From Euzebya rosea (GTDB lineage: Bacteria; Actinomycetota; Nitriliruptoria; Euzebyales; Euzebyaceae), in assembly GCF_003073135.1 (NCBI RefSeq), contig NZ_PGDQ01000006.1:62001-126000 (forward strand): a DNA stretch of 64,000 bases, in the 5' to 3' direction. Made by a program: the position numbers and the translations under genes. This document shows, piece after piece, positions 1 through 64,000 of the stretch. Under the pieces are notes generated by a model that was not told where the DNA came from, did not search any database, and saw only the letters and a list, made by a program, of their open reading frames with translations. Each line of letters starts with the position of its first letter. Within the stretch, counting starts at the first letter, position 1.

Positions 1-1
1 C

Positions 2-166
2 GCAGCCGTCTTCCAGCGTCGCATGCGTGAGTACCGCGCCCAGACCGAGGACCTGATCCCGTTCTACCGCGAGGTCGGCATGCTGGTCGACGTCGACGCG
101 GTCGGCTCCATCGACGAGGTCCAGGAACGCGTCCTGACCGCCTGCCGCCAGGCCTCGACCGCCTGA
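2..166 (+). CDS. adk: Adenylate kinase, C-terminal end (partial)
   Basis: This is the last 54 codons of a gene that begins outside the window. The reading frame ends at a TGA and encodes a helical tail with the pattern YRAQTEDLIPFYREVGMLV followed by DVDAVGSIDEVQERV, which is the usual C-terminal LID-to-CORE helix region of bacterial adenylate kinase (ATP + AMP to 2 ADP). Its place just before map in a ribosomal protein locus is the standard actinobacterial secY-adk-map order, which supports the call. The catalytic P-loop lies outside the window, so only family-tail similarity and synteny are visible. Confidence 0.85.
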   Translation, partial: AAVFQRRMREYRAQTEDLIPFYREVGMLVDVDAVGSIDEVQERVLTACRQASTA

Positions 167-185
167 GAGCCTCCGGGCAGGGGGA

Positions 186-1037
186 GTGGTGACGGCCGCA
201 CGCCCGGGGAACGTCGGCTCGGAGAGTCGGCCAGCAGGCATCGTGACCGACCTCGACGGCACGTTGTGGCACGGCGACGGCGAGGTCCATCCGGCGACGC
301 TCGAGGCCGTGGCGGAACTGCGGCGTCGCGACGTCCCGTTGCTCATCGCGACCGGCCGCCGGGGCACGGTCGCCACCGAGCGGTTGGCCCGTCACGACCT
401 GCTCGGCCCCGCGGTCCTGCTCGCCGGGGCGGTGGGCGCTGATCTGCACACCGGCCACGAGTGGCATCGGCAGGCGTTCTCCGTCGAGGCCGGCCGCCGC
501 GTCCTGGACGCGTTCCTCGTCGAGGGGCTGTCACCGGTGGTGCACGTCTCCTCCGCCGAGGTCGACGCGGTGATCGCGCCGGAATGCCCCACCAGCGACG
601 TGCACCGGGCCCAGTTCGACATGACGACGGTGCCGACGGACCCGCACGTGCCCGTCGAGGCGGGTGTGGCGGTGGGGTTCGCCCTGCTCGGCCTGCCGGA
701 CCGGCTGGCCCCGGCGGCCCATCGGGTGGCGGCCGCGATCACCCGCGACGCCACGGTGACGTGCGGGCTCGACATCACCTTCGGCGGCACCACGATGCTG
801 GCCGCGCCGCACGGCGTGACCAAGGTCACGGGCATCCAGCGGTGGGCTGCCGTCCACGGGTTGTCGGCAGCGGACCTGCTCGTCGTCGGCGACGGGGAGA
901 ACGATCTGGACATGCTGGCCTGGGCAGGGCACGCCGTGGCGGTGGAGGGCAGCGTCGCCCATGCCGCAGGGTTCGACCAGGTCATCGCCCCACCGGAGCG
1001 CGGCGGGTGGGCCTCGTTGCTGGACCTGCTGGGCTGA
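186..1037 (+). CDS. HAD-superfamily (Cof-like) phosphatase
   Basis: This 283-residue protein has the haloacid dehalogenase motif I DLDGTL at about residues 22-27, where the first Asp is the nucleophile. It has a threonine motif II (LLIATGRR, about residue 58) and a C-terminal GDGENDLDML motif IV that binds Mg2+. The cap between about residues 85 and 200 fits the Cof/type IIB subgroup, which acts on small phosphorylated metabolites; the substrate cannot be read from the sequence. Start choice is uncertain: adjacent GTG codons at 186 and 189 follow a purine-rich GGGGAG, and a GTG at 243 would leave only a short lead before motif I. It is inserted between adk and map, which are usually neighbours, and probably shares their transcript or is read from it. 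Confidence 0.8.
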   Translation: MVTAARPGNVGSESRPAGIVTDLDGTLWHGDGEVHPATLEAVAELRRRDVPLLIATGRRGTVATERLARHDLLGPAVLLAGAVGADLHTGHEWHRQAFSVEAGRRVLDAFLVEGLSPVVHVSSAEVDAVIAPECPTSDVHRAQFDMTTVPTDPHVPVEAGVAVGFALLGLPDRLAPAAHRVAAAITRDATVTCGLDITFGGTTMLAAPHGVTKVTGIQRWAAVHGLSAADLLVVGDGENDLDMLAWAGHAVAVEGSVAHAAGFDQVIAPPERGGWASLLDLLG

Positions 1038-1091
1038 TTCGGCGCACCGATCAGCGGGCGCTGCGCCCGTGAACGCCCCACGTGCGGCGCG

Positions 1092-1097
1092 TACCCT
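1092..1097 (+). promoter_or_regulatory. -10 box (TACCCT) for leaderless map
   Basis: TACCCT ends 7 nt before the map ATG at 1105, a spacing that puts transcription start at or next to the start codon. No Shine-Dalgarno is visible. The geometry repeats at several other genes in this window. Confidence 0.45.
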
Positions 1098-1104
1098 CCT
1101 CCCC

Positions 1105-1941
1105 ATGATCATCCGCAAGTCCCCAGCCGAGATCGAGATCATGGCCCGCTCGGGCAAGATCATCGCCGACATGCACGAGCTGGTCGCCGAGGCCGTCCGG
1201 CCCGGCGTCTCCACCGGCGAGCTCGACCGCCTGGCCGAGGACTACGTCCGCAGGCAGAACGCCGTCCCCGCCTTCCTCGGCTACGGCGGCAGCGGGTCCC
1301 GTATCCCGTTCCCCGCCACGCTCTGCGCGTCGGTCAACGACGAGATCGTGCACGGCATCCCCTCCCCCGACACCGTCCTGCAGGAGGGCGACCTGATCAA
1401 GATCGACGCCGGCTGCGTGCTGGAGGGCTACTACTCCGACTCGGCGGCCACCTGGATCGTCGGCGGTGAGGACACGGTGGCTCCCGAGGTCGCCCGCCTG
1501 GTCCGGACCACCCGCGAAGGGTTGTGGGCCGGACTGATGGAGGCCAGGCCCAAGCAGCGGGTCGGCGACATCTCCGCCGCCGTCGAGGCCGTCGGACAGC
1601 GCGAGGGCTACGGCATCGTGCAGGAGTACGTGGGCCACGGGGTCGGTCGTGCCCTCCACGAGGACCCCCAGGTGCCCAACCACGGCCGCGCCGGTCGTGG
1701 GCCCAAGCTGGCCAACGGGCTGGTCCTCGCGGTGGAGCCGATGTTCAACCTGGGCACGGAGGAAACCGAGACCCTCGAGGACGAGTGGACCGTGGTCACC
1801 GCCGACGGCGCGCTGTCGGCCCACTGGGAGCACACCGTGGCCATCACCCCCGACGGGCCCTGGGTACTGACGGCACGCTCCGACGAACCCGCCCGACCGC
1901 TGGAGGACCCCTCCCGCGTCCCCGTTCCCCTGGCGGGCTGA
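1105..1941 (+). CDS. map: Methionine aminopeptidase type I
   Basis: This 278-residue cytosolic metalloenzyme removes the N-terminal Met from nascent proteins. The pita-bread fold signature is visible: metal-binding Asp residues in KIDAGCVLEGYYSDSA, the His in YVGHGVGRALHEDP, the Glu in VEPMF and the last Glu in WEHTVAI. The length matches the type I family without an N-terminal zinc extension. I chose the ATG at 1105 because MIIRKSPAEIEIMARSG is the classic map N-terminus and a -10 box sits 7 nt before it; the same frame is open further upstream but that part does not look like coding sequence. In most actinobacteria infA and rpmJ follow map; here kup follows instead. Confidence 0.95.
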   Translation: MIIRKSPAEIEIMARSGKIIADMHELVAEAVRPGVSTGELDRLAEDYVRRQNAVPAFLGYGGSGSRIPFPATLCASVNDEIVHGIPSPDTVLQEGDLIKIDAGCVLEGYYSDSAATWIVGGEDTVAPEVARLVRTTREGLWAGLMEARPKQRVGDISAAVEAVGQREGYGIVQEYVGHGVGRALHEDPQVPNHGRAGRGPKLANGLVLAVEPMFNLGTEETETLEDEWTVVTADGALSAHWEHTVAITPDGPWVLTARSDEPARPLEDPSRVPVPLAG

Positions 1942-2002
1942 CCCTCCTGTCCACGGGTCGGTCACCGGCGCGTCCAGGTGATCCCCGAGGCCGGCTGAGG
2001 GG

Positions 2003-2008
2003 TACAAT
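2003..2008 (+). promoter_or_regulatory. Possible -10 box (TACAAT) for kup
   Basis: TACAAT lies about 69 nt before the chosen kup start. I see no convincing -35, so this is a weak call. Confidence 0.35.
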
Positions 2009-2030
2009 CGCCGGTCGGTGGTGGCCGCCA

Positions 2031-2056
2031 GGCGGGGGTGTCCCCCTGCCCCCGCC
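2031..2056 (+). promoter_or_regulatory. GC-rich hairpin in the kup 5' leader
   Basis: GGCGGGGG (2031-2038) pairs perfectly with CCCCCGCC (2049-2056) around a 10-nt loop. It sits just before the purine-rich GGAAGGG (about 2060-2066) that should serve kup as ribosome-binding site, so it could tune translation. No riboswitch family was recognised. Confidence 0.35.
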
Positions 2057-2076
2057 GCCGGAAGGGTCGACCCGTG

Positions 2077-3981
2077 ATGTCGTCTTCTCGCGTCTCCTCG
2101 GAGGCGGTCGCATCCGATGACGCGTCCGTACGCGCTCGTCAACGCGCGCTCGCCCTGGCAGCGCTCGGCATCGTCTTCGGCGACATCGGCACCTCGCCGC
2201 TGTACGCCTTCCGTGAGGCGCTGGCACCCGACCGCGGGCTGACCGTCGACCCGGGCACGGTGATCGGCGCCGCGTCGGTGGTCATCTGGGCGCTCCTGCT
2301 GGTCATCGCGGTGAAGTACCTGATGGTCGTCATGCGAGCCGACGCACACGGGGAGGGCGGCATCCTCGCCCTGACCTCGCTGCTGGGCGATGCCCGGGGC
2401 CGTCGGCGGGGCCTGGTGCTGCTCGGCCTGTTCGGCACGGCGCTGCTGTACGGCGACGGCGCCATCACCCCGGCCATCTCCGTCCTCAGCGCCGTCGAGG
2501 GACTGGAGATCGTCACCGACGCGCTGCAACCGGCGGTGCTGCCAGTCGCGATCGGCATCCTCGTCGCGCTGTTCTCCGTGCAGTACCGGGGCACGGCCGC
2601 CCTCGGGGCCGTCTTCGGCCGCGTGATGCTCGTGTGGTTCGCCGTGCTGGCGGTCACCGGCCTGTCGGCGATCGTCGGTCGGCCCGAGGTCCTGCGCGCC
2701 TTCAACCCGATCCACGCCATCGAGTACCTGACCACCAACGGCATGCCGGGCTTCCTGTCCCTCGGGGCGATCTTCCTGGTCGTCACCGGGGGTGAGGCGC
2801 TGTACGCCGACATGGGGCACTTCGGGCGCCGGCCCATCGCCCGGGGCTGGTTCGCGATCGTGATGCCGGCCCTGATGCTCAACTACCTGGGGCAGGCCGC
2901 GCTGCTGATCGGCACGCCCGAAGCCGTCCGCAACCCCTTCTTCCTGCTGGCGCCGGGCTGGGCGCGCATCCCCTTGGTGGTGCTGGCCACCGCCGCCACG
3001 GTCATCGCCTCGCAGGCCCTCATCTCCGGTGTCTTCTCCCTGTCGGTGCAGGCGGTGCAGCTGAACTACCTCCCGCGGGTGAAGGTCCACCACACCTCCG
3101 ACACCGAGCGGGGACAGGTCTACCTCCCCGCGCTCAACGTCGGGTTGCTGGCCGCCTGCATCGGCCTCGTGCTCGGCTTCCGGACGTCGGCGAACCTCGC
3201 GGCGGCCTACGGCGTGGCCGTGACCGCCACGATGGTCATCACGACGCTGCTGTTCGTCCGCGTGGCCATCGACCGGATGGGCTGGCGCCGCGAGCTGGTG
3301 TACGCCGGGGCGGCGGTGTTCCTGGTGATCGACCTGGCCTTCCTCGGCGCCAACCTCTTCAAGATCGCCGACGGTGGCTGGTTCCCACTCCTGCTCGGCG
3401 GCCTGGTGTTCGCGGTGATGACGACGTGGCACACCGGCCGGCGGCTGGTCACCGAGGAGAGCGGGGTCGGGCTGCCCGTGACCACGTTCCTGCGCGACCT
3501 CGGCGACGACGTCGGCACGTTGCCGGGAACGGCCGTGTACCTGTACTCCCGCCCCGAGCTCGTGCCGCCGGCGTTGCTGTCGACCGTGCGCCACTTCGGC
3601 ACCCTCCACGAACGCATCGTGCTGCTCACCGTGGAGATGCGGGAGAAGGCCCACGTGCCCCCGGCCCGCCGCCTGGAGCAGTACCAAGTGGCCGCCAACG
3701 GCCACGTCGTCGAGCAGGTCGTCCTGCGCGTGGGCTTCCGCGACCGCATCGACGTACCGGCCGAGCTGCGCCGCGACGGTGGTCGCAGGGGCAGCATCGA
3801 CCCCGATCGGGTGTCGTTCTTCCTCGGCCGCGAGACCGTGCGGCCGACCGCCAAGCCGGGCATGGCGCTGTGGCGGGAGCGGCTGTTCGGCGTCCTGCTG
3901 CGCAACTCCACCGAGGCGACGGCGTTCTTCGGCCTCCCCGCCGAGCGGACCACCACTGTCGGACGGACCATCGAGATCTGA
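2077..3981 (+). CDS. kup: KUP-family potassium uptake transporter
   Basis: A 634-residue integral membrane protein with the KUP hallmark GDIGTSPLYAFREA near the N-terminus, followed by LYGDGAITPAISVLSAVEGLE, about twelve hydrophobic segments up to about residue 470, and a soluble C-terminal domain (about 480-634) as in Kup proteins. It imports K+ driven by H+ symport. I chose ATG 2077 because it follows GGAAGGG at a workable distance; GTG 2074 and GTG 2038 are alternatives. The gene is placed between map and rpsM, interrupting a ribosomal protein cluster that normally holds infA and rpmJ there. It probably has its own promoter (TACAAT at 2003). Confidence 0.93.
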   Translation: MSSSRVSSEAVASDDASVRARQRALALAALGIVFGDIGTSPLYAFREALAPDRGLTVDPGTVIGAASVVIWALLLVIAVKYLMVVMRADAHGEGGILALTSLLGDARGRRRGLVLLGLFGTALLYGDGAITPAISVLSAVEGLEIVTDALQPAVLPVAIGILVALFSVQYRGTAALGAVFGRVMLVWFAVLAVTGLSAIVGRPEVLRAFNPIHAIEYLTTNGMPGFLSLGAIFLVVTGGEALYADMGHFGRRPIARGWFAIVMPALMLNYLGQAALLIGTPEAVRNPFFLLAPGWARIPLVVLATAATVIASQALISGVFSLSVQAVQLNYLPRVKVHHTSDTERGQVYLPALNVGLLAACIGLVLGFRTSANLAAAYGVAVTATMVITTLLFVRVAIDRMGWRRELVYAGAAVFLVIDLAFLGANLFKIADGGWFPLLLGGLVFAVMTTWHTGRRLVTEESGVGLPVTTFLRDLGDDVGTLPGTAVYLYSRPELVPPALLSTVRHFGTLHERIVLLTVEMREKAHVPPARRLEQYQVAANGHVVEQVVLRVGFRDRIDVPAELRRDGGRRGSIDPDRVSFFLGRETVRPTAKPGMALWRERLFGVLLRNSTEATAFFGLPAERTTTVGRTIEI

Positions 3982-4007
3982 TCGACGGGCCGCTGGCCGG
4001 TGCGGGG

Positions 4008-4036
4008 TTGGCGGGGACAGGCCCCGCTGCTACACT
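4008..4036 (+). promoter_or_regulatory. Promoter of the rpsM operon (TTGGCG-17-TACACT)
   Basis: A -35 TTGGCG (4008-4013) and a -10 TACACT (4031-4036) are separated by exactly 17 nt, the best sigma-70-type promoter in the window. Predicted start is near 4043, giving a leader of about 136 nt before rpsM. It makes the rpsM-rplQ block independent of adk-map-kup. Confidence 0.65.
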
Positions 4037-4044
4037 GCTCCGTC

Positions 4045-4138
4045 CCCACGCCTTTGCGTGGGCGTCCTGCTGTCCTCCGTCATCGCCGAACTCCGGCTGC
4101 TTCCGACGGCCAGCAGGATACACGGCCATCAGGCCGTG
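4045..4138 (+). promoter_or_regulatory. Structured rpsM leader with two hairpins
   Basis: Two perfect 7-bp hairpins lie in the predicted leader: CCCACGC/GCGTGGG with loop CTTT (4045-4062, right at the predicted 5' end) and CACGGCC/GGCCGTG with loop ATCA (4121-4138, about 40 nt before rpsM). In E. coli the alpha operon leader in front of rpsM is bound by S4 for feedback control. S4 is encoded in this operon, so an analogous role is possible but is inference. Confidence 0.4.
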
Positions 4139-4178
4139 ACCCCCAAGCCTCAGCCACGACCCCCGAGGATCGCAACCC

Positions 4179-4550
4179 ATGGCCAGAATCGCCGGTGTCG
4201 ACCTGCCTCGCGAAAAGCGGGCAGCGATCGGCCTGACCTACATCTTCGGCGTTGGCCGCACCCGCGCCCTCGAGGCGCTGGAGGCGACCAACATCGACCC
4301 CAACACCCGTATCGGTGCCTTGTCCGAGGACGAGGTGCTCGCCCTGCGTGCCTTCATCGAGAACGAGTTCAAGATCGAAGGTGACCTGCGCCGCGAGGTG
4401 GCGCAGAACATCAAGCGCAAGGTCGAGATCGGCTGCTACCAGGGCATCCGCCACCGTCGTGGCCTGCCCGTCCGCGGCCAGCGCACGCACACCAACGCCC
4501 GGACCCGCAAGGGCCCGAAGCGCACGGTTGCGGGCAAGAAGAAGAAGTAG
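4179..4550 (+). CDS. rpsM: 30S ribosomal protein S13 (uS13)
   Basis: A 123-residue protein with the complete uS13 pattern: N-terminal [14 protein letters not shown], the helix-turn [24 protein letters not shown] in the C-terminal half and the basic tail [19 protein letters not shown] that reaches into the P site. It sits in the head of the small subunit and contacts tRNA and the 50S bridge. ATG 4179 is preceded by a GAGG about 10 nt upstream. First gene of the rpsM-rpsK-rpsD-rpoA-rplQ block. The normally preceding rpmJ and infA are absent from the 197-nt gap upstream. Confidence 0.97.
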
Positions 4551-4564
4551 CACCACGCAGACAG

Positions 4565-4651
4565 CGGCCGCTCCCACGGGGCGGCCGACATCCGTTTCTC
4601 CTCACGGAGTGAACGGAAGGCGAGCCGATCAGCCGGTCGGGCCGGTTCGCC
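4565..4651 (+). promoter_or_regulatory. Structured rpsM-rpsK intergenic region
   Basis: The 205-nt gap between rpsM and rpsK is long for this operon and holds CGGCCGC/GCGGCCG (4565-4587, 9-nt loop) and GGCGAGCCG/CGGTTCGCC (4619-4651, nine pairs with one G-T, 15-nt loop). No poly-T follows either stem, so processing, attenuation or feedback control are as likely as termination. No gene or RNA family is recognised in the remainder of the gap. Confidence 0.4.
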
Positions 4652-4755
4652 TCACTCACCGGCGCAGGCGGGATCACCTCCCATCGGCCCCGAGATGACC
4701 GGGTACGGGCACCGCAGCCGCGACTGCCCTTCGGCACACACAGGAGCACACCCTC

Positions 4756-5157
4756 ATGGCGCAGGGAAAGAAGGCCCGCTCGCGCGGGAAGAAGAAGGAA
4801 CGTCGGACGATCCCGCACGGCATCGCGCACATCACGTCGTCGTTCAACAACACCATCATCTCCATCTCCGACCTCGACGGGAACGTCATCTCGTGGGCGT
4901 CGGCGGGCAACGTGGGCTTCAAGGGCTCGCGCAAGTCCACGCCGTACGCCGCGCAGCAGGCCGCCGAGAAGGCTGCCCGCGTGGCCGTCGACGGCTACGG
5001 CATGCGCAAGGTCGACGTCCGCGTGAAGGGGCCGGGATCCGGCCGCGAGACCGCGATCCGCTCCATCCAGGCCACGGGCCTGGAGGTCAGCGGCATCCGC
5101 GACGTCACGCCCATCCCGCACAACGGCTGCCGTCCGCCGAAGCGTCGCCGCGTCTGA
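4756..5157 (+). CDS. rpsK: 30S ribosomal protein S11 (uS11)
   Basis: This 133-residue protein carries the uS11 core: [22 protein letters not shown], the [19 protein letters not shown] motif, the GxGxGRETAIR segment and the conserved C-terminus [18 protein letters not shown]. It lies on the 30S platform next to the Shine-Dalgarno helix. The basic N-terminal stretch ([11 protein letters not shown]) is typical for actinobacteria. Start ATG 4756 has AGGAG 9 nt upstream. The 205-nt spacer before it is unusually long for a gene inside the alpha operon and is highly structured. Confidence 0.97.
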
Positions 5158-5201
5158 CGCGCACCTTCACCGGCACCACGAGATAGAGAGAAGGTCGACA
5201 C

Positions 5202-5816
5202 ATGGCCCGTTACACCGGTCCCATCGCCAAGCAGTCGCGCCGCGAGCGCACCGTCCTGCACGCCAACCTCAAGTCGGCACGCGCGCTCGAGAAGCGCCCG
5301 TACCCGCCGGGTGAGCACGGCCGCGGACGCATCAAGGAGTCCGAGTACCTCCTGCAGCTGCGCGAGAAGCAGAAGGCTCGCCGCATCTACGGCGTCCTCG
5401 AGCGCCAGTTCCGCAACTACTACGACCGCGCCAGCCGCTCCCAGGGCCTGACGGGTGAGAACCTGCTCGTCGCCCTCGAGATGCGCCTGGACAACGTCGT
5501 GTTCCGTGGCGGCCTGGCCCGCACCCGCCGCGAGGCGCGTCAGCTGGTCAACCACAAGCACTTCAAGGTCAACGGTCGCACGGTCAACATCCCCTCCTAC
5601 GAGGTGCGTGTCGGCGACGTCATCACCCTCCGCGATCGTTCGCGCAACATCGTGCCGGTCATCGGCGCGCTGGAGCTGCTGGGCACTCGCAACCAGCCGG
5701 GGTGGGTCTCGCTCGACCAGGACAAGCGCCAGATCTCGGTGCTGTCGCAGCCGGAGCGCAAGCAGATCGATGTTCCCGTCCAGGAACAGCTGATCGTCGA
5801 GCTGTACTCCAAGTAA
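5202..5816 (+). CDS. rpsD: 30S ribosomal protein S4 (uS4)
   Basis: This 204-residue protein begins [15 protein letters not shown] and has the S4 RNA-binding domain (about residues 94-155: [20 protein letters not shown], then [12 protein letters not shown]). Length and layout fit the Cys-less form; the N-terminal zinc-binding cysteines of some S4 proteins are absent. S4 nucleates 30S assembly and in many bacteria also represses its own operon by binding the leader mRNA, which is relevant to the structured regions upstream of rpsM and rpsK. AGAAGG lies just before the ATG. It follows rpsK by 44 nt. Confidence 0.97.
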
Positions 5817-5895
5817 AACCACGCCACGCGGCCCGTCGCGGCTCGCGTGCCTTCCTGCCACTGCACCGCTCTACGCCCGGGAGGCGACCACTATC

Positions 5896-6858
5896 GTGCT
5901 GATCGTTCAGCGCCCCACGATCGTCGAAGACGTCCAGATCGACGGTCTCCGTTCCCTGTTCACCATCGAGCCGCTGGAGCCCGGCTTCGGGTACACGCTG
6001 GGCAACAGCCTGCGTCGCACCCTGCTGTCCTCCATTCCCGGTGCTGCCGTCACGTCGGTCCGCATCGAGGGTGTGCTCCACGAGTTCTCCTCCATCGAGG
6101 GGGTCAAGGAGGATGTCACCGACATCGTCCTGAACCTCAAGGACCTGGTGCTTCGGTGCCACTCCGACGAGCCGGTCGAGATCTTCCTCGGTGGTGAGGG
6201 CCCCGGTGAGATCACCGCGGACTTCATCACCGCCCCCAGCGAGGTCGAGATCCTCAACCGCGACCTCCACATCGCCACGCTGAACCGCAAGGGTCGCGTG
6301 GAGATGTACCTGACGGTCGAGCGCGGCCGTGGCTACGTCACCGCCGAGCGCAACAAGAAGCCGGACATGCCCATCGGCGTGATCCCGGTCGACTCCATCT
6401 ACTCCCCGGTCACCCGCGTGACCTACCGGGTCGAAGCGACCCGCGTCGAGCAGATGACCAACTACGACCGCCTGATCCTCGACGTGGAGACCAACGGGTC
6501 CGTCACCCCCGCCGAGGCGCTGTCCTCCGCCGGTGAGACCCTGCGCGACCTGTTCGAGCTCTTCAGCGACTTCGAGGAAGGCGGCCCCGGCGGCCTGGCC
6601 ATCGGTGCCGGCGCGGTCGAGCCCACCGGCCCGATGTCGCCGAACCTCGCCCTCCCCATCGAGGACATGGACCTCTCGGTCCGCTCCTACAACTGCCTGA
6701 AGCGCGAGGGCGTGGCCACCGTTGGTGAGCTCGTCCAGAAGACCGAGCAGGACCTGCTCGACATCCGCAACTTCGGTCAGAAGTCCATCGAAGAGGTCAA
6801 GTCCAAGCTCTCGGACATGGGCCTCAGCCTCGCCGACTACGGTTCGTACGGCGGATAG
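5896..6858 (+). CDS. rpoA: RNA polymerase alpha subunit
   Basis: A 320-residue protein with both alpha domains. The N-terminal assembly domain (about 1-230) includes [20 protein letters not shown] and [13 protein letters not shown]. The C-terminal domain (about 250-315) includes [16 protein letters not shown]-like residues and [15 protein letters not shown], the helix that contacts promoter UP elements and activators. The start is a GTG at 5896 giving [13 protein letters not shown], the usual N-terminus; GGAGG lies 12 nt upstream. It follows rpsD by 79 nt. No unusual residue was noticed. Confidence 0.97.
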
Positions 6859-6870
6859 GAACGAACAACC

Positions 6871-7614
6871 ATGCCTACTCCGAAGAAGGGCACCCGCCTC
6901 GGCGGAGGTGCCAAGCATCACAACATGATGATGTCGAACCTGGCGACGGAGCTGTTCCGTCACGGTCGCATCACCACCACCAAGACGAAGGCGAAGACGG
7001 TCCAGCCGCTCGCCGAGAAGATGATCACCTTCGCCCGTCGTGGGGACCTCCACGCCCGGCGCCAGGTGCTCACCGTCATCCGTGACAAGGACGTCGTCCA
7101 CAAGCTGTTCGCCGACATCGGTCCGGCCGCTGCCGAGCGCAACGGCGGGTACACCCGTGTCGTCAAGCTTGGTCCCCGCAAGGGTGACGGCGCCGAGATG
7201 GCGATGATCGAGCTGGTCGACATCGTGGAGACCGACGAGGGCGAGTCCTCGCTCACCGAGGCCCCCACCCGTCGCTGGTCGCTGCGTCGTCGTCGCAACA
7301 ACCTGTCCAAGACGGCCCGTGAGCGCGAGCAGGCGATCCTGGCTGCCGAGGACTCCGGCGACTTCGGCGACGACTACGAGGCCCCCACGGCCGCGCAGGA
7401 CGATGCCAGCGACGAGGCGCTCGACGCCGGTCGCATCACCGAGCGGGCCCTGGCCCGTGACGAGGGTGCCCGCGCCGAGGACGAGACCGAGGTCAGCCCC
7501 GAGGAGGTCGACGCCCGTCTGGCGGAGGCCGACGAGGACGCTGCCGAGGACGAGGACGCCACGGCCGACACCGACTCCGACGCTGCTGACAAGGCGGCCG
7601 ACGAGGAGGAGTAG
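6871..7614 (+). CDS. rplQ: 50S ribosomal protein L17 (bL17) with long acidic tail
   Basis: Residues 1 to about 115 are canonical bL17: [35 protein letters not shown], and the [22 protein letters not shown] end. The protein is 247 residues long, about twice the usual core. The remaining 130 residues start with a basic linker ([16 protein letters not shown]) and then become very rich in Glu, Asp and Ala, ending DEEE. Actinobacterial L17 proteins often have an Ala/acidic extension but usually a shorter one. L17 sits near the peptide exit tunnel, so the tail should be solvent-exposed; its function is unknown. It follows rpoA by 12 nt. Confidence 0.95.
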
Positions 7615-7620
7615 TCCTCC
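7605..7620 (+). promoter_or_regulatory. Hairpin over the rplQ stop and truA ribosome-binding site
   Basis: GGAGGA (7605-7610) pairs with TCCTCC (7615-7620) around the GTAG that contains the rplQ stop. The GGAGG is also the only Shine-Dalgarno for truA GTG 7624, so translation of rplQ through the stem would expose it. This suggests translational coupling. Confidence 0.4.
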
Positions 7621-7623
7621 GTC

Positions 7624-8445
7624 GTGACGTCCACCGACGTCGAGTCGACCGTACGGCTGCGGATCGACTTCGCCTACGACGGCGCCCCCTACGCGGGGTT
7701 CGCCAGGCAGCCGGACCAGACCACGGTGCAGGGCGTCCTCGAGGACGCCCTGCATCGGCTTTTCCAGGGTGCCCCGGCCGAGACGACCTGCGCCGGTCGC
7801 ACCGACCGTGGCGTCCACGCCGAGGCCCAGACCGTGCACGTCGACGCGCCCGCGGGATGGCGGCGCCTCGACGACCTGGCCCGGGTCCGGCGTGATCTCG
7901 ACGGCATGCTCGGACCGAGCATCGCGGTCGCCCGCGTCGTTCGGGTCCCGTCGACCTTCGACGCCCGGCACTCCGCCACCCAGCGGAGGTACCGCTTCCG
8001 CCTGTGGGAACGCCCGGTCATGCCGCCGCTGTTGGCTCACGACACCTGGCACGTCGGCGAGCGACTGGACGTCGAGGCGATGGAACGGGCCGGCCAGGCG
8101 CTGGTCGGGACCCATGACTTCGACTCGTTCTGCCGCAAGCGCGTGCTGCGCCTCAAGGACGGGCGGACCGTCGAGGCGCCGCTGACCCGGCGAGTGGATC
8201 ACCTGACCGTTCGCCGCTCCCGGCCGGCCGGCCTCGTGTTGCTGCGCATCGCCGCCAACGCCTTCTGCCATCAGCAGGTCCGCGCCATCACCGGGTCGCT
8301 GGTGGAGGTCGGCAAGGGCCGCCGGTCGGAGGAATGGTTCGCCGAGCTGCTCGCGGCGCGGGATCGCAGCGAGGCGGGACCCGTTGCGCCCCCGCAGGGA
8401 CTGTCCCTGGTCGGGGTGCGGTACGGCCCGCCACGATCGACGTGA
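7624..8445 (+). CDS. truA: tRNA pseudouridine(38-40) synthase TruA
   Basis: This 273-residue enzyme isomerises uridines 38-40 of the tRNA anticodon stem. The catalytic Asp is in CAGRTDRGVHAEAQ (about residue 60), the N-terminal strand RIDFAYDGAPYAGFARQP is typical, and the C-terminal half has YRFRLW and RIAANAFCHQQVRAITGSLVEVGKG-like sequence. The start is GTG 7624, ten nt after the rplQ stop and just after a GGAGGAG, so it is the last gene of the ribosomal operon and translationally coupled. Length matches the family. Confidence 0.95.
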   Translation: MTSTDVESTVRLRIDFAYDGAPYAGFARQPDQTTVQGVLEDALHRLFQGAPAETTCAGRTDRGVHAEAQTVHVDAPAGWRRLDDLARVRRDLDGMLGPSIAVARVVRVPSTFDARHSATQRRYRFRLWERPVMPPLLAHDTWHVGERLDVEAMERAGQALVGTHDFDSFCRKRVLRLKDGRTVEAPLTRRVDHLTVRRSRPAGLVLLRIAANAFCHQQVRAITGSLVEVGKGRRSEEWFAELLAARDRSEAGPVAPPQGLSLVGVRYGPPRST

Positions 8446-8473
8446 CGCAGGGTTGAGGCATCGCCGCGGTGGG

Positions 8474-8479
8474 TAGGAC
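8474..8479 (+). promoter_or_regulatory. -10 box (TAGGAC) for a leaderless small gene
   Basis: TAGGAC ends 6 nt before ATG 8486. The identical 6-nt spacing is seen at the TetR gene (TAGGAT at 57073), which suggests a leaderless transcript. Confidence 0.35.
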
Positions 8480-8485
8480 GTCGCC

Positions 8486-8752
8486 ATGCGCAACCCCCAC
8501 CGCGACGACCCGTCGACCCCGGAGCCCCATGACCCTGCCCTGGGCGAGGACCACTCGGCGCCCGAGGACAACACGGACATGGACAAGGCCGACCGGCCCG
8601 GCGGCCCCGGACAGACCGGTATGAACCCCGTCGAGCCCGGCCGGTCGAGCCCGGCGCCCGATGACGACACCCCCGCCGAGGACGATGTGATCGCCGAACG
8701 GCGTGCCCACGTCGAGGAGTCGCAGGCGAACACCGACTCCCGGAGGCACTAG
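8486..8752 (+). CDS. Small hydrophilic, probably disordered protein
   Basis: An 88-residue product with no recognised domain. It is dominated by Asp, Glu, Pro, Ser and His, has no hydrophobic core and no membrane segment, and should be intrinsically disordered. A TAGGAC box 6 nt before the ATG and a perfect 16-bp terminator 43 nt after the stop frame it as a separate transcription unit, which is the main reason for calling it a gene. It lies between truA and the convergent DJ-1-like gene. Function unknown. Confidence 0.5.
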   Translation: MRNPHRDDPSTPEPHDPALGEDHSAPEDNTDMDKADRPGGPGQTGMNPVEPGRSSPAPDDDTPAEDDVIAERRAHVEESQANTDSRRH

Positions 8753-8794
8753 GCCGTCGCACACGTGTGGCGGCCTGCACCCCCGCCACACGCA

Positions 8795-8829
8795 CCGACG
8801 CCCCCGACCGAACCGGTCGGGGGCGTCGG
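8795..8829. terminator. Bidirectional terminator, 16-bp perfect stem
   Basis: A 16-bp perfect inverted repeat (8795-8810 and 8814-8829) with an AAC loop sits between the plus-strand small gene ending at 8752 and the minus-strand gene ending at 8848. No T-tract follows, as is common for high-GC terminators. Confidence 0.7.
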
Positions 8830-8847
8830 ACTGTCACATGGCCGTGC

Positions 8848-9429
8848 CTACGGCGCGATCAGGGCGGGGTTGGGGTCAGCAGCGCCGGCCTTGGCGAACG
8901 CCTCGATCGCGGCGTCGCAGAACGCATCGAGGTCGTCGGGCTTGCGGCTGGTCACGAGGTTGCCGTCGACGACGACCTCCTCGTCGACCCACGTCGCGCC
9001 CGAGTTGCGGATGTCGGTCTGCAGGCTGGGCCAGGACGTGAGGGTCCGGCCCTTCAGGACGTCGGCCTCGACCAGCGTCCACGCCGCGTGGCAGATGGCG
9101 GCCACCGGCTTGCCCTCGTCAGCGAACGCCTTGATGAACGCGACGGCCTCGTCGTTCATGCGGAGCGCGTCGGGGTTGGCGACACCACCCGGCAGCAGCA
9201 GCCCGTGGTAGCGGGCCGGATCGGCGGCCCCCACGGTGGCGTCGACGTCGAAGTCGTCGGCCGCCGTCAGGTGGTTGTACCCGGTGATCGTCCCCGCCTC
9301 GAGGCTGATGAGCTCGGTGTCGGCGCCGGCGGCGATCAGTGCTTCTCGCGGCCGGGTCAGCTCCACCTGCTCCACCCCGTCGGTGGCGACGATGGCGATG
9401 GTGAGTCCGGTCAGGTCATGGGTCTGCAT
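8848..9429 (-). CDS. DJ-1/PfpI family protein (glutamine amidotransferase-like)
   Basis: This 193-residue single-domain protein has the class I glutamine-amidotransferase-like fold of PfpI: an N-terminal LTIAIVATDGVEQVEL strand-helix, GLLLPGGVANPD, and the nucleophile elbow VAAICHAAWTLVEAD with the conserved Cys. Members are proteases, deglycases or stress proteins; the exact activity cannot be told. The ATG at 9429 is preceded by GAGGAGG with a 6-nt gap, a strong ribosome-binding site, so I prefer it over the longer frame starting at 9492. It is convergent with the small gene at 8486 and divergent from rplM. Confidence 0.88.
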   Translation of the reverse strand: MQTHDLTGLTIAIVATDGVEQVELTRPREALIAAGADTELISLEAGTITGYNHLTAADDFDVDATVGAADPARYHGLLLPGGVANPDALRMNDEAVAFIKAFADEGKPVAAICHAAWTLVEADVLKGRTLTSWPSLQTDIRNSGATWVDEEVVVDGNLVTSRKPDDLDAFCDAAIEAFAKAGAADPNPALIAP

Positions 9430-9601
9430 GGGGAGCCTCCTCGAAGGTTGCGTAGGACAAGGCCTACCCCGCAGCAGCTCCACGTCGAACATCCCGACGG
9501 CCGGTATCGTTGCATTCCGCAGGCATCGCCCTCCCCGTCGCCCATCTCGACGGGTGGCCGGGCGGCCGAGTGGTCGGCGGGTTCCGCGTGCCAGATGGCG
9601 G

Positions 9602-9631
9602 TTGCAGGATCGCGTGGCGTCGCTGTACTCT
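9602..9631 (+). promoter_or_regulatory. Promoter and leader for rplM-rpsI (TTGCAG-18-TACTCT)
   Basis: The 386-nt gap 9430-9815 holds no gene. It has a -35 TTGCAG (9602-9607) and a -10 TACTCT (9626-9631) with an 18-nt spacer. Transcription from about 9638 would give a leader of roughly 180 nt with short hairpins (GCGCC-GAT-GGCGC, then GGGG-TGTCT-CCCC). A feedback leader binding L13 is possible but no known family was recognised. Confidence 0.5.
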
Positions 9632-9815
9632 GTTCCATCCGCGCCGATGGCGCCGCTGTGGGGTGTCTCCCCGCAGACCCAGCGACGGGCGCACCTTCCG
9701 GTACTTCCCCGAGCACCACTTCGCTCGTCGCCCGAGGAGACTCGGTGACGCCCTTCACCGGTCGTCCACGGCCACGAGCAGCCCAGACCCCCCCGATCAT
9801 CATCGGACGATCAAC

Positions 9816-10247
9816 ATGCGTACGTTCTCCCCAACTCCCGCCGACATCGACCCCCAGTGGCACATCGTCGACGCCGAAGGCCTGATCCTCGGTCGCCTCG
9901 CGACCCGGATCGCCCACGTCCTGCGCGGGAAGCACAAGCCCACCTTCGCGCCGCACATGGACATGGGTGACTTCGTCATCGTCATCAACGCCGACAAGAT
10001 CGAGCTGTCCGGCAACAAGGGCCGCGACAAGTGGGCGTGGCGCCACTCGGGGTTCCCGGGCGGCATCAAGGGCATGCCCATCGGTGAGATGCGCGAGCGT
10101 CACCCCGAGCGCCTGATCGAGAACGCCGTCAAGGGCATGCTCCCGAAGAACACCATCGGCCGCAAGCAGCTGCGCAAGCTGAAGGTGTACGCCGGTGCCG
10201 AGCACCCCCACACCGCCCAGAACCCCCAGCCGCTGGCCGCTGGCTAG
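9816..10247 (+). CDS. rplM: 50S ribosomal protein L13 (uL13)
   Basis: A 143-residue protein with uL13 hallmarks: [51 protein letters not shown] and the [21 protein letters not shown] motif. L13 binds 23S rRNA early in 50S assembly. ATG 9816 gives [16 protein letters not shown], the standard actinobacterial N-terminus; the frame is open further upstream but that stretch is the promoter and leader. It is co-transcribed with rpsI, 16 nt downstream. Confidence 0.96.
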
Positions 10248-10263
10248 CCCCAAGGATCTCTTC

Positions 10264-10725
<462 letters not shown>

Positions 10726-10736
10726 GACACGTCGAG

Positions 10737-10763
10737 ACGGCCGCACCCGATGGGTGCGGCCGT
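10737..10763 (+). terminator. Rho-independent-like terminator after rpsI
   Basis: A perfect 12-bp stem (10737-10748 with 10752-10763, loop GAT) is followed by TTCGCCGTT. It ends the rplM-rpsI operon. Confidence 0.75.
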
Positions 10764-10804
10764 TTCGCCGTTCCGGACCCAACACGCGATACAAGGGATA
10801 CCCG

Positions 10805-12145
10805 ATGGGACAGTACTTCGGCACCGACGGCGTCCGTGGCGTCGCCAACGACGACATCACCCCCGAGCTGGCGCTCGGCATCGGCCGTGCGCTCGTGCGT
10901 ACCCTCCGGGAGGAGGGCGCACCCCGGCCGCGGATCATCATCGGCCGCGACCCCCGGGCCAGCGGCGAGATGCTGGAGTCGGCCGTGGCGGCCGGTGTGT
11001 GCTCCGCGGGCGGTGACGCCGTCGTCCTCGACGTGCTGCCGACCCCCGGCGTGGCCTACCTCGTCTCGACCCTCGGGGCCAACGCCGGTGTGATGATCTC
11101 CGCCAGCCACAACCCCGTCGCCGACAACGGCATCAAGCTCATCGGACCGACCGGGCACAAGCTGACCGACGAGGAGGAGGACCGTGTCGAGGAGCTGCTC
11201 CAGCGGTTCGACTCCGACAGGCCGACGGGCACCCGGATCGGTCGCAAGCGGCACGTTCCCGGCGCCGTCGAGGCCTACATCGCCCACCTGGTCGCCGTCG
11301 CGGACGGCATCGACCTCCGGGACCTCCACATCGTGCTGGACTGCGCCAACGGGGCCGCGAGCAGCGTCGGCCCCACGGTGCTGCGCCGCCTCGGCGCACA
11401 GGTCACCGCGATCGCGGCGATCCCCGACGGGACCAACATCAACGACGGCGTCGGGTCCAACCACCCCGAGCACCTCGCCAAGGCCGTGGTGTCCCACGGC
11501 GCGGACCTCGGGATCGCCCACGACGGCGACGCCGACCGCATCGTGGCCTGCACCGCCGAGGGCGACATCGTCGACGGCGACCAGCTGCTGGCCATCCTCG
11601 CGGCCCACGAACAGTCCCTCACCGGGCTGGACGGGGTCGTCACGACCGTCATGACCAACCTCGGCTTCATGCACTGCATGGAGCGCCTCGGGATCGACGT
11701 GATCCAGACCAAGGTCGGCGACCGCTACGTCCTGGAAGGCATGCAGGCATCCGGGTACCGACTCGGCGGCGAGCAGTCGGGCCACCTGATCGCCAGCGAC
11801 CACGCCACCACCGGTGACGGCGTGCTCTCGGCGGTCCTCCTGCTGCGCGCGATGGCCACCCAGAAGGCCTCGCTGGCCGAGCTCGCGTCGATCATGACGC
11901 GGCTGCCCCAAACCCTGGTCAACGTTCGCGGCGTGGACAAGGACGCACTGGAGGGGGCCACCGCCGTGTGGGACGCGGTCGCCGCCGTCGAGCGCACGCT
12001 CGAGGGCTCCGGGCGGGTCCTGCTGCGGCCCTCCGGCACCGAACCCATCGTCCGGGTCATGGTCGAGGCCGCGTCGATGGTCGAGGCCCGACAGCACGCC
12101 GAGGACCTGGCGGAAGTGGTCCGGGAACGACTGCCCGCCGTGTAG
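10805..12145 (+). CDS. glmM: Phosphoglucosamine mutase
   Basis: This 446-residue enzyme converts glucosamine-6-phosphate to glucosamine-1-phosphate for UDP-GlcNAc and peptidoglycan. The four alpha-D-phosphohexomutase signatures are present: the N-terminal YFGTDGVRGVAN, the phosphoserine loop VMISASHNPVADNGIK, the Mg2+ loop DGDADR, the sugar-binding GGEQSGH and the phosphate-binding RPSGTEP. ATG 10805 gives the family N-terminus MGQYFGTDGVRG, preceded by AAGGGA. The functional partner glmS is also in the window (58900) but in another unit. Confidence 0.96.
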   Translation: MGQYFGTDGVRGVANDDITPELALGIGRALVRTLREEGAPRPRIIIGRDPRASGEMLESAVAAGVCSAGGDAVVLDVLPTPGVAYLVSTLGANAGVMISASHNPVADNGIKLIGPTGHKLTDEEEDRVEELLQRFDSDRPTGTRIGRKRHVPGAVEAYIAHLVAVADGIDLRDLHIVLDCANGAASSVGPTVLRRLGAQVTAIAAIPDGTNINDGVGSNHPEHLAKAVVSHGADLGIAHDGDADRIVACTAEGDIVDGDQLLAILAAHEQSLTGLDGVVTTVMTNLGFMHCMERLGIDVIQTKVGDRYVLEGMQASGYRLGGEQSGHLIASDHATTGDGVLSAVLLLRAMATQKASLAELASIMTRLPQTLVNVRGVDKDALEGATAVWDAVAAVERTLEGSGRVLLRPSGTEPIVRVMVEAASMVEARQHAEDLAEVVRERLPAV

Positions 12146-12161
12146 CGGGCGTCGACCGCAT

Positions 12162-12196
12162 CAACGAAACATCCGGGTCGATGCAGGATTTCGTTG
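12162..12196. promoter_or_regulatory. Inverted repeat upstream of the ROK kinase
   Basis: CAACGAAA (12162-12169) and TTTCGTTG (12189-12196) are perfect inverted arms 19 nt apart, in the 130-nt gap before the ROK kinase. The arms resemble the CAACA(A/T)-rich motif found upstream of the secreted sugar genes. The ROK repressor encoded downstream is a natural candidate binder, but this is inference. Confidence 0.45.
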
Positions 12197-12275
12197 CGTC
12201 ATAGGCGAAAATAGGTGGAGCGTGGTGTGATCACCCGCGTACCGCCGCCAGGATCGCCACCCGAGGAGCTTTGAC

Positions 12276-13268
12276 ATGCATCGCCTGCACGACACCGCCG
12301 AGGCGTTGCAGGAGCATCGTGGACCCGACACGACCGCCCACTCGACCGCCGTGGGCATCGATGTCGGAGGAACGAAGATCGCCGCCGGACTCGTCGCCGA
12401 GGGCACCATCACCAGCCGCCATCGCGAGGCCACGCCGTCGGACCCCGACCTGCTGCTGGACGCCATCGTCGCCGCCGCCACCAGCGTCATGCCCGCCACC
12501 GGTGCCACTGCGGTCGGCGTCGGCTATCCCGGGATGGTCACCGCCGAGGGGGTCATCGCGGCAGGTCCCAACGTCGCCCTGAAGTCCTTCCCCCTGGCAA
12601 GTGCCCTCGCCGAGCGCATCGGCGTGCCCGTCGTGGTGGAGAACGATGCGGCCGCCGCCACCTGGGCGGAGTTCCGCATGGGGGCGGGGCGGGGGGTCGA
12701 CCGAAACCTCGCCATGGTGACGTTGGGCACCGGCGTGGGGGGCGGCCTCGTGCTCGACGGCCGGCTCTTCCGGGGCAGCCACGGCTTCGCCGCCGAGCTC
12801 GGGCACATGATCATCCGCGCCGACCAGCGCATCGGCCCGAGCGGCATCCCCGGTGAGGTCGAGGCCTACTGCTCGGGCACCGCCCTGCGCAGCCTCGCCG
12901 TCGAGGCCGTCGCCGACGGGCGCGCACCGGCAGGCTCGCCGCTGCGCGAGATCCGCACCCTCACCGGTGACGTCATCACCCGGGCCGCCCGCGACGGGGA
13001 CGCACTGGCCGTGGCGCTGCTCGACCAGCTGGGCCATGACCTCGGGGTGGCCATGGCGAGCGTCGTCAACCTGCTCGACGTGGAGATGATCGTCGTGGGG
13101 GGTGGGCTCGGCGAAGCCGACGACCTCCTGCTCGACACCGCCCGTGCCACCATGTGGACCCATGTCCTCGGTGCCCAGCGGCGCCCGGAGGTGCCCGTCG
13201 TGCCGGCTCGGCTGGGCAACGATGCGGGCGTCATCGGTGCCGCACTGCTGGCCGCGGACCGGGCATGA
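12276..13268 (+). CDS. ROK-family sugar kinase (glucokinase-like)
   Basis: A 330-residue cytosolic kinase. The ATP-binding VGIDVGGTKIAAGLV is at about residues 26-40, the catalytic Asp in VVENDAAAATWAEFRMG at about 124, and GTGVGGGLVLDG follows. The ROK zinc site normally reads CxCGxxGCxE; here the equivalent stretch (GPSGIPGEVEAYCSGTAL) has no such cysteines, which is unusual for a glucokinase. The start ATG has AGGAG 7 nt upstream. The frame ends in an ATGA shared with a possible upstream start of the ROK repressor. Function as glucose or related hexose kinase is likely; exact substrate unknown. Confidence 0.85.
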   Translation: MHRLHDTAEALQEHRGPDTTAHSTAVGIDVGGTKIAAGLVAEGTITSRHREATPSDPDLLLDAIVAAATSVMPATGATAVGVGYPGMVTAEGVIAAGPNVALKSFPLASALAERIGVPVVVENDAAAATWAEFRMGAGRGVDRNLAMVTLGTGVGGGLVLDGRLFRGSHGFAAELGHMIIRADQRIGPSGIPGEVEAYCSGTALRSLAVEAVADGRAPAGSPLREIRTLTGDVITRAARDGDALAVALLDQLGHDLGVAMASVVNLLDVEMIVVGGGLGEADDLLLDTARATMWTHVLGAQRRPEVPVVPARLGNDAGVIGAALLAADRA

Positions 13269-13310
13269 CGCCGCTGTCGGCAGCTGCCGAGCCCACGCTC
13301 GACCCGGTGC

Positions 13311-13316
13311 TAGCCT
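13311..13316 (+). promoter_or_regulatory. -10 box (TAGCCT) for the leaderless ROK regulator
   Basis: TAGCCT ends 8 nt before ATG 13325, the same sequence and spacing as at cofE (53141). It supports 13325 as the start rather than the ATG at 13265. Confidence 0.45.
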
Positions 13317-13324
13317 CTGCCTCC

Positions 13325-14548
13325 ATGGTCGCCCCAGCACGAGATGCGACGAAGGGCGCGACGCGGGACTCGTTGAGGCGGCACAACCTCGCGACCGTGT
13401 TGCGTCGAGTTCACCGTGGCGGGCCACAGTCCCGCTCGGCCCTGACCGCCGCCACCGGCCTGAACCGCTCCACCATCGGTGCGCTCGTCGCCGAGCTGGT
13501 CGAGTGCGGCCTGGTCGAGGAGGGCGAACCAGAGGCGACCGGCAGCGCCGGTCGGCCCTCGCCGCTCGTGCGCGCCTCGACCGACCACGTCGTGGCGGCA
13601 GCCGTCGACATCGGCACCAAGTGGCTCACCGTCGCGATCGGCGGGATCGGCGGCACGCTCGTCTCCCGCGTGCATCGCGAGACCAACAACGACGGCCGTC
13701 CCTACGCCGAGACCCTCGAGGAGCTCTGCGACCTGCTCGACGAGGTCATCGCCGACCTGCTGCCGTCCCAGCACCTGTACGCCGTCGGCATCGCCGCTCC
13801 GGGAGTTGTGCGTGCCAACGACGGCTTCGTGCACTTCGCCCCGAACCTCGGCTGGCGAGAGGTCAACCTCGGCGCCGACCTCGCCGCCCACCTCGGTGAC
13901 GGCATCGAGGTATTCGTCGCCAACGAGGCCCACCTCGGCGCCCGTGCCGAGCACCTCCGCGGGGCAGGCGTCGGGGTCGACGACCTGATCTACCTGTCCA
14001 GCGAGATCGGCGTGGGTGGCGGCACCATCATCGCCGGTCGCCTGCAGCTCGGCGCCGACGGCTACAGCGGGGAGATCGGCCACATCCCGGTCAACACCGG
14101 CCCGGACGCCACCGGCTGCCGGTGCGGCAGCGTCGGGTGCCTGGAGGCCGAGACCGGCGCGTTGGCCCTGCTGTCGTTGACCGGCCACGAGCACACCGAC
14201 CACCTCTCCGAGGCCGTCCGCACGATCATCGCCGCCGCCGCGGACGGGGACGAGGGCGTCCGGCAGGCCCTCCACGAGATCGGTGTCCGCCTGGGACGCG
14301 GACTGGCCGGCATGGTCAACCTGCTGAACCCTCGCAGGATCGTGCTCGGCGGCTACTTCGCCGACGCCTTCGGCTTCCTCGAAGCCGGGATCGACGCCGA
14401 GATCGCCCAGCACACCCTCTCACCCAGCCGGTCGGGCGTCACGATCGTCCCTGCCGCCCTGCAGGAGGACTCGGCGTTGCTCGGGGCGCTGGAGATCGCG
14501 CTCGAGCCCCTGCTGCTGGACCCCGCGCGGAGCCCCGCCGCCGCCTGA
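13325..14548 (+). CDS. ROK-family transcriptional repressor
   Basis: A 407-residue regulator. An N-terminal winged helix-turn-helix (about residues 15-70; SRSALTAATGLNRSTIGALV as recognition region) is joined to a ROK domain with DIGTKWLTVAIGG and an intact zinc motif CRCGSVGCLE near residue 265. Such proteins bind a sugar or amino sugar and control carbohydrate genes. I chose ATG 13325 because of the TAGCCT box 8 nt upstream; ATG 13265 overlaps the kinase stop (ATGA) and would add 20 residues. Its position between a ROK kinase and the secreted sugar region suggests it regulates one or both. Confidence 0.87.
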   Translation: MVAPARDATKGATRDSLRRHNLATVLRRVHRGGPQSRSALTAATGLNRSTIGALVAELVECGLVEEGEPEATGSAGRPSPLVRASTDHVVAAAVDIGTKWLTVAIGGIGGTLVSRVHRETNNDGRPYAETLEELCDLLDEVIADLLPSQHLYAVGIAAPGVVRANDGFVHFAPNLGWREVNLGADLAAHLGDGIEVFVANEAHLGARAEHLRGAGVGVDDLIYLSSEIGVGGGTIIAGRLQLGADGYSGEIGHIPVNTGPDATGCRCGSVGCLEAETGALALLSLTGHEHTDHLSEAVRTIIAAAADGDEGVRQALHEIGVRLGRGLAGMVNLLNPRRIVLGGYFADAFGFLEAGIDAEIAQHTLSPSRSGVTIVPAALQEDSALLGALEIALEPLLLDPARSPAAA

Positions 14549-14560
14549 CCTCGCGGCGGG
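14534..14560. terminator. Terminator stem between convergent genes
   Basis: CCCGCCGC (14534-14541) pairs with GCGGCGGG (14553-14560), overlapping the stop of the ROK regulator and lying before the convergent isomerase gene end at 14588. Confidence 0.45.
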
Positions 14561-14587
14561 CGCTCGTCTGCGGCCCAGCGGGAGGTG

Positions 14588-15628
14588 TCAGTCCACGACG
14601 CGCAGGCCGTGCGCCATCCACGCCTGCCCCGTGACGGCGGTCACCCAGGCCTCCTTGGTGTCGGCCTGCCCGTTGGTGTTGTCGTTCTCCAGCATGTAGC
14701 CGCGGTGGCGGCCGTCGGCCGGACGCCCGGCAGAGATGTCGGCGGCACGGATGCGGTTGAAGAAGGTCTCGTAGTCGATGTCGCCCTGCCCGAGATGGGT
14801 CATCGAGTAGCCGGCACCGCCGAAGACCACGCCGAACGGGTTGGTGACGTCAGGGGCCCGGCTGCCCGGCTCGTGCCCGTCCTTTACGTGGTACAGCACG
14901 AAGCGGTCCGCATGGTCGATGACCAGCTGCGCCGGGTCCAGCGACGGGTTGGCGACGGTCGCGTTGAAGGCCCAGTACACGTCGAGCTCGAAGGACACCG
15001 CGTCGGGGTCGGTCTCCTCGATGTAGCGCTCGTAGGGGGTCCTCCCGTTGGCGTCGGTGGTCTGCAGCTCGCCGGAGTGGTTGTGCAGGTAGAAGGTCAG
15101 GCCGGCGTCCGCGGCCTTCGCCCCCCACCGGTTCCACCCGTCGACGGTGGCCTGGTCGAACGTGGTCGGCAGGGAGGCCTGGCCGATCGCGGGCACCCCG
15201 AGGTCCAGCGCCTGCTGGATGTGGTCGTCGATCGTCGCGTCGCTCAGCGCGCCCTGCATGTGGGCACCGGCCGGGGTCAGGCCGTGTTCCTCCATCAGCT
15301 CCTTCAGACCCGCCCGGGACAGGCCGGTGGGGTCCTCGGACTCGTAGCCCGCGAACTCGACCTGCGTGTAGCCGATGGCGGCAAGGCGCCTGAAGACCTT
15401 CTCGTAGCCGAGCTGGCGGACGGTGGCCCGCAGGGTGTACAGCTGGATCCCGATCCGTTCGCGCGGCACGATCGCGCCGTCGTCGATCGGCATCTCGTAG
15501 TGGCCCTCGCGGGGCTCGGCCCGGACCGGCGTGGCGCCGGGAACGGCCTGCATCGCTGCCGCGCCGATCACCCCCGCACCAAGGCCCATCAGGCGTCGTC
15601 GGCTCACGGCTGCGCTGCGGTCGAACAT
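14588..15628 (-). CDS. Secreted (Tat) TIM-barrel sugar isomerase/epimerase
   Basis: This 346-residue protein starts with a Tat-type signal: SRRRLMGLGAGVIGAAAMQA, with the twin arginine about residues 10-12, ending near VRAEP. The mature part is an AP-endonuclease-2/xylose-isomerase-like TIM barrel: RIGIQLYTLRATVRQLGYEK, GYTQVEFAGYE, YLHNHSGEL, and a metal-ligand pattern ELDVYWAF and YHVKDGHE. Such secreted isomerases occur next to ThuA and DUF1080 genes and act on keto-sugars or related sugars; the reaction here is not known. ATG 15628 has GAGGAG 8 nt upstream. It is divergent from the first dehydrogenase-like gene. Confidence 0.85.
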   Translation of the reverse strand: MFDRSAAVSRRRLMGLGAGVIGAAAMQAVPGATPVRAEPREGHYEMPIDDGAIVPRERIGIQLYTLRATVRQLGYEKVFRRLAAIGYTQVEFAGYESEDPTGLSRAGLKELMEEHGLTPAGAHMQGALSDATIDDHIQQALDLGVPAIGQASLPTTFDQATVDGWNRWGAKAADAGLTFYLHNHSGELQTTDANGRTPYERYIEETDPDAVSFELDVYWAFNATVANPSLDPAQLVIDHADRFVLYHVKDGHEPGSRAPDVTNPFGVVFGGAGYSMTHLGQGDIDYETFFNRIRAADISAGRPADGRHRGYMLENDNTNGQADTKEAWVTAVTGQAWMAHGLRVVD

Positions 15629-15738
15629 GTTCGCCACTCCTCGTCGTTCTCGGCTCGAGGACGTGGGAGAAGGACCCACGTCCGTGCATGGCCTTCGACG
15701 TGGTGGACGGCAACTCCTGCCACGTTTGTCCCGCCATC

Positions 15739-15750
15739 CAACATTTTCCG
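15739..15750 (+). promoter_or_regulatory. CAACA-type motif (CAACATTTTCCG)
   Basis: An AT-rich island between the divergent isomerase (15628) and dehydrogenase (15847). It is one of a family of sites near CAACAWWWWNCG in this region; the copy at 33459 is almost identical. Confidence 0.4.
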
Positions 15751-15846
15751 ATCGGACAGCAGGAATCCTCGTGCCGGACGGAGAACACCAACAGCAGGAG
15801 CACCCGTGGCCGACGGTGTGCGATCGATCGAGGAGCCGACCCGCCG

Positions 15847-17442
15847 ATGTTCTCCATGCGCAAGCCTTCACTCCGACGAGTGGCCGTGGCCACCGCCTTG
15901 CTGTCCCTGGCGGCACTCCAGCTGGACTTCGGTCGAGCGGCCGAGGCCCAGCTCCCGGCGACCGGTCTGCTCGACCTGTCGGTGGAGTCCATCACGACCG
16001 ACGTGTCCGACCCGACCATCGTCGAGGTCGCCGACGACGGCACCATCGTCTTCGCCGAACGCAAGGGCGCGATCAACCGGATCACGGCCGACGGCACCCA
16101 GACCGAGGCCGGCGTCATTCCCGTCTCGGCCAACCAGTGCGCCGGCTGCCCCACCGAGGACGTTCCCCTGGAGGAGGGCGGGCTCCACGGCCTTCTGCTC
16201 TACCCCGACTTCTCCGCCGACGGCGGCCAGCTGCTGGCCTACTACTCCGTCCCCGGGTCGCTCGGCACCGCCCCGGTCACGCCGAACCACCCCGACGCCG
16301 GGGGAGACCCCGCCGAGGAGGGAATCTTCCGCCTGTCGCGCTTCACGATGACCGGCGGCACCCTCGACCTGGCCAGCGAGGAAGTCCTCCTCGAGAACGC
16401 CACGGAGTGGTACGAGTGCTGCCACTACGGCGGCGACATCGAGTGGCTGGCCGACGGCACCGTCGTGCTGTCGACCGGCGACGACACCAACCCGCACGAG
16501 TCCAACGGCTTCTCCCCGCACGACGCCAACGAGGGCCGCGACGCCTTCAACGCGATGCGGACCTCGCAGAACCCCGCCGACCGTCGCGGCAAGATCCTGC
16601 GCCTCGACGTGGACGACCTCGACGGCGACGGGTCGCTGGTGCCCGCCGACAACCCGCACGTCGGCGACGCCGCCTACGACCCCTACGTCTACGCGATGGG
16701 CTTCCGCAGCAACTACCGCATCGACGTCGATCCGGTCAGCCAGGCGATCGTCGTCGGCAACGTCGGACCGGACGCCCAGCGACCGGACGCCGCCCGTGGG
16801 CCCGAGGGCCACGACGAGGTCGAGGTCGTTCCCGCCGGCGGTGGCAGCAACCACGGCTGGCCGATGTGCATCGGTGACGCCGAGGCCTACGTCCAGTACG
16901 ACGCGTTCGGCGCCGACAACCCCGGCGAGCCGTTCGACTGCGCCGACACCGTGCCGGCCCAGATCCACTACACCTACCACCCCGACCTGTCGTTCCCGGC
17001 GATGGCGCACGGCATCACCCGGACCGCGATCGCCGGCCCCGTCTACCGCTACGACGGGGATGGCGAGTACGCCTTCCCGGAGGCCTACCAGGGTCAGTTC
17101 CTGATGCTGGAGTTCTCGCGCAACAGCATGGTCACCGTGCCCTTCGACAGCGACACGGCCACCCTGGACACCACGGCGATGGCCCCTGCCCTGCTCGGAT
17201 CGCTGACCGGTCCCATCGACGCCACGATCGGTCCGGACGGCGCGGTGTACGTCGCCAACTACGGTGCAGGCTTCTACAACGCCCCCGGCGGTTCGATCGC
17301 CCGCATCGTGCCCCGCGGCCTGCTGGACGGTGTGCTGCCGTCCGACGCGGGTGCCGACAGCGACGCGACCGCCCCCATCGCCCTGGCGGCTGCGGCGCTG
17401 CTCGTGCTGCTGTTCCCCGCTCGTTCCCGCGAGCTGATCTGA
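15847..17442 (+). CDS. Secreted glucose/sorbosone-dehydrogenase-like quinoprotein
   Basis: This 531-residue exported protein has an N-terminal signal (about 1-36, ending AEAQ) and a six-bladed propeller of the GSDH family: GGLHGLLLYPDF, YYSVPGS, VLSTGDDTNPHES, RRGKILRLDVDDLDGDG, YVYAMGFRSNYRID, DEVEVVPAGGGSNHGWP and GPDGAVYVANYGAG. A hydrophobic C-terminal segment with RSREL suggests it stays membrane-anchored. Family members oxidise aldose sugars with PQQ; cofactor binding here is inferred. ATG 15847 follows GAGGAG. The gene starts a plus-strand run with the cupredoxin lipoprotein (6 nt later) and the ThuA-CWB2 gene. Confidence 0.85.
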   Translation: MFSMRKPSLRRVAVATALLSLAALQLDFGRAAEAQLPATGLLDLSVESITTDVSDPTIVEVADDGTIVFAERKGAINRITADGTQTEAGVIPVSANQCAGCPTEDVPLEEGGLHGLLLYPDFSADGGQLLAYYSVPGSLGTAPVTPNHPDAGGDPAEEGIFRLSRFTMTGGTLDLASEEVLLENATEWYECCHYGGDIEWLADGTVVLSTGDDTNPHESNGFSPHDANEGRDAFNAMRTSQNPADRRGKILRLDVDDLDGDGSLVPADNPHVGDAAYDPYVYAMGFRSNYRIDVDPVSQAIVVGNVGPDAQRPDAARGPEGHDEVEVVPAGGGSNHGWPMCIGDAEAYVQYDAFGADNPGEPFDCADTVPAQIHYTYHPDLSFPAMAHGITRTAIAGPVYRYDGDGEYAFPEAYQGQFLMLEFSRNSMVTVPFDSDTATLDTTAMAPALLGSLTGPIDATIGPDGAVYVANYGAGFYNAPGGSIARIVPRGLLDGVLPSDAGADSDATAPIALAAAALLVLLFPARSRELI

Positions 17443-17447
17443 CCACG

Positions 17448-18479
17448 ATGGCGTTCCTGACCCCCGGAGTGCGCGTGCCGGGGGTCGGTCGTGTCTGCGT
17501 GGGCGTCGTGGTGCTCGCGCTGCTGCTGGTCCTCGGCGGCTGCTCGGACGGCCCCGCGGCCGAGCCCACGATCCGTGCCGTGGCGATCGACGGTGGCACC
17601 GAGGTCCTGCTGGCCGTCCGCGGCGTCAACGTGCAGGCCCGACCCGGCGACACGATCGCGATCACCAACGCCAACCAGGGCATGGAGGGTCGGGCGGCGG
17701 CCGAGGCGAGCACGGAGGGCACGGTGACCCACGCCCTGGTGGTGGCGGGCACGAACGGCCCGCCGCCGGTGTTCGTGGCCGGCGCTGGAGGGGCGATCCC
17801 CAACCCGCCGGTCTGGGGTTCGTGCCGCGGTGGTGACCCCGACGGTGCGGTCGGGGAGTGCCCGATCCTGCCGATCGACGGTCCGTCGGCGTGGGACGGC
17901 ACCGACTACTGGTCCACCGGGGCGATGCTGCCCGGGGAGACCCGGGAGGTCCCGCTGTCCGACGACATCACGACCGGCACCCACCGGCTGGTCTGCGCGC
18001 TGCATCCCGAGCTGACCGTCGACGTCGTCGTCACCGACGATCCCACCGAGGACCCCGCCGCCGGCGAGGCACCCCTGCCCGACGCCCCCGACTCGGTCGT
18101 GCCCGCCGAACCGACCGCCGGTGAGGTACTGGTCGCGCCCGGCAGCGACACCACCCGCCTGAACGCGTTCTGGCCGGCCACCGTGACGGTGGCCGCCGGC
18201 GAGGCCGTCACGTGGACGTCCACCGCCCGAGCACCCCACGACGTCGTCCTCGGATTCGACGAACCGCCGGAGCTGGTGCACTCCACCCCGGCCGATGCCC
18301 TGCCCGACGCGCCGGATGGCCCGTGGGACGGGACGACCCAGATCCGCTCCGGCTACCTGCAGGCCACCGACGACGGTCCGGCAGGGGCCACCTTCAGGGT
18401 CACCTTCGCCGAACCCGGCACCTACGAGTACGTCTGCCGGTTCCACCCGTCGATGCGCGGCACCGTCGTCGTCAGCTGA
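17448..18479 (+). CDS. Lipoprotein with two cupredoxin-like domains
   Basis: A 343-residue lipoprotein: the signal ends LLLVLGGCSDG, giving lipidation on that Cys at about residue 32. Two plastocyanin-like domains follow. The second (about 225-343) has a full type 1 copper set: His in APHDVV and Cys, His and Met in YVCRFHPSM near residues 330-336. The first ends LVCALHPEL, with Glu where Met is expected and no obvious first His, so it may be degenerate. It starts 6 nt after the dehydrogenase stop. It is the obvious candidate for an electron acceptor of the dehydrogenase, but that is inference. Confidence 0.82.
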   Translation: MAFLTPGVRVPGVGRVCVGVVVLALLLVLGGCSDGPAAEPTIRAVAIDGGTEVLLAVRGVNVQARPGDTIAITNANQGMEGRAAAEASTEGTVTHALVVAGTNGPPPVFVAGAGGAIPNPPVWGSCRGGDPDGAVGECPILPIDGPSAWDGTDYWSTGAMLPGETREVPLSDDITTGTHRLVCALHPELTVDVVVTDDPTEDPAAGEAPLPDAPDSVVPAEPTAGEVLVAPGSDTTRLNAFWPATVTVAAGEAVTWTSTARAPHDVVLGFDEPPELVHSTPADALPDAPDGPWDGTTQIRSGYLQATDDGPAGATFRVTFAEPGTYEYVCRFHPSMRGTVVVS

Positions 18480-18542
18480 CCCAGCGCTGCCACCCGGCAC
18501 CGCCCACCCCCTTCCCAGATCCCACTCCCCACGGAGCCAGCC

Positions 18543-20834
18543 ATGCGTCATTTCCTCAAGCTGCTGCTTGTCGCCCTGCTCGTCCTCGGCGCCATCACGC
18601 CTGTCACCGCCCAGGAGGAGGAGGTGCCCAACGTGCTCGTCTGGACGGGCACCTACGGGTTCCGGCACCCCAGCATCACCCAGGCCCAGCGGACCCTGCT
18701 CGAGATGTCGCAGGCCGGCCACTTCGACGTCACCATCACCGAGGTCCCCGCGCTGCTGACCGCCGACGTGCTCGCCAACTACGACGTGCTGATGTGGGTG
18801 TCCACCACCGGCAAGCCGCCGATGAGCGAATCCCAGCGCGAGGAGATCATCCGCTTCGCCGGCTGCGGCGGCGGGACCGTCGGCTTCCACGCGGCGCTGG
18901 ACGCCAACTACGGGTGGGCCGAACACGCCGAGCTGTTCGGCGCGCAGTTCGACAGTCACCCGCAGAACGCCGGATCCGGTGCACCGGAGATGATCGTGGA
19001 GGACACCGACGACCCGATCACCGACGGCTGGGACGGACAGGATCGCTTCACCTTCCCCGACGAGTACTACCGCTGGCGCGGCGCCAAGGGCATCGACGGC
19101 GTGTCCCTGCCACGCGAGTTCGGCGACACCAACGTGCTGCTGAGCCTGGACGAGGAGACCGTCGACGAGGGCATCCAGGACGGTCCCACCCCCTACGAAC
19201 ACCACCAGCCCGTCGCCTGGACCAAGACCTTCCGTGACCGCGGCCGCGTCTACTACAACAACATGGGGCACTCCGACACGACCTGGCTGGACCCGGCGTT
19301 CCAGACCGCGCTGATCAACGGCGTCGACTGGGTGTCGCAGGTGCCGCTGGACACCGAGTGCCTGGCCGGCGACGAGCCGCTGCCACCCGCCCCCACGCCG
19401 CCGCCTGCCGACGTCGACACGATCGGCGAGTCCTGCGTCGTCCCCGAGCTGCAGGAGCGCAACAACGGCACGTGGGAGGTCAGCGGCGCCGCACGTGCCC
19501 TGACCGTCGACGGTGACACCCAGCAGGTCGCGGCCGGCATCGTCGGCGGCCTCGGCTGGGGCGCGCAGACGTGGATCCTCGACCTGTCCTCGGTCCGCGC
19601 GGCCACGGCCGAGGTGACGTTGACCCTGGAGATCCCCAACCCCACGGACGACTACGACCTGGGCGTCACCACCGCATGGGGCTGGTACGGCTCGGACACC
19701 AACACCGGCGCCACGCAGGAGCAGGTCGTCATCTCCGACGTCCCGCACTGCGCGTACCTGCACGTGACCGGCGACAACATGCTGGCCACCAGCACCCGGG
19801 CCCCGACGATCGTCGCCACCGTCGTGGCCGACGAGCCGACCGACCCGACCGACCCGACCGACCCGACCGACCCGGTGATCCCGGGGGTCACCCGGATCAC
19901 CGCGACCAGCGGACGTCCCACTGACCTGGCCCTCGGCTGGAACGCCGAGGAGGACAACCCGGCCTGCGCGTGTGCGCTCCTGGCGCGCGACGACGAGTTC
20001 GCCGACGCCCTCGCCTCCGGCGCCGCCCAGTCCAGCGGTGCCCCCCTGCTGCTGACCGACCGCGTGTCGCTGAGCCCCGAGACGGCCGACCGGCTGCAGG
20101 CCCTCGGCATCACCACCGTCACCATCCTCGGTGGCGAGGCCGCCGTCGGCCCGGGCGTCGTGGAGGACCTGCAGGACCTCGGCATCGCCGTGGACCGCGT
20201 GGCCGGCGACACCCGCGTCCTGACCGCCCTCGCGGTCGCCGACCAGCTGGTCGAGGACCCACACGAGGTCCCGCTGGTCCTTCGGGCCCACGGCGTCGAG
20301 GGCAACCCCACGGCGGCGTTCGCCGACGCCCTCGCCGCCGGTCGTGCCGCAGCCGCTGACGGACGCCCGATCCTGCTCACCGACAGCGGCCGCCTCTCAC
20401 CCGAGGTCGCGGACTGGCTTCGCGCCAGGGGCACCGCCAAGGTGGTCGTCGTCGGTGGCGAGGCCGCCGTCGGCGACGGGGTCGTGCAGGACCTCGCCGA
20501 CATGGACGTCATGGTCGAGCGCATCGCCGGGGACACCCGCTTCGGCACCGCCGTCGCCGTGGCCACCGACGTGCTCGACGTCGCGTCGGCCGGCACTGCC
20601 GACGGGATCCTGCTGCTGGACGGCGGCGACCCCGCCGCGTGGGCCGAGGGCTTCGTCGCCGCCGGATCCTCCCACCCCGGCCCGATCGTCCTCGCCGACG
20701 GCGACCGCCTGCCGGCCGAGACCGCGAACTGGATCGGCACCGACGGTGACGGCGCGGTCCCGCTCGTCTGCGGAGCCCTCGTCGACGACGCGATCTGCAC
20801 CGACGCGGCCACCCGCCTGGGCCACACCAGCTGA
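18543..20834 (+). CDS. Secreted ThuA-like protein with CWB2 surface anchor
   Basis: This 763-residue protein has a signal peptide (1 to about 23, ending VTAQ), a ThuA domain (about 28-275; VLVWTGTYGFRHPSI, VGFHAALDANYGW, YYNNMGHSDTTW), a beta-rich linker domain (about 295-420), an Asp-Pro-Thr repeat (about 431-447) and a C-terminal region (about 450-763) of cell-wall-binding repeat 2 modules with FADALASG, TILGGEAAVG and VDRVAGDTR motifs. CWB2 modules attach proteins to cell-wall polymers. ThuA-like proteins belong to a class I glutamine-amidotransferase-like fold and are linked to keto-disaccharide metabolism. The third CWB2 unit is weaker at the C-terminus. It lies in the dehydrogenase-cupredoxin operon. 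Confidence 0.85.
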   Translation: MRHFLKLLLVALLVLGAITPVTAQEEEVPNVLVWTGTYGFRHPSITQAQRTLLEMSQAGHFDVTITEVPALLTADVLANYDVLMWVSTTGKPPMSESQREEIIRFAGCGGGTVGFHAALDANYGWAEHAELFGAQFDSHPQNAGSGAPEMIVEDTDDPITDGWDGQDRFTFPDEYYRWRGAKGIDGVSLPREFGDTNVLLSLDEETVDEGIQDGPTPYEHHQPVAWTKTFRDRGRVYYNNMGHSDTTWLDPAFQTALINGVDWVSQVPLDTECLAGDEPLPPAPTPPPADVDTIGESCVVPELQERNNGTWEVSGAARALTVDGDTQQVAAGIVGGLGWGAQTWILDLSSVRAATAEVTLTLEIPNPTDDYDLGVTTAWGWYGSDTNTGATQEQVVISDVPHCAYLHVTGDNMLATSTRAPTIVATVVADEPTDPTDPTDPTDPVIPGVTRITATSGRPTDLALGWNAEEDNPACACALLARDDEFADALASGAAQSSGAPLLLTDRVSLSPETADRLQALGITTVTILGGEAAVGPGVVEDLQDLGIAVDRVAGDTRVLTALAVADQLVEDPHEVPLVLRAHGVEGNPTAAFADALAAGRAAAADGRPILLTDSGRLSPEVADWLRARGTAKVVVVGGEAAVGDGVVQDLADMDVMVERIAGDTRFGTAVAVATDVLDVASAGTADGILLLDGGDPAAWAEGFVAAGSSHPGPIVLADGDRLPAETANWIGTDGDGAVPLVCGALVDDAICTDAATRLGHTS
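19838..19873 (+). repeat. Four 9-bp tandem repeats encoding Asp-Pro-Thr linker
   Basis: GACCGACCC is repeated four times in frame and encodes the flexible DPT linker between the ThuA part and the CWB2 part. Being in frame, copy-number change would only alter linker length. Confidence 0.75.
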
Positions 20835-20848
20835 TTACGAGGATGGAT

Positions 20849-20860
20849 CAACAAATATCG
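20849..20860 (+). promoter_or_regulatory. CAACA-type motif (CAACAAATATCG)
   Basis: Lies in the 104-nt gap between the ThuA-CWB2 gene and the DUF1080 gene, an AT-rich island in very GC-rich surroundings. Confidence 0.4.
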
Positions 20861-20938
20861 TGCTGACGGCAGGAAGGGACGGGGTCGGCGTCGAAGCCCT
20901 GCGGCGACACCACTTCGTCACACGGGAAGAGCCGACCC

Positions 20939-23551
20939 ATGACATCCCCCTCCTCGCCTCGAGCTGTGCACGGGCGTGCCCTGCCGCTCGTCCTCGTCCT
21001 GCTGCTGGCCCTGGGCCTGCTGACCGTCCCGGCCGCCACGGCCGATGCAGCCGCGTGTGACCGTGCACCGTCGATCGACCCCGGCTTCACTTCCCTGTGG
21101 GACGGCGTCGGCACCCCCACGACCCAGGGGTGGCGCCAGTCCGGACCCGGCGGCTTCGCCGTGGTCGACGACGGGCCGGGTGAGGGCTGCCGGCTGCTGA
21201 GCACGGGCGGGCTGGGCCTGCTGTGGTACGCCGACGCGACGTTCGCGGACTACGAGCTGCGGATGCAGTGGCGCACCGAGGATGCGACGGACAACTCCGG
21301 CATCTTCGTCGGCTTCCCCTCCGCCGGCGGGAACACCCACAACATCGCCATCTCCTCGGGGTACGAGGTCCAGGTCCGCGAGGGCACGATGGGTGACGGC
21401 GAGGACCAGAAGACCGGCTCGATCTACAACCAGCAGCGCGAGCTGCGGCGCACGGCCCGTCCCGCAGGGGAGTGGAACGACTACGCCATCACCGTCGAGC
21501 GCAACGAGACGGTGGGCCGGCCGACGATCACCGTCGAGCTGAACGGTGAGGTCGTCAACGTCTTCCAGGGCACCGAGAACTTCCGGGCCACCGACGCCGG
21601 CCACATCGGCCTGCAGAACCACGGTGCCAACGACGCCGTCAGCTTCCGCGACATCCAGGTGCGCATGCTGAGCGACGCCCAGCCGCCGGTGACCACCCAC
21701 GAGCTGCACAGCGACGGCGAGCAGCTGCCGTCGGGCTGGTGGACCGCACCCGTCGAGGTCGCCCTCGACGCGACCGACGAGTTCGGCGGCTCGGGACTGG
21801 CCCGCACCGAGTACCGCCTCGACGGCGGCGAGTGGACGACTCATGGCGCACCGGAGGAGGTCATCTTCGACGGGACCCGGGAGACGTTCGACCGATGGCG
21901 GCAGGCGCCGAGCGGATCGTTCCAGCTGATGCCCGACGGCACGATGCACACCGTCGGGGGGCTGGGGATGCTCTGGTACCCCGTGGAGTACGGCGACATC
22001 GTCCTGCGCTTCCAGTTCCGCGACATGCGTCCCGAACCGACCGGCGGATCCAACTCCGGGGTGTTCGTCCGCTTCCCCGACCCCGACGAGGCCGTGCAGC
22101 GTGCCCCCGAGGACCGTCACGCCTGCCAGACGGGGTCGGCACAGACCAGCCCGGCGTGGGTCGCCATCAGCTGCGGCCACGAGATCCAGGTCTACGACGG
22201 CACCGGCATCTTCGACTTCGAGCCGCAGAAGACCGGCTCGATCTACAACTTCTCCCCCCTGACCCTGGACGAGGCGAACCCCGGTACCCAGGGCGAGTGG
22301 CAGGACTACGAGATCCGCGTGGAGGGCGGCGGTGACTGGACGACCACGATCGTCCGCAACGGCCAGGTCCTGCAGACGTGGACCAACAGCCCCGGCCAGG
22401 ACGCCGCCCGTGCCGGCGACCCCTCCACCGACCTCCGCCAGTTCGCCCGCGGCCACATCGGCCTGCAGAACCACGGCTACCCCGACCACATGCAGTTCCG
22501 CGACGTCCGCGTCCAGCGGCTGGAACCGGCCGAACCGCTGCTGATCGACGAACCCGGGCGCCACACCCTGGAGTACCGCTCCGTCGACAGCGCCGGCAAC
22601 GTCGAGGAGTCCACGACCCTGCGGATCGACATAGACCCCGCCGCGCCGGTGACCACTGCGACCGTGGACCAGCCCGGCGGGACCGGCCCGGCCACGATCA
22701 CCCTGCAGCCGACCGACGTCGGCGCCGGGGTGGCGCGCACCGAGTATCGCGTCGACGGCGGCGCGTGGACCGACTACGCCGGACCGACCGAGACCCTGCT
22801 CGGCACCTCCCGTGCCTCCTTCGACGAATGGATCCAGGCGGGGCCCGGCTCCTTCGAACGCCAGCCCGATGGGTCGGTCGTCTCCCGCGGCGGCCTCGGC
22901 ATGCTGTGGCACCCCCGGTCGTTCGGCGACGTGCACCTCACCTACGAATGGCGGGACCTGCGCACCGACGGCGGCCGGTCGAACTCCGGGTTGTTCGTCC
23001 GGTTCCCCAACCCCGACGAGGCGGCAGCCGCCGGCACCATGCACGACTGCCAGCGCGGCGGCGAGACACGCCCGGAGTGGGTTGCCATCTACTGCGGCCA
23101 GGAGCTGCAGATGTACGACGGGGCCACCGGCGAGACACAGAAGACCGGCTCGGTCTACAACTTCGCCCCGCTGGACCTGCAGCAGGCCAGGACGGTCCCG
23201 ACGGGCACGTGGAGCACCTACGAGGTCGAGCTGACCGGCGGCGGCGACTGGACCGCGACCATCTCCCGCGACGGCGAGGTCATCAACAGCTTCACCAACA
23301 CCCCCGGACAGCAGTCGTCGCGCAGCGGTGATCCCGGGACCGACCTGCGGCAGTTCGCCGAGGGCCACATCGGCCTGCAGAACCACGGCAGCTCGGACCT
23401 CGTGCAGATCCGCAACGTGCGGGTGACCGACCTCTCGCCCGAGGCGGCGGCCTTCGTCATCGATACCCCCGGCACCCACACCGTGGAGTTCCGCTCCATC
23501 GACCACGCCGGACGGGTCGAGGCCACCACCGTCCTGACCGTGACCGTCTGA
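20939..23551 (+). CDS. Secreted triple DUF1080 (3-keto-disaccharide hydrolase) protein
   Basis: An 870-residue exported protein with signal peptide (about 1-38, ending ADAAA). It contains three DUF1080 jelly-roll domains at about 45-240, 300-520 and 620-835, each with a GLGxLWY/WH strand, NSGIFVGFP or NSGVFVRFP, a QKTGSIYN or QKTGSVYN segment and GHIGLQNHG. Between them are Ig-like/OmpL47-type linkers with ARTEYRLDGGEW or ARTEYRVDGGAW. The family is known for 3-keto-disaccharide (3-keto-glycoside) cleavage. Domains 2 and 3 are closer to each other than to domain 1, so internal duplication is likely. Neighbours and signal peptide place it in the secreted sugar system. Confidence 0.85.
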   Translation: MTSPSSPRAVHGRALPLVLVLLLALGLLTVPAATADAAACDRAPSIDPGFTSLWDGVGTPTTQGWRQSGPGGFAVVDDGPGEGCRLLSTGGLGLLWYADATFADYELRMQWRTEDATDNSGIFVGFPSAGGNTHNIAISSGYEVQVREGTMGDGEDQKTGSIYNQQRELRRTARPAGEWNDYAITVERNETVGRPTITVELNGEVVNVFQGTENFRATDAGHIGLQNHGANDAVSFRDIQVRMLSDAQPPVTTHELHSDGEQLPSGWWTAPVEVALDATDEFGGSGLARTEYRLDGGEWTTHGAPEEVIFDGTRETFDRWRQAPSGSFQLMPDGTMHTVGGLGMLWYPVEYGDIVLRFQFRDMRPEPTGGSNSGVFVRFPDPDEAVQRAPEDRHACQTGSAQTSPAWVAISCGHEIQVYDGTGIFDFEPQKTGSIYNFSPLTLDEANPGTQGEWQDYEIRVEGGGDWTTTIVRNGQVLQTWTNSPGQDAARAGDPSTDLRQFARGHIGLQNHGYPDHMQFRDVRVQRLEPAEPLLIDEPGRHTLEYRSVDSAGNVEESTTLRIDIDPAAPVTTATVDQPGGTGPATITLQPTDVGAGVARTEYRVDGGAWTDYAGPTETLLGTSRASFDEWIQAGPGSFERQPDGSVVSRGGLGMLWHPRSFGDVHLTYEWRDLRTDGGRSNSGLFVRFPNPDEAAAAGTMHDCQRGGETRPEWVAIYCGQELQMYDGATGETQKTGSVYNFAPLDLQQARTVPTGTWSTYEVELTGGGDWTATISRDGEVINSFTNTPGQQSSRSGDPGTDLRQFAEGHIGLQNHGSSDLVQIRNVRVTDLSPEAAAFVIDTPGTHTVEFRSIDHAGRVEATTVLTVTV

Positions 23552-23575
23552 CCGTGACCGTCTGACCGTGACCGT
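23534..23575 (+). repeat. Three perfect 14-bp tandem repeats across the stop codon
   Basis: The unit CTGACCGTGACCGT occurs three times in a row and contains the stop of the DUF1080 gene. Since 14 is not a multiple of three, expansion or loss would shift the tail frame, although each unit supplies its own TGA. Confidence 0.8.
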
Positions 23576-23609
23576 CCGACCGCAGCACTCCCACTCCGCA
23601 GGAGCCACC

Positions 23610-24284
23610 GTGACCATCACCCGCACCACCCGTATCGCCCTGACCACCCTGTCCCTCGTGCTGGCCCTGCTGGCCACGCTGGTCCCTACCGGTGCGTCGG
23701 CCGACGAGATCTCCCTGGCGGCCTTCCGCAACAGCGTCGGCATCTGCCAGCACCCCCTGCACCAGTGCAACTTCGACGGCGGCGGGTTCAGCTACTCCAC
23801 CGCCGCGCTGGCCGTGGCCGGGGTCATGCCGGGCGACGAGCTGTCCGTCGACGGGTTCGCCTTCACGTGGCCCGACACCGACCCCGGCGCCCCGGACAAC
23901 GTGGAGATGAAGGGCCAGATGGTCCCCGTCCTGCCGGGCGATGCCACCCGCATCGGGTTCCTCGGCGCCAGCCACAACGGTCCGGTCACCGCCGACGTCA
24001 CCCTGCACTACACCCGAGTCGGCGCCGACGGGGAGCTGGAGGAGGTCGAGGTCGTCGAGCCCCTCCGGTTCAGCGACTGGACGCTCAACGCCAACGGACG
24101 GCAGCCCGAGGCCGGCAACACCACGGTCGTCGAGACCCGCTTCCGGGTCAACGGCACCACCGTCGAGCAGGTCCGGACCTTCGTGTTCGCCGCGTCCATC
24201 GACATCGACCCGACGATGACGCTGCAGACCATCGAGCTGGACAACGAGGACAAGACCCACCTGTTCGGCCTCGCCCTCGCCTGA
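23610..24284 (+). CDS. Secreted stand-alone accessory sugar-binding-like domain
   Basis: A 224-residue exported protein (signal to about GASADE at residue 31). The rest is one domain with GGGFSYSTAALAVAGVMPG, FTWPDTDPGAPDNVEMKGQ and TRIGFLGASHNGPVTADVTL. This pattern is familiar from beta-sandwich accessory domains at the ends of secreted actinobacterial glycosidases, so carbohydrate binding is a guess from memory of that pattern. It is not fused to an enzyme here. I chose GTG 23610 because AGGAG lies 5 nt before it; an in-frame GTG at 23568 lies inside the 14-bp repeat tract. It directly follows the DUF1080 gene. Confidence 0.7.
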   Translation: MTITRTTRIALTTLSLVLALLATLVPTGASADEISLAAFRNSVGICQHPLHQCNFDGGGFSYSTAALAVAGVMPGDELSVDGFAFTWPDTDPGAPDNVEMKGQMVPVLPGDATRIGFLGASHNGPVTADVTLHYTRVGADGELEEVEVVEPLRFSDWTLNANGRQPEAGNTTVVETRFRVNGTTVEQVRTFVFAASIDIDPTMTLQTIELDNEDKTHLFGLALA

Positions 24285-24302
24285 TCGACCTGCGGAGGCG
24301 GA

Positions 24303-24308
24303 TACCCT
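24303..24308 (+). promoter_or_regulatory. -10 box (TACCCT) for the FtsX permease gene
   Basis: TACCCT ends 9 nt before GTG 24318. It supports this start and an independent leaderless transcript. Confidence 0.35.
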
Positions 24309-24317
24309 CCGTCGCCC

Positions 24318-27164
24318 GTGCCGCTGACCACCATGACCCGCCGCCCGAGGCCGGCCCTGCGCACACGCGGGGCCGGCCTCTGGGTGCGTGGTGCGCGGCG
24401 GCGTCCGGGTCGTGGGCTGCTCGTCGTGCTCGGCCTGCTGGCCATGCACGTGGCGACCGTCGCCTCCCTTGTCGGGGGCAGCTCGCTGGAGCGCCTGTTC
24501 GTGGAGGACGCCCGGGCCCAGTGGGGACCGATCGACGTCGTCACCTTCCGTCCCGGCGAACCGCTGATCGGCGAGTCGCTGGTCCGGTTCGCCGCCACCG
24601 AGGGGGCGCTGCCCGGTGACCGCTGGGCCGGCCGGCTGGTCCTCGACGCGGTCGCCACCGGCGGTCCCGGTGCCCGGGAACCCGACGCGCGGCTGCTCGG
24701 GGTCTCCGCCGACGAGATCGACATCGGCGAACCGATGACGGGAGAGGGGCAGACCGACCCGCTGCTGCTGTCGCCCGAGGGCGTGCTGCTGGGCCAGCGG
24801 CTGGCCGAACGGATCGACGTCGCCATCGGCGACCCCGTCGGGTTCGTCATCGCCATCCCCGAGCACACCGATCCCGACGACGAGGACATCGCGCTGGCCC
24901 CGCGGGTCGTCCGGTGGGACGCCACCGTCGAGGGCATCGCCGAGGACACCGGCCTGGTCGACGCCGGTCGGACACCCAACGCCATCACCCGGCTGGACAC
25001 GCTGCAGCGCATCACCGGGCTCCCGGGGCTCGTGTCGGCCCTCTACCTGGACACCCCCGAGGACGGCCGGGATGCCGCGGAGGCCGTCACCGAGAGCTTC
25101 CAGTCCATCAACCGCCGCGTCGGCCTGGTGTCGGTGGAGGCCAAGGAGGACGCGCTCGACCTGGCCGCCGACGAGGGCGGGTTGTTCTCCGGCATCCTGC
25201 TGACCCTCGCCCTGCTGGTGGTCGCCGCCTCGGCGGCCGTGACCGTCAACCTGATCGTGCTGCTGGGGCAGGAACGGGCCCGCGAGGTCGCCGTCATGCG
25301 GGCGATCGGGGTCAGTCAGCGCCACGTCCGTCGGCTGTTGGTGTCCGAGGCCGTCGTCTACGCGCTCGTGGCCGCCGTGATCGGGGTCCTGCTGGCCCTG
25401 CCGCTGGCAGGGTGGCTGGCGACCACCATCGCCGACCACTTCGGCGCCATCGAGGCGGGTCGTGGACGCGAGCTCGTGGACCTCGACCTGACCCCGGACC
25501 CCGTGGCCGTCGTCAGCGGGGTCGTGACCGTGCTGGTGGTGGCGGTGATGACCGCGTGGTCGGCGGGGCGGCGGCTCGCCGGCCTGGACGTGGCCGACGT
25601 GCTCCGCGGTGGACCTCCTGTGCTGGGTGCCCCCGACCGTGGTGGTCGACGGCTGGCGGTGACCCGCGGGACGGGCCTGCTGGTCCTCGGGATGGGCCTG
25701 ACCGCGGGTGACGGCGGTGACCTGCTGCGCTACGTCGGCGTGTCGCTGCTGCTGATCGCCTGGTGGCTCCACCTGCGTCACGGGGTGCCGGCCGGTGCCG
25801 CCCGGTCGCGCCTGGACGAACGGGCCGCCGTCGTCGGGCTGGTCTGGTCAGTGGTGGCACCGGCGCTGCTGGGCGACTTCGCCGCCGGCGTGCAGGCGTC
25901 GTTCGGCATCCTCGTCCTGGCTGGCGTGGGCGCGGTGGCCTGCGCGACGGTGCTGGCGACGGCGAGGGCGCCGCAGCTGATGCGGATGGTCCGCCTGTAC
26001 CTGCCCGACCGGCGGGTCCAGGCGCCGCTGCGGACTGCCGGGTCGTGGGCCGGGCACCTGCGGTCCAGGGGCGGCACCGTCACGGGCACCGTCGGCGTCG
26101 TGCTGTTCATGGTCGCGGCGCTGGCCGTCCTCGGATCGGCCACCGACATCGGCGTGGCCCGGCAGCGCGGCGGCTACGACGTCGTCGGCACGTCATCGGT
26201 CCGGGTCGACCCCGACCAGCTCGCCACGGTCCGCGGGGTGCAACGCATCGACGCGATGGACCACACGCTGATGGGCGAGGGCTGGTTCACCACCGAGGAC
26301 GACGATGACGAGGCCTCCTCGGTGCCCTACCCGGTGCGGGCCATCCGCGTCTCCCCGGGCTTCGCGTCCGCCCAGGCCTTCCAGCTCGCCGATGCGCTGC
26401 CCGGCTACGGGTCGGCGGCCGAGGTGCTCGACGACGTCATCCGCGGCGAGGGGGTCGTGCTGGACCGCTACGCCCGTCCCGAGGGGGCGATGCCCGGCGA
26501 CGACGTGGTCATCGACGACGGACGGGGACCGGTCGGCCACGAGCTGCTCGCCGTGCTCGACACCTACCTGCTGCAGGGCGTCCTGATGGGTGCCGAGGCC
26601 TACGAGGACCTGTTCCCCACACGCGGCCCCACCTTCGTGCTCGCGGCGGCCAACGACGGCCACGACGTCGCCGCGCTGGCAGGTGAGCTCGACGAGACCG
26701 CCGCCGACGTGGGCCTGGACGTGGACACCGTCGCCGAGGCCGCACGGGAGGTCGTCGCGGTCAACCGCACGTTCACCGACACGTTCGCGGTGATGCTGCG
26801 CCTGGCCCTCGGGGTCGCGCTGGTCGGTGTGGCGGTGCTGGTCGCGCGGGCGGTGCGCGAGCGGCGCAGCCAGCTGGCGGTGCTGCGTGCCATCGGGTTC
26901 AGCCGGGGCGACGTCACCCTGGCGCTGGTGGCCGAACCGATGCTGCAGGCCGCCGCGGGTGTCGTCATCGGCGTGGTGGCGGGACTCGGGGTGCTCTGGC
27001 TGCTGTTCCGCCGCGGGTTCGCCGACCTCGCGTTCGTGGTGGGCTGGGCGGACCTCGGCCTGACGTGTGCCGTGGTGCTGCTGCTGGTCCTCGTCAGCTC
27101 GTTGGTCCCGGCCGTACGCGGCGCGCGCGGCGACGTCGCCGCCGGCCTGCGCGACCAGGGGTGA
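24318..27164 (+). CDS. Large MacB/FtsX-type ABC transporter permease
   Basis: A 948-residue membrane protein with two FtsX modules. There is a transmembrane helix near residues 35-55, an extracytoplasmic MacB-like domain (about 60-280), helices with LLTLALLVVAASAAVTVNL and AREVAVMRAIGVSQRHVRR (about 290-345), a middle hydrophobic block (about 440-620), a second periplasmic domain and a second FtsX core with RRSQLAVLRAIGFSRGDV near 855. Ten or so helices in all, as in the long AcdeP/YxdM-like permeases. It needs an ATPase; the plus-strand ATPase at 33588 is the best local candidate. GTG 24318 has a TACCCT box 9 nt upstream; ATG 24333 is an alternative start. Confidence 0.82.
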   Translation: MPLTTMTRRPRPALRTRGAGLWVRGARRRPGRGLLVVLGLLAMHVATVASLVGGSSLERLFVEDARAQWGPIDVVTFRPGEPLIGESLVRFAATEGALPGDRWAGRLVLDAVATGGPGAREPDARLLGVSADEIDIGEPMTGEGQTDPLLLSPEGVLLGQRLAERIDVAIGDPVGFVIAIPEHTDPDDEDIALAPRVVRWDATVEGIAEDTGLVDAGRTPNAITRLDTLQRITGLPGLVSALYLDTPEDGRDAAEAVTESFQSINRRVGLVSVEAKEDALDLAADEGGLFSGILLTLALLVVAASAAVTVNLIVLLGQERAREVAVMRAIGVSQRHVRRLLVSEAVVYALVAAVIGVLLALPLAGWLATTIADHFGAIEAGRGRELVDLDLTPDPVAVVSGVVTVLVVAVMTAWSAGRRLAGLDVADVLRGGPPVLGAPDRGGRRLAVTRGTGLLVLGMGLTAGDGGDLLRYVGVSLLLIAWWLHLRHGVPAGAARSRLDERAAVVGLVWSVVAPALLGDFAAGVQASFGILVLAGVGAVACATVLATARAPQLMRMVRLYLPDRRVQAPLRTAGSWAGHLRSRGGTVTGTVGVVLFMVAALAVLGSATDIGVARQRGGYDVVGTSSVRVDPDQLATVRGVQRIDAMDHTLMGEGWFTTEDDDDEASSVPYPVRAIRVSPGFASAQAFQLADALPGYGSAAEVLDDVIRGEGVVLDRYARPEGAMPGDDVVIDDGRGPVGHELLAVLDTYLLQGVLMGAEAYEDLFPTRGPTFVLAAANDGHDVAALAGELDETAADVGLDVDTVAEAAREVVAVNRTFTDTFAVMLRLALGVALVGVAVLVARAVRERRSQLAVLRAIGFSRGDVTLALVAEPMLQAAAGVVIGVVAGLGVLWLLFRRGFADLAFVVGWADLGLTCAVVLLLVLVSSLVPAVRGARGDVAAGLRDQG

Positions 27165-27197
27165 GCCGACACCCGGACCGATGCGGGTCGGGCGTGC

Positions 27198-28178
27198 TCA
27201 GGGGGTCGGGCGATCGACGTGGCCGTGGGCGAACCGGACGATGTCGTCCAGCGCCTCGTCAGCGGCCCGCAACCGCCGATGTGCCAGGTGGAAGACGTGC
27301 CAGGTCCGCGGCCACGTCCGGTACTCCACGGTGCCGCCCACCTCGCGCAACGCGGTGACGTAGGCAGCGGCATCGGGGCCGCAGAACTCGTGCTCGGCAG
27401 CGTGGACCAGCGTCGGGGGCATGACCGAGAGGTCGCCTACGGTCAGCCGGAGGTCGGGGTCGTCGGCCCCCTGCCCGTACGCCCGCACCACGGCGACGGC
27501 GGCACCCACGGGGATGCTGCGGTCCGGCGGCTCGGCCATCGCCAGCGCCTCGGTGAACCCGGGGTCGGCTGCCGGGGACAACGCCACCACCGCAGCCGGC
27601 ACGGGCATCGACGCCCTGACGGCGCGGGAGGGCAGGCCCAACGCCAGGTGCCCGCCGGCGGAGTCGCCGGCCACCACGACCCGAGACGGATCGACCCCAC
27701 GGTCCAGCAGCCATCGCCACGCCCGCAGGACGTCGTCGGCGGCGGCCGGGTGGGGGTGTTCGGGCGCCAGGCGGTAGTCGACGGAGAAGGCCGGCCAGCC
27801 CAGCCGCCTGGACAGCTCGCCGGTCAGCGTCCGGTGGGTCTCGGGGGAGCCGAACACGAACCCGCCACCGTGGACGTACAGCAGGATCGGGCCGCTGCGG
27901 TCCGTCGCGCCCGGGGCTTCGTGCCACTCTCCCCGCACGCGGGCCCGGTCGAACGGCTCGTCGACGGTCGCCACGTCGATGTCGTCATCGGCCGGCCACT
28001 GGCGGACGAGGTAGGCGTCGCAGACGGCCCGGGTGAGCTTCAGCTCTGGGGTGGTCATGCGACCGCGCAGGTCAAGGGACTTCAGGTACAGGCCGACGCT
28101 CGCCTCGAGGACCGAACGGACGGTCCGTCGCGTGTGCCGGCGAACCGTCCCGGCGAACGGGATGGGGATGGAGGTCAT
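27198..28178 (-). CDS. Alpha/beta hydrolase (hormone-sensitive-lipase-like esterase)
   Basis: This 326-residue hydrolase has the HSL-family oxyanion motif YVHGGGFVFGSPETH (about residue 135) and the nucleophile elbow VVAGDSAGGHLALG. The C-terminal catalytic His is probably in TWHVFHLAHRR. There is no signal peptide, although residues 1-50 carry an amphipathic lead. The substrate is likely a short acyl ester. ATG 28178 sits after GGAG-type purines and is preferred over a longer frame running into the ThuA gene. It points away from the permease and follows a ThuA gene on the same strand. Confidence 0.85.
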   Translation of the reverse strand: MTSIPIPFAGTVRRHTRRTVRSVLEASVGLYLKSLDLRGRMTTPELKLTRAVCDAYLVRQWPADDDIDVATVDEPFDRARVRGEWHEAPGATDRSGPILLYVHGGGFVFGSPETHRTLTGELSRRLGWPAFSVDYRLAPEHPHPAAADDVLRAWRWLLDRGVDPSRVVVAGDSAGGHLALGLPSRAVRASMPVPAAVVALSPAADPGFTEALAMAEPPDRSIPVGAAVAVVRAYGQGADDPDLRLTVGDLSVMPPTLVHAAEHEFCGPDAAAYVTALREVGGTVEYRTWPRTWHVFHLAHRRLRAADEALDDIVRFAHGHVDRPTP

Positions 28179-28221
28179 GGGCACAGTCGATACCCGAGGC
28201 CGCCGCACGACGAACCGCAGG

Positions 28222-29676
28222 TCAGCGGGGGGCGATCCACGCGAGGCTGCCGAAGACATCCCGGTCGGCGTTGGCGCCGGCGAGGGGACCGGCGGGCCCT
28301 TCGGCGAAGGTGAGCACCACGTCGTGCGTCCCCTCGGTCGGGATGACATCCGCGGTCAGGACCGTCCAGGAGGCCACCGGGCCGGTCACGCCGACCACAG
28401 GGTCCAGCGCGGCCGGCAGATGCGTGGAGAACAGCCCGCCCGTTGTCGGCAGCAGGGTGGCCGTCCCGATCATCGGACCGTCGGCGTCGCCGGTGCGAAC
28501 CTCGACGGTGCCGCCCGTCGCCGGGGTGATCCGCTGGTGGTAGGGCCCGCCGGTGACCGCCACGGTGCTCGGCGCCGCGATGGTGTGCGCGACGGCGAAC
28601 AGGTCCATGGCCTCGACGTCGGTCAGGTCCACGTCGGGGAAGGTGATGGCGGATTCGCCGACGACGATGTCGGTGACGGCGACCTGCCCACCGGAGTAGG
28701 TGGAGACCTCGGTCCGGGCACCCTCGACGGTTGCCCATGCCGCGCCGAGGCGGTCCGCGCCGGACACGCCCGTGGCCGGGTCCACCGGAACAGAACAGTC
28801 GACCTCTGCCGTCATCCGGCCGCCGGTCCAGGTGACCGCGTTGGTGAGCATCGTCGTGTAGTCGACGTCGGCGAAGTGGTAGCCGGAGTGGCCGATGTTG
28901 GTGTAGAAGCTACGGCCCCCACCCACCGGGCGGCACCAGGTGATCGGCTGCTCGTAGTGGTACAGCGCCCCTTGTGCCCCGATGGAGGTGTTGTCCATCG
29001 AGTGGATGACGTGGACATCGGGCCGGACGTCCATCTGCCAGCGATAGGTCTCGTCGTGGGAGTCGTAGGCCGGGTCGACGCCGTCCAGGAGCGGGATGTC
29101 GGGGTCCTCGACGTTCAGCTGCAGCCGGTACGGCTCGACCTCGATGCCGCCGAAGCTGTACCAGTGCCCGTCGTACTGCCCGCCGATCAGCTCGTGGAAG
29201 GCCGGCCAGGTGTAGTTGGAGTCCGCGGCTGAGTGCACGCCGAGGATGCCGTGGCCGTCGCGAACCCACTCCACGACCGAGCCGCGCAGGTCGTCGCGTT
29301 CGTCCGCGGGGAACGGCACTTCACCGGTGGAGTTGTTCCAGACCAGCAGGTCGAAGGTGGCGAGTCGCTCGGGTCGCAGCCACTCCCACGCCGAGATGCC
29401 GTCGTCCTCCAGTCCATCGATGAGCGTCGGATCGTCGTGGGCGACCACGACGCGGTACTCGTCGGGGCGGGCGTTGAGGGACAGGAACCATTCGGCCCCG
29501 CTGACGATGGCGTCGGTGTGGGAGAACCCGTAGGGCTGGGAGAACACCAGGATGTCCAGCGGATCCTGGGGTTCGGGCTCGGTCGCGCCTGCGGCTGGGA
29601 CACCGACGGCGAGCAGCAGCACGGCCAGCAGGCCGAGCAGGGGTCGAGGCGGGGTGCGGTCGTGGGTTCGGCTCAT
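28222..29676 (-). CDS. Secreted ThuA-like protein with C-terminal beta domain
   Basis: A 484-residue exported protein: signal peptide about 1-32 (LLGLLAVLLLAVGVPAAGA), a ThuA domain about 40-290 (ILVFSQPYGFSHTDAIV, LGVHSAADSNYTW, FYTNIGHSGYHF), then a CBM6-like beta-sandwich (about 310-484) with VEVRTGDADGP and HDVVLTFAEGPAG, likely sugar-binding. ATG 29676 follows GGAGCCGAG. It is one of three ThuA proteins in the window, each with a different C-terminal module. It lies 43 nt upstream of the esterase gene on the same strand, so the two may be co-transcribed. Confidence 0.85.
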   Translation of the reverse strand: MSRTHDRTPPRPLLGLLAVLLLAVGVPAAGATEPEPQDPLDILVFSQPYGFSHTDAIVSGAEWFLSLNARPDEYRVVVAHDDPTLIDGLEDDGISAWEWLRPERLATFDLLVWNNSTGEVPFPADERDDLRGSVVEWVRDGHGILGVHSAADSNYTWPAFHELIGGQYDGHWYSFGGIEVEPYRLQLNVEDPDIPLLDGVDPAYDSHDETYRWQMDVRPDVHVIHSMDNTSIGAQGALYHYEQPITWCRPVGGGRSFYTNIGHSGYHFADVDYTTMLTNAVTWTGGRMTAEVDCSVPVDPATGVSGADRLGAAWATVEGARTEVSTYSGGQVAVTDIVVGESAITFPDVDLTDVEAMDLFAVAHTIAAPSTVAVTGGPYHQRITPATGGTVEVRTGDADGPMIGTATLLPTTGGLFSTHLPAALDPVVGVTGPVASWTVLTADVIPTEGTHDVVLTFAEGPAGPLAGANADRDVFGSLAWIAPR

Positions 29677-29769
29677 CTCGGCTCCTTGATCGCGACCAGC
29701 GCCGCGGGTGGTGTTCACGCCCTGTCGACGCCTGTGTTCGACACCTGCGCCCGGATTTCCTGCTTCAGG

Positions 29770-29781
29770 CAACAAACTCGG
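29770..29781 (+). promoter_or_regulatory. CAACA-type motif (CAACAAACTCGG)
   Basis: Located 94 nt upstream of the minus-strand ThuA start, in a gap that also contains the terminator of the preceding dehydrogenase pair. Confidence 0.38.
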
Positions 29782-29802
29782 GAGGGTCGGGCGGAGAACC
29801 CA

Positions 29803-29836
29803 CCGGGGCCGCACGGTTCGCACCGTGTGGCCCCGG
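29803..29836. terminator. Terminator of the dehydrogenase pair
   Basis: A 14-bp stem with one G-T pair (arms 29803-29816 and 29823-29836, loop TTCGCA) lies 20 nt after the minus-strand stop at 29857. Confidence 0.6.
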
Positions 29837-29856
29837 GGCCCGTGATGGGCGGGTCG

Positions 29857-31611
29857 TCAGATCACGCGGCGGCGTCGATGGACGCCGAGCCAGCCGAGCA
29901 CCACCAGCACCAGCGTGACCAGGCCAACGGTCGGCAGGGCAGCCGCCACCCCGCCGTCGACGCCGGCGACCAACGTGACCGCGGTACGGTCCAGCAGCTC
30001 GACGTCGCCGCCGTAGTCGGCGACGTCGGGGGCGCAGCCGGCGCACTGGAGACGGGTCAGGCGACCGGACGTGGAGTTCCAGCTGCCGTTGGCCTCGACC
30101 ACGTAGACCGCGCCGTCGGGGCCGGTCGCCATGTCGATCGGGTTGCTGAGGCCCGGCAGCACGAAGGGGATGCCGTTGGCCGTGGCGTTCAACGACGCCG
30201 GGTTGGTGTCCAGCGACCCGTCGTCGGCGATGGGCATGTGCCACACCGCGCCACGGCTGTACTCCATCCACAGGAAATGGTCGTCGTAGGCCTCGGGCAG
30301 GCGCAGTGCCCCGTCGTCGGGCCGGTGGTAGGCCACACCGCCGAGGGCCGTGTTGCCGCCGCCACCCATCTGCACGTACGGGCTGGTCGGAGAGGGCACG
30401 TAGGTGTACCAGACCGCCGCAGGGGTCATGCCGGCGCAGCTGAACGGCTCGCCGGCGGTGCCCGTGGCGAAGTCGTACTCGTTGTAGGGGATGTTGTCGC
30501 CGATGCAGTACGGCCAGCCGTGGTTGGTGCCACCGCCCGGCGGGACGACCTCGACCTCGTCGTGGGCCGCGGGCCCGCGGGCCGGGTCGGGGTTTCGGGC
30601 GTCGGGGCCGACGTTGCCCGCGTACACGTGGTCGGTCTCGGGGCTGTAGCCGAAGCGGTACAGCGACCGGAAGCCGTAGGCGTACACGTACGGGTCGGCC
30701 CCCGCGTCCTGCACGAAGGGGTTGGGTTCGATGCCGGGACGGTCGCCGGGGACGCCGTCGCCCAGCGGGCCGTCGAGGCCGGACTCGAGCTCCTCGATGT
30801 CGATGCGCAGGACCTTGCCGCGGCGGTCGGCCAGGTTCTGGCTGGTCAGCGCAGCGGAGTTGAACGTCCAGTCCGCCCGCTGGTCATGGGGGGAGTACCC
30901 GCTGGAGTGGTCCGACGTCGTGTCGTCGCCCGTGGACAGCAGCAGGGTCCCGTCGTTGCGCCACTCCATGTCCCCGCCGTAGTGGCAGCAGTAGAACCAC
31001 TCGGCAGGGTTCTCGAACAGCTCGAGCTCGGAGTCGAGGTCGATGATGTTGGTCTCGAGGTCCATCGTGAAGCGGGACAGCCGCCACACGCCCTCGTCGT
31101 TGCCGGAGGAGGGGCAGCCGTTGCCGGCGGAGGCGTCGCAGTGCGGCCGGGCGTCGGGCATCTTCGGCGGCCAGATGTCCTGGCCGAGGGAGTTGGCGAC
31201 GGTGTAGTAGAGGTACAGCTCGCCGGAGGTCATGAAGTCGGGGGCCAGCAGGATCCCGTGGATGCCGCCCTCGGCCAGGTTGAACCCGGCCGGGCACTCC
31301 TCGCCGCGGGGGCAGTTGGCGACGTCGAACTGGCCACCCTGGCGGTCGTAGGCGTCGACGGGCAGGAACGCCGCGCGGGTCACGGTGCCGTCCTGCTCCC
31401 AGACGGTCACCTGCCCCTCGCGGCTCGTCACGATCACCCGTCCGTCGGGGGCGACCTCCAGTGCGGTCGGCGAGATCAGCTCGCCGTACAGCACCTCCTG
31501 GTCGACCGTCGGGTCGGGCAGCAGGGACTGGGCGCCGGCAGCGGTGCCCAGCGGGAGGATCATCGCCATCGCGGCGACGACCACGAACAGCCTGGTCAGG
31601 GTGGTGGTCAC
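29857..31611 (-). CDS. Secreted GSDH-like quinoprotein, second of a tandem pair
   Basis: A 584-residue exported propeller with signal (about 1-28, ending GAQS), GGIHGILLAPDFMTSGELYL, STGDDTTSDHSSGYSPHDQR, DRRGKVLRIDIEELESGLDG, DEVEVVPPGGGTNHGWPYC and GPDGAVYVVEANGSWN, and a C-terminal membrane helix followed by RRRR. It is very similar to the protein encoded just upstream. The start is a GTG whose GTGA overlaps the upstream stop by 4 bases, so translation is coupled. Cysteines (CDASAGNGCPSS, FYCCHYGG) are conserved in both copies and suggest disulphides. Sugar oxidation with PQQ is inferred from the family. Confidence 0.85.
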   Translation of the reverse strand: MTTTLTRLFVVVAAMAMILPLGTAAGAQSLLPDPTVDQEVLYGELISPTALEVAPDGRVIVTSREGQVTVWEQDGTVTRAAFLPVDAYDRQGGQFDVANCPRGEECPAGFNLAEGGIHGILLAPDFMTSGELYLYYTVANSLGQDIWPPKMPDARPHCDASAGNGCPSSGNDEGVWRLSRFTMDLETNIIDLDSELELFENPAEWFYCCHYGGDMEWRNDGTLLLSTGDDTTSDHSSGYSPHDQRADWTFNSAALTSQNLADRRGKVLRIDIEELESGLDGPLGDGVPGDRPGIEPNPFVQDAGADPYVYAYGFRSLYRFGYSPETDHVYAGNVGPDARNPDPARGPAAHDEVEVVPPGGGTNHGWPYCIGDNIPYNEYDFATGTAGEPFSCAGMTPAAVWYTYVPSPTSPYVQMGGGGNTALGGVAYHRPDDGALRLPEAYDDHFLWMEYSRGAVWHMPIADDGSLDTNPASLNATANGIPFVLPGLSNPIDMATGPDGAVYVVEANGSWNSTSGRLTRLQCAGCAPDVADYGGDVELLDRTAVTLVAGVDGGVAAALPTVGLVTLVLVVLGWLGVHRRRRVI

Positions 31612-33353
31612 AGGACTTCTGCCCGTCGACGCCAGGCGACCAGCGCCAGCGTGGTGGCCAGCAGGACGAGCAGGGCCGCACCGGGCAACCGGTCGACGAT
31701 CCCGCCGTCCACGCTGGCGACCAGCGTCTCGGCGGTGCGGTCGAGGACCTGCACGTCGCCGCCGTAGTCAGCCGCGTCAGGCGTGCAGCCGGCGCAGGTG
31801 ATGCGGGTCAGCCGGCCGGCGGTGGAGTTCCAGAAGCCGTTGCCCTCGACCACGTAGACGGCGCCGTCGGGGCCGACGGTCGCGTCGATCGGGTTGCTGA
31901 GGGTGTTGACGAGGGGGATGCCGCCCATGGCGACCGGCAGCAACGAGGTGGGTGAACCGTCGAGCGACCCGTCCGCCTTGATCGGGGACCGCCACATCTG
32001 GCCGCGGCCGTGCTCCATCCACAGCAGCTGGTTGTCATAGGTCTCGGGCAGCCGCAGCGCGCCGGTCTCGGGCCGGAAGTAGGCCGTGCCACCCATCGCG
32101 GTGTTGGAGCCCTGTCCCATCTGCACGAACGGGCTCGTGTTGCTCGGCGCGTAGGTGTAGTAGATCGTCGCCGGGGTCATGCCGGCACAGCTGAACGGTT
32201 CGCCGGCCGTGCCGGTGGCGAAGTCGTAGCGGTTGTACGGCAGGTTGTTGGCGATGCAGTACGGCCAGCCGTGGTTGGTGCCACCGCCGGGCGGGACGAC
32301 CTCGATCTCGTCGTGGGCGGCGGGACCGCGGGTCGGGTTGGGGTTGCGGGCGTCGGGCCCGACCGTGCCGACGTAGAGGTGGTCGGTGGTGGGGTTGTAG
32401 GCGAACCGGTAGTTGGAGCGGAATCCCAGCGCGTAGACGTACGGGTCGGCGTCGGGGTCGTCGGCGAAGGGGTTGGGGGCGATGCCGGGACGGTCGCCGG
32501 GGACGCCGTCACCGAGCGGGCCGTCGAGGCCGGACTCGAGCTCCTCGACGTCGATGCGCAGGACCTTGCCACGGCGGTCGGCCAGGTTCTGGCTGGTCAG
32601 CGCGGCGGAGTTGAACGTCCAGTCCGCCCGCTGGTCGTGGGGGGAGTACCCGCCGGAATGGTCCGACGTGGTGTCGTCACCCGTCGTCATCAGCAGCGTG
32701 CCGTCGTTCTTCCACTCCAGGTCACCGCCGTAGTGGCAGCAGTAGAACCACTCCGCGGGATTCTCGAACAGCTCGAGCTCGGAGTCGAGGTCGATGATGT
32801 TGGTGTCGAGGTCCATCGTGAAGCGCGACAGGCGGAACTTGCCCTCGTCGTTGCCGGAGGAGGGGCAGCCGTTGCCGGCGGAGGCGTCGCAGTGCGGCCG
32901 GGCGTTCGGCATCTTCGGCGGCCAGATGTCCTCGCCGAGGGAGTCGACCGGCGTGTAGTAGAGGTACAGCTCGCCGGAGGTCATGAAGTCGGGGGCCAGC
33001 AGGATCCCGTGGATGCCGCCCTCGGCTAGGTTGTAGCCGGCCGGGCATTCCTTCCCCCGCGGGCAGGCCGATTCGTCGAACTGGCCGCCCTGGCGGTCGT
33101 AGGCGTCGACGGGCAGGAAGGCCGCTCGGGTGGTGGTGCCGTCCTGCTCCCAGACGGTGATCTGCCCCTCGCGGCTGACGACGACGGCCCGCCCGTCGGG
33201 GGCGACCTCGAGCGCGGTGGGGGTGATCAGCTGGTTGAACAGGACCTCCCGTTCGACAGCGGGGTCCACGCCCAGCTGCTGGGCGTGGGACACCCCCGTC
33301 AGCGGCAGGACCATCGCGATCGCGACGAGCGCGACGAACGCGGCTCTTCTCAT
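31608..33353 (-). CDS. Secreted GSDH-like quinoprotein, first of a tandem pair
   Basis: This 581-residue exported protein has a signal about 1-25 (ending SHAQQ) and shares nearly every motif with the next gene: GGIHGILLAPDFMTSGELYL, CCHYGGDLEW, TGDDTTSDHSGGYSPHDQR, RRGKVLRIDVEELESGLDG, DEIEVVPPGGGTNHGWPYC. It ends with a membrane helix and RRRAEVL. Long runs of identical bases between the two genes indicate a recent duplication or gene conversion. The start ATG 33353 opens an operon whose control region carries a CAACA-type motif at 33459. Confidence 0.85.
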   Translation of the reverse strand: MRRAAFVALVAIAMVLPLTGVSHAQQLGVDPAVEREVLFNQLITPTALEVAPDGRAVVVSREGQITVWEQDGTTTRAAFLPVDAYDRQGGQFDESACPRGKECPAGYNLAEGGIHGILLAPDFMTSGELYLYYTPVDSLGEDIWPPKMPNARPHCDASAGNGCPSSGNDEGKFRLSRFTMDLDTNIIDLDSELELFENPAEWFYCCHYGGDLEWKNDGTLLMTTGDDTTSDHSGGYSPHDQRADWTFNSAALTSQNLADRRGKVLRIDVEELESGLDGPLGDGVPGDRPGIAPNPFADDPDADPYVYALGFRSNYRFAYNPTTDHLYVGTVGPDARNPNPTRGPAAHDEIEVVPPGGGTNHGWPYCIANNLPYNRYDFATGTAGEPFSCAGMTPATIYYTYAPSNTSPFVQMGQGSNTAMGGTAYFRPETGALRLPETYDNQLLWMEHGRGQMWRSPIKADGSLDGSPTSLLPVAMGGIPLVNTLSNPIDATVGPDGAVYVVEGNGFWNSTAGRLTRITCAGCTPDAADYGGDVQVLDRTAETLVASVDGGIVDRLPGAALLVLLATTLALVAWRRRAEVL

Positions 33354-33458
33354 GGCTCGGCTCCCCAGTCAGGTTGTTCGGCTCGACCCCCGTCGTGGCT
33401 CCGGACACGGGTCGACCACCCTCTTCCACACGACCCGGCCGGATCCCTGCCTCGCGCT

Positions 33459-33470
33459 CGAAAAATGTTG
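33459..33470 (-). promoter_or_regulatory. CAACA-type motif (CAACATTTTTCG)
   Basis: Lies between the divergent dehydrogenase pair (33353, minus) and the ABC ATPase (33588, plus). It differs from the copy at 15739 by one base (T for C at position 10). Confidence 0.45.
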
Positions 33471-33587
33471 TGGAGCCGAACGAATGTCTTCGGGGAGGTC
33501 GCTGGGAGGTCGTGGCGGTACCGTCGACAGCCCTCGTCGACGCACCACGACGTCGACAGCCGATCAACCGCAAGAGGAGCCAGACCC

Positions 33588-34307
33588 GTGACCGACGTCG
33601 AGATCACGTCCCCGAGCACGACCGTCGGCAACGTCGTCGTTCGGGCCACCGGCCTGCGGAAGGCGTTCGGGGAGGGGGACGGCCGCATCGTGGCGCTCGA
33701 CGGGGCCGACGTGGAGGTCCGCCTCGGTGAGCTGCTGGTCGTCCGCGGTCCCTCGGGCTGCGGCAAGTCGACGCTGCTGCAGTGCCTGTCGGGCATCCTG
33801 CTGCCCGACGACGGCACGGTCAGCTGGGTCGACGTCGAGGGCGAGGTTGCCCTGGCCGACCTGGACGACGACGGCCGCACGGAACTGCGGGCACAGCGGA
33901 TGGGGTTCGTGTTCCAGACCCTCAACCTGCTGCCGGCGCTGACGGTCCGCGAGAACGTCGAGCTGCCGCTGGTGCTGGGCGCCCTGCCAGCGGGTGAGAT
34001 CCGCCAGCGCGCCAGCGATGCGCTGGTGTCGGTCGGCATGGGTGACCGGGGGGAGGCGTTCCCCGCCCAGCTGAGCGGTGGCCAGCAGCAGCGGGTGGCC
34101 CTGGCCCGCGCCCTGGTCAGCGAACCTGACGTCATCTGGGCCGACGAGCCGACGGGTTCGCTGGACAGCGTCGCGCAGGCGGAGATGCTCCAGCTGATGC
34201 GGGCTGCGGTGACCCCCGGCCGCACCGTCGTCGTCGTCAGCCACGCCGAGGTCGTCGCCGCGGCCGCCGACCGTGTGATCACGATGGTCGACGGCCGCGT
34301 CGCCTGA
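33588..34307 (+). CDS. ABC transporter ATPase (MacB/LolD type)
   Basis: A 239-residue ATPase with Walker A GPSGCGKST (about residue 50), Q-loop in GFVFQTLNLLPALT, signature LSGGQQQRVALARAL, Walker B VIWADEPTGSLD and the H-loop VVVSHAE. It is of the family that pairs with FtsX/MacB permeases for export or mechanotransmission. Start GTG 33588 has AAGAGGAG about 8 nt upstream. No permease is adjacent; the nearest unpaired FtsX-type permease is at 24318, so the two are probably partners although 6 kb apart. Confidence 0.88.
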   Translation: MTDVEITSPSTTVGNVVVRATGLRKAFGEGDGRIVALDGADVEVRLGELLVVRGPSGCGKSTLLQCLSGILLPDDGTVSWVDVEGEVALADLDDDGRTELRAQRMGFVFQTLNLLPALTVRENVELPLVLGALPAGEIRQRASDALVSVGMGDRGEAFPAQLSGGQQQRVALARALVSEPDVIWADEPTGSLDSVAQAEMLQLMRAAVTPGRTVVVVSHAEVVAAAADRVITMVDGRVA

Positions 34308-34354
34308 CGTCACCCTGACGATCAGCAGCCCCGGCAGGGACCCGTCACGCGGTT

Positions 34355-34369
34355 GCCACGCGGCGTGGC
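34355..34369. terminator. Short terminator stem between convergent genes
   Basis: GCCACG pairs with CGTGGC around CGG, 47 nt after the ATPase stop and touching the end of the minus-strand sialidase-fold gene. Short, so a weak call. Confidence 0.3.
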
Positions 34370-35856
34370 TACTGCTCCTCCCACACCGTGCGGCCCGCGA
34401 AGCCGGTTGACTGGACGAACCCCTCGTCGTCCGGCTCCGCGGACGTCAGCTTGACCAGCGCGGTCCACGGCGTCCCGTCCGGGGCGAAGGTCACGCCCAA
34501 GTAGTCGTTGCGGGGCAACGAGCCGCCGTTGGTCGGAACGTACAGCGGATCGGCCGGGTCGTTGAGCATGGAGGAGTAGAGGAGCGGGTCGTCGGTGTCT
34601 GCGTCGAAGGACTCGGTGATGTACCCGTTGAGCGTGGTGGGCGAGCCGCCGTCCTCCCACCCGTAGTAGGCGATGGCGACCCGGCCGGAGGCATGGGCGG
34701 CGATCTGGGGAGAGGGGGCGGCGACGGTCACACCGGGGGCGCCGACGTCGAGGGGCCCGGCCCACGTGTCACCGCCGTCGGCTGAGGTCGACAGGTACGG
34801 GCGACCGTCCGCGCCGGTCCACAGGACGTAGACGGTGCCGGCACGGTCGACGGCCAGGCTCACCCCGCCGAACAGTCCCGACGTGCTGCCCACTCCACCG
34901 TCGGGCACCTCGACGTACCGCCAGGTCCCCATCTGGTCGTCGCTGATGGCCACGCGGACGTTGCCGTCGGGGTTGTTGGGGATCAGGGCCGAGCAGCCGA
35001 GCGGTTGGTAGACCCTGCCCTCGAACATCGCCCCGTCCTGGGCGACGGCCATCGGTTCCTGGAAGTGCAGGCAACCGGGAGCATCGGGATGCGGTGTGAC
35101 GGGTGAGCCCGTGGCAGCCCAGGACATCCCGCTGTCGAGGGACTTGTAGCAGATGCGCGTGGGGCCGACGACGAACGTGGGGGCGGGGCCGTTGGTGCAG
35201 GTGTAGTAGACGTGGCCATCTCCGCCCGGTGCAGCCGTGCCGGCTGGGGCGGGGCCGCTGGCGATCTTCTCGTAGTCCCCTCCGGGGCAGGCGAACTGGG
35301 TGACGGCCTGCCAGGTGTCGCCGTTGTCGCCCGTGGTGTTCATCGACGAGCAGGTGGCGTATCCATAGGTCTTGGACCACATCAGCCTGTCGGTCACCGG
35401 ATCGACGTACAGGAACGCGTCGGCGACGGTGTTGTTCTTGGCCGACTGGCTGTTGTCGCACTGCAGGGGGCTGAGGCCCATCGTGTGACCGGGGCAGCCC
35501 GGGTAGGCCTGTGGTCCGGGGACGGCGTAGCGCTCCCATGTCCCCCCTTGGTCATCGGAGCGGACCAGCGCCCACTCCCAGTCGGCGGCGGAGAACCACA
35601 CGGTGCCCTCCTGTGTGACCGCGATCGTGGTCTCGCCGGTGTAGTGGCCGGTCTCGGTGGCGCAGGGCACGCGGTCACGATCGGCTGCGGCCGGCACCCC
35701 CCCGGCGCGGTGCACGCTCGCAGGCCGGCTGTCGTCGCAGCCGGGCCCCAGGGTGTTCCCGTCCGCTGGGGCGACGCCCAGCAGTCCGGCCACCAGCACG
35801 GCCACGAGGGCCGCCCCCAGCAGCAGCGGTCCGGAAGTCCATTTCACAGTCGACAC
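34369..35856 (-). CDS. Secreted sialidase-fold (Asp-box) protein
   Basis: A 495-residue exported protein: signal about 1-32 (GPLLLGAALVAVLVAGLLG), then a six-bladed propeller recognisable by Asp-boxes of the form S/TxDxGxTW: SDDQGGTW, TGDNGDTW, SLDSGMSW, SDDQMGTW and SADGGDTW. Many cysteines (such as YTCTNGP and RICYKS) suggest disulphide bonding. The Arg triad of real sialidases is not obvious, so it may be a binding protein or another glycoside-active propeller. The start is GTG 35856 with AGGAG 6 nt upstream. It ends the plus/minus sugar region just before the ebo-like operon. Confidence 0.72.
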   Translation of the reverse strand: MSTVKWTSGPLLLGAALVAVLVAGLLGVAPADGNTLGPGCDDSRPASVHRAGGVPAAADRDRVPCATETGHYTGETTIAVTQEGTVWFSAADWEWALVRSDDQGGTWERYAVPGPQAYPGCPGHTMGLSPLQCDNSQSAKNNTVADAFLYVDPVTDRLMWSKTYGYATCSSMNTTGDNGDTWQAVTQFACPGGDYEKIASGPAPAGTAAPGGDGHVYYTCTNGPAPTFVVGPTRICYKSLDSGMSWAATGSPVTPHPDAPGCLHFQEPMAVAQDGAMFEGRVYQPLGCSALIPNNPDGNVRVAISDDQMGTWRYVEVPDGGVGSTSGLFGGVSLAVDRAGTVYVLWTGADGRPYLSTSADGGDTWAGPLDVGAPGVTVAAPSPQIAAHASGRVAIAYYGWEDGGSPTTLNGYITESFDADTDDPLLYSSMLNDPADPLYVPTNGGSLPRNDYLGVTFAPDGTPWTALVKLTSAEPDDEGFVQSTGFAGRTVWEEQ

Positions 35857-35944
35857 GGTCGGCTCCTGTCGTCATGGGACACCGCCCTCGGGGTCCCGTG
35901 TCGACGCGTTTCGACGGCCGGTGCGTCGCCTCCTGCGGACGTTT

Positions 35945-35957
35945 CGTCTTTTTGTTG
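35945..35957 (-). promoter_or_regulatory. CAACA-type motif (CAACAAAAAGACG)
   Basis: In the 163-nt gap upstream of the minus-strand sialidase-fold gene. On the minus strand it reads CAACAAAAAGACGAAAC and resembles CGACAAGACGAAAC in front of the ebo-like operon. Confidence 0.4.
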
Positions 35958-36019
35958 GATCGACCTGCAAATGGACCGCCGGCCGGGCACATCGGCGTCT
36001 GCCCGGGCGGTCGCGTTGG

Positions 36020-37423
36020 TCAGGCCGGCAACCCGCCGGCCCGCAGGATCAGCTGCTTGACGTCGGTGAGGCGCCACTCGTCCCGGGCGAGGGAGGGGTC
36101 GGTGCAGATCAGCACGGGACCGTGCCGTGGGTCGTCGGGCAAGCGACCGTGCGTGCCCGACACGGGTGACGGGTCAAGCGGGACGACCTGCATCCTGTAG
36201 CGCAGGCCGGCCTTCTTGCGAGCCAGCGCCACGCCGGCCTTGACCTTGGCAGCCCGGTCCTCGGGGTCGAAGAACAGCTCGGCGGGGTCGTAGCCGGGCT
36301 TGCGGTGGATCTCCACCATCTTCGCGAAGTCCGGCGCCCGGTCGTCGTCGGTCCAGTAGTAGTAGGTGAACCACGCGTCGGCCTCGGCGATGACGACCAG
36401 GTCTCCGGCACGGTCGTGGTCCAGGCCCATCTCGCGCTTGCCGTCGGCATCCAGGACCCGCTCGACGCCGTCCAGGCCCTCGAGCAAGGTGCGGACCGCG
36501 TCGACGTCGGCGGGGTCGTCGAGGTAGACGTGGGCGATCTGGTGGTCGGCCACGGCGAAGGCACGGGAGACCCACGGGTCGAGGTACTCCATGCCGTCCT
36601 GCGTGTAGACCTCCAGCAGCCCCTCCTCCCGGAGTGCGCGGTTGATGTCGACGGGACGGCTGGCCGGGGTGATGCCGTACTCGCTGACGACGAGCACCGT
36701 CGCGCCGCGCGCCATCGCCCCCTCCGCCAGGTCGCCGGCCACCTCGTCGATGGCCAGCGCCGCCGCGGTCGCCTGGGGGCTGTCGGGTCCGAAGCGTTGC
36801 AGGTCGTAGTCAAGGTGCGGCAGGTACACCAGCGTCAGGTCGGGCTGCTTGGTGTCGAACACGTGGGCCGCGGCCCTGGCGATCCAGCGTGAGGACGTGA
36901 TCGCGGCGGTCGGTCCCCAGTAGGTGAACAGCGGGAAGGTCCCCAGCTTGTCGGTCAGCTCGTCGCGGAGGGCCGGTGGCCTGGTGTAGCAGTCCGCCTC
37001 CTTCTTCCCGTCGGCGTAGTAGATCGGGCGAGGGGTGACGGTCCAGTCCGTCGCCGCACCCATCGCGTACCACCAGCAGACGTTGGCGACGGTGTAGTCG
37101 GGGTCGACGGCACGGGCGGCGTCCCACACCTTCTCGCCCTGGACGAGCTTGTTGTGCTGCCGCCAGAGGAACACCTCGCCGAGGTCGCGGAAGTACCAGC
37201 CGTTGCCGACGATGCCGTGGTCGGTGGGCTCCAGCCCGGTCAGCATGGACGCCTGGGCGGTGCAGGTCACGGCCGGCAGGACGGCATCCATCGGGGCGGT
37301 GAACCCGGTGGAGGCGAGGGCACGCAGCCGCGGCATCTCCTCCAACAACGCCGGGGTCAGCCCCACGACGTTGATCACGACGACGGGACGACGGGCGGGG
37401 TCTTCGGTGGTGTGGGCGGTCAC
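36020..37423 (-). CDS. eboF: Alkaline-phosphatase-superfamily protein, EboF-like
   Basis: A 467-residue protein of the nucleotide pyrophosphatase/phosphodiesterase group. The catalytic Thr region is VLPAVTCTAQASMLTG (about residue 50), followed by GIVGNGWYFR, YLPHLDYDLQRFGPD and VSEYGITPA with metal-binding Asp/His/Glu positions. The usual first Asp ligand is replaced in VVINVVGL. It is the terminal gene of the ebo-like operon, where EboF proteins of this type occur. The start GTG 37423 follows AAGGA; the frame is open upstream but lacks family features. Substrate unknown; hydrolysis of a phosphorylated precursor is inferred. Confidence 0.8.
   Translation of the reverse strand: MTAHTTEDPARRPVVVINVVGLTPALLEEMPRLRALASTGFTAPMDAVLPAVTCTAQASMLTGLEPTDHGIVGNGWYFRDLGEVFLWRQHNKLVQGEKVWDAARAVDPDYTVANVCWWYAMGAATDWTVTPRPIYYADGKKEADCYTRPPALRDELTDKLGTFPLFTYWGPTAAITSSRWIARAAAHVFDTKQPDLTLVYLPHLDYDLQRFGPDSPQATAAALAIDEVAGDLAEGAMARGATVLVVSEYGITPASRPVDINRALREEGLLEVYTQDGMEYLDPWVSRAFAVADHQIAHVYLDDPADVDAVRTLLEGLDGVERVLDADGKREMGLDHDRAGDLVVIAEADAWFTYYYWTDDDRAPDFAKMVEIHRKPGYDPAELFFDPEDRAAKVKAGVALARKKAGLRYRMQVVPLDPSPVSGTHGRLPDDPRHGPVLICTDPSLARDEWRLTDVKQLILRAGGLPA
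36023..36041. terminator. Stem-loop at the end of the ebo-like operon
   Basis: GGCCGGC pairs with GCCGGCC around AACCC, starting right at the stop of the last gene. It could end the operon, but it lies inside the coding end. Confidence 0.3.
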
Positions 37424-37500
37424 TGGCAGCGTCCTTGTCGGGGTGTTGCGACGGGCGGACCGTTGTCCGACACGCGTCGGGTGAGGGGTGGGCTGGCGGG

Positions 37501-38670
37501 TCAGGGCAGCTCGGTCAGGCCAAGGGTGGTCAGGTGGTCGGCGGCCCACGCGAGCTCGGCGGCGATACCGGTGACGAGCCCGTCGACCGGGTCGTCGGCG
37601 TCGGCGGGACGTCGGCCCTCGGGCAGCACGCCCCAGGTGTAGGTCTCGAGCTCCAGGTGGGTGGTGACGGCGGTGGGGCCGCCGACCAGCGCGGCCAGGG
37701 AGGCCTCCAGCTCGGGGCGGGTCGTCCCCTCGTCGCTGTGGTGGAGGGGCAGGTGCACGTGGACCCGCCACTCCTGCTCGCCCGGCAGCCCACCGGCAAG
37801 CGCCTCGGGCAGGTCGTCCACCCCGTGCACGTCCGCGCCGGACCGTTCGCGGGTCTGGTGCAGGAACGGTGAGTCGGCGTGGCCGGCCAGCGCCGCGCGG
37901 ACCGCGGGGTCCGACGGGTCGACGGCGCGCAGGCCGGCCGACACCTGCGCCTTGTGGATCGGCACGCCGGCGGCGTCCAGCCCGGCGACAGCGGTCGGGC
38001 CGTCCTCGAACTGCACGGCCAGATGGCACAGGTCGACGCATGCCCCCAGGTGTGGGCCGGCGACGTCGCGGAGCACCTCGGCCAGCTGGGTCGTGGTCTC
38101 GACGCGACATCCGGGTTCGGGTTCGACGGCGAGGGCGATCCGACGGCCGGTGTCGTCCGCCAGCGCTGCCAGGTCCTCGGCGAGGCTCGCCAGGTTGTCC
38201 ACTGCGGCGGCGGTCCGATCGGCGTCGAAGCCGTCGCGCCAGCCGAGCGGCAGGGTCGAGATCGTCCCCACCGTCACGTCGTCGGGCAGCAGGCGGGTCA
38301 GCAGCCGGGCCAGCCGCAGCGTGTGCTCGCGCCGCGCCGGCTCGGTCCAGTCGGGCCGGTACACCCGACGCTTCACGACCTCGTCGTGGAAGCCGGCGTA
38401 GGGAAAGCCGTTGAGGGTGACGACCTCGCACCCTGTCGCCACGAGGTGCGACCGGAGGGCCTCCAGCCGGGCGGGATCGCGGTCCAGCGCCAGCGCGGCG
38501 TCGTCGGCGAGCCACAGGCCGATGCCGAGCCGGTCGCGCCCCAGCCGCTCACGGATGGGCTGCGCGTAGGTCGTCAGCTGCGCCAGGACCCCGTCGACGT
38601 CCTCGGCGGGATGCACGTTGGAGCAGTAGGCGAGGTGGACGGTCGAGCCGTCCGGATGGCGGAACCGCAC
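37501..38670 (-). CDS. eboE: EboE-like metabolite traffic protein (TIM barrel)
   Basis: This 389-residue protein begins with the EboE pattern LAYCSNVHPAEDVDGVL and has a TIM-barrel xylose-isomerase-like core: GIGLWLADDAALAL, VVTLNGFPYAGFHDEVVK, LAVEPEPGCRVETTTQL, GACVDLCHLAVQFED and HVHLPLHH. EboE is part of the ebo clusters that support export or assembly of secondary metabolites such as scytonemin. Its exact chemistry is not established. Start GTG 38670, 3 nt after the stop of the TatD-like gene, so tightly coupled. Confidence 0.83.
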   Translation of the reverse strand: MRFRHPDGSTVHLAYCSNVHPAEDVDGVLAQLTTYAQPIRERLGRDRLGIGLWLADDAALALDRDPARLEALRSHLVATGCEVVTLNGFPYAGFHDEVVKRRVYRPDWTEPARREHTLRLARLLTRLLPDDVTVGTISTLPLGWRDGFDADRTAAAVDNLASLAEDLAALADDTGRRIALAVEPEPGCRVETTTQLAEVLRDVAGPHLGACVDLCHLAVQFEDGPTAVAGLDAAGVPIHKAQVSAGLRAVDPSDPAVRAALAGHADSPFLHQTRERSGADVHGVDDLPEALAGGLPGEQEWRVHVHLPLHHSDEGTTRPELEASLAALVGGPTAVTTHLELETYTWGVLPEGRRPADADDPVDGLVTGIAAELAWAADHLTTLGLTELP

Positions 38671-38673
38671 GGG

Positions 38674-39531
38674 TCAGCTGCCCCCACGCTTGATGGAGGA
38701 GCCCTCGAACAGCGCATCGGGGTCGGCCGGTCCGCCGCCCAGCTCCAGCCGGCCGGACTGGCCGTACACCGCAACGGGGTTGTCCCACACGACGGTGTCG
38801 ACGTCGGCCTGCGCGAACCCGGCCGCCAGCATCGCGTCGGCGGTCTTCCGCACCTTCAGCGGGTCCGAACGGCCCCAGTCGGCGGCGGAGTTGACCAGCA
38901 TCCGCTCGGTGCCGTACTGCTGGAGGATGCTGACCATCCGGTGCTCGTCGACCTTGGTGTCGGGGTAGATGGAGAACGCCATCCACACACCCGTGTCGGC
39001 CAGCACCTCCACGGTCAGCTCGTTGTTGTGGTCGATGATCGTCATCTCGGGCGGGAAGCCCTGCTCGCGCAGCAGGTCGAGCGATCGCGTGGTGCCCGCC
39101 AGCTTGTCGCGGTGTGGCGTGTGGACCATCAGCGGCAGCTCGTGCTCGAGGGCCAGGGCGATCTGGGCGGCGAAGACCTCGTCCTCGGCGGGGGTCATCG
39201 AGTCGTAGCCGACCTCTCCCACGGCGACGACGCGGTCCTTGGCGAGGTAGCGGGGAAGCACCTCGAGCACGTCCTTGGCCAGGCCCGTGTCGTTGGCCTC
39301 CTTGGGGTTGAGCGCGATGGTGCAGTGGTGGGCGATGCCGAACTGGGCGGCGCGGAAGGGCTCCCAGCCGACCAGGGAGGCGAAGTAGTCCACGAAGCTC
39401 CCGACGTTGGTGCGGGGCTGTCCCAGCCAGAACGCCGGCTCGACCAGCGCGGTGACGCCGGCGTCGGCCATCGCCTCGTAGTCGTCGGTGGTCCGGGACG
39501 ACATGTGGATGTGGGGGTCGAAGATGCGCAT
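38674..39531 (-). CDS. eboB: TatD-family metal hydrolase, EboB-like
   Basis: A 285-residue metal-dependent hydrolase. The metal-binding FDPHIHM motif is at residues 4-10, then VVAVGEVGYDSM with a Glu ligand, LPLMVHTPHRDK, IIDHNNE and MLVNSAADWG with late ligands. These fit the amidohydrolase TIM barrel of TatD. Genes of this type sit between eboA and eboC in known ebo clusters. ATG 39531 is chosen because MRIFDPHIHMSS is the family N-terminus. It follows eboA by 63 nt and abuts eboE. Substrate unknown. Confidence 0.83.
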   Translation of the reverse strand: MRIFDPHIHMSSRTTDDYEAMADAGVTALVEPAFWLGQPRTNVGSFVDYFASLVGWEPFRAAQFGIAHHCTIALNPKEANDTGLAKDVLEVLPRYLAKDRVVAVGEVGYDSMTPAEDEVFAAQIALALEHELPLMVHTPHRDKLAGTTRSLDLLREQGFPPEMTIIDHNNELTVEVLADTGVWMAFSIYPDTKVDEHRMVSILQQYGTERMLVNSAADWGRSDPLKVRKTADAMLAAGFAQADVDTVVWDNPVAVYGQSGRLELGGGPADPDALFEGSSIKRGGS

Positions 39532-39594
39532 CGGTCGCGTCCGTTCGTCAGCTGTGGCGGGTACTGGAGGAGGGGGTGTCACCCGTTCGGCGGG

Positions 39595-40353
39595 TCATCC
39601 CCGCAGGGCGAGGGCACGGCGGGCCGCGTCGGCGCGGCGTGCCTCGTCGTGGTCGAGCTCGGCCGCGATGGCGGCCAGGCGGTCGCCCGGCGGGTGGGCG
39701 TCGATGACGGGCCACACCTGGGCGGGCACGTCGCGGCCGGCGGCGATCCGTTCGTGGACGAAGTCCGCCATCATGCGCGACAGCTCGGGGGTGACGCGGT
39801 CGGGCAGGCCGGGGATGCGGTCGATGTCGACGCCGACGAACACACACTTCAGCACGGCCTGTGCCAGCGCCTCGTCGTCCAGCAGGGCCACGCCAGCGGT
39901 GCCGAGGGCGGCAGCGACGAGACGGGTGTCGTTGGTCCGCATGGCGTCGTCGACCAGGTCACGCGCGACCGACCGCGTGGCGTCGTCCAGCCCGCCGGGA
40001 TCGGCGACGAGCAGGTCGAGGGCACGCAGCGCACCGCGCTTCTCGCGGGTGTCGCCGTGGCGGTACAGGTCGGGCAGCTCGGCGGGACGGTCGGCGGTCG
40101 GCAGGGCCCGGACCAGCACCGAGCGGGCGGCGTCGTCGACGGTCGGCTCGAACGGGTCGTCGGGGTCCGCCGTCGGATCGAGCGGGCCACGGCCGACCCT
40201 GCGGGAGACGGCAGGGAAGCGGGCGCGGATGCTCGACGGCGTGTCGGCGACGGCCACGCGGGCGTCGGCCAGCCACCCCACGGCGTCGGCGTCGAGCACC
40301 GCGGACAGCTGCGCGTCGAGGTCGTCGGTCCAGCGGTGGTCGTCGGTGGTCAC
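39595..40353 (-). CDS. eboA: EboA-like protein
   Basis: A 252-residue alpha-helical, soluble protein without catalytic motifs. It has the repeat-like layout of EboA: SIRARFPAVSRRVGRGPLD, LVRALPTADRPAELPDLYRHGDTREK, ALDLLVADPGGLDDA, DAMRTNDTRLVAAALG and a MMADFVHERIAAGRDVPAQV end. EboA is defined only by its cluster and has no known biochemical role. The GTG start overlaps the stop of the upstream isomerase gene as GTGA, so translation is coupled. The call rests on both sequence pattern and the surrounding TatD, UbiA, EboE and EboF genes. Confidence 0.78.
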   Translation of the reverse strand: MTTDDHRWTDDLDAQLSAVLDADAVGWLADARVAVADTPSSIRARFPAVSRRVGRGPLDPTADPDDPFEPTVDDAARSVLVRALPTADRPAELPDLYRHGDTREKRGALRALDLLVADPGGLDDATRSVARDLVDDAMRTNDTRLVAAALGTAGVALLDDEALAQAVLKCVFVGVDIDRIPGLPDRVTPELSRMMADFVHERIAAGRDVPAQVWPVIDAHPPGDRLAAIAAELDHDEARRADAARRALALRG

Positions 40354-41225
40354 GCGGAAACCCTCCCGGGGGTCTGGTCGGTCGTCGATGGGGCGGACGG
40401 CGTGGCTGCCCGCAGGAAGCGGATCGCCTCGGGGACCATCGTGTGGGCGGTGTGCCCGTGCCGGGTCAGCTCCACCGAGACGAGGCCGTCGTAGCCGATG
40501 TCCTGCAGCGCGGCCATGGCCGGCGGGAAGTCGATCTCGCCGTCACCGAAGGGCAGGTGCTCGTGCACGCCACGCACCATGTCCTCGACCTGCACGTGGA
40601 CCAGGTGGTCGGCGACCCGGTGGATGCAGTCGGCGATCGGGGCGTCCTCCAGGCACTGGCAGTGGCCGATGTCCAGCGTCATCGCCAGCGCGGGGTGATC
40701 CAGCTGGTCGGCCAGCCGTTCCCATGCCGCGATGGTGTCGACGACCATGCCGGGCTCGGGCTCGAGCCCGACAACGATGCCTGCGTCGTCCGCAGCGTCG
40801 AGGACGGGCACGAGGCCAGCGGCCAGGCGGTCCCAGGCGGCGTCGGCGTCATCGACCCGGTCCACTCCCGACCACAGGTGCAGCACGGGGGACCCCAGCC
40901 GCACGCTGATGTCCACGGCTCGGCGGTAGAAGTCGATCCGCCGGGCGGCCCCCTCGGGGGACACCAGCGTGGGTTCGTGCTTGTTGCGCGGGTCCAGCAC
41001 GAAGCGGCCGCCCGTCTCGACGACGACCGACAGGCCGTGGTCGGCCAGCAGCCGGCGGGTCTCGTCGATCCGCCGGTCGAGGCCGGGACCGAACGGGTCG
41101 AGGTGCTGGTGGTCGAGCGTCAGCGCGATGCCGTCGTAGCCCTCGTCGGCCAGGAACGTGCAGGCGTCGGCCAGCCGGTGGTCGCCCAGCCCGTTGCTGC
41201 CGTAGGCGAAGGACAGGCCGGTCAC
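40350..41225 (-). CDS. Sugar phosphate isomerase/epimerase (TIM barrel)
   Basis: This 291-residue AP-endonuclease-2-like TIM barrel has metal-ligand strands GLEPEPGMVV, MTLDIGHCQCLED, HVQVEDMVRG and GLVSVELTRHGH, with GYDGIALTLDHQHLDP at the N-terminal side. It belongs to the xylose isomerase/inosose family. Beside an inositol-phosphate-synthase-like gene, action on a cyclitol or keto-cyclitol is plausible. This is not one of the six classical ebo genes. The GTG start overlaps the UbiA-like stop (GTGA), the second of three consecutive overlaps in the operon. Confidence 0.83.
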   Translation of the reverse strand: MTGLSFAYGSNGLGDHRLADACTFLADEGYDGIALTLDHQHLDPFGPGLDRRIDETRRLLADHGLSVVVETGGRFVLDPRNKHEPTLVSPEGAARRIDFYRRAVDISVRLGSPVLHLWSGVDRVDDADAAWDRLAAGLVPVLDAADDAGIVVGLEPEPGMVVDTIAAWERLADQLDHPALAMTLDIGHCQCLEDAPIADCIHRVADHLVHVQVEDMVRGVHEHLPFGDGEIDFPPAMAALQDIGYDGLVSVELTRHGHTAHTMVPEAIRFLRAATPSAPSTTDQTPGRVSA

Positions 41226-42112
41226 GTCACCGCTCGCATACGGCGCAGGTGTCGGCCGATCGGCACGGCGCTGGCGGTGATCGCGGCGCGCAGCCACGAC
41301 CCGGTCGAGGCGAGCAGCCCCGACTGCAGCGGGATGACCCCCATCACGCCGGTCCCGACGGACTGGCGGACCGCGCCGGCGTCACCGTCGGCCTCGACCG
41401 CCGCCTTGTAGCCGCCCCCGACGATGGCCAGGTAGCTGGTGGCCGCCCCGGCGGTCGCGAGGCGGCGCAGGCGGGCGGCCCCCCGCCCCTCCTCCTCGCG
41501 AGCGGGAAGTCCCAGGGCGATCAGCCCGAGCGCCGTGGCGGCGGTCCGACGCAGGGCAGCGAGGGGCACGTCGACCGGCGCGCCGTGCACCTCGTGCTGG
41601 CTGACGGTCGTGACGGTGAGGGTGTGTGCGCCGACCAGCGCGGCCGCGGGCAGGGCTGCGGTCACGTTGCCACCCGCCGCGCCGAGCAGCACGTCCAGCG
41701 CCCGGCACAGCGCCATCGTGGCGGGGCCGGCCGGCGTGTCCTTCGCCAGCACGTCGTAGGCCCAGACCGACGCCGCCAGCGGGACGGCGATCCGCAGGCC
41801 CGCCCGGCCACCGATCGCCCCGGCCACGCCGACCCCGCCGGCGACCATGCCGGCCCCCACGGCCAGCGCTGCGGCGGGGGTGATCCGGCCCGAGGGGATC
41901 GGTCGTTCGGGTCGTTCCTCGGCGTCGAGCTCGCGGTCCGCCCAGTCGTTGAGCGCCATCCCGCCCAGGTAGACGAGGGCGGAGGCGGCCGGCATCGCCC
42001 AGCCGCGTCGGTTCCCCGCTGCGGCAGCGCCGTTCCAGGCGTCGCCGGGGATCGACAGGACGGCGGGCAGCCGGACGAGCTCGGCCAGGGTGTCGGCGGT
42101 CGGCAGGCTCAC
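41222..42112 (-). CDS. eboC: UbiA-like prenyltransferase, EboC-like
   Basis: A 296-residue membrane protein of about eight hydrophobic helices. The prenyl-diphosphate Asp motif NDWADRELDAEERP (about residue 57) is followed by RPIPSGRIT, as in UbiA-family enzymes. A second Asp-rich motif is less clear, as in EboC proteins. Expected role is attachment of a lipid or prenyl group to a cyclitol-like or aromatic acceptor, or making a lipid carrier; this is inference. Start GTG 42112 overlaps the stop of the inositol-phosphate-synthase-like gene by GTGA. Confidence 0.83.
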   Translation of the reverse strand: MSLPTADTLAELVRLPAVLSIPGDAWNGAAAAGNRRGWAMPAASALVYLGGMALNDWADRELDAEERPERPIPSGRITPAAALAVGAGMVAGGVGVAGAIGGRAGLRIAVPLAASVWAYDVLAKDTPAGPATMALCRALDVLLGAAGGNVTAALPAAALVGAHTLTVTTVSQHEVHGAPVDVPLAALRRTAATALGLIALGLPAREEEGRGAARLRRLATAGAATSYLAIVGGGYKAAVEADGDAGAVRQSVGTGVMGVIPLQSGLLASTGSWLRAAITASAVPIGRHLRRMRAVT

Positions 42113-43302
42113 GCGGCGGTCGTGCCCGTGGCGGCTGCGGTGGTCCGGGCCCAGGTGATCAGGTCGGTGAACTGCTCGGCCAGGCGGTGCTGGCTGCTGC
42201 CCACGGGGTCCTTGAAGAAGTACGCCAGGGCCGGGAGCGGGCCGGACTGCCCGGCGCCCATGGCCAGGGCCACCAGCCGGGCGAGGTCCAGCACGAGCGG
42301 GGCGGCCAGCGCCGAGTCGCAGCCCTGCCAGGTGAACTGTAGCTGCATGCGGGTCCCGAGGAACCCCTCGAAGGTGATCAGGTCCCAGGCGGTCTTCCAG
42401 TCGCCGAGGTCGGCGACGTGGTCGATGCGGACCGGGCCGTCGGGCTGGTAGCCGAGGATGGCCTGCAGCGGGGCGGCCTTGGACTCCAGCTTCGAGCGGG
42501 CGTGGGTCGGGTCGGCCAGGGTCTGCCCGTCGCCGCCGCCGAGCAGGTTCATGCCCGACCACGACCGGACCCGCAGCGCCCGGTCGGCGAACATCGGCGC
42601 GAGGGCGGTCTTGAGCAGCGTCTCGCCGGTCTTGCCGTCCCGGCCGGCCAGCGGCAGGCCGTGGCGCTCGGCGAGCTGCTGGATCGCCGGCAGGACCGTC
42701 GCGCTGGACGGGGTGAAGTCGACGAACGCGGCGCCCGACGTCAGCGCGGCGACCGCCACCAGGGGGGCGGGGGACAGCACGGCCAGGTCGGCGTCGAGGG
42801 CCGCGAGCAGCAGGTCGACGTCGCGGTGGCTGTCGTGCGGGTCGACCGGCGGCTCGGTGGACGCCACGTTGACCACGACGACACGGTCCAGGTCGTGGGC
42901 GGTCCGGAACGCCGTCAGGTCGGCCCGGAGCCGGGCCAGCGCTGCCGCGGGGTGCTCGGCGACGTCCCGGGCGGTGACCCCCGCGGTCAGCCGTGCATCG
43001 ACGGTCGCGAGCTCCTCGGCGATCCGGTCGACGACGCCGTGGGGCACGACGCCGGCGGTCTCGAGCTGCTCGGCGCGCTTGACCAGCGGGACCTCGCCGA
43101 TGTCGCAGCCACCGATGACCAGGTCGGGCAGCCCCGGCAGGCCGACACCGTCGAAGGCCGACAGCTGGGTGACCATGCCCTCGGGCCCAGCGAGGTTGGC
43201 CACCATCGCGGCCCAGCCGACGGTCATCGTCGTGGCGACCGATCCCCTGGCGCCCAGCAGCCAGAGGCCCCAACGGGGCGTTGGAGTGGAAGGTGCGTCC
43301 AT
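42109..43302 (-). CDS. Inositol-3-phosphate synthase-like protein
   Basis: A 397-residue protein with an N-terminal Rossmann segment WLLGARGSVATTMTVGWAAM, VVVNVASTEPP, VDFTPSSA, GRDGKTGETLLKTALAP and SWSGMNLLGGGDG, all typical of myo-inositol-1-phosphate synthases (glucose-6-phosphate cyclisation with NAD). This is the first gene of the ebo-like operon. Classical clusters have a 3-dehydroquinate-synthase-like EboD; here a cyclitol-forming enzyme of another family holds the place. ATG 43302 follows GAAAGG. Whether the product is inositol phosphate for normal lipids or a dedicated precursor cannot be told. Confidence 0.87.
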   Translation of the reverse strand: MDAPSTPTPRWGLWLLGARGSVATTMTVGWAAMVANLAGPEGMVTQLSAFDGVGLPGLPDLVIGGCDIGEVPLVKRAEQLETAGVVPHGVVDRIAEELATVDARLTAGVTARDVAEHPAAALARLRADLTAFRTAHDLDRVVVVNVASTEPPVDPHDSHRDVDLLLAALDADLAVLSPAPLVAVAALTSGAAFVDFTPSSATVLPAIQQLAERHGLPLAGRDGKTGETLLKTALAPMFADRALRVRSWSGMNLLGGGDGQTLADPTHARSKLESKAAPLQAILGYQPDGPVRIDHVADLGDWKTAWDLITFEGFLGTRMQLQFTWQGCDSALAAPLVLDLARLVALAMGAGQSGPLPALAYFFKDPVGSSQHRLAEQFTDLITWARTTAAATGTTAA

Positions 43303-43350
43303 GACATCGGACCTTTCGGCTGCGGCGGCTCTCACACAGTAGTTCGTCCT

Positions 43351-43374
43351 CGACAAGACGAAACCCTCTTGTCG
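43351..43374. promoter_or_regulatory. Perfect inverted repeat CGACAAGA-N8-TCTTGTCG
   Basis: Two perfect 8-bp arms with an 8-nt spacer lie between the divergent ebo-like operon (start 43302) and the ThuA-cupredoxin gene (start 43514). This is a likely operator for a dimeric regulator. Confidence 0.55.
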
Positions 43375-43394
43375 CATCCGAATGTATGACCTCG

Positions 43395-43406
43395 CAACAA
43401 AAATGT
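43395..43406 (+). promoter_or_regulatory. CAACA-type motif (CAACAAAAATGT)
   Basis: A further member of the AT-rich motif family, 21 nt from the inverted repeat at 43351-43374 in the same divergent control region. Confidence 0.4.
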
Positions 43407-43513
43407 GGAGGGTTGGCAGGAACTCGGTCGGTGGCTGGCGAAAAGGGAGGGGTGACGGCCGTTCGTTCGGTCCGTCGAGCCCGCCGAACAGAGCCGACCC
43501 TGCCGGAGCCGAC

Positions 43514-44719
43514 ATGACGAGCCACCCCCGGACCATCCAGACCACCCGACTGCGCCTCGTCGCCGCGCTCGTCGCGGTGCTGCTGGCCAGCATCGCCCTT
43601 CCGGCCGCGGCCGAGGACCCCTCCACCCCGGAGGAGGAGGACGTCCCGCACATCCTGATGTACTCGGGCACCGGCGGGTTCCGGCACGGGTCGATCGAGC
43701 ACTCGGTCGAGGTCATCACGGCGCTGGCCGTCGAGACGGGCGCCTTCACGGTGTTCCACACCGAGGACGTCGTCGACTTCACCGCCGAGCGCCTGGCCGA
43801 GAGCGACATCGTGCTGTTCGCCAACACGACGGGCGAGACCCCGTTCACCGACGAGCAGAAGACGATGTTCGAGCAGTGGGTCCGTGACGGCGGTGGGTTC
43901 ATGGGCATCCACGCGGCCGCGGACACCAACTACGAGTGGGACTTCTACCAGACCATGGTCGGGGCGGCGTTCGACAGCCACCCGCACACGGGCAACACGG
44001 TGTTCGTCGCCCCGGTCGACGAGCTCGACGAGGCCACCGTGCAGGTGGAGAACGCCGACCACCCGATCAACGCCGACGTCGAGGGCGACTCCTTCCCGCT
44101 CCGCGAGGAGTACTACAAGTGGCAGGTCAACCCGCGTGGCACCCAGGACGTACGTGTCCTGCTGAGCCTCGACGAGACCGACACCTACGGCTTCGGGAAC
44201 CCGCCTTCCATGGGGCCGCTGAGCAGCAGCTACGACGACGACCAGCCGGTGGAGTGGGTCAAGACGGCCGACGGCCACGGCACCGGACGCGTCTGGTACT
44301 CCAACCTCGGCCACTACGACGAGACCTATGACCGCGCCGACTGGCAGGCCCGCTTCGTCAACGCCGTCGCCTGGGTGCACGAGGGCGTGCACTTCCCGCC
44401 GGGCCCCGACACCCCCGGTCCGACGACGCCGACGGTCGAGGAAGTCGTGACGGCCCCGCCCGGCAGCCTCGTCTTCGCCCCGAGCATCAACGTGATCCCC
44501 CAGGGACAGGGGCTGCTCCTGGCGAACCTCGACACCGTCCAGCACAACATCCAGTCCCGGAAGCAGGACGCGAACCGCAAGCCGTTGTTCCGCTCGGTGT
44601 TCGCGAACATCAACGGCGGCACGGCCAGCGTCGTGGGTGTCGCCGACCTCGAACCCGGTGACTACGAGTACTACTGCACCATCCACAGCGGCATGGTCGG
44701 GACCGTCACCATCGTCTGA
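43514..44719 (+). CDS. Secreted ThuA-like protein fused to a cupredoxin domain
   Basis: A 401-residue exported protein: signal about 1-33 (LVAALVAVLLASIALPAAAE), ThuA domain about 40-290 (ILMYSGTGGFRHGSIEHS, MGIHAAADTNYEW, WYSNLGHYDETYD), then a cupredoxin domain about 310-401. Type 1 copper ligands are visible: His in VQHNIQS (about 344) and Cys, His, Met in YYCTIHSGM (about 388-394). The fusion ties ThuA chemistry to an electron-carrier domain and matches the separate cupredoxin lipoprotein beside the first dehydrogenase. ATG 43514 has GGAG 5 nt upstream. Confidence 0.85.
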   Translation: MTSHPRTIQTTRLRLVAALVAVLLASIALPAAAEDPSTPEEEDVPHILMYSGTGGFRHGSIEHSVEVITALAVETGAFTVFHTEDVVDFTAERLAESDIVLFANTTGETPFTDEQKTMFEQWVRDGGGFMGIHAAADTNYEWDFYQTMVGAAFDSHPHTGNTVFVAPVDELDEATVQVENADHPINADVEGDSFPLREEYYKWQVNPRGTQDVRVLLSLDETDTYGFGNPPSMGPLSSSYDDDQPVEWVKTADGHGTGRVWYSNLGHYDETYDRADWQARFVNAVAWVHEGVHFPPGPDTPGPTTPTVEEVVTAPPGSLVFAPSINVIPQGQGLLLANLDTVQHNIQSRKQDANRKPLFRSVFANINGGTASVVGVADLEPGDYEYYCTIHSGMVGTVTIV

Positions 44720-44729
44720 TCCGCAGCAG

Positions 44730-45989
44730 TCAGGCCTCGGCGCCCCGCAGCATGCGGGGCAGGGTCGCCAGCATCAGGAGTGCCCCCAGGGGGGTGATCG
44801 CCAGCGCCACGACCAGATCCAGGCGTTCGGCGACCAGGCCCACCAGCACGGGGGAGGACAGGAACCCCAGCCGGCTGGCGGCCGACACGAAGCTCCCGCC
44901 GGTGCCGGCCGGCCTGCCCAGCTGTCGTGCGGCGGCGTCGCCGGCGGTGAACATCAGCGGGAACACCGGTGAGGCGCCCAGCCCGCCGAGCAGCAACCCG
45001 ACCAGCAGCGGCCAGGGCGACCCGGTGGTCGACGTCGCGAGCAGTCCGAGGCTGACGCCGACCAACGACGCCAGCCCTGCGCCGATCGCGACCCGGCGGC
45101 CGCCGAAACGGTCGACCAGCCGGTCCATCGCCGTCCGGCCCAGGAACACCCCGCCGACGAACACCAGCGGACCGGCGCCTGCCAGGCCGGGCGAGGCGCC
45201 CAGCTCGCGGGACAGCAGCAGGGCGCTCCAGTCCTGCGGCGGCACCTCGATCCACGCGGCCGCGACACCCATGACCCCGACGGCGCCGAGGGTCAGCAGC
45301 GGGCCGCGGCGCACCCACACGCCCTCGCGGAGGCTCGCGCGGTCTCCGGGACCGGCGTCCGGTCGGTCGGCCGCGGGCGGCGCGCCGTGGCGCTCGCGCA
45401 GGGCACGCCCGACGGTCAGCTGCAGCAGCCCCATCGCGGCTGCGACGATCCCGACGTGGAGCGCCACGGGCACGTCCGCCGCCGCCATGCCGGTCCCGAC
45501 GGCAACCGCGGCGGTCGTGGTCCCCGACCACGTCGCATGCATCCGTCCCATGATCGACCGGCCGTGACGGTGCTGCTCGCCCAGCGCCAGCTCGTTCATC
45601 GCCGGATCCAGCACACCGTCGGCGAGCCCCATGACGAGCATGGCCAGGCCGAACACCCACAACGAGGGCGCGGCGCCGACAGCCACCCCGCCGAGCAGCA
45701 TCACCGGCACCGCCACCCGGATCGTCGGGACGAAGCCACCGGCCCGACGCACCACCGCGGGCATCAGCGTGCTGCCGACCAGCCCGCCCAGTCCGCCGCC
45801 GAGCAGCGCGAGGCCGAACGCGGCCTCACCTGCCTCCAGCCGGTCGGCGAGCTGCGGGAAGCGCGGCAGCAACGACCCGTACACGCCGGCGTTGGCGGCG
45901 AACGTGGCGGCGACCGCCAGGAGGACCCGGCGGTCGGTCGTCCGGTCGGTGGGGGTCGGCTCGACGCCGGACGCCCCCGACCCGTCCAC
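44730..45989 (-). CDS. Major facilitator superfamily transporter
   Basis: A 419-residue membrane protein with twelve predicted helices: VLLAVAATFAANAGVYGSLL, GLALLGGGLGGLVGSTLMP and VFGLAMLVMGLADGVLDPA among them, and two-fold MFS symmetry with RRAGG and DRFGGRR loop motifs. Substrate unknown; the family includes sugar and drug exporters. I chose GTG 45989, 1 nt after the fbiC stop, because a longer frame would run back into fbiC; coupling to fbiC translation is likely. An 8-bp stem (44742-44760) in its last codons may end transcription of the convergent ThuA gene. Confidence 0.85.
   Translation of the reverse strand: MDGSGASGVEPTPTDRTTDRRVLLAVAATFAANAGVYGSLLPRFPQLADRLEAGEAAFGLALLGGGLGGLVGSTLMPAVVRRAGGFVPTIRVAVPVMLLGGVAVGAAPSLWVFGLAMLVMGLADGVLDPAMNELALGEQHRHGRSIMGRMHATWSGTTTAAVAVGTGMAAADVPVALHVGIVAAAMGLLQLTVGRALRERHGAPPAADRPDAGPGDRASLREGVWVRRGPLLTLGAVGVMGVAAAWIEVPPQDWSALLLSRELGASPGLAGAGPLVFVGGVFLGRTAMDRLVDRFGGRRVAIGAGLASLVGVSLGLLATSTTGSPWPLLVGLLLGGLGASPVFPLMFTAGDAAARQLGRPAGTGGSFVSAASRLGFLSSPVLVGLVAERLDLVVALAITPLGALLMLATLPRMLRGAEA
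44742..44760. terminator. Stem-loop near the ThuA/MFS convergent ends
   Basis: GCCCCGCA pairs perfectly with TGCGGGGC around GCA, 22 nt after the ThuA-cupredoxin stop and inside the MFS coding end. Confidence 0.4.
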
Positions 45990-45990
45990 C

Positions 45991-48585
45991 TCAGGCAGAT
46001 TTGGGCGAGATCCGGTAGCGGATCCCGGCCGGCTCCTTCCGGCGGTAGTCGGTGGACCGTTCGGCGACCGGACGACCGGCCGCTGCGGCCATGGCACGCA
46101 GGTCCTCCGGGTCCTTGCGGACACCGTGGTCGGACCCGGCCATGCGCGAGATGGTCTCCTCCATCAACGTGCCGCCCAGGTCGTTGACCCCGGCGTTGAG
46201 CAGCTCGGTGGTCCGCTCGACGCCGAGCTTCACCCAGCTGAGCTGGATGTTGTCGATCTCGCCCTGCAGCACCAGCCGGGCGATCGCGTGGACCTTGAGG
46301 GTGTCCTCCCACGACGGGCCGGGTCGGGCGACGCCGGCCAGGTAGATCGGCGACTGGGCGTGCACGAACGGCAGCGGCACGAACTCGGTGAACCGAGCGG
46401 GGTTGCCGGCCTCGCGACTGTCGACCTGGAGCTGGCGAAGCAGGTGCAGGTGGCCGGCCCAGTGGTGGGGCTGGTCGACGTGGCCGAACATCATCGTCGA
46501 GGTCGACGGGATGCCCAGCGCATGGGCGTTGCGCATGACGTCGACCCAGGCGGCGGTCGGCAGCTTGCCCTTGGTCAGGACCCAGCGGACGTCGTCGTCG
46601 AGGATCTCCGCGGCCGTCCCGGGGATGGTGTCCAGGCCCGCGGCCTTCGCCCGGCCCAGGAACTCCCGGACGCTGATGCCCGCCCGGGTGGCGCCGGTCA
46701 CGACCTCCATGGGGGAGAACGCGTGGATGTGCATCTCGGGCACGCGGTCCTTGACGGCCCGCAGCAGGTGCTCGTAGTGGTCGGTCGGCAGGTCGGGATG
46801 GATGCCGCCCTGCATGCACACCTCGGTCGCGCCGAACGCCCAGGCCTCCTCCGCCCGGTCGGCGACCTCGTCGAGGGACAAGGTGTAGGCGTCGGGGTCG
46901 TCGCGTCGCTGGGCGAAGGCGCAGAACCGGCAGCCGACGTAGCAGACGTTGGTGAAGTTGATGTTGCGGTTGACGACGTAGGTGACGGTGTCGCCGACCC
47001 GGGCGCGGCGAACCTCGTCGGCGGCCTCGGTGACCGCCGTCAGGTCCGGGCCCTCGGCGCCGAACAGCACCAGCGCCTCCTCCTCGGTGGGCGGGGTCCC
47101 GTCGACCGCACGACGGAGGATGCCCACGACGTCACCGGTCAGGCGCTCGCGGACAGGGCGCCGCGCCAGCGACTCGGCGGCGATCAGGCTCGTGTCGCCG
47201 TAGACGTCGTCGGCGTCGGTGCGCAGCTCGCCCTCGCCCCGGCTCCAGCCGGTGACGCCCTCTCCTGCCTCGGCCGACGTCCAGCGGTCGTCGCCACCCT
47301 GCGCCTGGAGCATGTCGGGGGCCTGCCACGGCTGCGGCTGCGGCATCGTGTCGGGCCGGGCGAGGCCCTCGTCGGTGGCCAGCGCCTGGATCGGGCCGCG
47401 CATCTGCCCGGCCAGCCACGGGTCGGGCCGGCGAACCCACTCGGGGTAGGCGCACAGCCGCTCGGTCAGCACCTTCCCGGCGGCGGCGGTGCGGGCCGCC
47501 AGCTCGTCGAGGTGCGGCCAGGGGGCCTCGGGGTTGACGTGGTCGGGGGTGACCGGCGAGACGCCGCCCCAGTCGTCGATGCCGGCACCGACGATGGTCT
47601 CCACGTCGTCGGGGGACAGGTTCGGCGGGGCCTGCAGGTGCACCCGGGTGGGCAGGACCAGCCGGGCGGTGGCGACGGTGGCCAGCAGGTCGTCGCGGTC
47701 CGGCTCGGGGTGGCTGCGCATCGCGGTGTCCGGCTTGGCCCGGAAGTTCTGCACGATCACCTCCTGCAGGTGGCCGTACCGGCGGGCCGACGACGCCATC
47801 GCGAGCAGGGTGTCGGCCCGCTCCTCCGGGGTCTCGCCGATGCCGATCAGGATGCCCGAGGTGAACGGGACCGACTGCTTGCCCGCGTCCTCCAGGACCT
47901 GCAGTCGCACCGCCGGGACCTTGTCCGGGCAGTTGTGGTGCGGCATGCCCTTCTCGTGCAGCCGGTCGGAGGTGGACTCCATCATGATCCCCATCGAGCC
48001 CGACACGGGCTTGAGGGTCGCGAGGTCGGTCCACGACATCACCCCCGGGTTGAGGTGGGGGATCAGGCCCGTCTCCTCGATCACGTGGATCGCGGCGGCG
48101 CGGAGGTAGGCAAGCGTGGAGTCGTAGCCGCGTTCGTCCAGCCACTGGCGGGCGGCCGGGTAGCGGACCTCGGGCTGGTCGCCGAGGGTGAAGAGGGCTT
48201 CCTTGCAGCCGGCGGCGGCGCCTCGACGGGCGACCTCCACGACCTGCTCCAGCGACATGAACGCGGGGATGTCGCCCTTGGGCGGCCACGCGAACGTGCA
48301 GTACCCGCAGGTGTCACGGCACAGGTGGGTCAGCGGGACGAAGACCTTGCGGCTGTAGGTGATCCGGTCGCCGAACGCCTGGTCCCGGACACGGGCGGCC
48401 AACGACATCAGCCGCTGGAGGTCCTCGCCCCGGGCACGGATCAGGACCGCCGCCTCGTCGACGTTCAGCTGCTTGCCGGCGTCGGCGCGGGCAAGGGCAC
48501 GGCGCATCGCGTGGGCGTTCACGGGGTCGGACGTGACGTGCGTTGCGTCGGCGGTGGACAGGTGACCAGAGTCGGTCTGTGTCAT
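45991..48585 (-). CDS. fbiC: FO synthase FbiC (two radical SAM domains)
   Basis: This 864-residue enzyme makes 7,8-didemethyl-8-hydroxy-5-deazariboflavin (FO), the chromophore of F420, from tyrosine and a flavin precursor. The N-terminal CofG domain has its 4Fe-4S motif as CRDTCGYC (Cys 89, 93, 96) and the C-terminal CofH domain as CYVGCRFC (Cys 548, 552, 555). The fused form is typical of actinobacteria. ATG 48585 is 10 nt from a TATAGC box, suggesting a leaderless transcript. Together with cofD and cofE downstream it shows that the cell makes F420. Confidence 0.96.
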
Positions 48586-48595
48586 GGGCGACAAG

Positions 48596-48601
48596 GCTAT
48601 A
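48596..48601 (-). promoter_or_regulatory. -10 box (TATAGC) for leaderless fbiC
   Basis: On the minus strand TATAGC ends 10 nt before ATG 48585, the same spacing as TAGGCT at cofD. Confidence 0.45.
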
Positions 48602-48726
48602 GCCGACTGGTCCGGACGCCACGAGCGCCGGATACGAAACGATGACGAGCGCTCCGGAACACGGAGAGCATGACCTAGGGTGATCGCGATCGGTGACGGG
48701 GGGCGCCGGGACCCGCCAAATGAAAT

Positions 48727-48743
48727 GCAGCCCCAGGGGCTGC
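48727..48743. promoter_or_regulatory. 17-bp palindrome before the CWB2 propeller gene
   Basis: GCAGCCCC and GGGGCTGC meet at a central A, forming a near-perfect palindrome 23 nt before the GTG at 48767. It could be an operator or leader hairpin. Confidence 0.35.
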
Positions 48744-48766
48744 GCCAACGTGCCAGGAGGATCTTC

Positions 48767-51136
48767 GTGCATCTGTTCGTCCGTCGTCTTCGTCCCGGGG
48801 TCATCGCCCTGGTCGTGACCGCCGTGGTCGCGCTGCTCGGGCCGCTGCCCGCACTCGCCGCACCCCTGCCGGGCGGCACGCCGTCGGGCACCCCGCAGGG
48901 GTCCTTCACCGACCCGGGGTCCGGCCCGTCCGTGGCCGGCCTCGAATGGGCGGTCCAGCACCCCAACCTCGGCCGCAGCGGCCGCCAGAGCCTCGACCCG
49001 ATCCGCGATGCCGAGGGCCACGTCGTCCTGAACGCCTACGAGGTCCGGACCGACGGCACCCGGGTGGACGTGCTCGTCGCCATCGACCCGACCGACGGGT
49101 CCATCGCCTGGCAGCTGGACGAGATGGCCGACAGCTGCCTGCCGGTGGCCAGCGACGACGGGTTCGTCTACGCCTACACGGTCGGGGGCGGTGGCCACAC
49201 CGCCACCGATGGGCCGGGGATCCTGGAGATCGACGCGTCGGACGGATCGGTCGTCAGGTCGTGGGAGGACCAGGTCGCCAACGTCCCCGGCGACCCCGCT
49301 GACGCGGGCAACCCCATGTGCGGCGGCTCGACGTTCACCGAGGCGCGGCTGGTCCTGACCGGCGACACCCTGCTGTTCACCCAGCGCCGCAACTTCGACC
49401 GTTGGCTGGTCGCCGTGGACGTGTCCGGCGCCGACATGGTCCTGGCCTGGGAGGAGTACTTCGACGGCTGGGAGGGGGCGTTCTTCCCGACGCCGATCGT
49501 CAGCCCGGACGGTGACGTCGCCTACTTCGCCAACCAGCGCGGCTTCGACAACGACGAGCCGAACGTGATCAGCGTCTTCGACGTCGACACCGGCGCCGAG
49601 CTCGGTTCGCTCGAGGTCGGCGACGTCGAGCACATGACCGCCGTCGACGGTGGCGTGCTGGTCCACACCGGCGACTTCCCCGAGCGGCTGACCCGCTACG
49701 ACCGGTCCGGCGGCACCCTCGTCCAGGACTGGTCGGTCGTCTACGAGCGCGACACGGACGTCGACGAGGCCGGGCTGGGCTACTGGGTCGACAACCTGGC
49801 CGTGGTCGACGACCTGATCGTCACCGCGGAACCCAGCGGCAGCCCGCTGTTCGCCATCTCCCTGGAGACGGGCCAGCCGGTGTGGGAGCACGACCCCACG
49901 CCCTCCTTCATCAACGTCGCCGCACCGCGCATCGATGCGAAGGGCCGCGTCTGGTACTCCGTCTTCGGCTTCGGGCTGACCGCCGTCGACGGCGCGACCG
50001 GGCAGCTGGTCACCACCTCCGGTGACGACCCCGACACCTTCTTCGGTGACTTCCGCGGCGAGCGGATCGCGCCGATCCTCGACGACGGCCGGGTCATCAT
50101 GGTCAACCAGGCCTTCGCCGCCCCGGCCCCCGACAACGACGTGGGGCTCCAGCTGGCCGCGGTCAGCCAGGGCACCGCGCGCCTCGAGGCGGAGACCCCT
50201 GATGACGTCGCCATCCAGATCTGCCAGCTGCTGTTCCCGACCGACGACAGCGCCGGCGGGATCGTCCTGGCCCGCAACGACGTGTTCGCCGACGCCCTCG
50301 CGGGGGCCCCGCTGGCCGGTGACGAGGCCTGCATCCTCTACACGCCGGGTGGCGCCGGGGTCGCCCTGGACGACGACACCCGGGCCGAGATCGACCGGGC
50401 CCTGCCCGACGGCGGTCGGGTCAACATCCTCGGCAGCGAGAACGCCGTGTCGGCGGAGGTCGAGCAGGAGCTGCGCGACGCCGGCTACGAGATCGTCCGC
50501 TTCGGGGGCGCCAGCCGGGTCGAGACGGCGGTGGAGATCGCGGTGGAGGTCCTGCGTCGCAACCCCGGCACCACGGAGGTGCTGCTGGCGACCGGGAACA
50601 ACTTCCCGGACTCCGTGCTCGGCGGCGCGTTCGGTGGCGCGGTCGGCCGTCCGATCCTGCTGACCGTCGGCGACGACCTGCACCCGGCGACCGCCCAGCT
50701 GATGGCCGACGAGAACATCGCCACGACCGTCGCGCTCGGCGGCTCGGCCGTCGTGCCCGACGCCGCGGTCGCACAGGCCCCCGGTGGTCGTCGCCTTGCC
50801 GGGGCGAACCGCTTCGAGACGGGTGCGCTGATCGCCAGCGACCTGTGGCCCGAGGTCATCGGGTCCCCGGACCCCGCCTCCCGCGAGTTCGTCGTCGTGG
50901 ACCTGTCCAACTCCCGCGACGGCGACGCCTGGACCTACGCCCTGGCCTCGGCCCCGCTGGCCGTGCGTCGCGGCGCCCCGCAGCTGGGCGTCGAGCCGAC
51001 GCGCCTGCCGCAGGAGACCCTGGACTTCCTCGACGCCATCGGGTTCACCTCCCCGCCGGGCCTGACCGTCGTCGGTGGCGTGGCCGTGGTCAGCGAGGCC
51101 GTCGTCACACAGATCGAGGAGGGCGCGGGCGGCTGA
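48767..51136 (+). CDS. Secreted beta-propeller protein with CWB2 surface anchor
   Basis: A 789-residue exported protein: signal about 1-32 ([21 protein letters not shown]), a PQQ-like beta-propeller about 40-470 with strands such as [24 protein letters not shown] and GQPVWEHDP, then CWB2 repeats from about 480 ([55 protein letters not shown]). GTG 48767 has AGGAGG 6 nt upstream, which outweighs the longer frame beginning at 48680. It is divergent from fbiC and precedes cofD by 44 nt; a role in the cell envelope is inferred, not a role in F420 synthesis. Confidence 0.8.
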
Positions 51137-51164
51137 GGCTCGTGCGTCGTGGCCCGGCCGCCAA

Positions 51165-51170
51165 TAGGCT
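51165..51170 (+). promoter_or_regulatory. -10 box (TAGGCT) for leaderless cofD
   Basis: TAGGCT ends 10 nt before ATG 51181, with no Shine-Dalgarno between. Confidence 0.45.
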
Positions 51171-51180
51171 GCCGGGCCAC

Positions 51181-52134
51181 ATGAACGGATCACCCAGGAT
51201 CGTCTCGCTCGCCGGCGGCATCGGTGCCGCACGGTTCCTCCGCGGACTGGTCCGCGCCGTCGACCCCGCGTTGCTGACGGTCGTCGCCAACACCGGCGAC
51301 GACCTGGCGATCCACGGCCTGCACGTCTCGCCGGACCTCGACACGATCACCTACACCCTCGGTGGTGGCGTGCACCCCGAGCAGGGGTGGGGCAGGGAAG
51401 GAGAGACCTTCGCGGTCGCGGAGGAGCTGAAGGGCCGCTACGGCCAGCCCGACTGGTTCACCCTCGGCGACCGCGACATCGCCACCCACCTCGTCCGGGC
51501 CCGGATCATCGGCGAGGGCGGCACACTGACCGACGCCACCCGCACGATCGCCCGCGCCTGGCACCTGCCGTTCGAGCTGCTGCCGATGACCGATGCGAGG
51601 GTCGCCACCCGGGTACGGACCAGCGACGGCCGCGACCTGCACTTCCAGGAGTGGTGGGTCGGCGAACGGGCGGCCTCACCGATCGATCGGGTCTGGCTCG
51701 AGGGAGGGGAGGAGGCCCGGGCCACCGACGCCGTCGTCGCGGCCATCGAGGCCGCAGACGTGGTCGTCCTGTGCCCCTCCAACCCCGTCGTGTCGATCGG
51801 CACGATCCTCGACACCGCCCCCGTCCGTGACCTCCTTCACCGCACGCCGGTCGTCGGGGTCAGCCCGATCGTCGGCGGCCGCGTCGTGCGGGGCATGGCC
51901 GACAAGCTGCTGCCGGCCGTCGGTGCGGAGGTCAGCGCCGCCGGGGTGGCTGCGCTCTACGCCGACTTCCTCGACGGCTGGGTGATCGACACCGCCGACG
52001 CCGACAGCGCCGACACCATCCGCGCGACCGGGGTCGAGGTCGCCGTCACCGACACGATGATGGTCGACGTGGACGTCGCGACCCGGCTGGCCGAGACCGC
52101 CCTGGGCATGCTCGGCACCCTCCAGGCGGCCTGA
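51181..52134 (+). CDS. cofD: 2-phospho-L-lactate/PEP transferase of F420 synthesis (FbiA/CofD)
   Basis: A 317-residue enzyme that joins FO to a lactyl or phosphoenolpyruvyl phosphate from its GDP-activated donor, making F420-0 or dehydro-F420-0. Family features: GGIGAARFLRGL (N-terminal nucleotide loop), VVANTGDDLAIHGLHVSPDLDT, TLGDRDIATHLVRA, LCPSNPVVSIGTIL and VGVSPIVGGRVVRGMADKL. ATG 51181 is preceded by a TAGGCT box at leaderless distance. A converging luciferase-like F420 enzyme follows. The guanylyltransferase CofC/FbiD was not found in the window. Confidence 0.95.
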   Translation: MNGSPRIVSLAGGIGAARFLRGLVRAVDPALLTVVANTGDDLAIHGLHVSPDLDTITYTLGGGVHPEQGWGREGETFAVAEELKGRYGQPDWFTLGDRDIATHLVRARIIGEGGTLTDATRTIARAWHLPFELLPMTDARVATRVRTSDGRDLHFQEWWVGERAASPIDRVWLEGGEEARATDAVVAAIEAADVVVLCPSNPVVSIGTILDTAPVRDLLHRTPVVGVSPIVGGRVVRGMADKLLPAVGAEVSAAGVAALYADFLDGWVIDTADADSADTIRATGVEVAVTDTMMVDVDVATRLAETALGMLGTLQAA

Positions 52135-52135
52135 T

Positions 52136-52163
52136 CGCCGGCCGGGTCACGACCCGACCGGCG
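52136..52163. terminator. Bidirectional terminator after cofD
   Basis: A stem of 6+6 bp with one C/A mismatch (arms 52136-52148 and 52151-52163) right after the cofD stop, between two convergent genes. Confidence 0.55.
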
Positions 52164-52186
52164 CGTCCGGGGCACGAGGGGTGCGA

Positions 52187-53122
52187 TCAGCGCAGCTGGC
52201 CCATCAAGGCGACCATGTCGGTGTCGTCGTGCAGCTGGTGCTGCAGGAAGAACCGGCTGATCCCGGCCTCGCGGTACTCCTCGAGGCGGGCCTGGGCCTG
52301 CTCGACGGTGCCGACGACCCACTCGTCCCGCAGCCCGGCCAGCCACTCCTCGACGCTGCCATCGGCGCTGGACCACGACATGATCCGCTCCGCCCGGGCG
52401 CGGACGTCGGCCTCGGTCTCGCCGAGGATGCACCCGGTCATGATCGACATCGGCAACGGGTCGCGGCCGACGTCCGCGCAGGCGGCGTCCAGGCGGGCCT
52501 TGCGTTCGCGGACGGCGTCGGTGCTGGGGAAGGTCGTGTTGTACTCGTCGGCCCACCGGGCGGCCAGCGCCGCCCCCCGCGGCTGGGCCTGCCCGCCCAT
52601 GATGATCGGCACGTGGCCGAGCGGCTTGGGACGTGCCCGGCAGTCGGCCAGCGTGTAGTGCTCGCCGTCGAAGTCGAAGGACTCCTCGGTCCACTGTCGG
52701 CGGATGATCTCGATCTGCTCGGCCATCACGTCGTAGCGCGTGCCGAGGTCGGCGAAGTCGAAGCCGTACATCGAGTGCTCGAGCGCGTTCCAGCCGGCAC
52801 CGAATCCCAGCTCCACACGGCCACCGGACACGTGGTCGGCGACAACGACCTGCTTCGCGAGCACCGACGGGTGCCGGAAGGACGCCGGCGAGACCATGGT
52901 GCCCAGCTGGATGGTGTCGGTCATGGCGGCGAGGGCCGCCAGCGTCGACCACGCGTCGAGCGCGCTGCGCTCGGTGCGGCCCTGCACGCTGGCGTAGTGG
53001 TCGCTGCGGAAGAGGCCCTGGAGCCCAGCGGACTCCGCCGCCTCCGCGAGCGCGACCCAGTGCGCCCAGGTCACGGACTCCTGTCCTTCGATCATGAGGT
53101 TGATTGCCGTGGTGGTTGCCAT
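52187..53122 (-). CDS. F420-dependent luciferase-like (LLM) oxidoreductase
   Basis: A 311-residue TIM-barrel protein of the LLM class F420 family: GLQGLFRSDHYASV, AAMTDTIQLGTMVSPASFRHP, RVELGFGAGWNALEH, HVPIIMGGQAQPRG and WADEYNTTFP. Members take hydride from reduced F420 to reduce or oxidise diverse substrates; the substrate is unknown. It lies between the two F420 assembly genes cofD and cofE, facing cofD and divergent from cofE. ATG 53122 gives MATTTAINLM; the intergenic region with cofE is only 32 bp, so their promoters overlap. Confidence 0.88.
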   Translation of the reverse strand: MATTTAINLMIEGQESVTWAHWVALAEAAESAGLQGLFRSDHYASVQGRTERSALDAWSTLAALAAMTDTIQLGTMVSPASFRHPSVLAKQVVVADHVSGGRVELGFGAGWNALEHSMYGFDFADLGTRYDVMAEQIEIIRRQWTEESFDFDGEHYTLADCRARPKPLGHVPIIMGGQAQPRGAALAARWADEYNTTFPSTDAVRERKARLDAACADVGRDPLPMSIMTGCILGETEADVRARAERIMSWSSADGSVEEWLAGLRDEWVVGTVEQAQARLEEYREAGISRFFLQHQLHDDTDMVALMGQLR

Positions 53123-53140
53123 GGTCCCACTGTGCCCGAA

Positions 53141-53146
53141 TAGCCT
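53141..53146 (+). promoter_or_regulatory. -10 box (TAGCCT) for leaderless cofE
   Basis: TAGCCT ends 8 nt before ATG 53155; a possible TTGCCA at 53116-53121 gives a 19-nt spacer. It sits in the 32-bp divergent gap with the LLM gene. Confidence 0.5.
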
Positions 53147-53154
53147 GTCGCCAC

Positions 53155-54099
53155 ATGCACATCACCCTGCTGCCCGTCGAGGGAATCGGTGAGGTCCGGG
53201 CCGGTGACGACCTTCCCGGCCTGATCAGCGCCGCCGTCGGCCTGCGCGACGGCGACGTCGTGGTGGTGTCGTCCAAGGTGGTCAGCAAGTCGATGGGGCT
53301 GACCGCCGCGCCGCGGGCCGGTGAGCAGGTGGAGGACGCCCGGCGTCGCATCGCGATGGCCGACGAGGTCGTGGTCGACACCCCCCATGTCGTCGTCGTC
53401 CGGACTCCCCACGGCTTCGTGTGCGCCAACGCCGGCATCGACGCCTCCAACGTGCCCGGCGGTGAGCTGCTGCTGCTGCCCGACGACGTGGACGCGGCCG
53501 CCGCGGACATCCGCGCGGGGCTGCGTCGCCTGACCGGCGTCGACACCGCGGTGATCGTCTCCGACACCTTCGGCCGTGCCTGGCGGGAGGGCCAGACCGA
53601 CGTCGCGCTGGGGGTTGCCGGCATGCAGGCCCTGCGCGACGAACGCGGCACCGTCGACCGGGAGGGTCAGGCGCTGCGCGTGACGCTGATCGCCCAGGCC
53701 GACCAGATCGCCGGTGCGGCCGACATGGTCCGCGACAAGGCCGCCGGGGTGCCCGTCGTCGTCGTCCGCGGGCTGGACGTGGTGGCCCCCTCGGCGACGG
53801 GCGGCGGACAGGCGCTGGTCCGGGGGCCCGAGACCGACCTGTTCCCCCACGGACGGGGCTGGCTGGCCCGTCGCCTGGCAACGGGGGAGGGGGCGCCGGT
53901 GCGGGCCGGCCTGCCCGAGGCGTGGGAGTGGCAGCGGGTCGCCGAGGCGGCGGGGGGCGGGTCGTTTGTGGCCGACCGCATCGACGTGGCCGACGGGCTG
54001 GCTGCAGGCCGTGCCGAGGCAGCGCTGCTGGACCTGGGCTACGACGCCGCGGTGCACCACGGTGACGGCTGGACGGTCGTCGTCCGGCCGGTGGGCTGA
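53155..54099 (+). CDS. cofE: F420-0:gamma-glutamyl ligase (CofE domain of FbiB)
   Basis: A 314-residue ligase that adds glutamates to F420-0. CofE features: VVVVSSKVVSKSMG, NAGIDASNVPGGELLLLPDDVD, VSDTFGRAWREGQTDVALG and DQIAGAADMVRDKAAGVPVVVVRGL. Mycobacterial FbiB carries a C-terminal nitroreductase-type FMN domain that reduces dehydro-F420-0 and totals about 450 residues; that domain is absent. Instead about 80 residues with no recognised fold follow the ligase. ATG 53155 is supported by the TAGCCT box 8 nt upstream. Confidence 0.92.
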   Translation: MHITLLPVEGIGEVRAGDDLPGLISAAVGLRDGDVVVVSSKVVSKSMGLTAAPRAGEQVEDARRRIAMADEVVVDTPHVVVVRTPHGFVCANAGIDASNVPGGELLLLPDDVDAAAADIRAGLRRLTGVDTAVIVSDTFGRAWREGQTDVALGVAGMQALRDERGTVDREGQALRVTLIAQADQIAGAADMVRDKAAGVPVVVVRGLDVVAPSATGGGQALVRGPETDLFPHGRGWLARRLATGEGAPVRAGLPEAWEWQRVAEAAGGGSFVADRIDVADGLAAGRAEAALLDLGYDAAVHHGDGWTVVVRPVG

Positions 54100-54112
54100 C
54101 CGGAGACAGGGG

Positions 54113-54130
54113 GGCCGGTGGTGTCCGGCC
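54113..54130. terminator. Stem-loop between cofE and the ABC operon
   Basis: GGCCGG pairs with CCGGCC around TGGTGT in the 37-nt gap between convergent genes. It is short. Confidence 0.35.
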
Positions 54131-54136
54131 GGTGCC

Positions 54137-54844
54137 TTACAGGGTTGCGTCCTGGCTCGCCGAGTCCTGCAGGGCGCCGTCCACGATGCGGACCGTGCGG
54201 TCGCCGTAGTCGAGCACCCGCTCGTCGTGGGTCACCACGATCGCCGCGACGCCCCGGTCCTTGACCTCGCGGCGCAGCAGCTCCATGACCTGCTGGCCGA
54301 GCTCGCTGTCGAGCGCCGACGTGGGTTCGTCGACCAGCACGAGCGCCGGGTCGTTCATGAGCGCTCGACCGATGGCCACGCGCTGCTTCTGCCCGCCGGA
54401 CAGCTGCGAGGGCAGGTTGCCGGCACGGTCGCCGAGGCCCAGTTCGTCCAGAAGCTGGTCCGCCCGCTGCTTGGCCGCCCTGTCGATCCGGCTGCCGCCG
54501 AAGTCCCGGACGACCAGCAGGTTCTCGCGGGCGGTCAGGAACGGCACCAGGTTCACGGACTGGAAGACGAAGCCGATCCGGTCGCGACGGAACGCCGCCA
54601 GCTGCCGGCTGTCGAGCGTGTCGACCGCCTCGTCGCCGACGACGACGCGGCCGCTCGTCGGCTGCAGCAGCGCACCGGCGACCGTCAGGAGGGTCGTCTT
54701 GCCGGACCCGGACGGGCCCACGAGGATGACCATCTCGTCGGTGGCGACCTGCATGGAGACGTCGTCGAGCGCGACGACCTGCTGCTCGCCCTCCCCGTAG
54801 GTCTTGCGGACGTTGTCGAGTTCGAGTGCATGCATGGAGGTCAT
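54137..54844 (-). CDS. ABC transporter ATPase of the TetR-controlled FtsX exporter
   Basis: A 235-residue ATPase with Walker A VGPSGSGKTTLL (about residue 42), FVFQSVNLVPFLT, signature LSGGQKQRVAIGRAL, Walker B LVLVDEPTSALDSEL and the H-loop VVTHDERVL. It belongs to the MacB/LolD group. Its ATG overlaps the upstream permease stop as ATGA. With the two FtsX permeases upstream it forms a three-gene operon divergent from a TetR gene; export of a toxic compound or lipid is likely but unproven. Confidence 0.92.
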   Translation of the reverse strand: MTSMHALELDNVRKTYGEGEQQVVALDDVSMQVATDEMVILVGPSGSGKTTLLTVAGALLQPTSGRVVVGDEAVDTLDSRQLAAFRRDRIGFVFQSVNLVPFLTARENLLVVRDFGGSRIDRAAKQRADQLLDELGLGDRAGNLPSQLSGGQKQRVAIGRALMNDPALVLVDEPTSALDSELGQQVMELLRREVKDRGVAAIVVTHDERVLDYGDRTVRIVDGALQDSASQDATL

Positions 54845-55920
54845 CCGATCGCGGAGGCGGGGTCGATGCGCACGATCCGCCGGAGGGTCAGGAGGCTGCC
54901 GAGCAGCGCGGTGAGGACGGTGCCGCCCGCGATCAGCCCGACGCGGGCGGGCAGGATGCGGATGGGCAGGTCGGCCGGGAGCAGGCCGGTGAAGGCGAAC
55001 GCGACGACGATGCCGGCCACCAGGGCGACGGCGCTGATCGCCACGGCCTGCACGGCGAGCCCGGTCAGCAGGTCGCGGGTCCCCGCACCGAGTGCCTTCA
55101 GCACCGCGTACAAGCCGACGCGTTCCAGCACGATCAGCGCGAAGAAGAGGCCGATGACCAGCAGCGTGACGGCGAACGTCACGCCGATGATCCCCTCGAA
55201 GGTCGAGGACTGCTGCTGGACCACGTCGAGGGCGAGGATGGCGTCCTCCGGCGTGACGGCGTCGACGCCCTCGGCCACCGATCCCTGCGCCAGGGCGTCG
55301 GCGGACCCGGTCGGGATGAGCACGAGCGCCTGGGATGCCCCGGCGGGCAGCACGTCGGCGGGGGCGGCGTCCATCGCGACGTCACGCCACTGGTCCCACG
55401 GCAGCCACACCGTCGGGGATCCCTGCGTCAGGTCGTCGATCAGGTCGCTGACGGTCACGGGGGTGGCCGCGGGACCGATCTCGATCACGTCGCCCACCTC
55501 GATCCCGGTCAGCTCGGCCAGGGTCGCGTCGACGATGGCGCCGTCGGGGGACGGGGCCGGCAGCACGTCGGTGCCGAGGTCGTAGCCGAACACGGCGACG
55601 TCCTCGACGGTGTCGGTGTCCCGGGGCACCGCGGTCGTGTCGACCCGTCCGAGGCGGCCGACCGCGTCGACGTCGTCCCGTGCCTCCAGCTCCTCGGCGG
55701 TGTCGGCCCCGACGACCGACCGCTGCAGCTGCAGCTCGGCGCTGTCGGCGAAGGCCAGCACCATGCCGTCGTGGGCACGGTAGGCCCCGGTCTGGCTGCC
55801 CTCCAGTCCGTCGAGGAACCCCCCGAGGACCAGCAGCAGCACGACGAGCAGGGTCAGGGCGGCGGTGACGGGCGCGAAGCGGCCGGGCTCGCGTTGCAGC
55901 TCGCGGATGGCGATGCGCAT
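54841..55920 (-). CDS. FtsX-family ABC permease
   Basis: This 359-residue permease has a first helix (TLLVVLLLVLGGFLDGL, about 22-40), a periplasmic domain (about 45-235) and three helices of the FtsX core (ALIVLERVGLYAVLKALG at about 265, VALVAGIVVAFAFTGLL and VGLIAGGTVLTALLGSLLTL). The pattern is one half of an FtsX pair. It starts with ATG 55920, immediately next to the stop of the larger permease, and its stop overlaps the ATPase start. Confidence 0.88.
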   Translation of the reverse strand: MRIAIRELQREPGRFAPVTAALTLLVVLLLVLGGFLDGLEGSQTGAYRAHDGMVLAFADSAELQLQRSVVGADTAEELEARDDVDAVGRLGRVDTTAVPRDTDTVEDVAVFGYDLGTDVLPAPSPDGAIVDATLAELTGIEVGDVIEIGPAATPVTVSDLIDDLTQGSPTVWLPWDQWRDVAMDAAPADVLPAGASQALVLIPTGSADALAQGSVAEGVDAVTPEDAILALDVVQQQSSTFEGIIGVTFAVTLLVIGLFFALIVLERVGLYAVLKALGAGTRDLLTGLAVQAVAISAVALVAGIVVAFAFTGLLPADLPIRILPARVGLIAGGTVLTALLGSLLTLRRIVRIDPASAIG

Positions 55921-57030
55921 CTAGGCCACCCCTCCCGTGGTCGCGTCGATCGGGTCGATGGCCAGCACGCGCCGGACGGCGCCGACGGACGCCAGCAGGC
56001 CGAGCACGACGATCGCACTGACCGAGGCGACCGTGGTCCCGGTCGACAGGGACGACCCGAAGACGTCCCGGGTGACCGACAGCAGGCCCGAGGTGGCGAC
56101 GACGCCGAGCACCGATCCGAGCCCCACCACCGCCACGGCCTGCAGGAGCACCGGCTTGACGACGTCCCCGCGGCTGCCGCCGATGGCTCGCAGCAGGACG
56201 AGGGCCTCGGTCTTCTGCACCGTGAGGATGAGGAAGAACACGCCGGTCACGATCGTGACCACGATGTAGAGCAGTAGGTAGAGGATGGAGAAGGACCGGG
56301 TGATCTGGCCGACGCCGGGGATCGCGTCGGTGGCCGTGGCGCGGTCGACCGCCTCGAGTCCGTCCACCCGATCGGTGATGGCCGTGGCAACCGCTGCGGG
56401 GTCGGCTTCGTCGGTGACGGTGACGCCGATCCACGAGACGGGCACGTCGATCGGGGCGCCGGCGCGCGCACGGACCGCCTCGGTATAGGTGTCCAGCGGC
56501 ACGTAGAACGTCGGCAGCACGTTCAGCGCCGCATCGCTGCTGGTGCCGACCACCGTCAGCGTCCGATCACCCACCTGCACCGTGTCGTCGACGGCGAACG
56601 CGCTGTCCAGGCTGCTGCCGCTGAACAGGGCCTCGTCCGGTGCCTCGGGTCGCCTGCCCTCGTCGACGTCCCGGGGGCTGGCAGGGCCCGCAGGGTCACC
56701 CCCGACGATCGCGATGTCGGTGTCACCGACGTCGGTCGTTGCGGTGAAGACGCTGACCCCGACGGGCGTCGCGTCCCGGACTCCCTCGACGTCGGCAACG
56801 GCGTCGGCCGCATCGAGGGTGACGACGCTGGCGAAGGGGTTCAGCCGGGCCCGGTCGGAGTAGACGAACACGTCGGCCCGGTTGGACTCGAACGCACCCG
56901 TCAGCCCGCTGGTCAGGGCGCCGGCGACGGTCTGGAAGAACAGCAGCAGCAGCACGAGGAGGGCGACCGCACCGACGAGCAGCGCGAATCGTCCCGGGGC
57001 GCGCCGCATCTCGGCGAGGGCGATGAACAC
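55921..57030 (-). CDS. FtsX-family ABC permease, first gene of the operon
   Basis: A 369-residue permease of the same layout: a first helix (LLVGAVALLVLLLLFFQTV), a periplasmic domain about 45-245, then YLLLYIVVTIVTGVFFLIL, TEALVLLRAIGGSRGDVVK and two further helices. It pairs with the next gene to give an FtsX heterodimer. The start is a GTG at 57030; a CATACT box ends 6 nt upstream, so the message is probably leaderless. An 18-bp palindrome between this box and the next start is the likely repressor site. Confidence 0.88.
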   Translation of the reverse strand: MFIALAEMRRAPGRFALLVGAVALLVLLLLFFQTVAGALTSGLTGAFESNRADVFVYSDRARLNPFASVVTLDAADAVADVEGVRDATPVGVSVFTATTDVGDTDIAIVGGDPAGPASPRDVDEGRRPEAPDEALFSGSSLDSAFAVDDTVQVGDRTLTVVGTSSDAALNVLPTFYVPLDTYTEAVRARAGAPIDVPVSWIGVTVTDEADPAAVATAITDRVDGLEAVDRATATDAIPGVGQITRSFSILYLLLYIVVTIVTGVFFLILTVQKTEALVLLRAIGGSRGDVVKPVLLQAVAVVGLGSVLGVVATSGLLSVTRDVFGSSLSTGTTVASVSAIVVLGLLASVGAVRRVLAIDPIDATTGGVA

Positions 57031-57036
57031 GGCGCC

Positions 57037-57042
57037 AGTATG
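57037..57042 (-). promoter_or_regulatory. -10 box (CATACT) of the FtsX operon
   Basis: On the minus strand CATACT ends 6 nt before GTG 57030. The next 17 nt are almost entirely the palindrome, with GTTTAC at the -35 position. Confidence 0.45.
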
Positions 57043-57060
57043 CGACACGACGTCGTGTCG
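57043..57060. promoter_or_regulatory. TetR operator: perfect 18-bp palindrome
   Basis: CGACACGACGTCGTGTCG reads identically on both strands and lies between the divergent FtsX operon and the TetR gene. It covers the spacer of the FtsX promoter and overlaps the -35 of the TetR promoter, so one bound dimer could repress both. Confidence 0.7.
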
Positions 57061-57072
57061 TAAACAGGTGGG

Positions 57073-57078
57073 TAGGAT
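57073..57078 (+). promoter_or_regulatory. -10 box (TAGGAT) for leaderless tetR
   Basis: TAGGAT ends 6 nt before ATG 57085, the same arrangement as at 8474. Confidence 0.45.
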
Positions 57079-57084
57079 CTCGCC

Positions 57085-57696
57085 ATGCCGTCGCTGTGGG
57101 CCGACTCCCTGGACGAGCACCGCGAGCTGGTGCTCGGCAAGGTGCTGGCGGCCTACGAGGCGCTGCGTGCCGAGGTCGGGGTCGAGGCCGTCACCCTGAC
57201 CGCCGTCGCCCAGCGCGCGGGAATCGCCCGCAGCGCCCTCTACAACTACGTCAAGGACAAGCACGGCCTGGTCCTGCTGCACGCCGAGCGGACCATGAGC
57301 GGGGCCGAGCAGCAGCTGCAGGCCGGACTCGCGGGGGTCGACGGTGCCGCGGCGCGGCTGCGGCGGTTCATCGCCATGAACATGGCCATGTACGCGGCCG
57401 TGCCGGCTGCGGCCGATGACCTCATGCCCATGCTGGACGCCGAGGAACAGCAGCGGATGCGTGACGCCCTCGCCCCGATCCGGGCGATGCTCCACGAGAT
57501 CGTGGCCGACGGTGTCGCGTCCGGCGACTTCCGGGGGCGGACCGAGGACCTGGTCGAGCTGCTGTCCGCCACGATCGGGGGGTACCGGCTTCCGGTGGCC
57601 AGCGGTCGGGTGGACCCGCAGCGGGCGGCGGAGGTGGTCGGCGAGGTGCTCCTCGCGGGCCTCCAGCACGCAGCGCTGCCGGCGGAGGAGGACTGA
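57085..57696 (+). CDS. TetR-family transcriptional repressor
   Basis: A 203-residue regulator. The N-terminal helix-turn-helix (about residues 30-70) reads VTLTAVAQRAGIARSALYNYVKDKHGLVLLH, which is the TetR recognition signature. The C-terminal helical domain (about 80-195) should bind a ligand. It is divergent from the FtsX exporter operon, separated by 54 bp that include a perfect 18-bp palindrome, which strongly suggests local autoregulation and exporter control. The ligand is unknown. The start is supported by a TAGGAT box 6 nt upstream. Confidence 0.93.
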   Translation: MPSLWADSLDEHRELVLGKVLAAYEALRAEVGVEAVTLTAVAQRAGIARSALYNYVKDKHGLVLLHAERTMSGAEQQLQAGLAGVDGAAARLRRFIAMNMAMYAAVPAAADDLMPMLDAEEQQRMRDALAPIRAMLHEIVADGVASGDFRGRTEDLVELLSATIGGYRLPVASGRVDPQRAAEVVGEVLLAGLQHAALPAEED

Positions 57697-57755
57697 CGGC
57701 GCCGGACACGAACGGGCGCGTCGGCCGTCGAACGCGGTTGGTTCCGCCACCCCGA

Positions 57756-57761
57756 TACACT
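57756..57761 (+). promoter_or_regulatory. Possible -10 box (TACACT) for the DUF3105 gene
   Basis: TACACT lies about 107 nt before GTG 57869. No -35 at 17 nt is convincing. Confidence 0.3.
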
Positions 57762-57868
57762 CTGCGTTCGCGCGCCCGCTCACCGGGCGCACTTGCGTCA
57801 TCACTGCCAGCCCAGGGGACGCCGCGCTCGAACCCCGAGTGTGCCCCCAGACGGAGGAACCACTCGCC

Positions 57869-58759
57869 GTGTCCGAAGAAGAACAGTTCGAATCCAAGCG
57901 CGAGCGCCAGAAGGCCCGCCGCGCTGCCCGCCTCGAGCAGGAGGCCCAGCAGGCCAAGGCCGAGGGTGTCCGCCGGACGGCCACCTACGGCATCGTCGGC
58001 CTCGTCGTCGTCGCGCTGATCGGGCTGCTGGTGTTCCGGCAGATCCAGAAGGGCCAGCAGGAGGAGGAGCAGGCGGCCGAGGTCGCGGCACGCCTCGACG
58101 AGCTGGGGTGCACGCCCGACGAGCGGCAGGCCGACCTCGGTGGCGGTCACATCTCCGGCACCGGCGACGCCCTCTCGCAGGAGCCGCCGTCGGTCATCTA
58201 CCCCGACGCCCCGCCGTCCTCGGGTCGCCACATCGGCCAGGTCGCCCCCTCGGGCGTCTACGACGTGAAGATCGACCCGCGCTTCACCACCCACAACCTG
58301 GAGCACGGCTACATCGTGGCCTGGTACGACGCGGACTCGCCCGCCGACCAGGTCGAGGAGCTCAAGGCCTGGGGTGAGGAGATGCTCGACGGGGACTACC
58401 CCAAGCTGATCGTCAGCGAGTACTTCGAGGACATCCCCGACGCGAACTTCGCCTACACGGCCTGGTTCTTCCGCCAGACCTGCGACACCTTCGACGCCGA
58501 CGTGGCCGAGGTGTTCACCCGCACGCACTACGACACCAACGGTGAGGGCCCCGAGAAGGGCATCCCGACCCACAACGTCGGTGCGCAGGGCGTCATCGAC
58601 CCGGAGGGGGAGGACCTGTTCCTGCCGCCGCTGGACGAGGAGTTCGGGACCAGCTCCGCCGTCGACGACGTCGAGGGCGCCGAGCCGGCGACCGACGTCG
58701 ACCCGGGCAACGAGGACGCCGAGGCCGAGGACGAGCCCGTCGAGGCCGCCACGGAGTAG
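57869..58759 (+). CDS. DUF3105 single-pass membrane protein
   Basis: A 296-residue protein with a charged N-terminal helix (RERQKARRAARLEQEAQQ), one transmembrane segment (TYGIVGLVVVALIGLLVF, about 38-56), and an external DUF3105 domain about 75-235 with PPSSGRHIGQVAPSGVYD, HNLEHGYIVAWYD and AYTAWFFRQTCDTF. The tail is Asp/Glu rich. The biochemical role of the family is unknown. GTG 57869 has GGAGG 11 nt upstream. A strong terminator 24 nt downstream separates it from glmS. Confidence 0.85.
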   Translation: MSEEEQFESKRERQKARRAARLEQEAQQAKAEGVRRTATYGIVGLVVVALIGLLVFRQIQKGQQEEEQAAEVAARLDELGCTPDERQADLGGGHISGTGDALSQEPPSVIYPDAPPSSGRHIGQVAPSGVYDVKIDPRFTTHNLEHGYIVAWYDADSPADQVEELKAWGEEMLDGDYPKLIVSEYFEDIPDANFAYTAWFFRQTCDTFDADVAEVFTRTHYDTNGEGPEKGIPTHNVGAQGVIDPEGEDLFLPPLDEEFGTSSAVDDVEGAEPATDVDPGNEDAEAEDEPVEAATE

Positions 58760-58783
58760 TCGCCACCCGGCGAACGAACACCC

Positions 58784-58813
58784 ACGACGGGGCTGCTGCG
58801 GCAGCCCCGTCGT
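58784..58813. terminator. Terminator between DUF3105 gene and glmS
   Basis: A perfect 13-bp stem (58784-58796 with 58801-58813) around TGCG follows the DUF3105 stop by 24 nt. Confidence 0.7.
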
Positions 58814-58887
58814 CGCGTTCGGCCACCCCGACGCGGGCGGCGGTGGCGTGCCCGTCCGGGCAGCCCCGCAACCGTGGCTGGACGCCG

Positions 58888-58893
58888 TAGCCT
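58888..58893 (+). promoter_or_regulatory. -10 box (TAGCCT) for leaderless glmS
   Basis: TAGCCT ends 6 nt before ATG 58900; no Shine-Dalgarno is seen. Confidence 0.45.
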
Positions 58894-58899
58894 TGCCAC

Positions 58900-60731
<1,832 letters not shown>

Positions 60732-60732
<1 letters not shown>

Positions 60733-61097
60733 TGCCGATCCATGGCGTGGGGATCGACCTGGTCGAGCTGTCGCGCTTCCAGCGCACCCTCGACCGGACC
60801 CCCTCGATCCGCGGGCGCCTGTTCACCCCGCTGGAGCTGGAGCGGTGCGGCGAGCGGGTCGACCGGCTTGCCGCACGGTTCGCCGCGAAGGAAGCCGTCG
60901 CCAAGGCCATGGGGACGGGCATCCGCGGCTTCGCGTTCCTGGAGATCGAGGTGACCAACGACGACCTCGGCCGGCCGTCGGCGGTGCTGCTCGGCCGTGC
61001 GGCGATCACCGCCGACCGGCTGGGGATCATCGCCGTCCACCTGTCTCTAACCACCGCCACCGAAACCGTCGCCGCCTACGCCGTCGCGGAGCGGTGA
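60732..61097 (+). CDS. acpS: Holo-[acyl-carrier-protein] synthase
   Basis: A 121-residue enzyme that transfers 4'-phosphopantetheine from CoA to acyl carrier protein. It has HGVGIDLVELSRF with the metal-binding Asp, and the RFAAKEAVAKAMG motif with the Glu ligand; length matches AcpS. The GTG start at 60732 shares its G with the glmS TAG stop, so it is translationally coupled. Common neighbours of acpS in actinobacteria (nnr, alr) follow after the repeat region. Confidence 0.94.
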
Positions 61098-61135
61098 GGG
61101 TGCCGGGGCGGCCCGGGCCGTGGCGCGCCCCGAGG

Positions 61136-61322
61136 TTGGCGTTCGGCCACGATTGTGGTCAGGGGTGCACGGGTGCTCCGTTCGCCACAATCGTCGGCGT
61201 CGACCATTCTCGGGAGTTTGGCGTTCGGCCACGATTGTGGTCAGGGGTGCACGGGTGCTCCGTTCGCCACAATCGTCGGCGTCGACCATTCTCGGGAGTT
61301 TGGCTTCCGGCCACGATCGTGG
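61136..61322. repeat. 82-bp tandem repeats (two full, one partial) with palindromic cores
   Basis: The 286-nt gap between acpS and nnr contains two identical 82-bp units (61136-61217, 61218-61299) and a third, diverged partial copy to about 61322. Each unit holds CCACGATTGTGG and, 38 nt later, CCACAATCGTCG, whose parts are inverted to each other (ACGATTGTGG with CCACAATCGT). The third copy has a perfect 12-bp palindrome CCACGATCGTGG (61311-61322). No gene is evident. Confidence 0.9.
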
Positions 61323-61383
61323 TCCGGGGCACGGCGCGGGCTGGCGGCGGCAACGCCCCGAGCGGGTGCGAGGATGGTCGGCG

Positions 61384-62961
61384 ATGATCGACCTGTACCT
61401 GCCCGAGGACGTCCAGGCCATGGACCGGCGTGCGTTCGCGCGTGGGGTCGACCCGGCGGCGCTGATGAACCACGCGGCCCGGCACCTGGCGCAGGGCGTG
61501 CTGGCGTTGGCCGCCGAGCGGGGGATGGGGCCGTACGGCTTGCGGGTCGTCCTGCTGTGCGGCAAGGGCAACAACGGTGGGGACGGGCTGGCTGCCGCCC
61601 GGCACCTGCAGCGTCGTGGGGTCGCCCCGACCTGCGTGCTGGTCACGCCCGAGGACCAGCTCGGCGAGGACAGCGTGCGTGAGGCCGCTGCGTTGCGACG
61701 GGCCGGCGGCCGGATCGTGTCGGTGGGTGACGCCGCGGACCTCGGCGAGGCACTCGACCGGGTCCTTCGTGACGCCGACGTGGCCGTGGACTGCCTGCTC
61801 GGGACCGGCGCGTCCGGTGAACCACGCGGACCGTTCGGCGTTGCCGTGGCGGTCCTCCGCGGCGTGCACGACCGCGGCTGTCCCGTGGTGGCCTGCGACC
61901 TGCCGACCGGGGTGGACGCCGCGACCGGCCGGGTCCCCGGGGACGCCGTCGTGGCCGACCTGACCGTCACCCTCGGCGCCCACAAACAGGGCCTGTGGCT
62001 GCACCCGGCGGCCGAACACGTCGGCCGGCTGGTCCTCGGCGAGATCGGCGTCGTCGACGACGCGGCGACCCCGGTCGCCCGTGTGCTGGAGGCGGCCGAC
62101 CTGCCCGTCCTCGCCCCACCTCCCGGGCCGCGTGACCACAAGCGGACCCGCGGGGTCGTCGCGATCTACGCCGGATCCGACCGCATGGCCGGCGCCGCCA
62201 TCCTGTGCGCCAGGGGGGCGCTGCGGGCCGGGGCCGGGCTGATCACCGTCGCCACGCCGCGGGCGGCGGCCGACCGGATCGCCTCCGCCGTCCCGGAGGC
62301 GATGACCATGCCGCTGCCCGATGATGTCGACGGCATCGTGGCCGGCGTGCGCGAGGCGGCCGAGAAGGCACACGTCCTGGCGATCGGGCCGGGCCTGGGA
62401 CTGGCCGAGGCGACCCAGGAAGCCGTTCGCCGGCTGGTCACCGACGCCGACCGCACGGTCGTGCTCGACGCCGACGGCATCAACGCCTTCCGTGACCACA
62501 CCTCGCTGCTGGAGGTCAACCGGACCGTCGACCCGGGCGGCCGTCCCGAGGGCCGGCAGCTGGTCCTGACGCCGCAGGCCAAGGAGCTCGGCCGGCTGGC
62601 GGGCACGTCGGGGCACGGCGCCCACGCCCGCCGCACCGAGACCGCCGTCGAGCAGGCCCGGCGGTTCGGCGCCACCCTCGTCGCCAAGGGACCCCGCTCG
62701 GTCGTCGCCACCGCGGACGGCCGCGTGTGGATCAACGCCACCGGCGGACCGGCGCTGGCGAGCGGTGGGACCGGCGACGTGCTGACCGGGATCACCGCGG
62801 CGCTGATGGCGCAACGTCGTGACCCCGAGAGCGTGGCGGCCGCCGTCCACCTGCACGGCCTCGCCGGCGACCTGGCTGCAGGGCACCTGTCGGCCCGTTC
62901 CACCGGCGCCAGCGACGTGGCCGACCACGTCGCGGCCGCCGCCCTCGAGCTCGGGATCTGA
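61384..62961 (+). CDS. nnr: Bifunctional NAD(P)H-hydrate epimerase/dehydratase
   Basis: A 525-residue repair enzyme for hydrated NAD(P)H. The N-terminal YjeF/epimerase domain (about 1-215) has VVLLCGKGNNGGDGLAAARHL and GCPVVACDLPTGVDAATG. The C-terminal ADP-dependent dehydratase (about 235-520) has GVVAIYAGSDRMAGAAILCA, GPGLGLAEATQEAV, VLDADGINAF and ALASGGTGDVLTGITAALM. ATG 61384 gives MIDLYLPEDVQAMDRR, the usual beginning; the frame runs back through the repeat region, which should not be translated. Confidence 0.94.
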   Translation: MIDLYLPEDVQAMDRRAFARGVDPAALMNHAARHLAQGVLALAAERGMGPYGLRVVLLCGKGNNGGDGLAAARHLQRRGVAPTCVLVTPEDQLGEDSVREAAALRRAGGRIVSVGDAADLGEALDRVLRDADVAVDCLLGTGASGEPRGPFGVAVAVLRGVHDRGCPVVACDLPTGVDAATGRVPGDAVVADLTVTLGAHKQGLWLHPAAEHVGRLVLGEIGVVDDAATPVARVLEAADLPVLAPPPGPRDHKRTRGVVAIYAGSDRMAGAAILCARGALRAGAGLITVATPRAAADRIASAVPEAMTMPLPDDVDGIVAGVREAAEKAHVLAIGPGLGLAEATQEAVRRLVTDADRTVVLDADGINAFRDHTSLLEVNRTVDPGGRPEGRQLVLTPQAKELGRLAGTSGHGAHARRTETAVEQARRFGATLVAKGPRSVVATADGRVWINATGGPALASGGTGDVLTGITAALMAQRRDPESVAAAVHLHGLAGDLAAGHLSARSTGASDVADHVAAAALELGI

Positions 62962-62965
62962 CCTC

Positions 62966-64000
62966 GTGACCCCTCCCCTCCACCGTCCTGTCCGGGCCGA
63001 GATCGACCTCGACGCCATCACCAACAACGCCGCCGTGCTGAACGCCCACTCCGGCGACGCCCAGCTGATGGCCGTCGTGAAGGCCGACGGCTACGGCCAC
63101 GGCGCCGTCCCGGTCGCCCGGGCCGCGCTGGACGGCGGGGCGTCCTGGCTCGGCGTGGCGCTGGTGGAGGAGGGCATCGTGCTGCGCGACGCCGGCATCA
63201 CGGCCCCCGTGCTGGTGCTGTCCGAACCCCCTCCGGCAGCAGCGGCGGCCCTGCTGGACGCCGGCCTGACCCCGACGGTCTACACCCACGGCTTCGCGGC
63301 GGCCCTGACCGCGGCGGCCGGTGACCGCGTGGTCGACGTGCACCTCAAGCTCGACACGGGGATGCGCCGGGTGGGCCTGGCCGAGGAGTACTGGGAGCCC
63401 GCCTTCGCTCGCCTGGCCGCCAGCCCCTCCCTTCGCGTGGCGGGCATCTGGTCCCACCTGGCCGTGGGGGACGAGGCAGGCAACCCCTTCAACGACCTGC
63501 AGGCCGAGCGGTTCGCCCGCGGGCTGGCCATGGCCGAGGCGGCCGGCCTGCGCCCGGACCTGCGGCACCTGTGCAACTCCGGTGGGACCACGCTGTACCC
63601 CGAGCTGCACCACGACATGGTCCGCACCGGGATCGCGCTGTACGGGCTGGAGGCCGCACCCGGCGTGAAGCTGGAGGGCCTGCGGCCCGCCATGTCGATC
63701 AGGGCCGAGCTGTCGCTGGTCAAGCGCGTGCAGCCGGGGGACACCGTCTCCTACGGCCGTCGCTGGACGGCGACCGAGCCGACGGTCATCGGGACGGTGC
63801 CGGCGGGCTATGCCGACGGGATCCGACGTGGCCTTACCGGCAGGGGAGAGGTGACCCACCGCGGGCGCCGCGTCCCGATGGCGGGCACGGTGTGCATGGA
63901 CCAGCTGCTGGTCGACCTCGGCCCCGATGCCGACGCCGACGCCGGCGACGACGTCTGGGTGCTCGGTGGACCGGGCCCCGACCCCGTGACCGCCGAGGAC
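62966..64000 (+). CDS. alr: Alanine racemase (partial, cut by window end)
   Basis: The first 345 codons of a PLP enzyme that makes D-Ala for peptidoglycan. The PLP lysine is in MAVVKADGYGHGAVP (about residue 38). Barrel strands VDVHLKLDTGMRRVG, RHLCNSGGTTLYPE and MVRTGIALYGLEA and the C-terminal VPAGYADGIRRGL and GTVCMDQLLVDLG are present. The family is about 370-380 residues, so a short C-terminus is missing. GTG 62966 starts 4 nt after the nnr stop, and the gene is likely co-transcribed with nnr. Confidence 0.95.
   Translation, partial: MTPPLHRPVRAEIDLDAITNNAAVLNAHSGDAQLMAVVKADGYGHGAVPVARAALDGGASWLGVALVEEGIVLRDAGITAPVLVLSEPPPAAAAALLDAGLTPTVYTHGFAAALTAAAGDRVVDVHLKLDTGMRRVGLAEEYWEPAFARLAASPSLRVAGIWSHLAVGDEAGNPFNDLQAERFARGLAMAEAAGLRPDLRHLCNSGGTTLYPELHHDMVRTGIALYGLEAAPGVKLEGLRPAMSIRAELSLVKRVQPGDTVSYGRRWTATEPTVIGTVPAGYADGIRRGLTGRGEVTHRGRRVPMAGTVCMDQLLVDLGPDADADAGDDVWVLGGPGPDPVTAED

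Follow-up and report, generated by a model that had tools for sequence, protein, structure and literature searches.

What could an ebo cluster make when an inositol-phosphate-synthase-like protein stands in for EboD? The question is raised by seven co-directional genes at 43302-36020 on the minus strand of the window, by which we mean the whole 64,000-nt stretch of Euzebya rosea contig NZ_PGDQ01000006.1 (assembly GCF_003073135.1) analyzed here. An isoprenoid-cyclitol product was proposed for ebo clusters in 2016 (Yurchenko et al., PMC5133447) and a lipid carrier role in 2018 (PMC6282210). The lipid-linked cyclitol put forward in the initial annotation of this locus is thus not a new idea, and the arrangement proves to be common in Actinobacteriota, but the intact Ino1 supports it. 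We consider it somewhat better than an even bet that the operon represents the ebo cluster as it occurs in Actinobacteriota, with an intact archaeal-type Ino1 and a TIM-barrel epimerase in place of EboD, and that it makes a lipid cyclitol. The genomic part of this reading is solid; the chemistry is a proposal built on sequence comparison.

Coordinates and profile matches confirm all seven genes where they had been placed. The series begins with an Ino1-like sugar-phosphate cyclase (42109..43302; ATG start, 397 aa; PF07994 161 bits, PF01658 108 bits), a UbiA-superfamily prenyltransferase of the SCO3242 family that is the counterpart of EboC (41222..42112; GTG start; NF045897, SCO3242_trans), and Isom, a xylose-isomerase-like TIM-barrel epimerase/isomerase (40350..41225; GTG start; PF01261, AP_endonuc_2, 160 bits). 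It continues with EboA, an all-alpha, predicted helical-repeat adaptor (39595..40353; GTG start; NF035938, EboA_domain, 135 bits against a cut-off of 50), the TatD-type metal-dependent hydrolase EboB (38674..39531; ATG start; PF01026, TatD_DNase), the TIM-barrel protein EboE (37501..38670; GTG start; NF035939, TIM_EboE, 392 bits against a cut-off of 250), and an EboF-like type I phosphodiesterase/phosphohydrolase (36020..37423; GTG start; PF01663, Phosphodiest, 238 bits). The claimed run of three GTGA start/stop overlaps is present in the window sequence at the Ino1/UbiA, UbiA/Isom, and Isom/EboA junctions, and the remaining gaps measure 63 bp (EboA-TatD), 3 bp (TatD-EboE), and 77 bp (EboE-EboF). 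With overlaps or gaps of at most 77 bp throughout, all seven ebo-type genes are predicted to form one operon.

Profiles and alignments of EboA, TatD, EboE, and EboF bear out the identity of the cluster as ebo-type. Like eboABCDEF (PMC5133447; Nostoc punctiforme, PMC6282210; Pseudomonas EDB), it unites homologs of EboA, TatD/EboB, UbiA/EboC, EboE, and EboF in one operon, with a common isoprenoid-cyclitol logic as proposed. Unlike eboABCDEF, it lacks EboD, contains an Ino1-like protein and a second TIM barrel, follows the order Ino1-C-Isom-A-B-E-F, and has a UbiA of the SCO3242 family. Ino1 takes the place of EboD, as the initial annotation had it, in gene content but not in map position, and the epimerase accompanies Ino1.

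The rest of the genome was searched for components that might alter this picture. EboD, which belongs to the DHQS superfamily of cyclases, is absent from the whole Euzebya genome, whose single DHQS-family gene, on another contig, is AroB (TIGR01357, 344 bits against a cut-off of 305), ruling out an EboD hidden elsewhere. No second ebo cluster was found in the genome, and the EboE of the window is its sole copy. A canonical mycothiol-type INO1, the second ino1 that the initial annotation suggested looking for, lies on another contig; it scores 606.5 bits over the full TIGR03450 model, slightly under the cut-off of 638, while the Ino1-like protein of the operon reaches 34.8 bits against the same cut-off. 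The presence of this separate copy indicates that the operon gene is not the housekeeping ino1. Neither of the two findings named beforehand as speaking against an EboD replacement, an EboD gene near another ebo cluster or an ino1 that is the only one and needed for inositol lipids, was made.

The closest solved relative of the Ino1-like protein is Archaeoglobus fulgidus Ino1 (1u1i; E 2e-60, compared with 2.9e-9 for Mycobacterium tuberculosis Ino1, 1gr0). Both the NAD-binding and the catalytic domain of MIPS were found, with their catalytic residues, and the equivalents of D225, K227, T228, N255, D261, K274, K278, K306, D332, and K367 are all kept (10 of 10 checked). Since the tested active-site residues are also invariant in all 30 seven-gene Ino1s, a dead pseudo-enzyme is ruled out. 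The protein shares fold family, length, catalytic lysines, Asn255, and the tested aspartates with A. fulgidus Ino1 (1u1i, 3qvs/3qvt/3qvw/3qvx/3qw2); in contrast to that stand-alone inositol synthase, it is encoded beside a prenyltransferase and an epimerase and carries Gly, its residue 256, at the site of Asp259. This site is Gly in 30 of 30 seven-gene Ino1s and Asn in most others, which may reflect a different substrate. MIPS relatives can make other rings, as does the five-membered-cyclitol-phosphate synthase 6k96, so an inositol phosphate product is not certain. The actinobacterial Ino1s (n = 32), all of which come from ebo clusters or truncated pieces of them, fall into a single clade (SH-aLRT 98) near archaeal-type Ino1 and far from Euzebya's own INO1, ruling out an origin from the host's own gene.

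The neighborhood survey recommended in the initial annotation covered 396 Actinobacteriota genomes and recovered 19 EboE loci in 18 of them. The seven genes occur in identical order at 16 of these 19 loci, the window counted. The TIM barrel first described as extra is indeed present, but it is a regular member: each of the other 15 intact seven-gene clusters retrieved in the survey of the phylum has it. Streptomyces plasmids carry the whole operon in the same order, with each gene annotated in GenBank, and these and the other actinobacterial copies rule out a one-off arrangement peculiar to the Euzebya genome. The Streptomyces counterpart of the Ino1-like protein is 48-58% identical to it. EboD and Ino1 occur together within one ebo cluster at no locus examined. 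Beyond the phylum, an Ino1-epimerase-UbiA core is common to haloarchaea, Gemmatimonadota, and Planctomycetota, and in haloarchaea and planctomycetes it stands without EboA/EboE. The haloarchaeal TatD-Isom-UbiA-Isom / Ino1-EboF cluster (L012, L038, L039, L045, L047, and others) has Ino1, UbiA, Isom, TatD, and EboF side by side as in Euzebya, but it has a mostly divergent two-part layout and a different second TIM barrel. The same pairing of a myo-inositol phosphate synthase with a prenyltransferase appears in Streptomyces SCO3242/SCO3243 (PMC3610822). Among papers outside subscription journals, our literature search found only the EboD form described and nothing joining Ino1 with ebo; the Ino1 form is apparently widespread and undescribed.

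The UbiA had been called EboC, and only the superfamily assignment holds: it belongs to the SCO3242 family (317 bits against a cut-off of 260), a sister of the EboC family, whose model it matches at 119 bits with a cut-off of 250. The Azospirillum and haloarchaeal UbiAs likewise fall under the EboC cut-off. Residues N55, D56, D59, D63, Y119, and R137 are invariant in 64 relatives, with D120 and K124 almost so, and P16, D24, and G144 mostly track cyclase type, across domains. A single division by cyclase type fits the UbiA tree (AU p 0.47), and one switch is not rejected by EboE (p 0.32) or EboF (p 0.17), whereas the TatD tree rejects it (p 0.0002). One cyclase switch for the whole cluster is thus rejected by TatD but not by the other trees, making two or more switches likely. 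The contrast between the UbiA and TatD trees further suggests that cyclase, epimerase, and UbiA may travel as a module.

Among the remaining proteins, Isom retains E155, D185, H188, H221, H223, and E252 without exception in 21 relatives from four phyla. Its match to IolE, the model for inosose dehydratase, is weak, and the best hits of both Isom and EboE lie nearer to 3-epimerases than to dehydratases. The EboE model (pLDDT 89) has the fold of sugar 3-epimerases/xylose isomerase and also resembles the 3-dehydroshikimate dehydratase AsbF; a sequence search of the PDB with EboE gave no match. EboA scores 67 bits against the narrower EboA_family model, below its cut-off of 320. Its AlphaFold model (pLDDT 94) is all helix, and a structure search with this all-alpha solenoid returned only weak ARM/HEAT-like matches, none significant, so we term it merely adaptor-like. 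The closest solved protein to EboB is AF_1765 (3guw). Both EboB and the EboF-like protein can be aligned with their counterparts from EboD-type clusters; EboB has the motifs common to all ebo TatDs, and T53, D205, D293, H294, and H425, among others, are invariant in 52 EboF-like relatives.

Genes for secreted-type sugar-oxidizing proteins flank the operon. Divergent from it, and not part of it, is a gene for a ThuA and plastocyanin-like protein (43382..44719, plus strand; PF06283 171 bits, PF00127), and on the minus strand lie a ThuA gene (28222-29823; PF06283) and two GSDH genes (29857-31611 and 31608-33353; PF07995 each); all four products have signal-like N-termini. ThuA or GSDH genes occur at most 15 kb from 11 of 18 actinobacterial clusters, against an expected 0.46, and this association is a new observation. 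At two loci (L019 and L020) a GSDH-ThuA pair stands immediately upstream. Haloarchaeal Ino1 clusters are often near GSDH or ThuA genes as well, and in Planotetraspora (L113) ThuA/GSDH genes are inserted within the cluster. The redox genes found beside clusters comprise GSDH, cupredoxin, multicopper oxidase, and the ScyD/ScyE family.

The best reading of these data is that UbiA prenylates a cyclitol derived from glucose 6-phosphate. Using tightly bound NAD+, the Ino1-like protein would cyclize glucose 6-phosphate or a closely related sugar phosphate, giving a cyclitol of the inositol-phosphate type; the xylose-isomerase-type barrels Isom and EboE could epimerize or dehydrate its ring. Membrane-bound UbiA would then add a prenyl chain, its donor site being shown by residue conservation and its acceptor suggested by co-inheritance of the module. 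TatD and the EboF phosphohydrolase may remove phosphate or other groups, and EboA, which shares a single open frame with Isom in some genomes (L028 and L043), may scaffold the soluble enzymes. The resulting lipid cyclitol would serve an extracytoplasmic process, here probably tied to the secreted GSDH/ThuA proteins, a link that offers a first concrete candidate process of this kind beyond scytonemin producers. The initial annotation also had the product exported, but no exporter is encoded among the seven genes, and export can only be surmised. Two unrelated NAD-dependent sugar-phosphate cyclases in one slot provide independent evidence for a cyclitol building block, which supports the older guess that ebo clusters build a lipid-bound ring sugar. 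We know of no enzyme from any ebo cluster with established cyclitol-lipid synthesis. The Ino1 form suggests glucose 6-phosphate as a cheap, testable substrate for a soluble first enzyme in a routine type of assay.

Three other explanations deserve weighing. The cyclitol might instead be dehydrated to a polyhydroxybenzene by IolE/AsbF-like barrels and C-prenylated by UbiA, yielding a prenylated aromatic or quinone-like compound that acts as a membrane redox carrier for secreted GSDH/ThuA/cupredoxin. UbiA enzymes mostly act on aromatic rings, as does Ubi-297, the only assayed EboC relative, which farnesylated quinolines (best 8-hydroxyquinoline-2-carboxylic acid) and no cyclitol; the IolE score of Isom, the AsbF-like fold of EboE, and the adjoining redox genes point the same way. 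BE-40644, a published case of cyclitol prenylation cited in PMC5133447, also speaks in its favor. We nonetheless think this route unlikely, as the operon has no dedicated dehydrogenase for inosose, the barrels' best hits favor epimerases, and neighboring genes do not amount to a biochemical link.

It is quite improbable that the Ino1-like protein merely raises inositol 1-phosphate for a conventional inositol lipid or product, with the ebo genes separate and acting on another acceptor. Its catalytic residues match those of genuine MIPS, and the translational coupling of Ino1 and UbiA in the window need not imply a shared pathway; however, the genome has its own canonical INO1, clusters with Ino1 always lack EboD, the UbiA lineage tracks the cyclase, and a CDP-alcohol transferase was not found among the operon genes. 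Very doubtful, too, is that the cluster aids transport of a specific secreted secondary metabolite, as proposed for scytonemin, with the lipid as a non-covalent carrier. In Nostoc ebo mutants the monomer of scytonemin does not reach the periplasm (PMC6282210), Streptomyces copies of the operon adjoin NRPS or type II PKS genes, some lying within or beside antibiotic clusters, and the genes listed for the calcium-dependent antibiotic (CDA) cluster include SCO3242-3243 (PMC3610822). In Euzebya, by contrast, no polyketide or peptide synthase was recognized among the window proteins scanned, no transporter gene is a constant companion, and haloarchaea and planctomycetes keep the core without EboA/EboE.

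A broader speculation, to which we give little credence, is that the ebo product of either cyclase is a membrane cyclitol or cyclitol-derived-quinone redox cofactor for secreted beta-propeller oxidoreductases. If true, it would give a common basis to scytonemin maturation, the EDB phenotype, and sugar oxidation. Its clients would conceivably be GSDH/ThuA in Actinobacteria and haloarchaea and ScyE-type proteins in scytonemin producers.

The minus strand of the window carries seven ebo-type genes at 43302-36020, exactly the operon delimited by the initial annotation, and profile matches identify them in order as an Ino1-like protein (PF07994/PF01658; 42109-43302, 397 aa), a UbiA of the SCO3242 family, a xylose-isomerase-like TIM barrel (Isom), EboA, TatD, EboE, and an EboF-like type I phosphodiesterase. 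The three GTGA overlaps read previously are likewise exact in the sequence, and the other junctions are gaps of 63, 3, and 77 bp. The identity of the cluster as ebo-type is nearly certain. Relative to canonical ebo, it has counterparts of five of the six components; the sixth, the DHQ-synthase-like cyclase EboD, was tested for in the Euzebya rosea genome and is absent, so the cluster is not a canonical one.

The sole DHQ synthase (DHQS)-family gene in this genome (5.5 Mb) is AroB (TIGR01357, 344 bits; cutoff, 305), and EboE and EboA occur once each, so we find neither EboD nor a second ebo cluster in the 40-contig, 97.6% complete assembly. The genome has two MIPS genes, the window Ino1-like gene and a canonical mycothiol-type INO1 on another contig, C14, which scores 606 bits across the whole TIGR03450 model. 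The second ino1 that the initial annotation had proposed to look for is thus present, and neither of the two outcomes it named as refuting its view, an EboD by another ebo cluster or this ino1 being the only one, occurs in this assembly. In gene content, Ino1 very probably replaces EboD.

EboE matches were found in 18 of 396 Actinobacteriota genomes, at 19 loci, and the 18 loci besides the window were examined for gene content. Fifteen of these 18 contain the seven genes in identical order, and the suggested neighborhood survey thereby places the Ino1-type cluster at 16 of 19 EboE loci in Actinobacteriota. The three exceptions differ in kind. L014 lacks Ino1 and is a second copy in a genome (G128) that also holds the full cluster (L015); since Ino1 is present in only one of the two, L014 may borrow the product of the other. 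L017 (genome G381) is an EboD-type cluster nearest to Deinococcus, which may reflect transfer or mis-binning. L030 retains the window gene order with a broken EboE, and an Ino1-Isom pair lies on a different contig. None of the clusters examined, including the EboD types of Azospirillum, Aureibacter, Mycetohabitans, Ketogulonicigenium, Deinococcus, and Roseivivax, contains both cyclases. The cluster is accessory in the window's genus, because one further species has it (proteins 86 to 97% identical, same flanks) and two do not. Three Streptomyces plasmids carry the identical operon in GenBank annotation, with products named inositol-3-phosphate synthase, SCO3242 family prenyltransferase, sugar phosphate isomerase/epimerase, EboA domain, TatD, eboE, and phosphodiesterase/phosphatase. 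EboA and Isom share one frame at L028 and L043, and a fusion of actinobacterial EboA with a xylose-isomerase-like protein was already described in 2016 (PMC5133447).

The nearest solved structure to the window Ino1 is that of Archaeoglobus fulgidus (E = 2e-60), with the Mycobacterium tuberculosis enzyme far weaker (2.9e-9). All 30 Ino1s from seven-gene clusters keep the equivalents of D225, K227, T228, N255, D261, K274, K278, K306, D332, and K367 without exception. Window G256 (A. fulgidus position 259) is Gly in the same 30 and Asn in nearly all other sampled Ino1s, making it a possible substrate marker. UbiA retains N55, D56, D59, D63, Y119, and R137 in 64 of 64 relatives and D120/K124 in >90%; Isom retains its barrel acids and histidines, and in EboF one Thr and a group of Asp and His residues are conserved in 97% or more of 52 relatives. 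EboE is predicted to form a barrel of the sugar-epimerase type, and EboA a high-confidence all-helical solenoid, a model with no significant match in the PDB.

The ebo Ino1s of actinobacteria, 32 in all, fall into a single clade (SH-aLRT, 98) that is distant from host INO1. In the UbiA tree, a single split by cyclase type is almost cost-free (delta lnL, 0.45; P = 0.47), and P16, D24, and G144 of UbiA largely track cyclase type across bacteria and archaea; the EboE and EboF trees do not reject such a single switch either (P = 0.32 and 0.17). The TatD tree places the Ino1-type Gemmatimonadota beside Deinococcus-like EboD types and rejects a single Ino1 group (AU, P = 0.0002). These trees come from a quick method and include only seven EboD rows; read most simply, they suggest that the cyclase, the epimerase, and UbiA travel as a unit, as expected if UbiA uses the product of the cyclase. 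That UbiA acts on a cyclase-derived cyclitol is somewhat favored.

We scanned the Ino1 alignment against 84,980 species genomes and retained the best 80 matches, ranked against the Gemmatirosa sequence, which fall in Planctomycetota, haloarchaea, Gemmatimonadota, and Actinomycetes. Among these 80, actinomycete neighborhoods hold the seven genes; those of Gemmatimonadota hold EboE, TatD, EboF, UbiA, Ino1, and Isom and no EboA; and haloarchaeal ones have TatD-Isom-UbiA-Isom2 divergent from Ino1-EboF. About 10 planctomycete loci have Ino1-Isom-UbiA, in some cases joined by a second Isom, and many further planctomycete Ino1s stand alone. The compact form without EboA, EboE, and EboF is found at L058, L059, L068, L077, L080, L082, L088, L089, and L114, several with a second Isom. 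The shared core is Ino1, epimerase, and UbiA, because these are common to neighborhoods across the groups. This core may explain why eboD was noted in 2016 to be missing from two of three planctomycetes (PMC5133447).

An isoprenoid-cyclitol proposal for ebo dates from 2016 (PMC5133447), and a lipid-carrier proposal with an export phenotype in Nostoc dates from 2018 (PMC6282210). SCO3242/SCO3243 appear alongside the CDA cluster. We found no description of the Ino1 form in the literature searched. The export suggested initially, or a carrier role, is rather unlikely for this cluster.

The operon is flanked at 15688-33353 and 43382-44719 by three ThuA, three GSDH, cupredoxin, and 3-keto-disaccharide hydrolase genes, most of whose products have signal-like N termini by eye. 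Together with FtsX-type permease and ABC ATPase genes, this set resembles a locus for sugar oxidation outside the cytoplasm, and it is kept in the second cluster-bearing member of the genus (L128). ThuA or GSDH lies within 15 kb of 11 of 18 actinobacterial clusters (17 genomes), versus 0.46 expected given how many such genes each genome has and how large it is, and a million simulations never produced 11 or more; the association spans four of seven families, although the genomes are not independent, several being from one family. In six clusters of one family, a same-strand GSDH-ThuA-3-keto-hydrolase block immediately precedes Ino1, and in Planotetraspora thailandica (L113, 14319-20050), ThuA and GSDH sit inside the ebo operon, between TatD and EboE. 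Nine of 12 haloarchaeal clusters have GSDH, ThuA, or multicopper oxidase nearby, a raw count without a background rate, and neither ThuA nor GSDH was found in the stretches examined around the small sample of seven EboD-type loci. In one Streptomyces copy, the gene immediately upstream belongs to the ScyD/ScyE family; in the scytonemin cluster, ScyE is required for the pigment and is predicted to be a periplasmic protein of the beta-propeller clan (PMC4870267). A link between the cluster and secreted sugar oxidation is conceivable, though less likely than not. Separately, F420 cofactor genes lie at 45991-54099, encoding a two-domain CofG/CofH-like radical SAM protein, CofD, CofE, and a luciferase-like monooxygenase.
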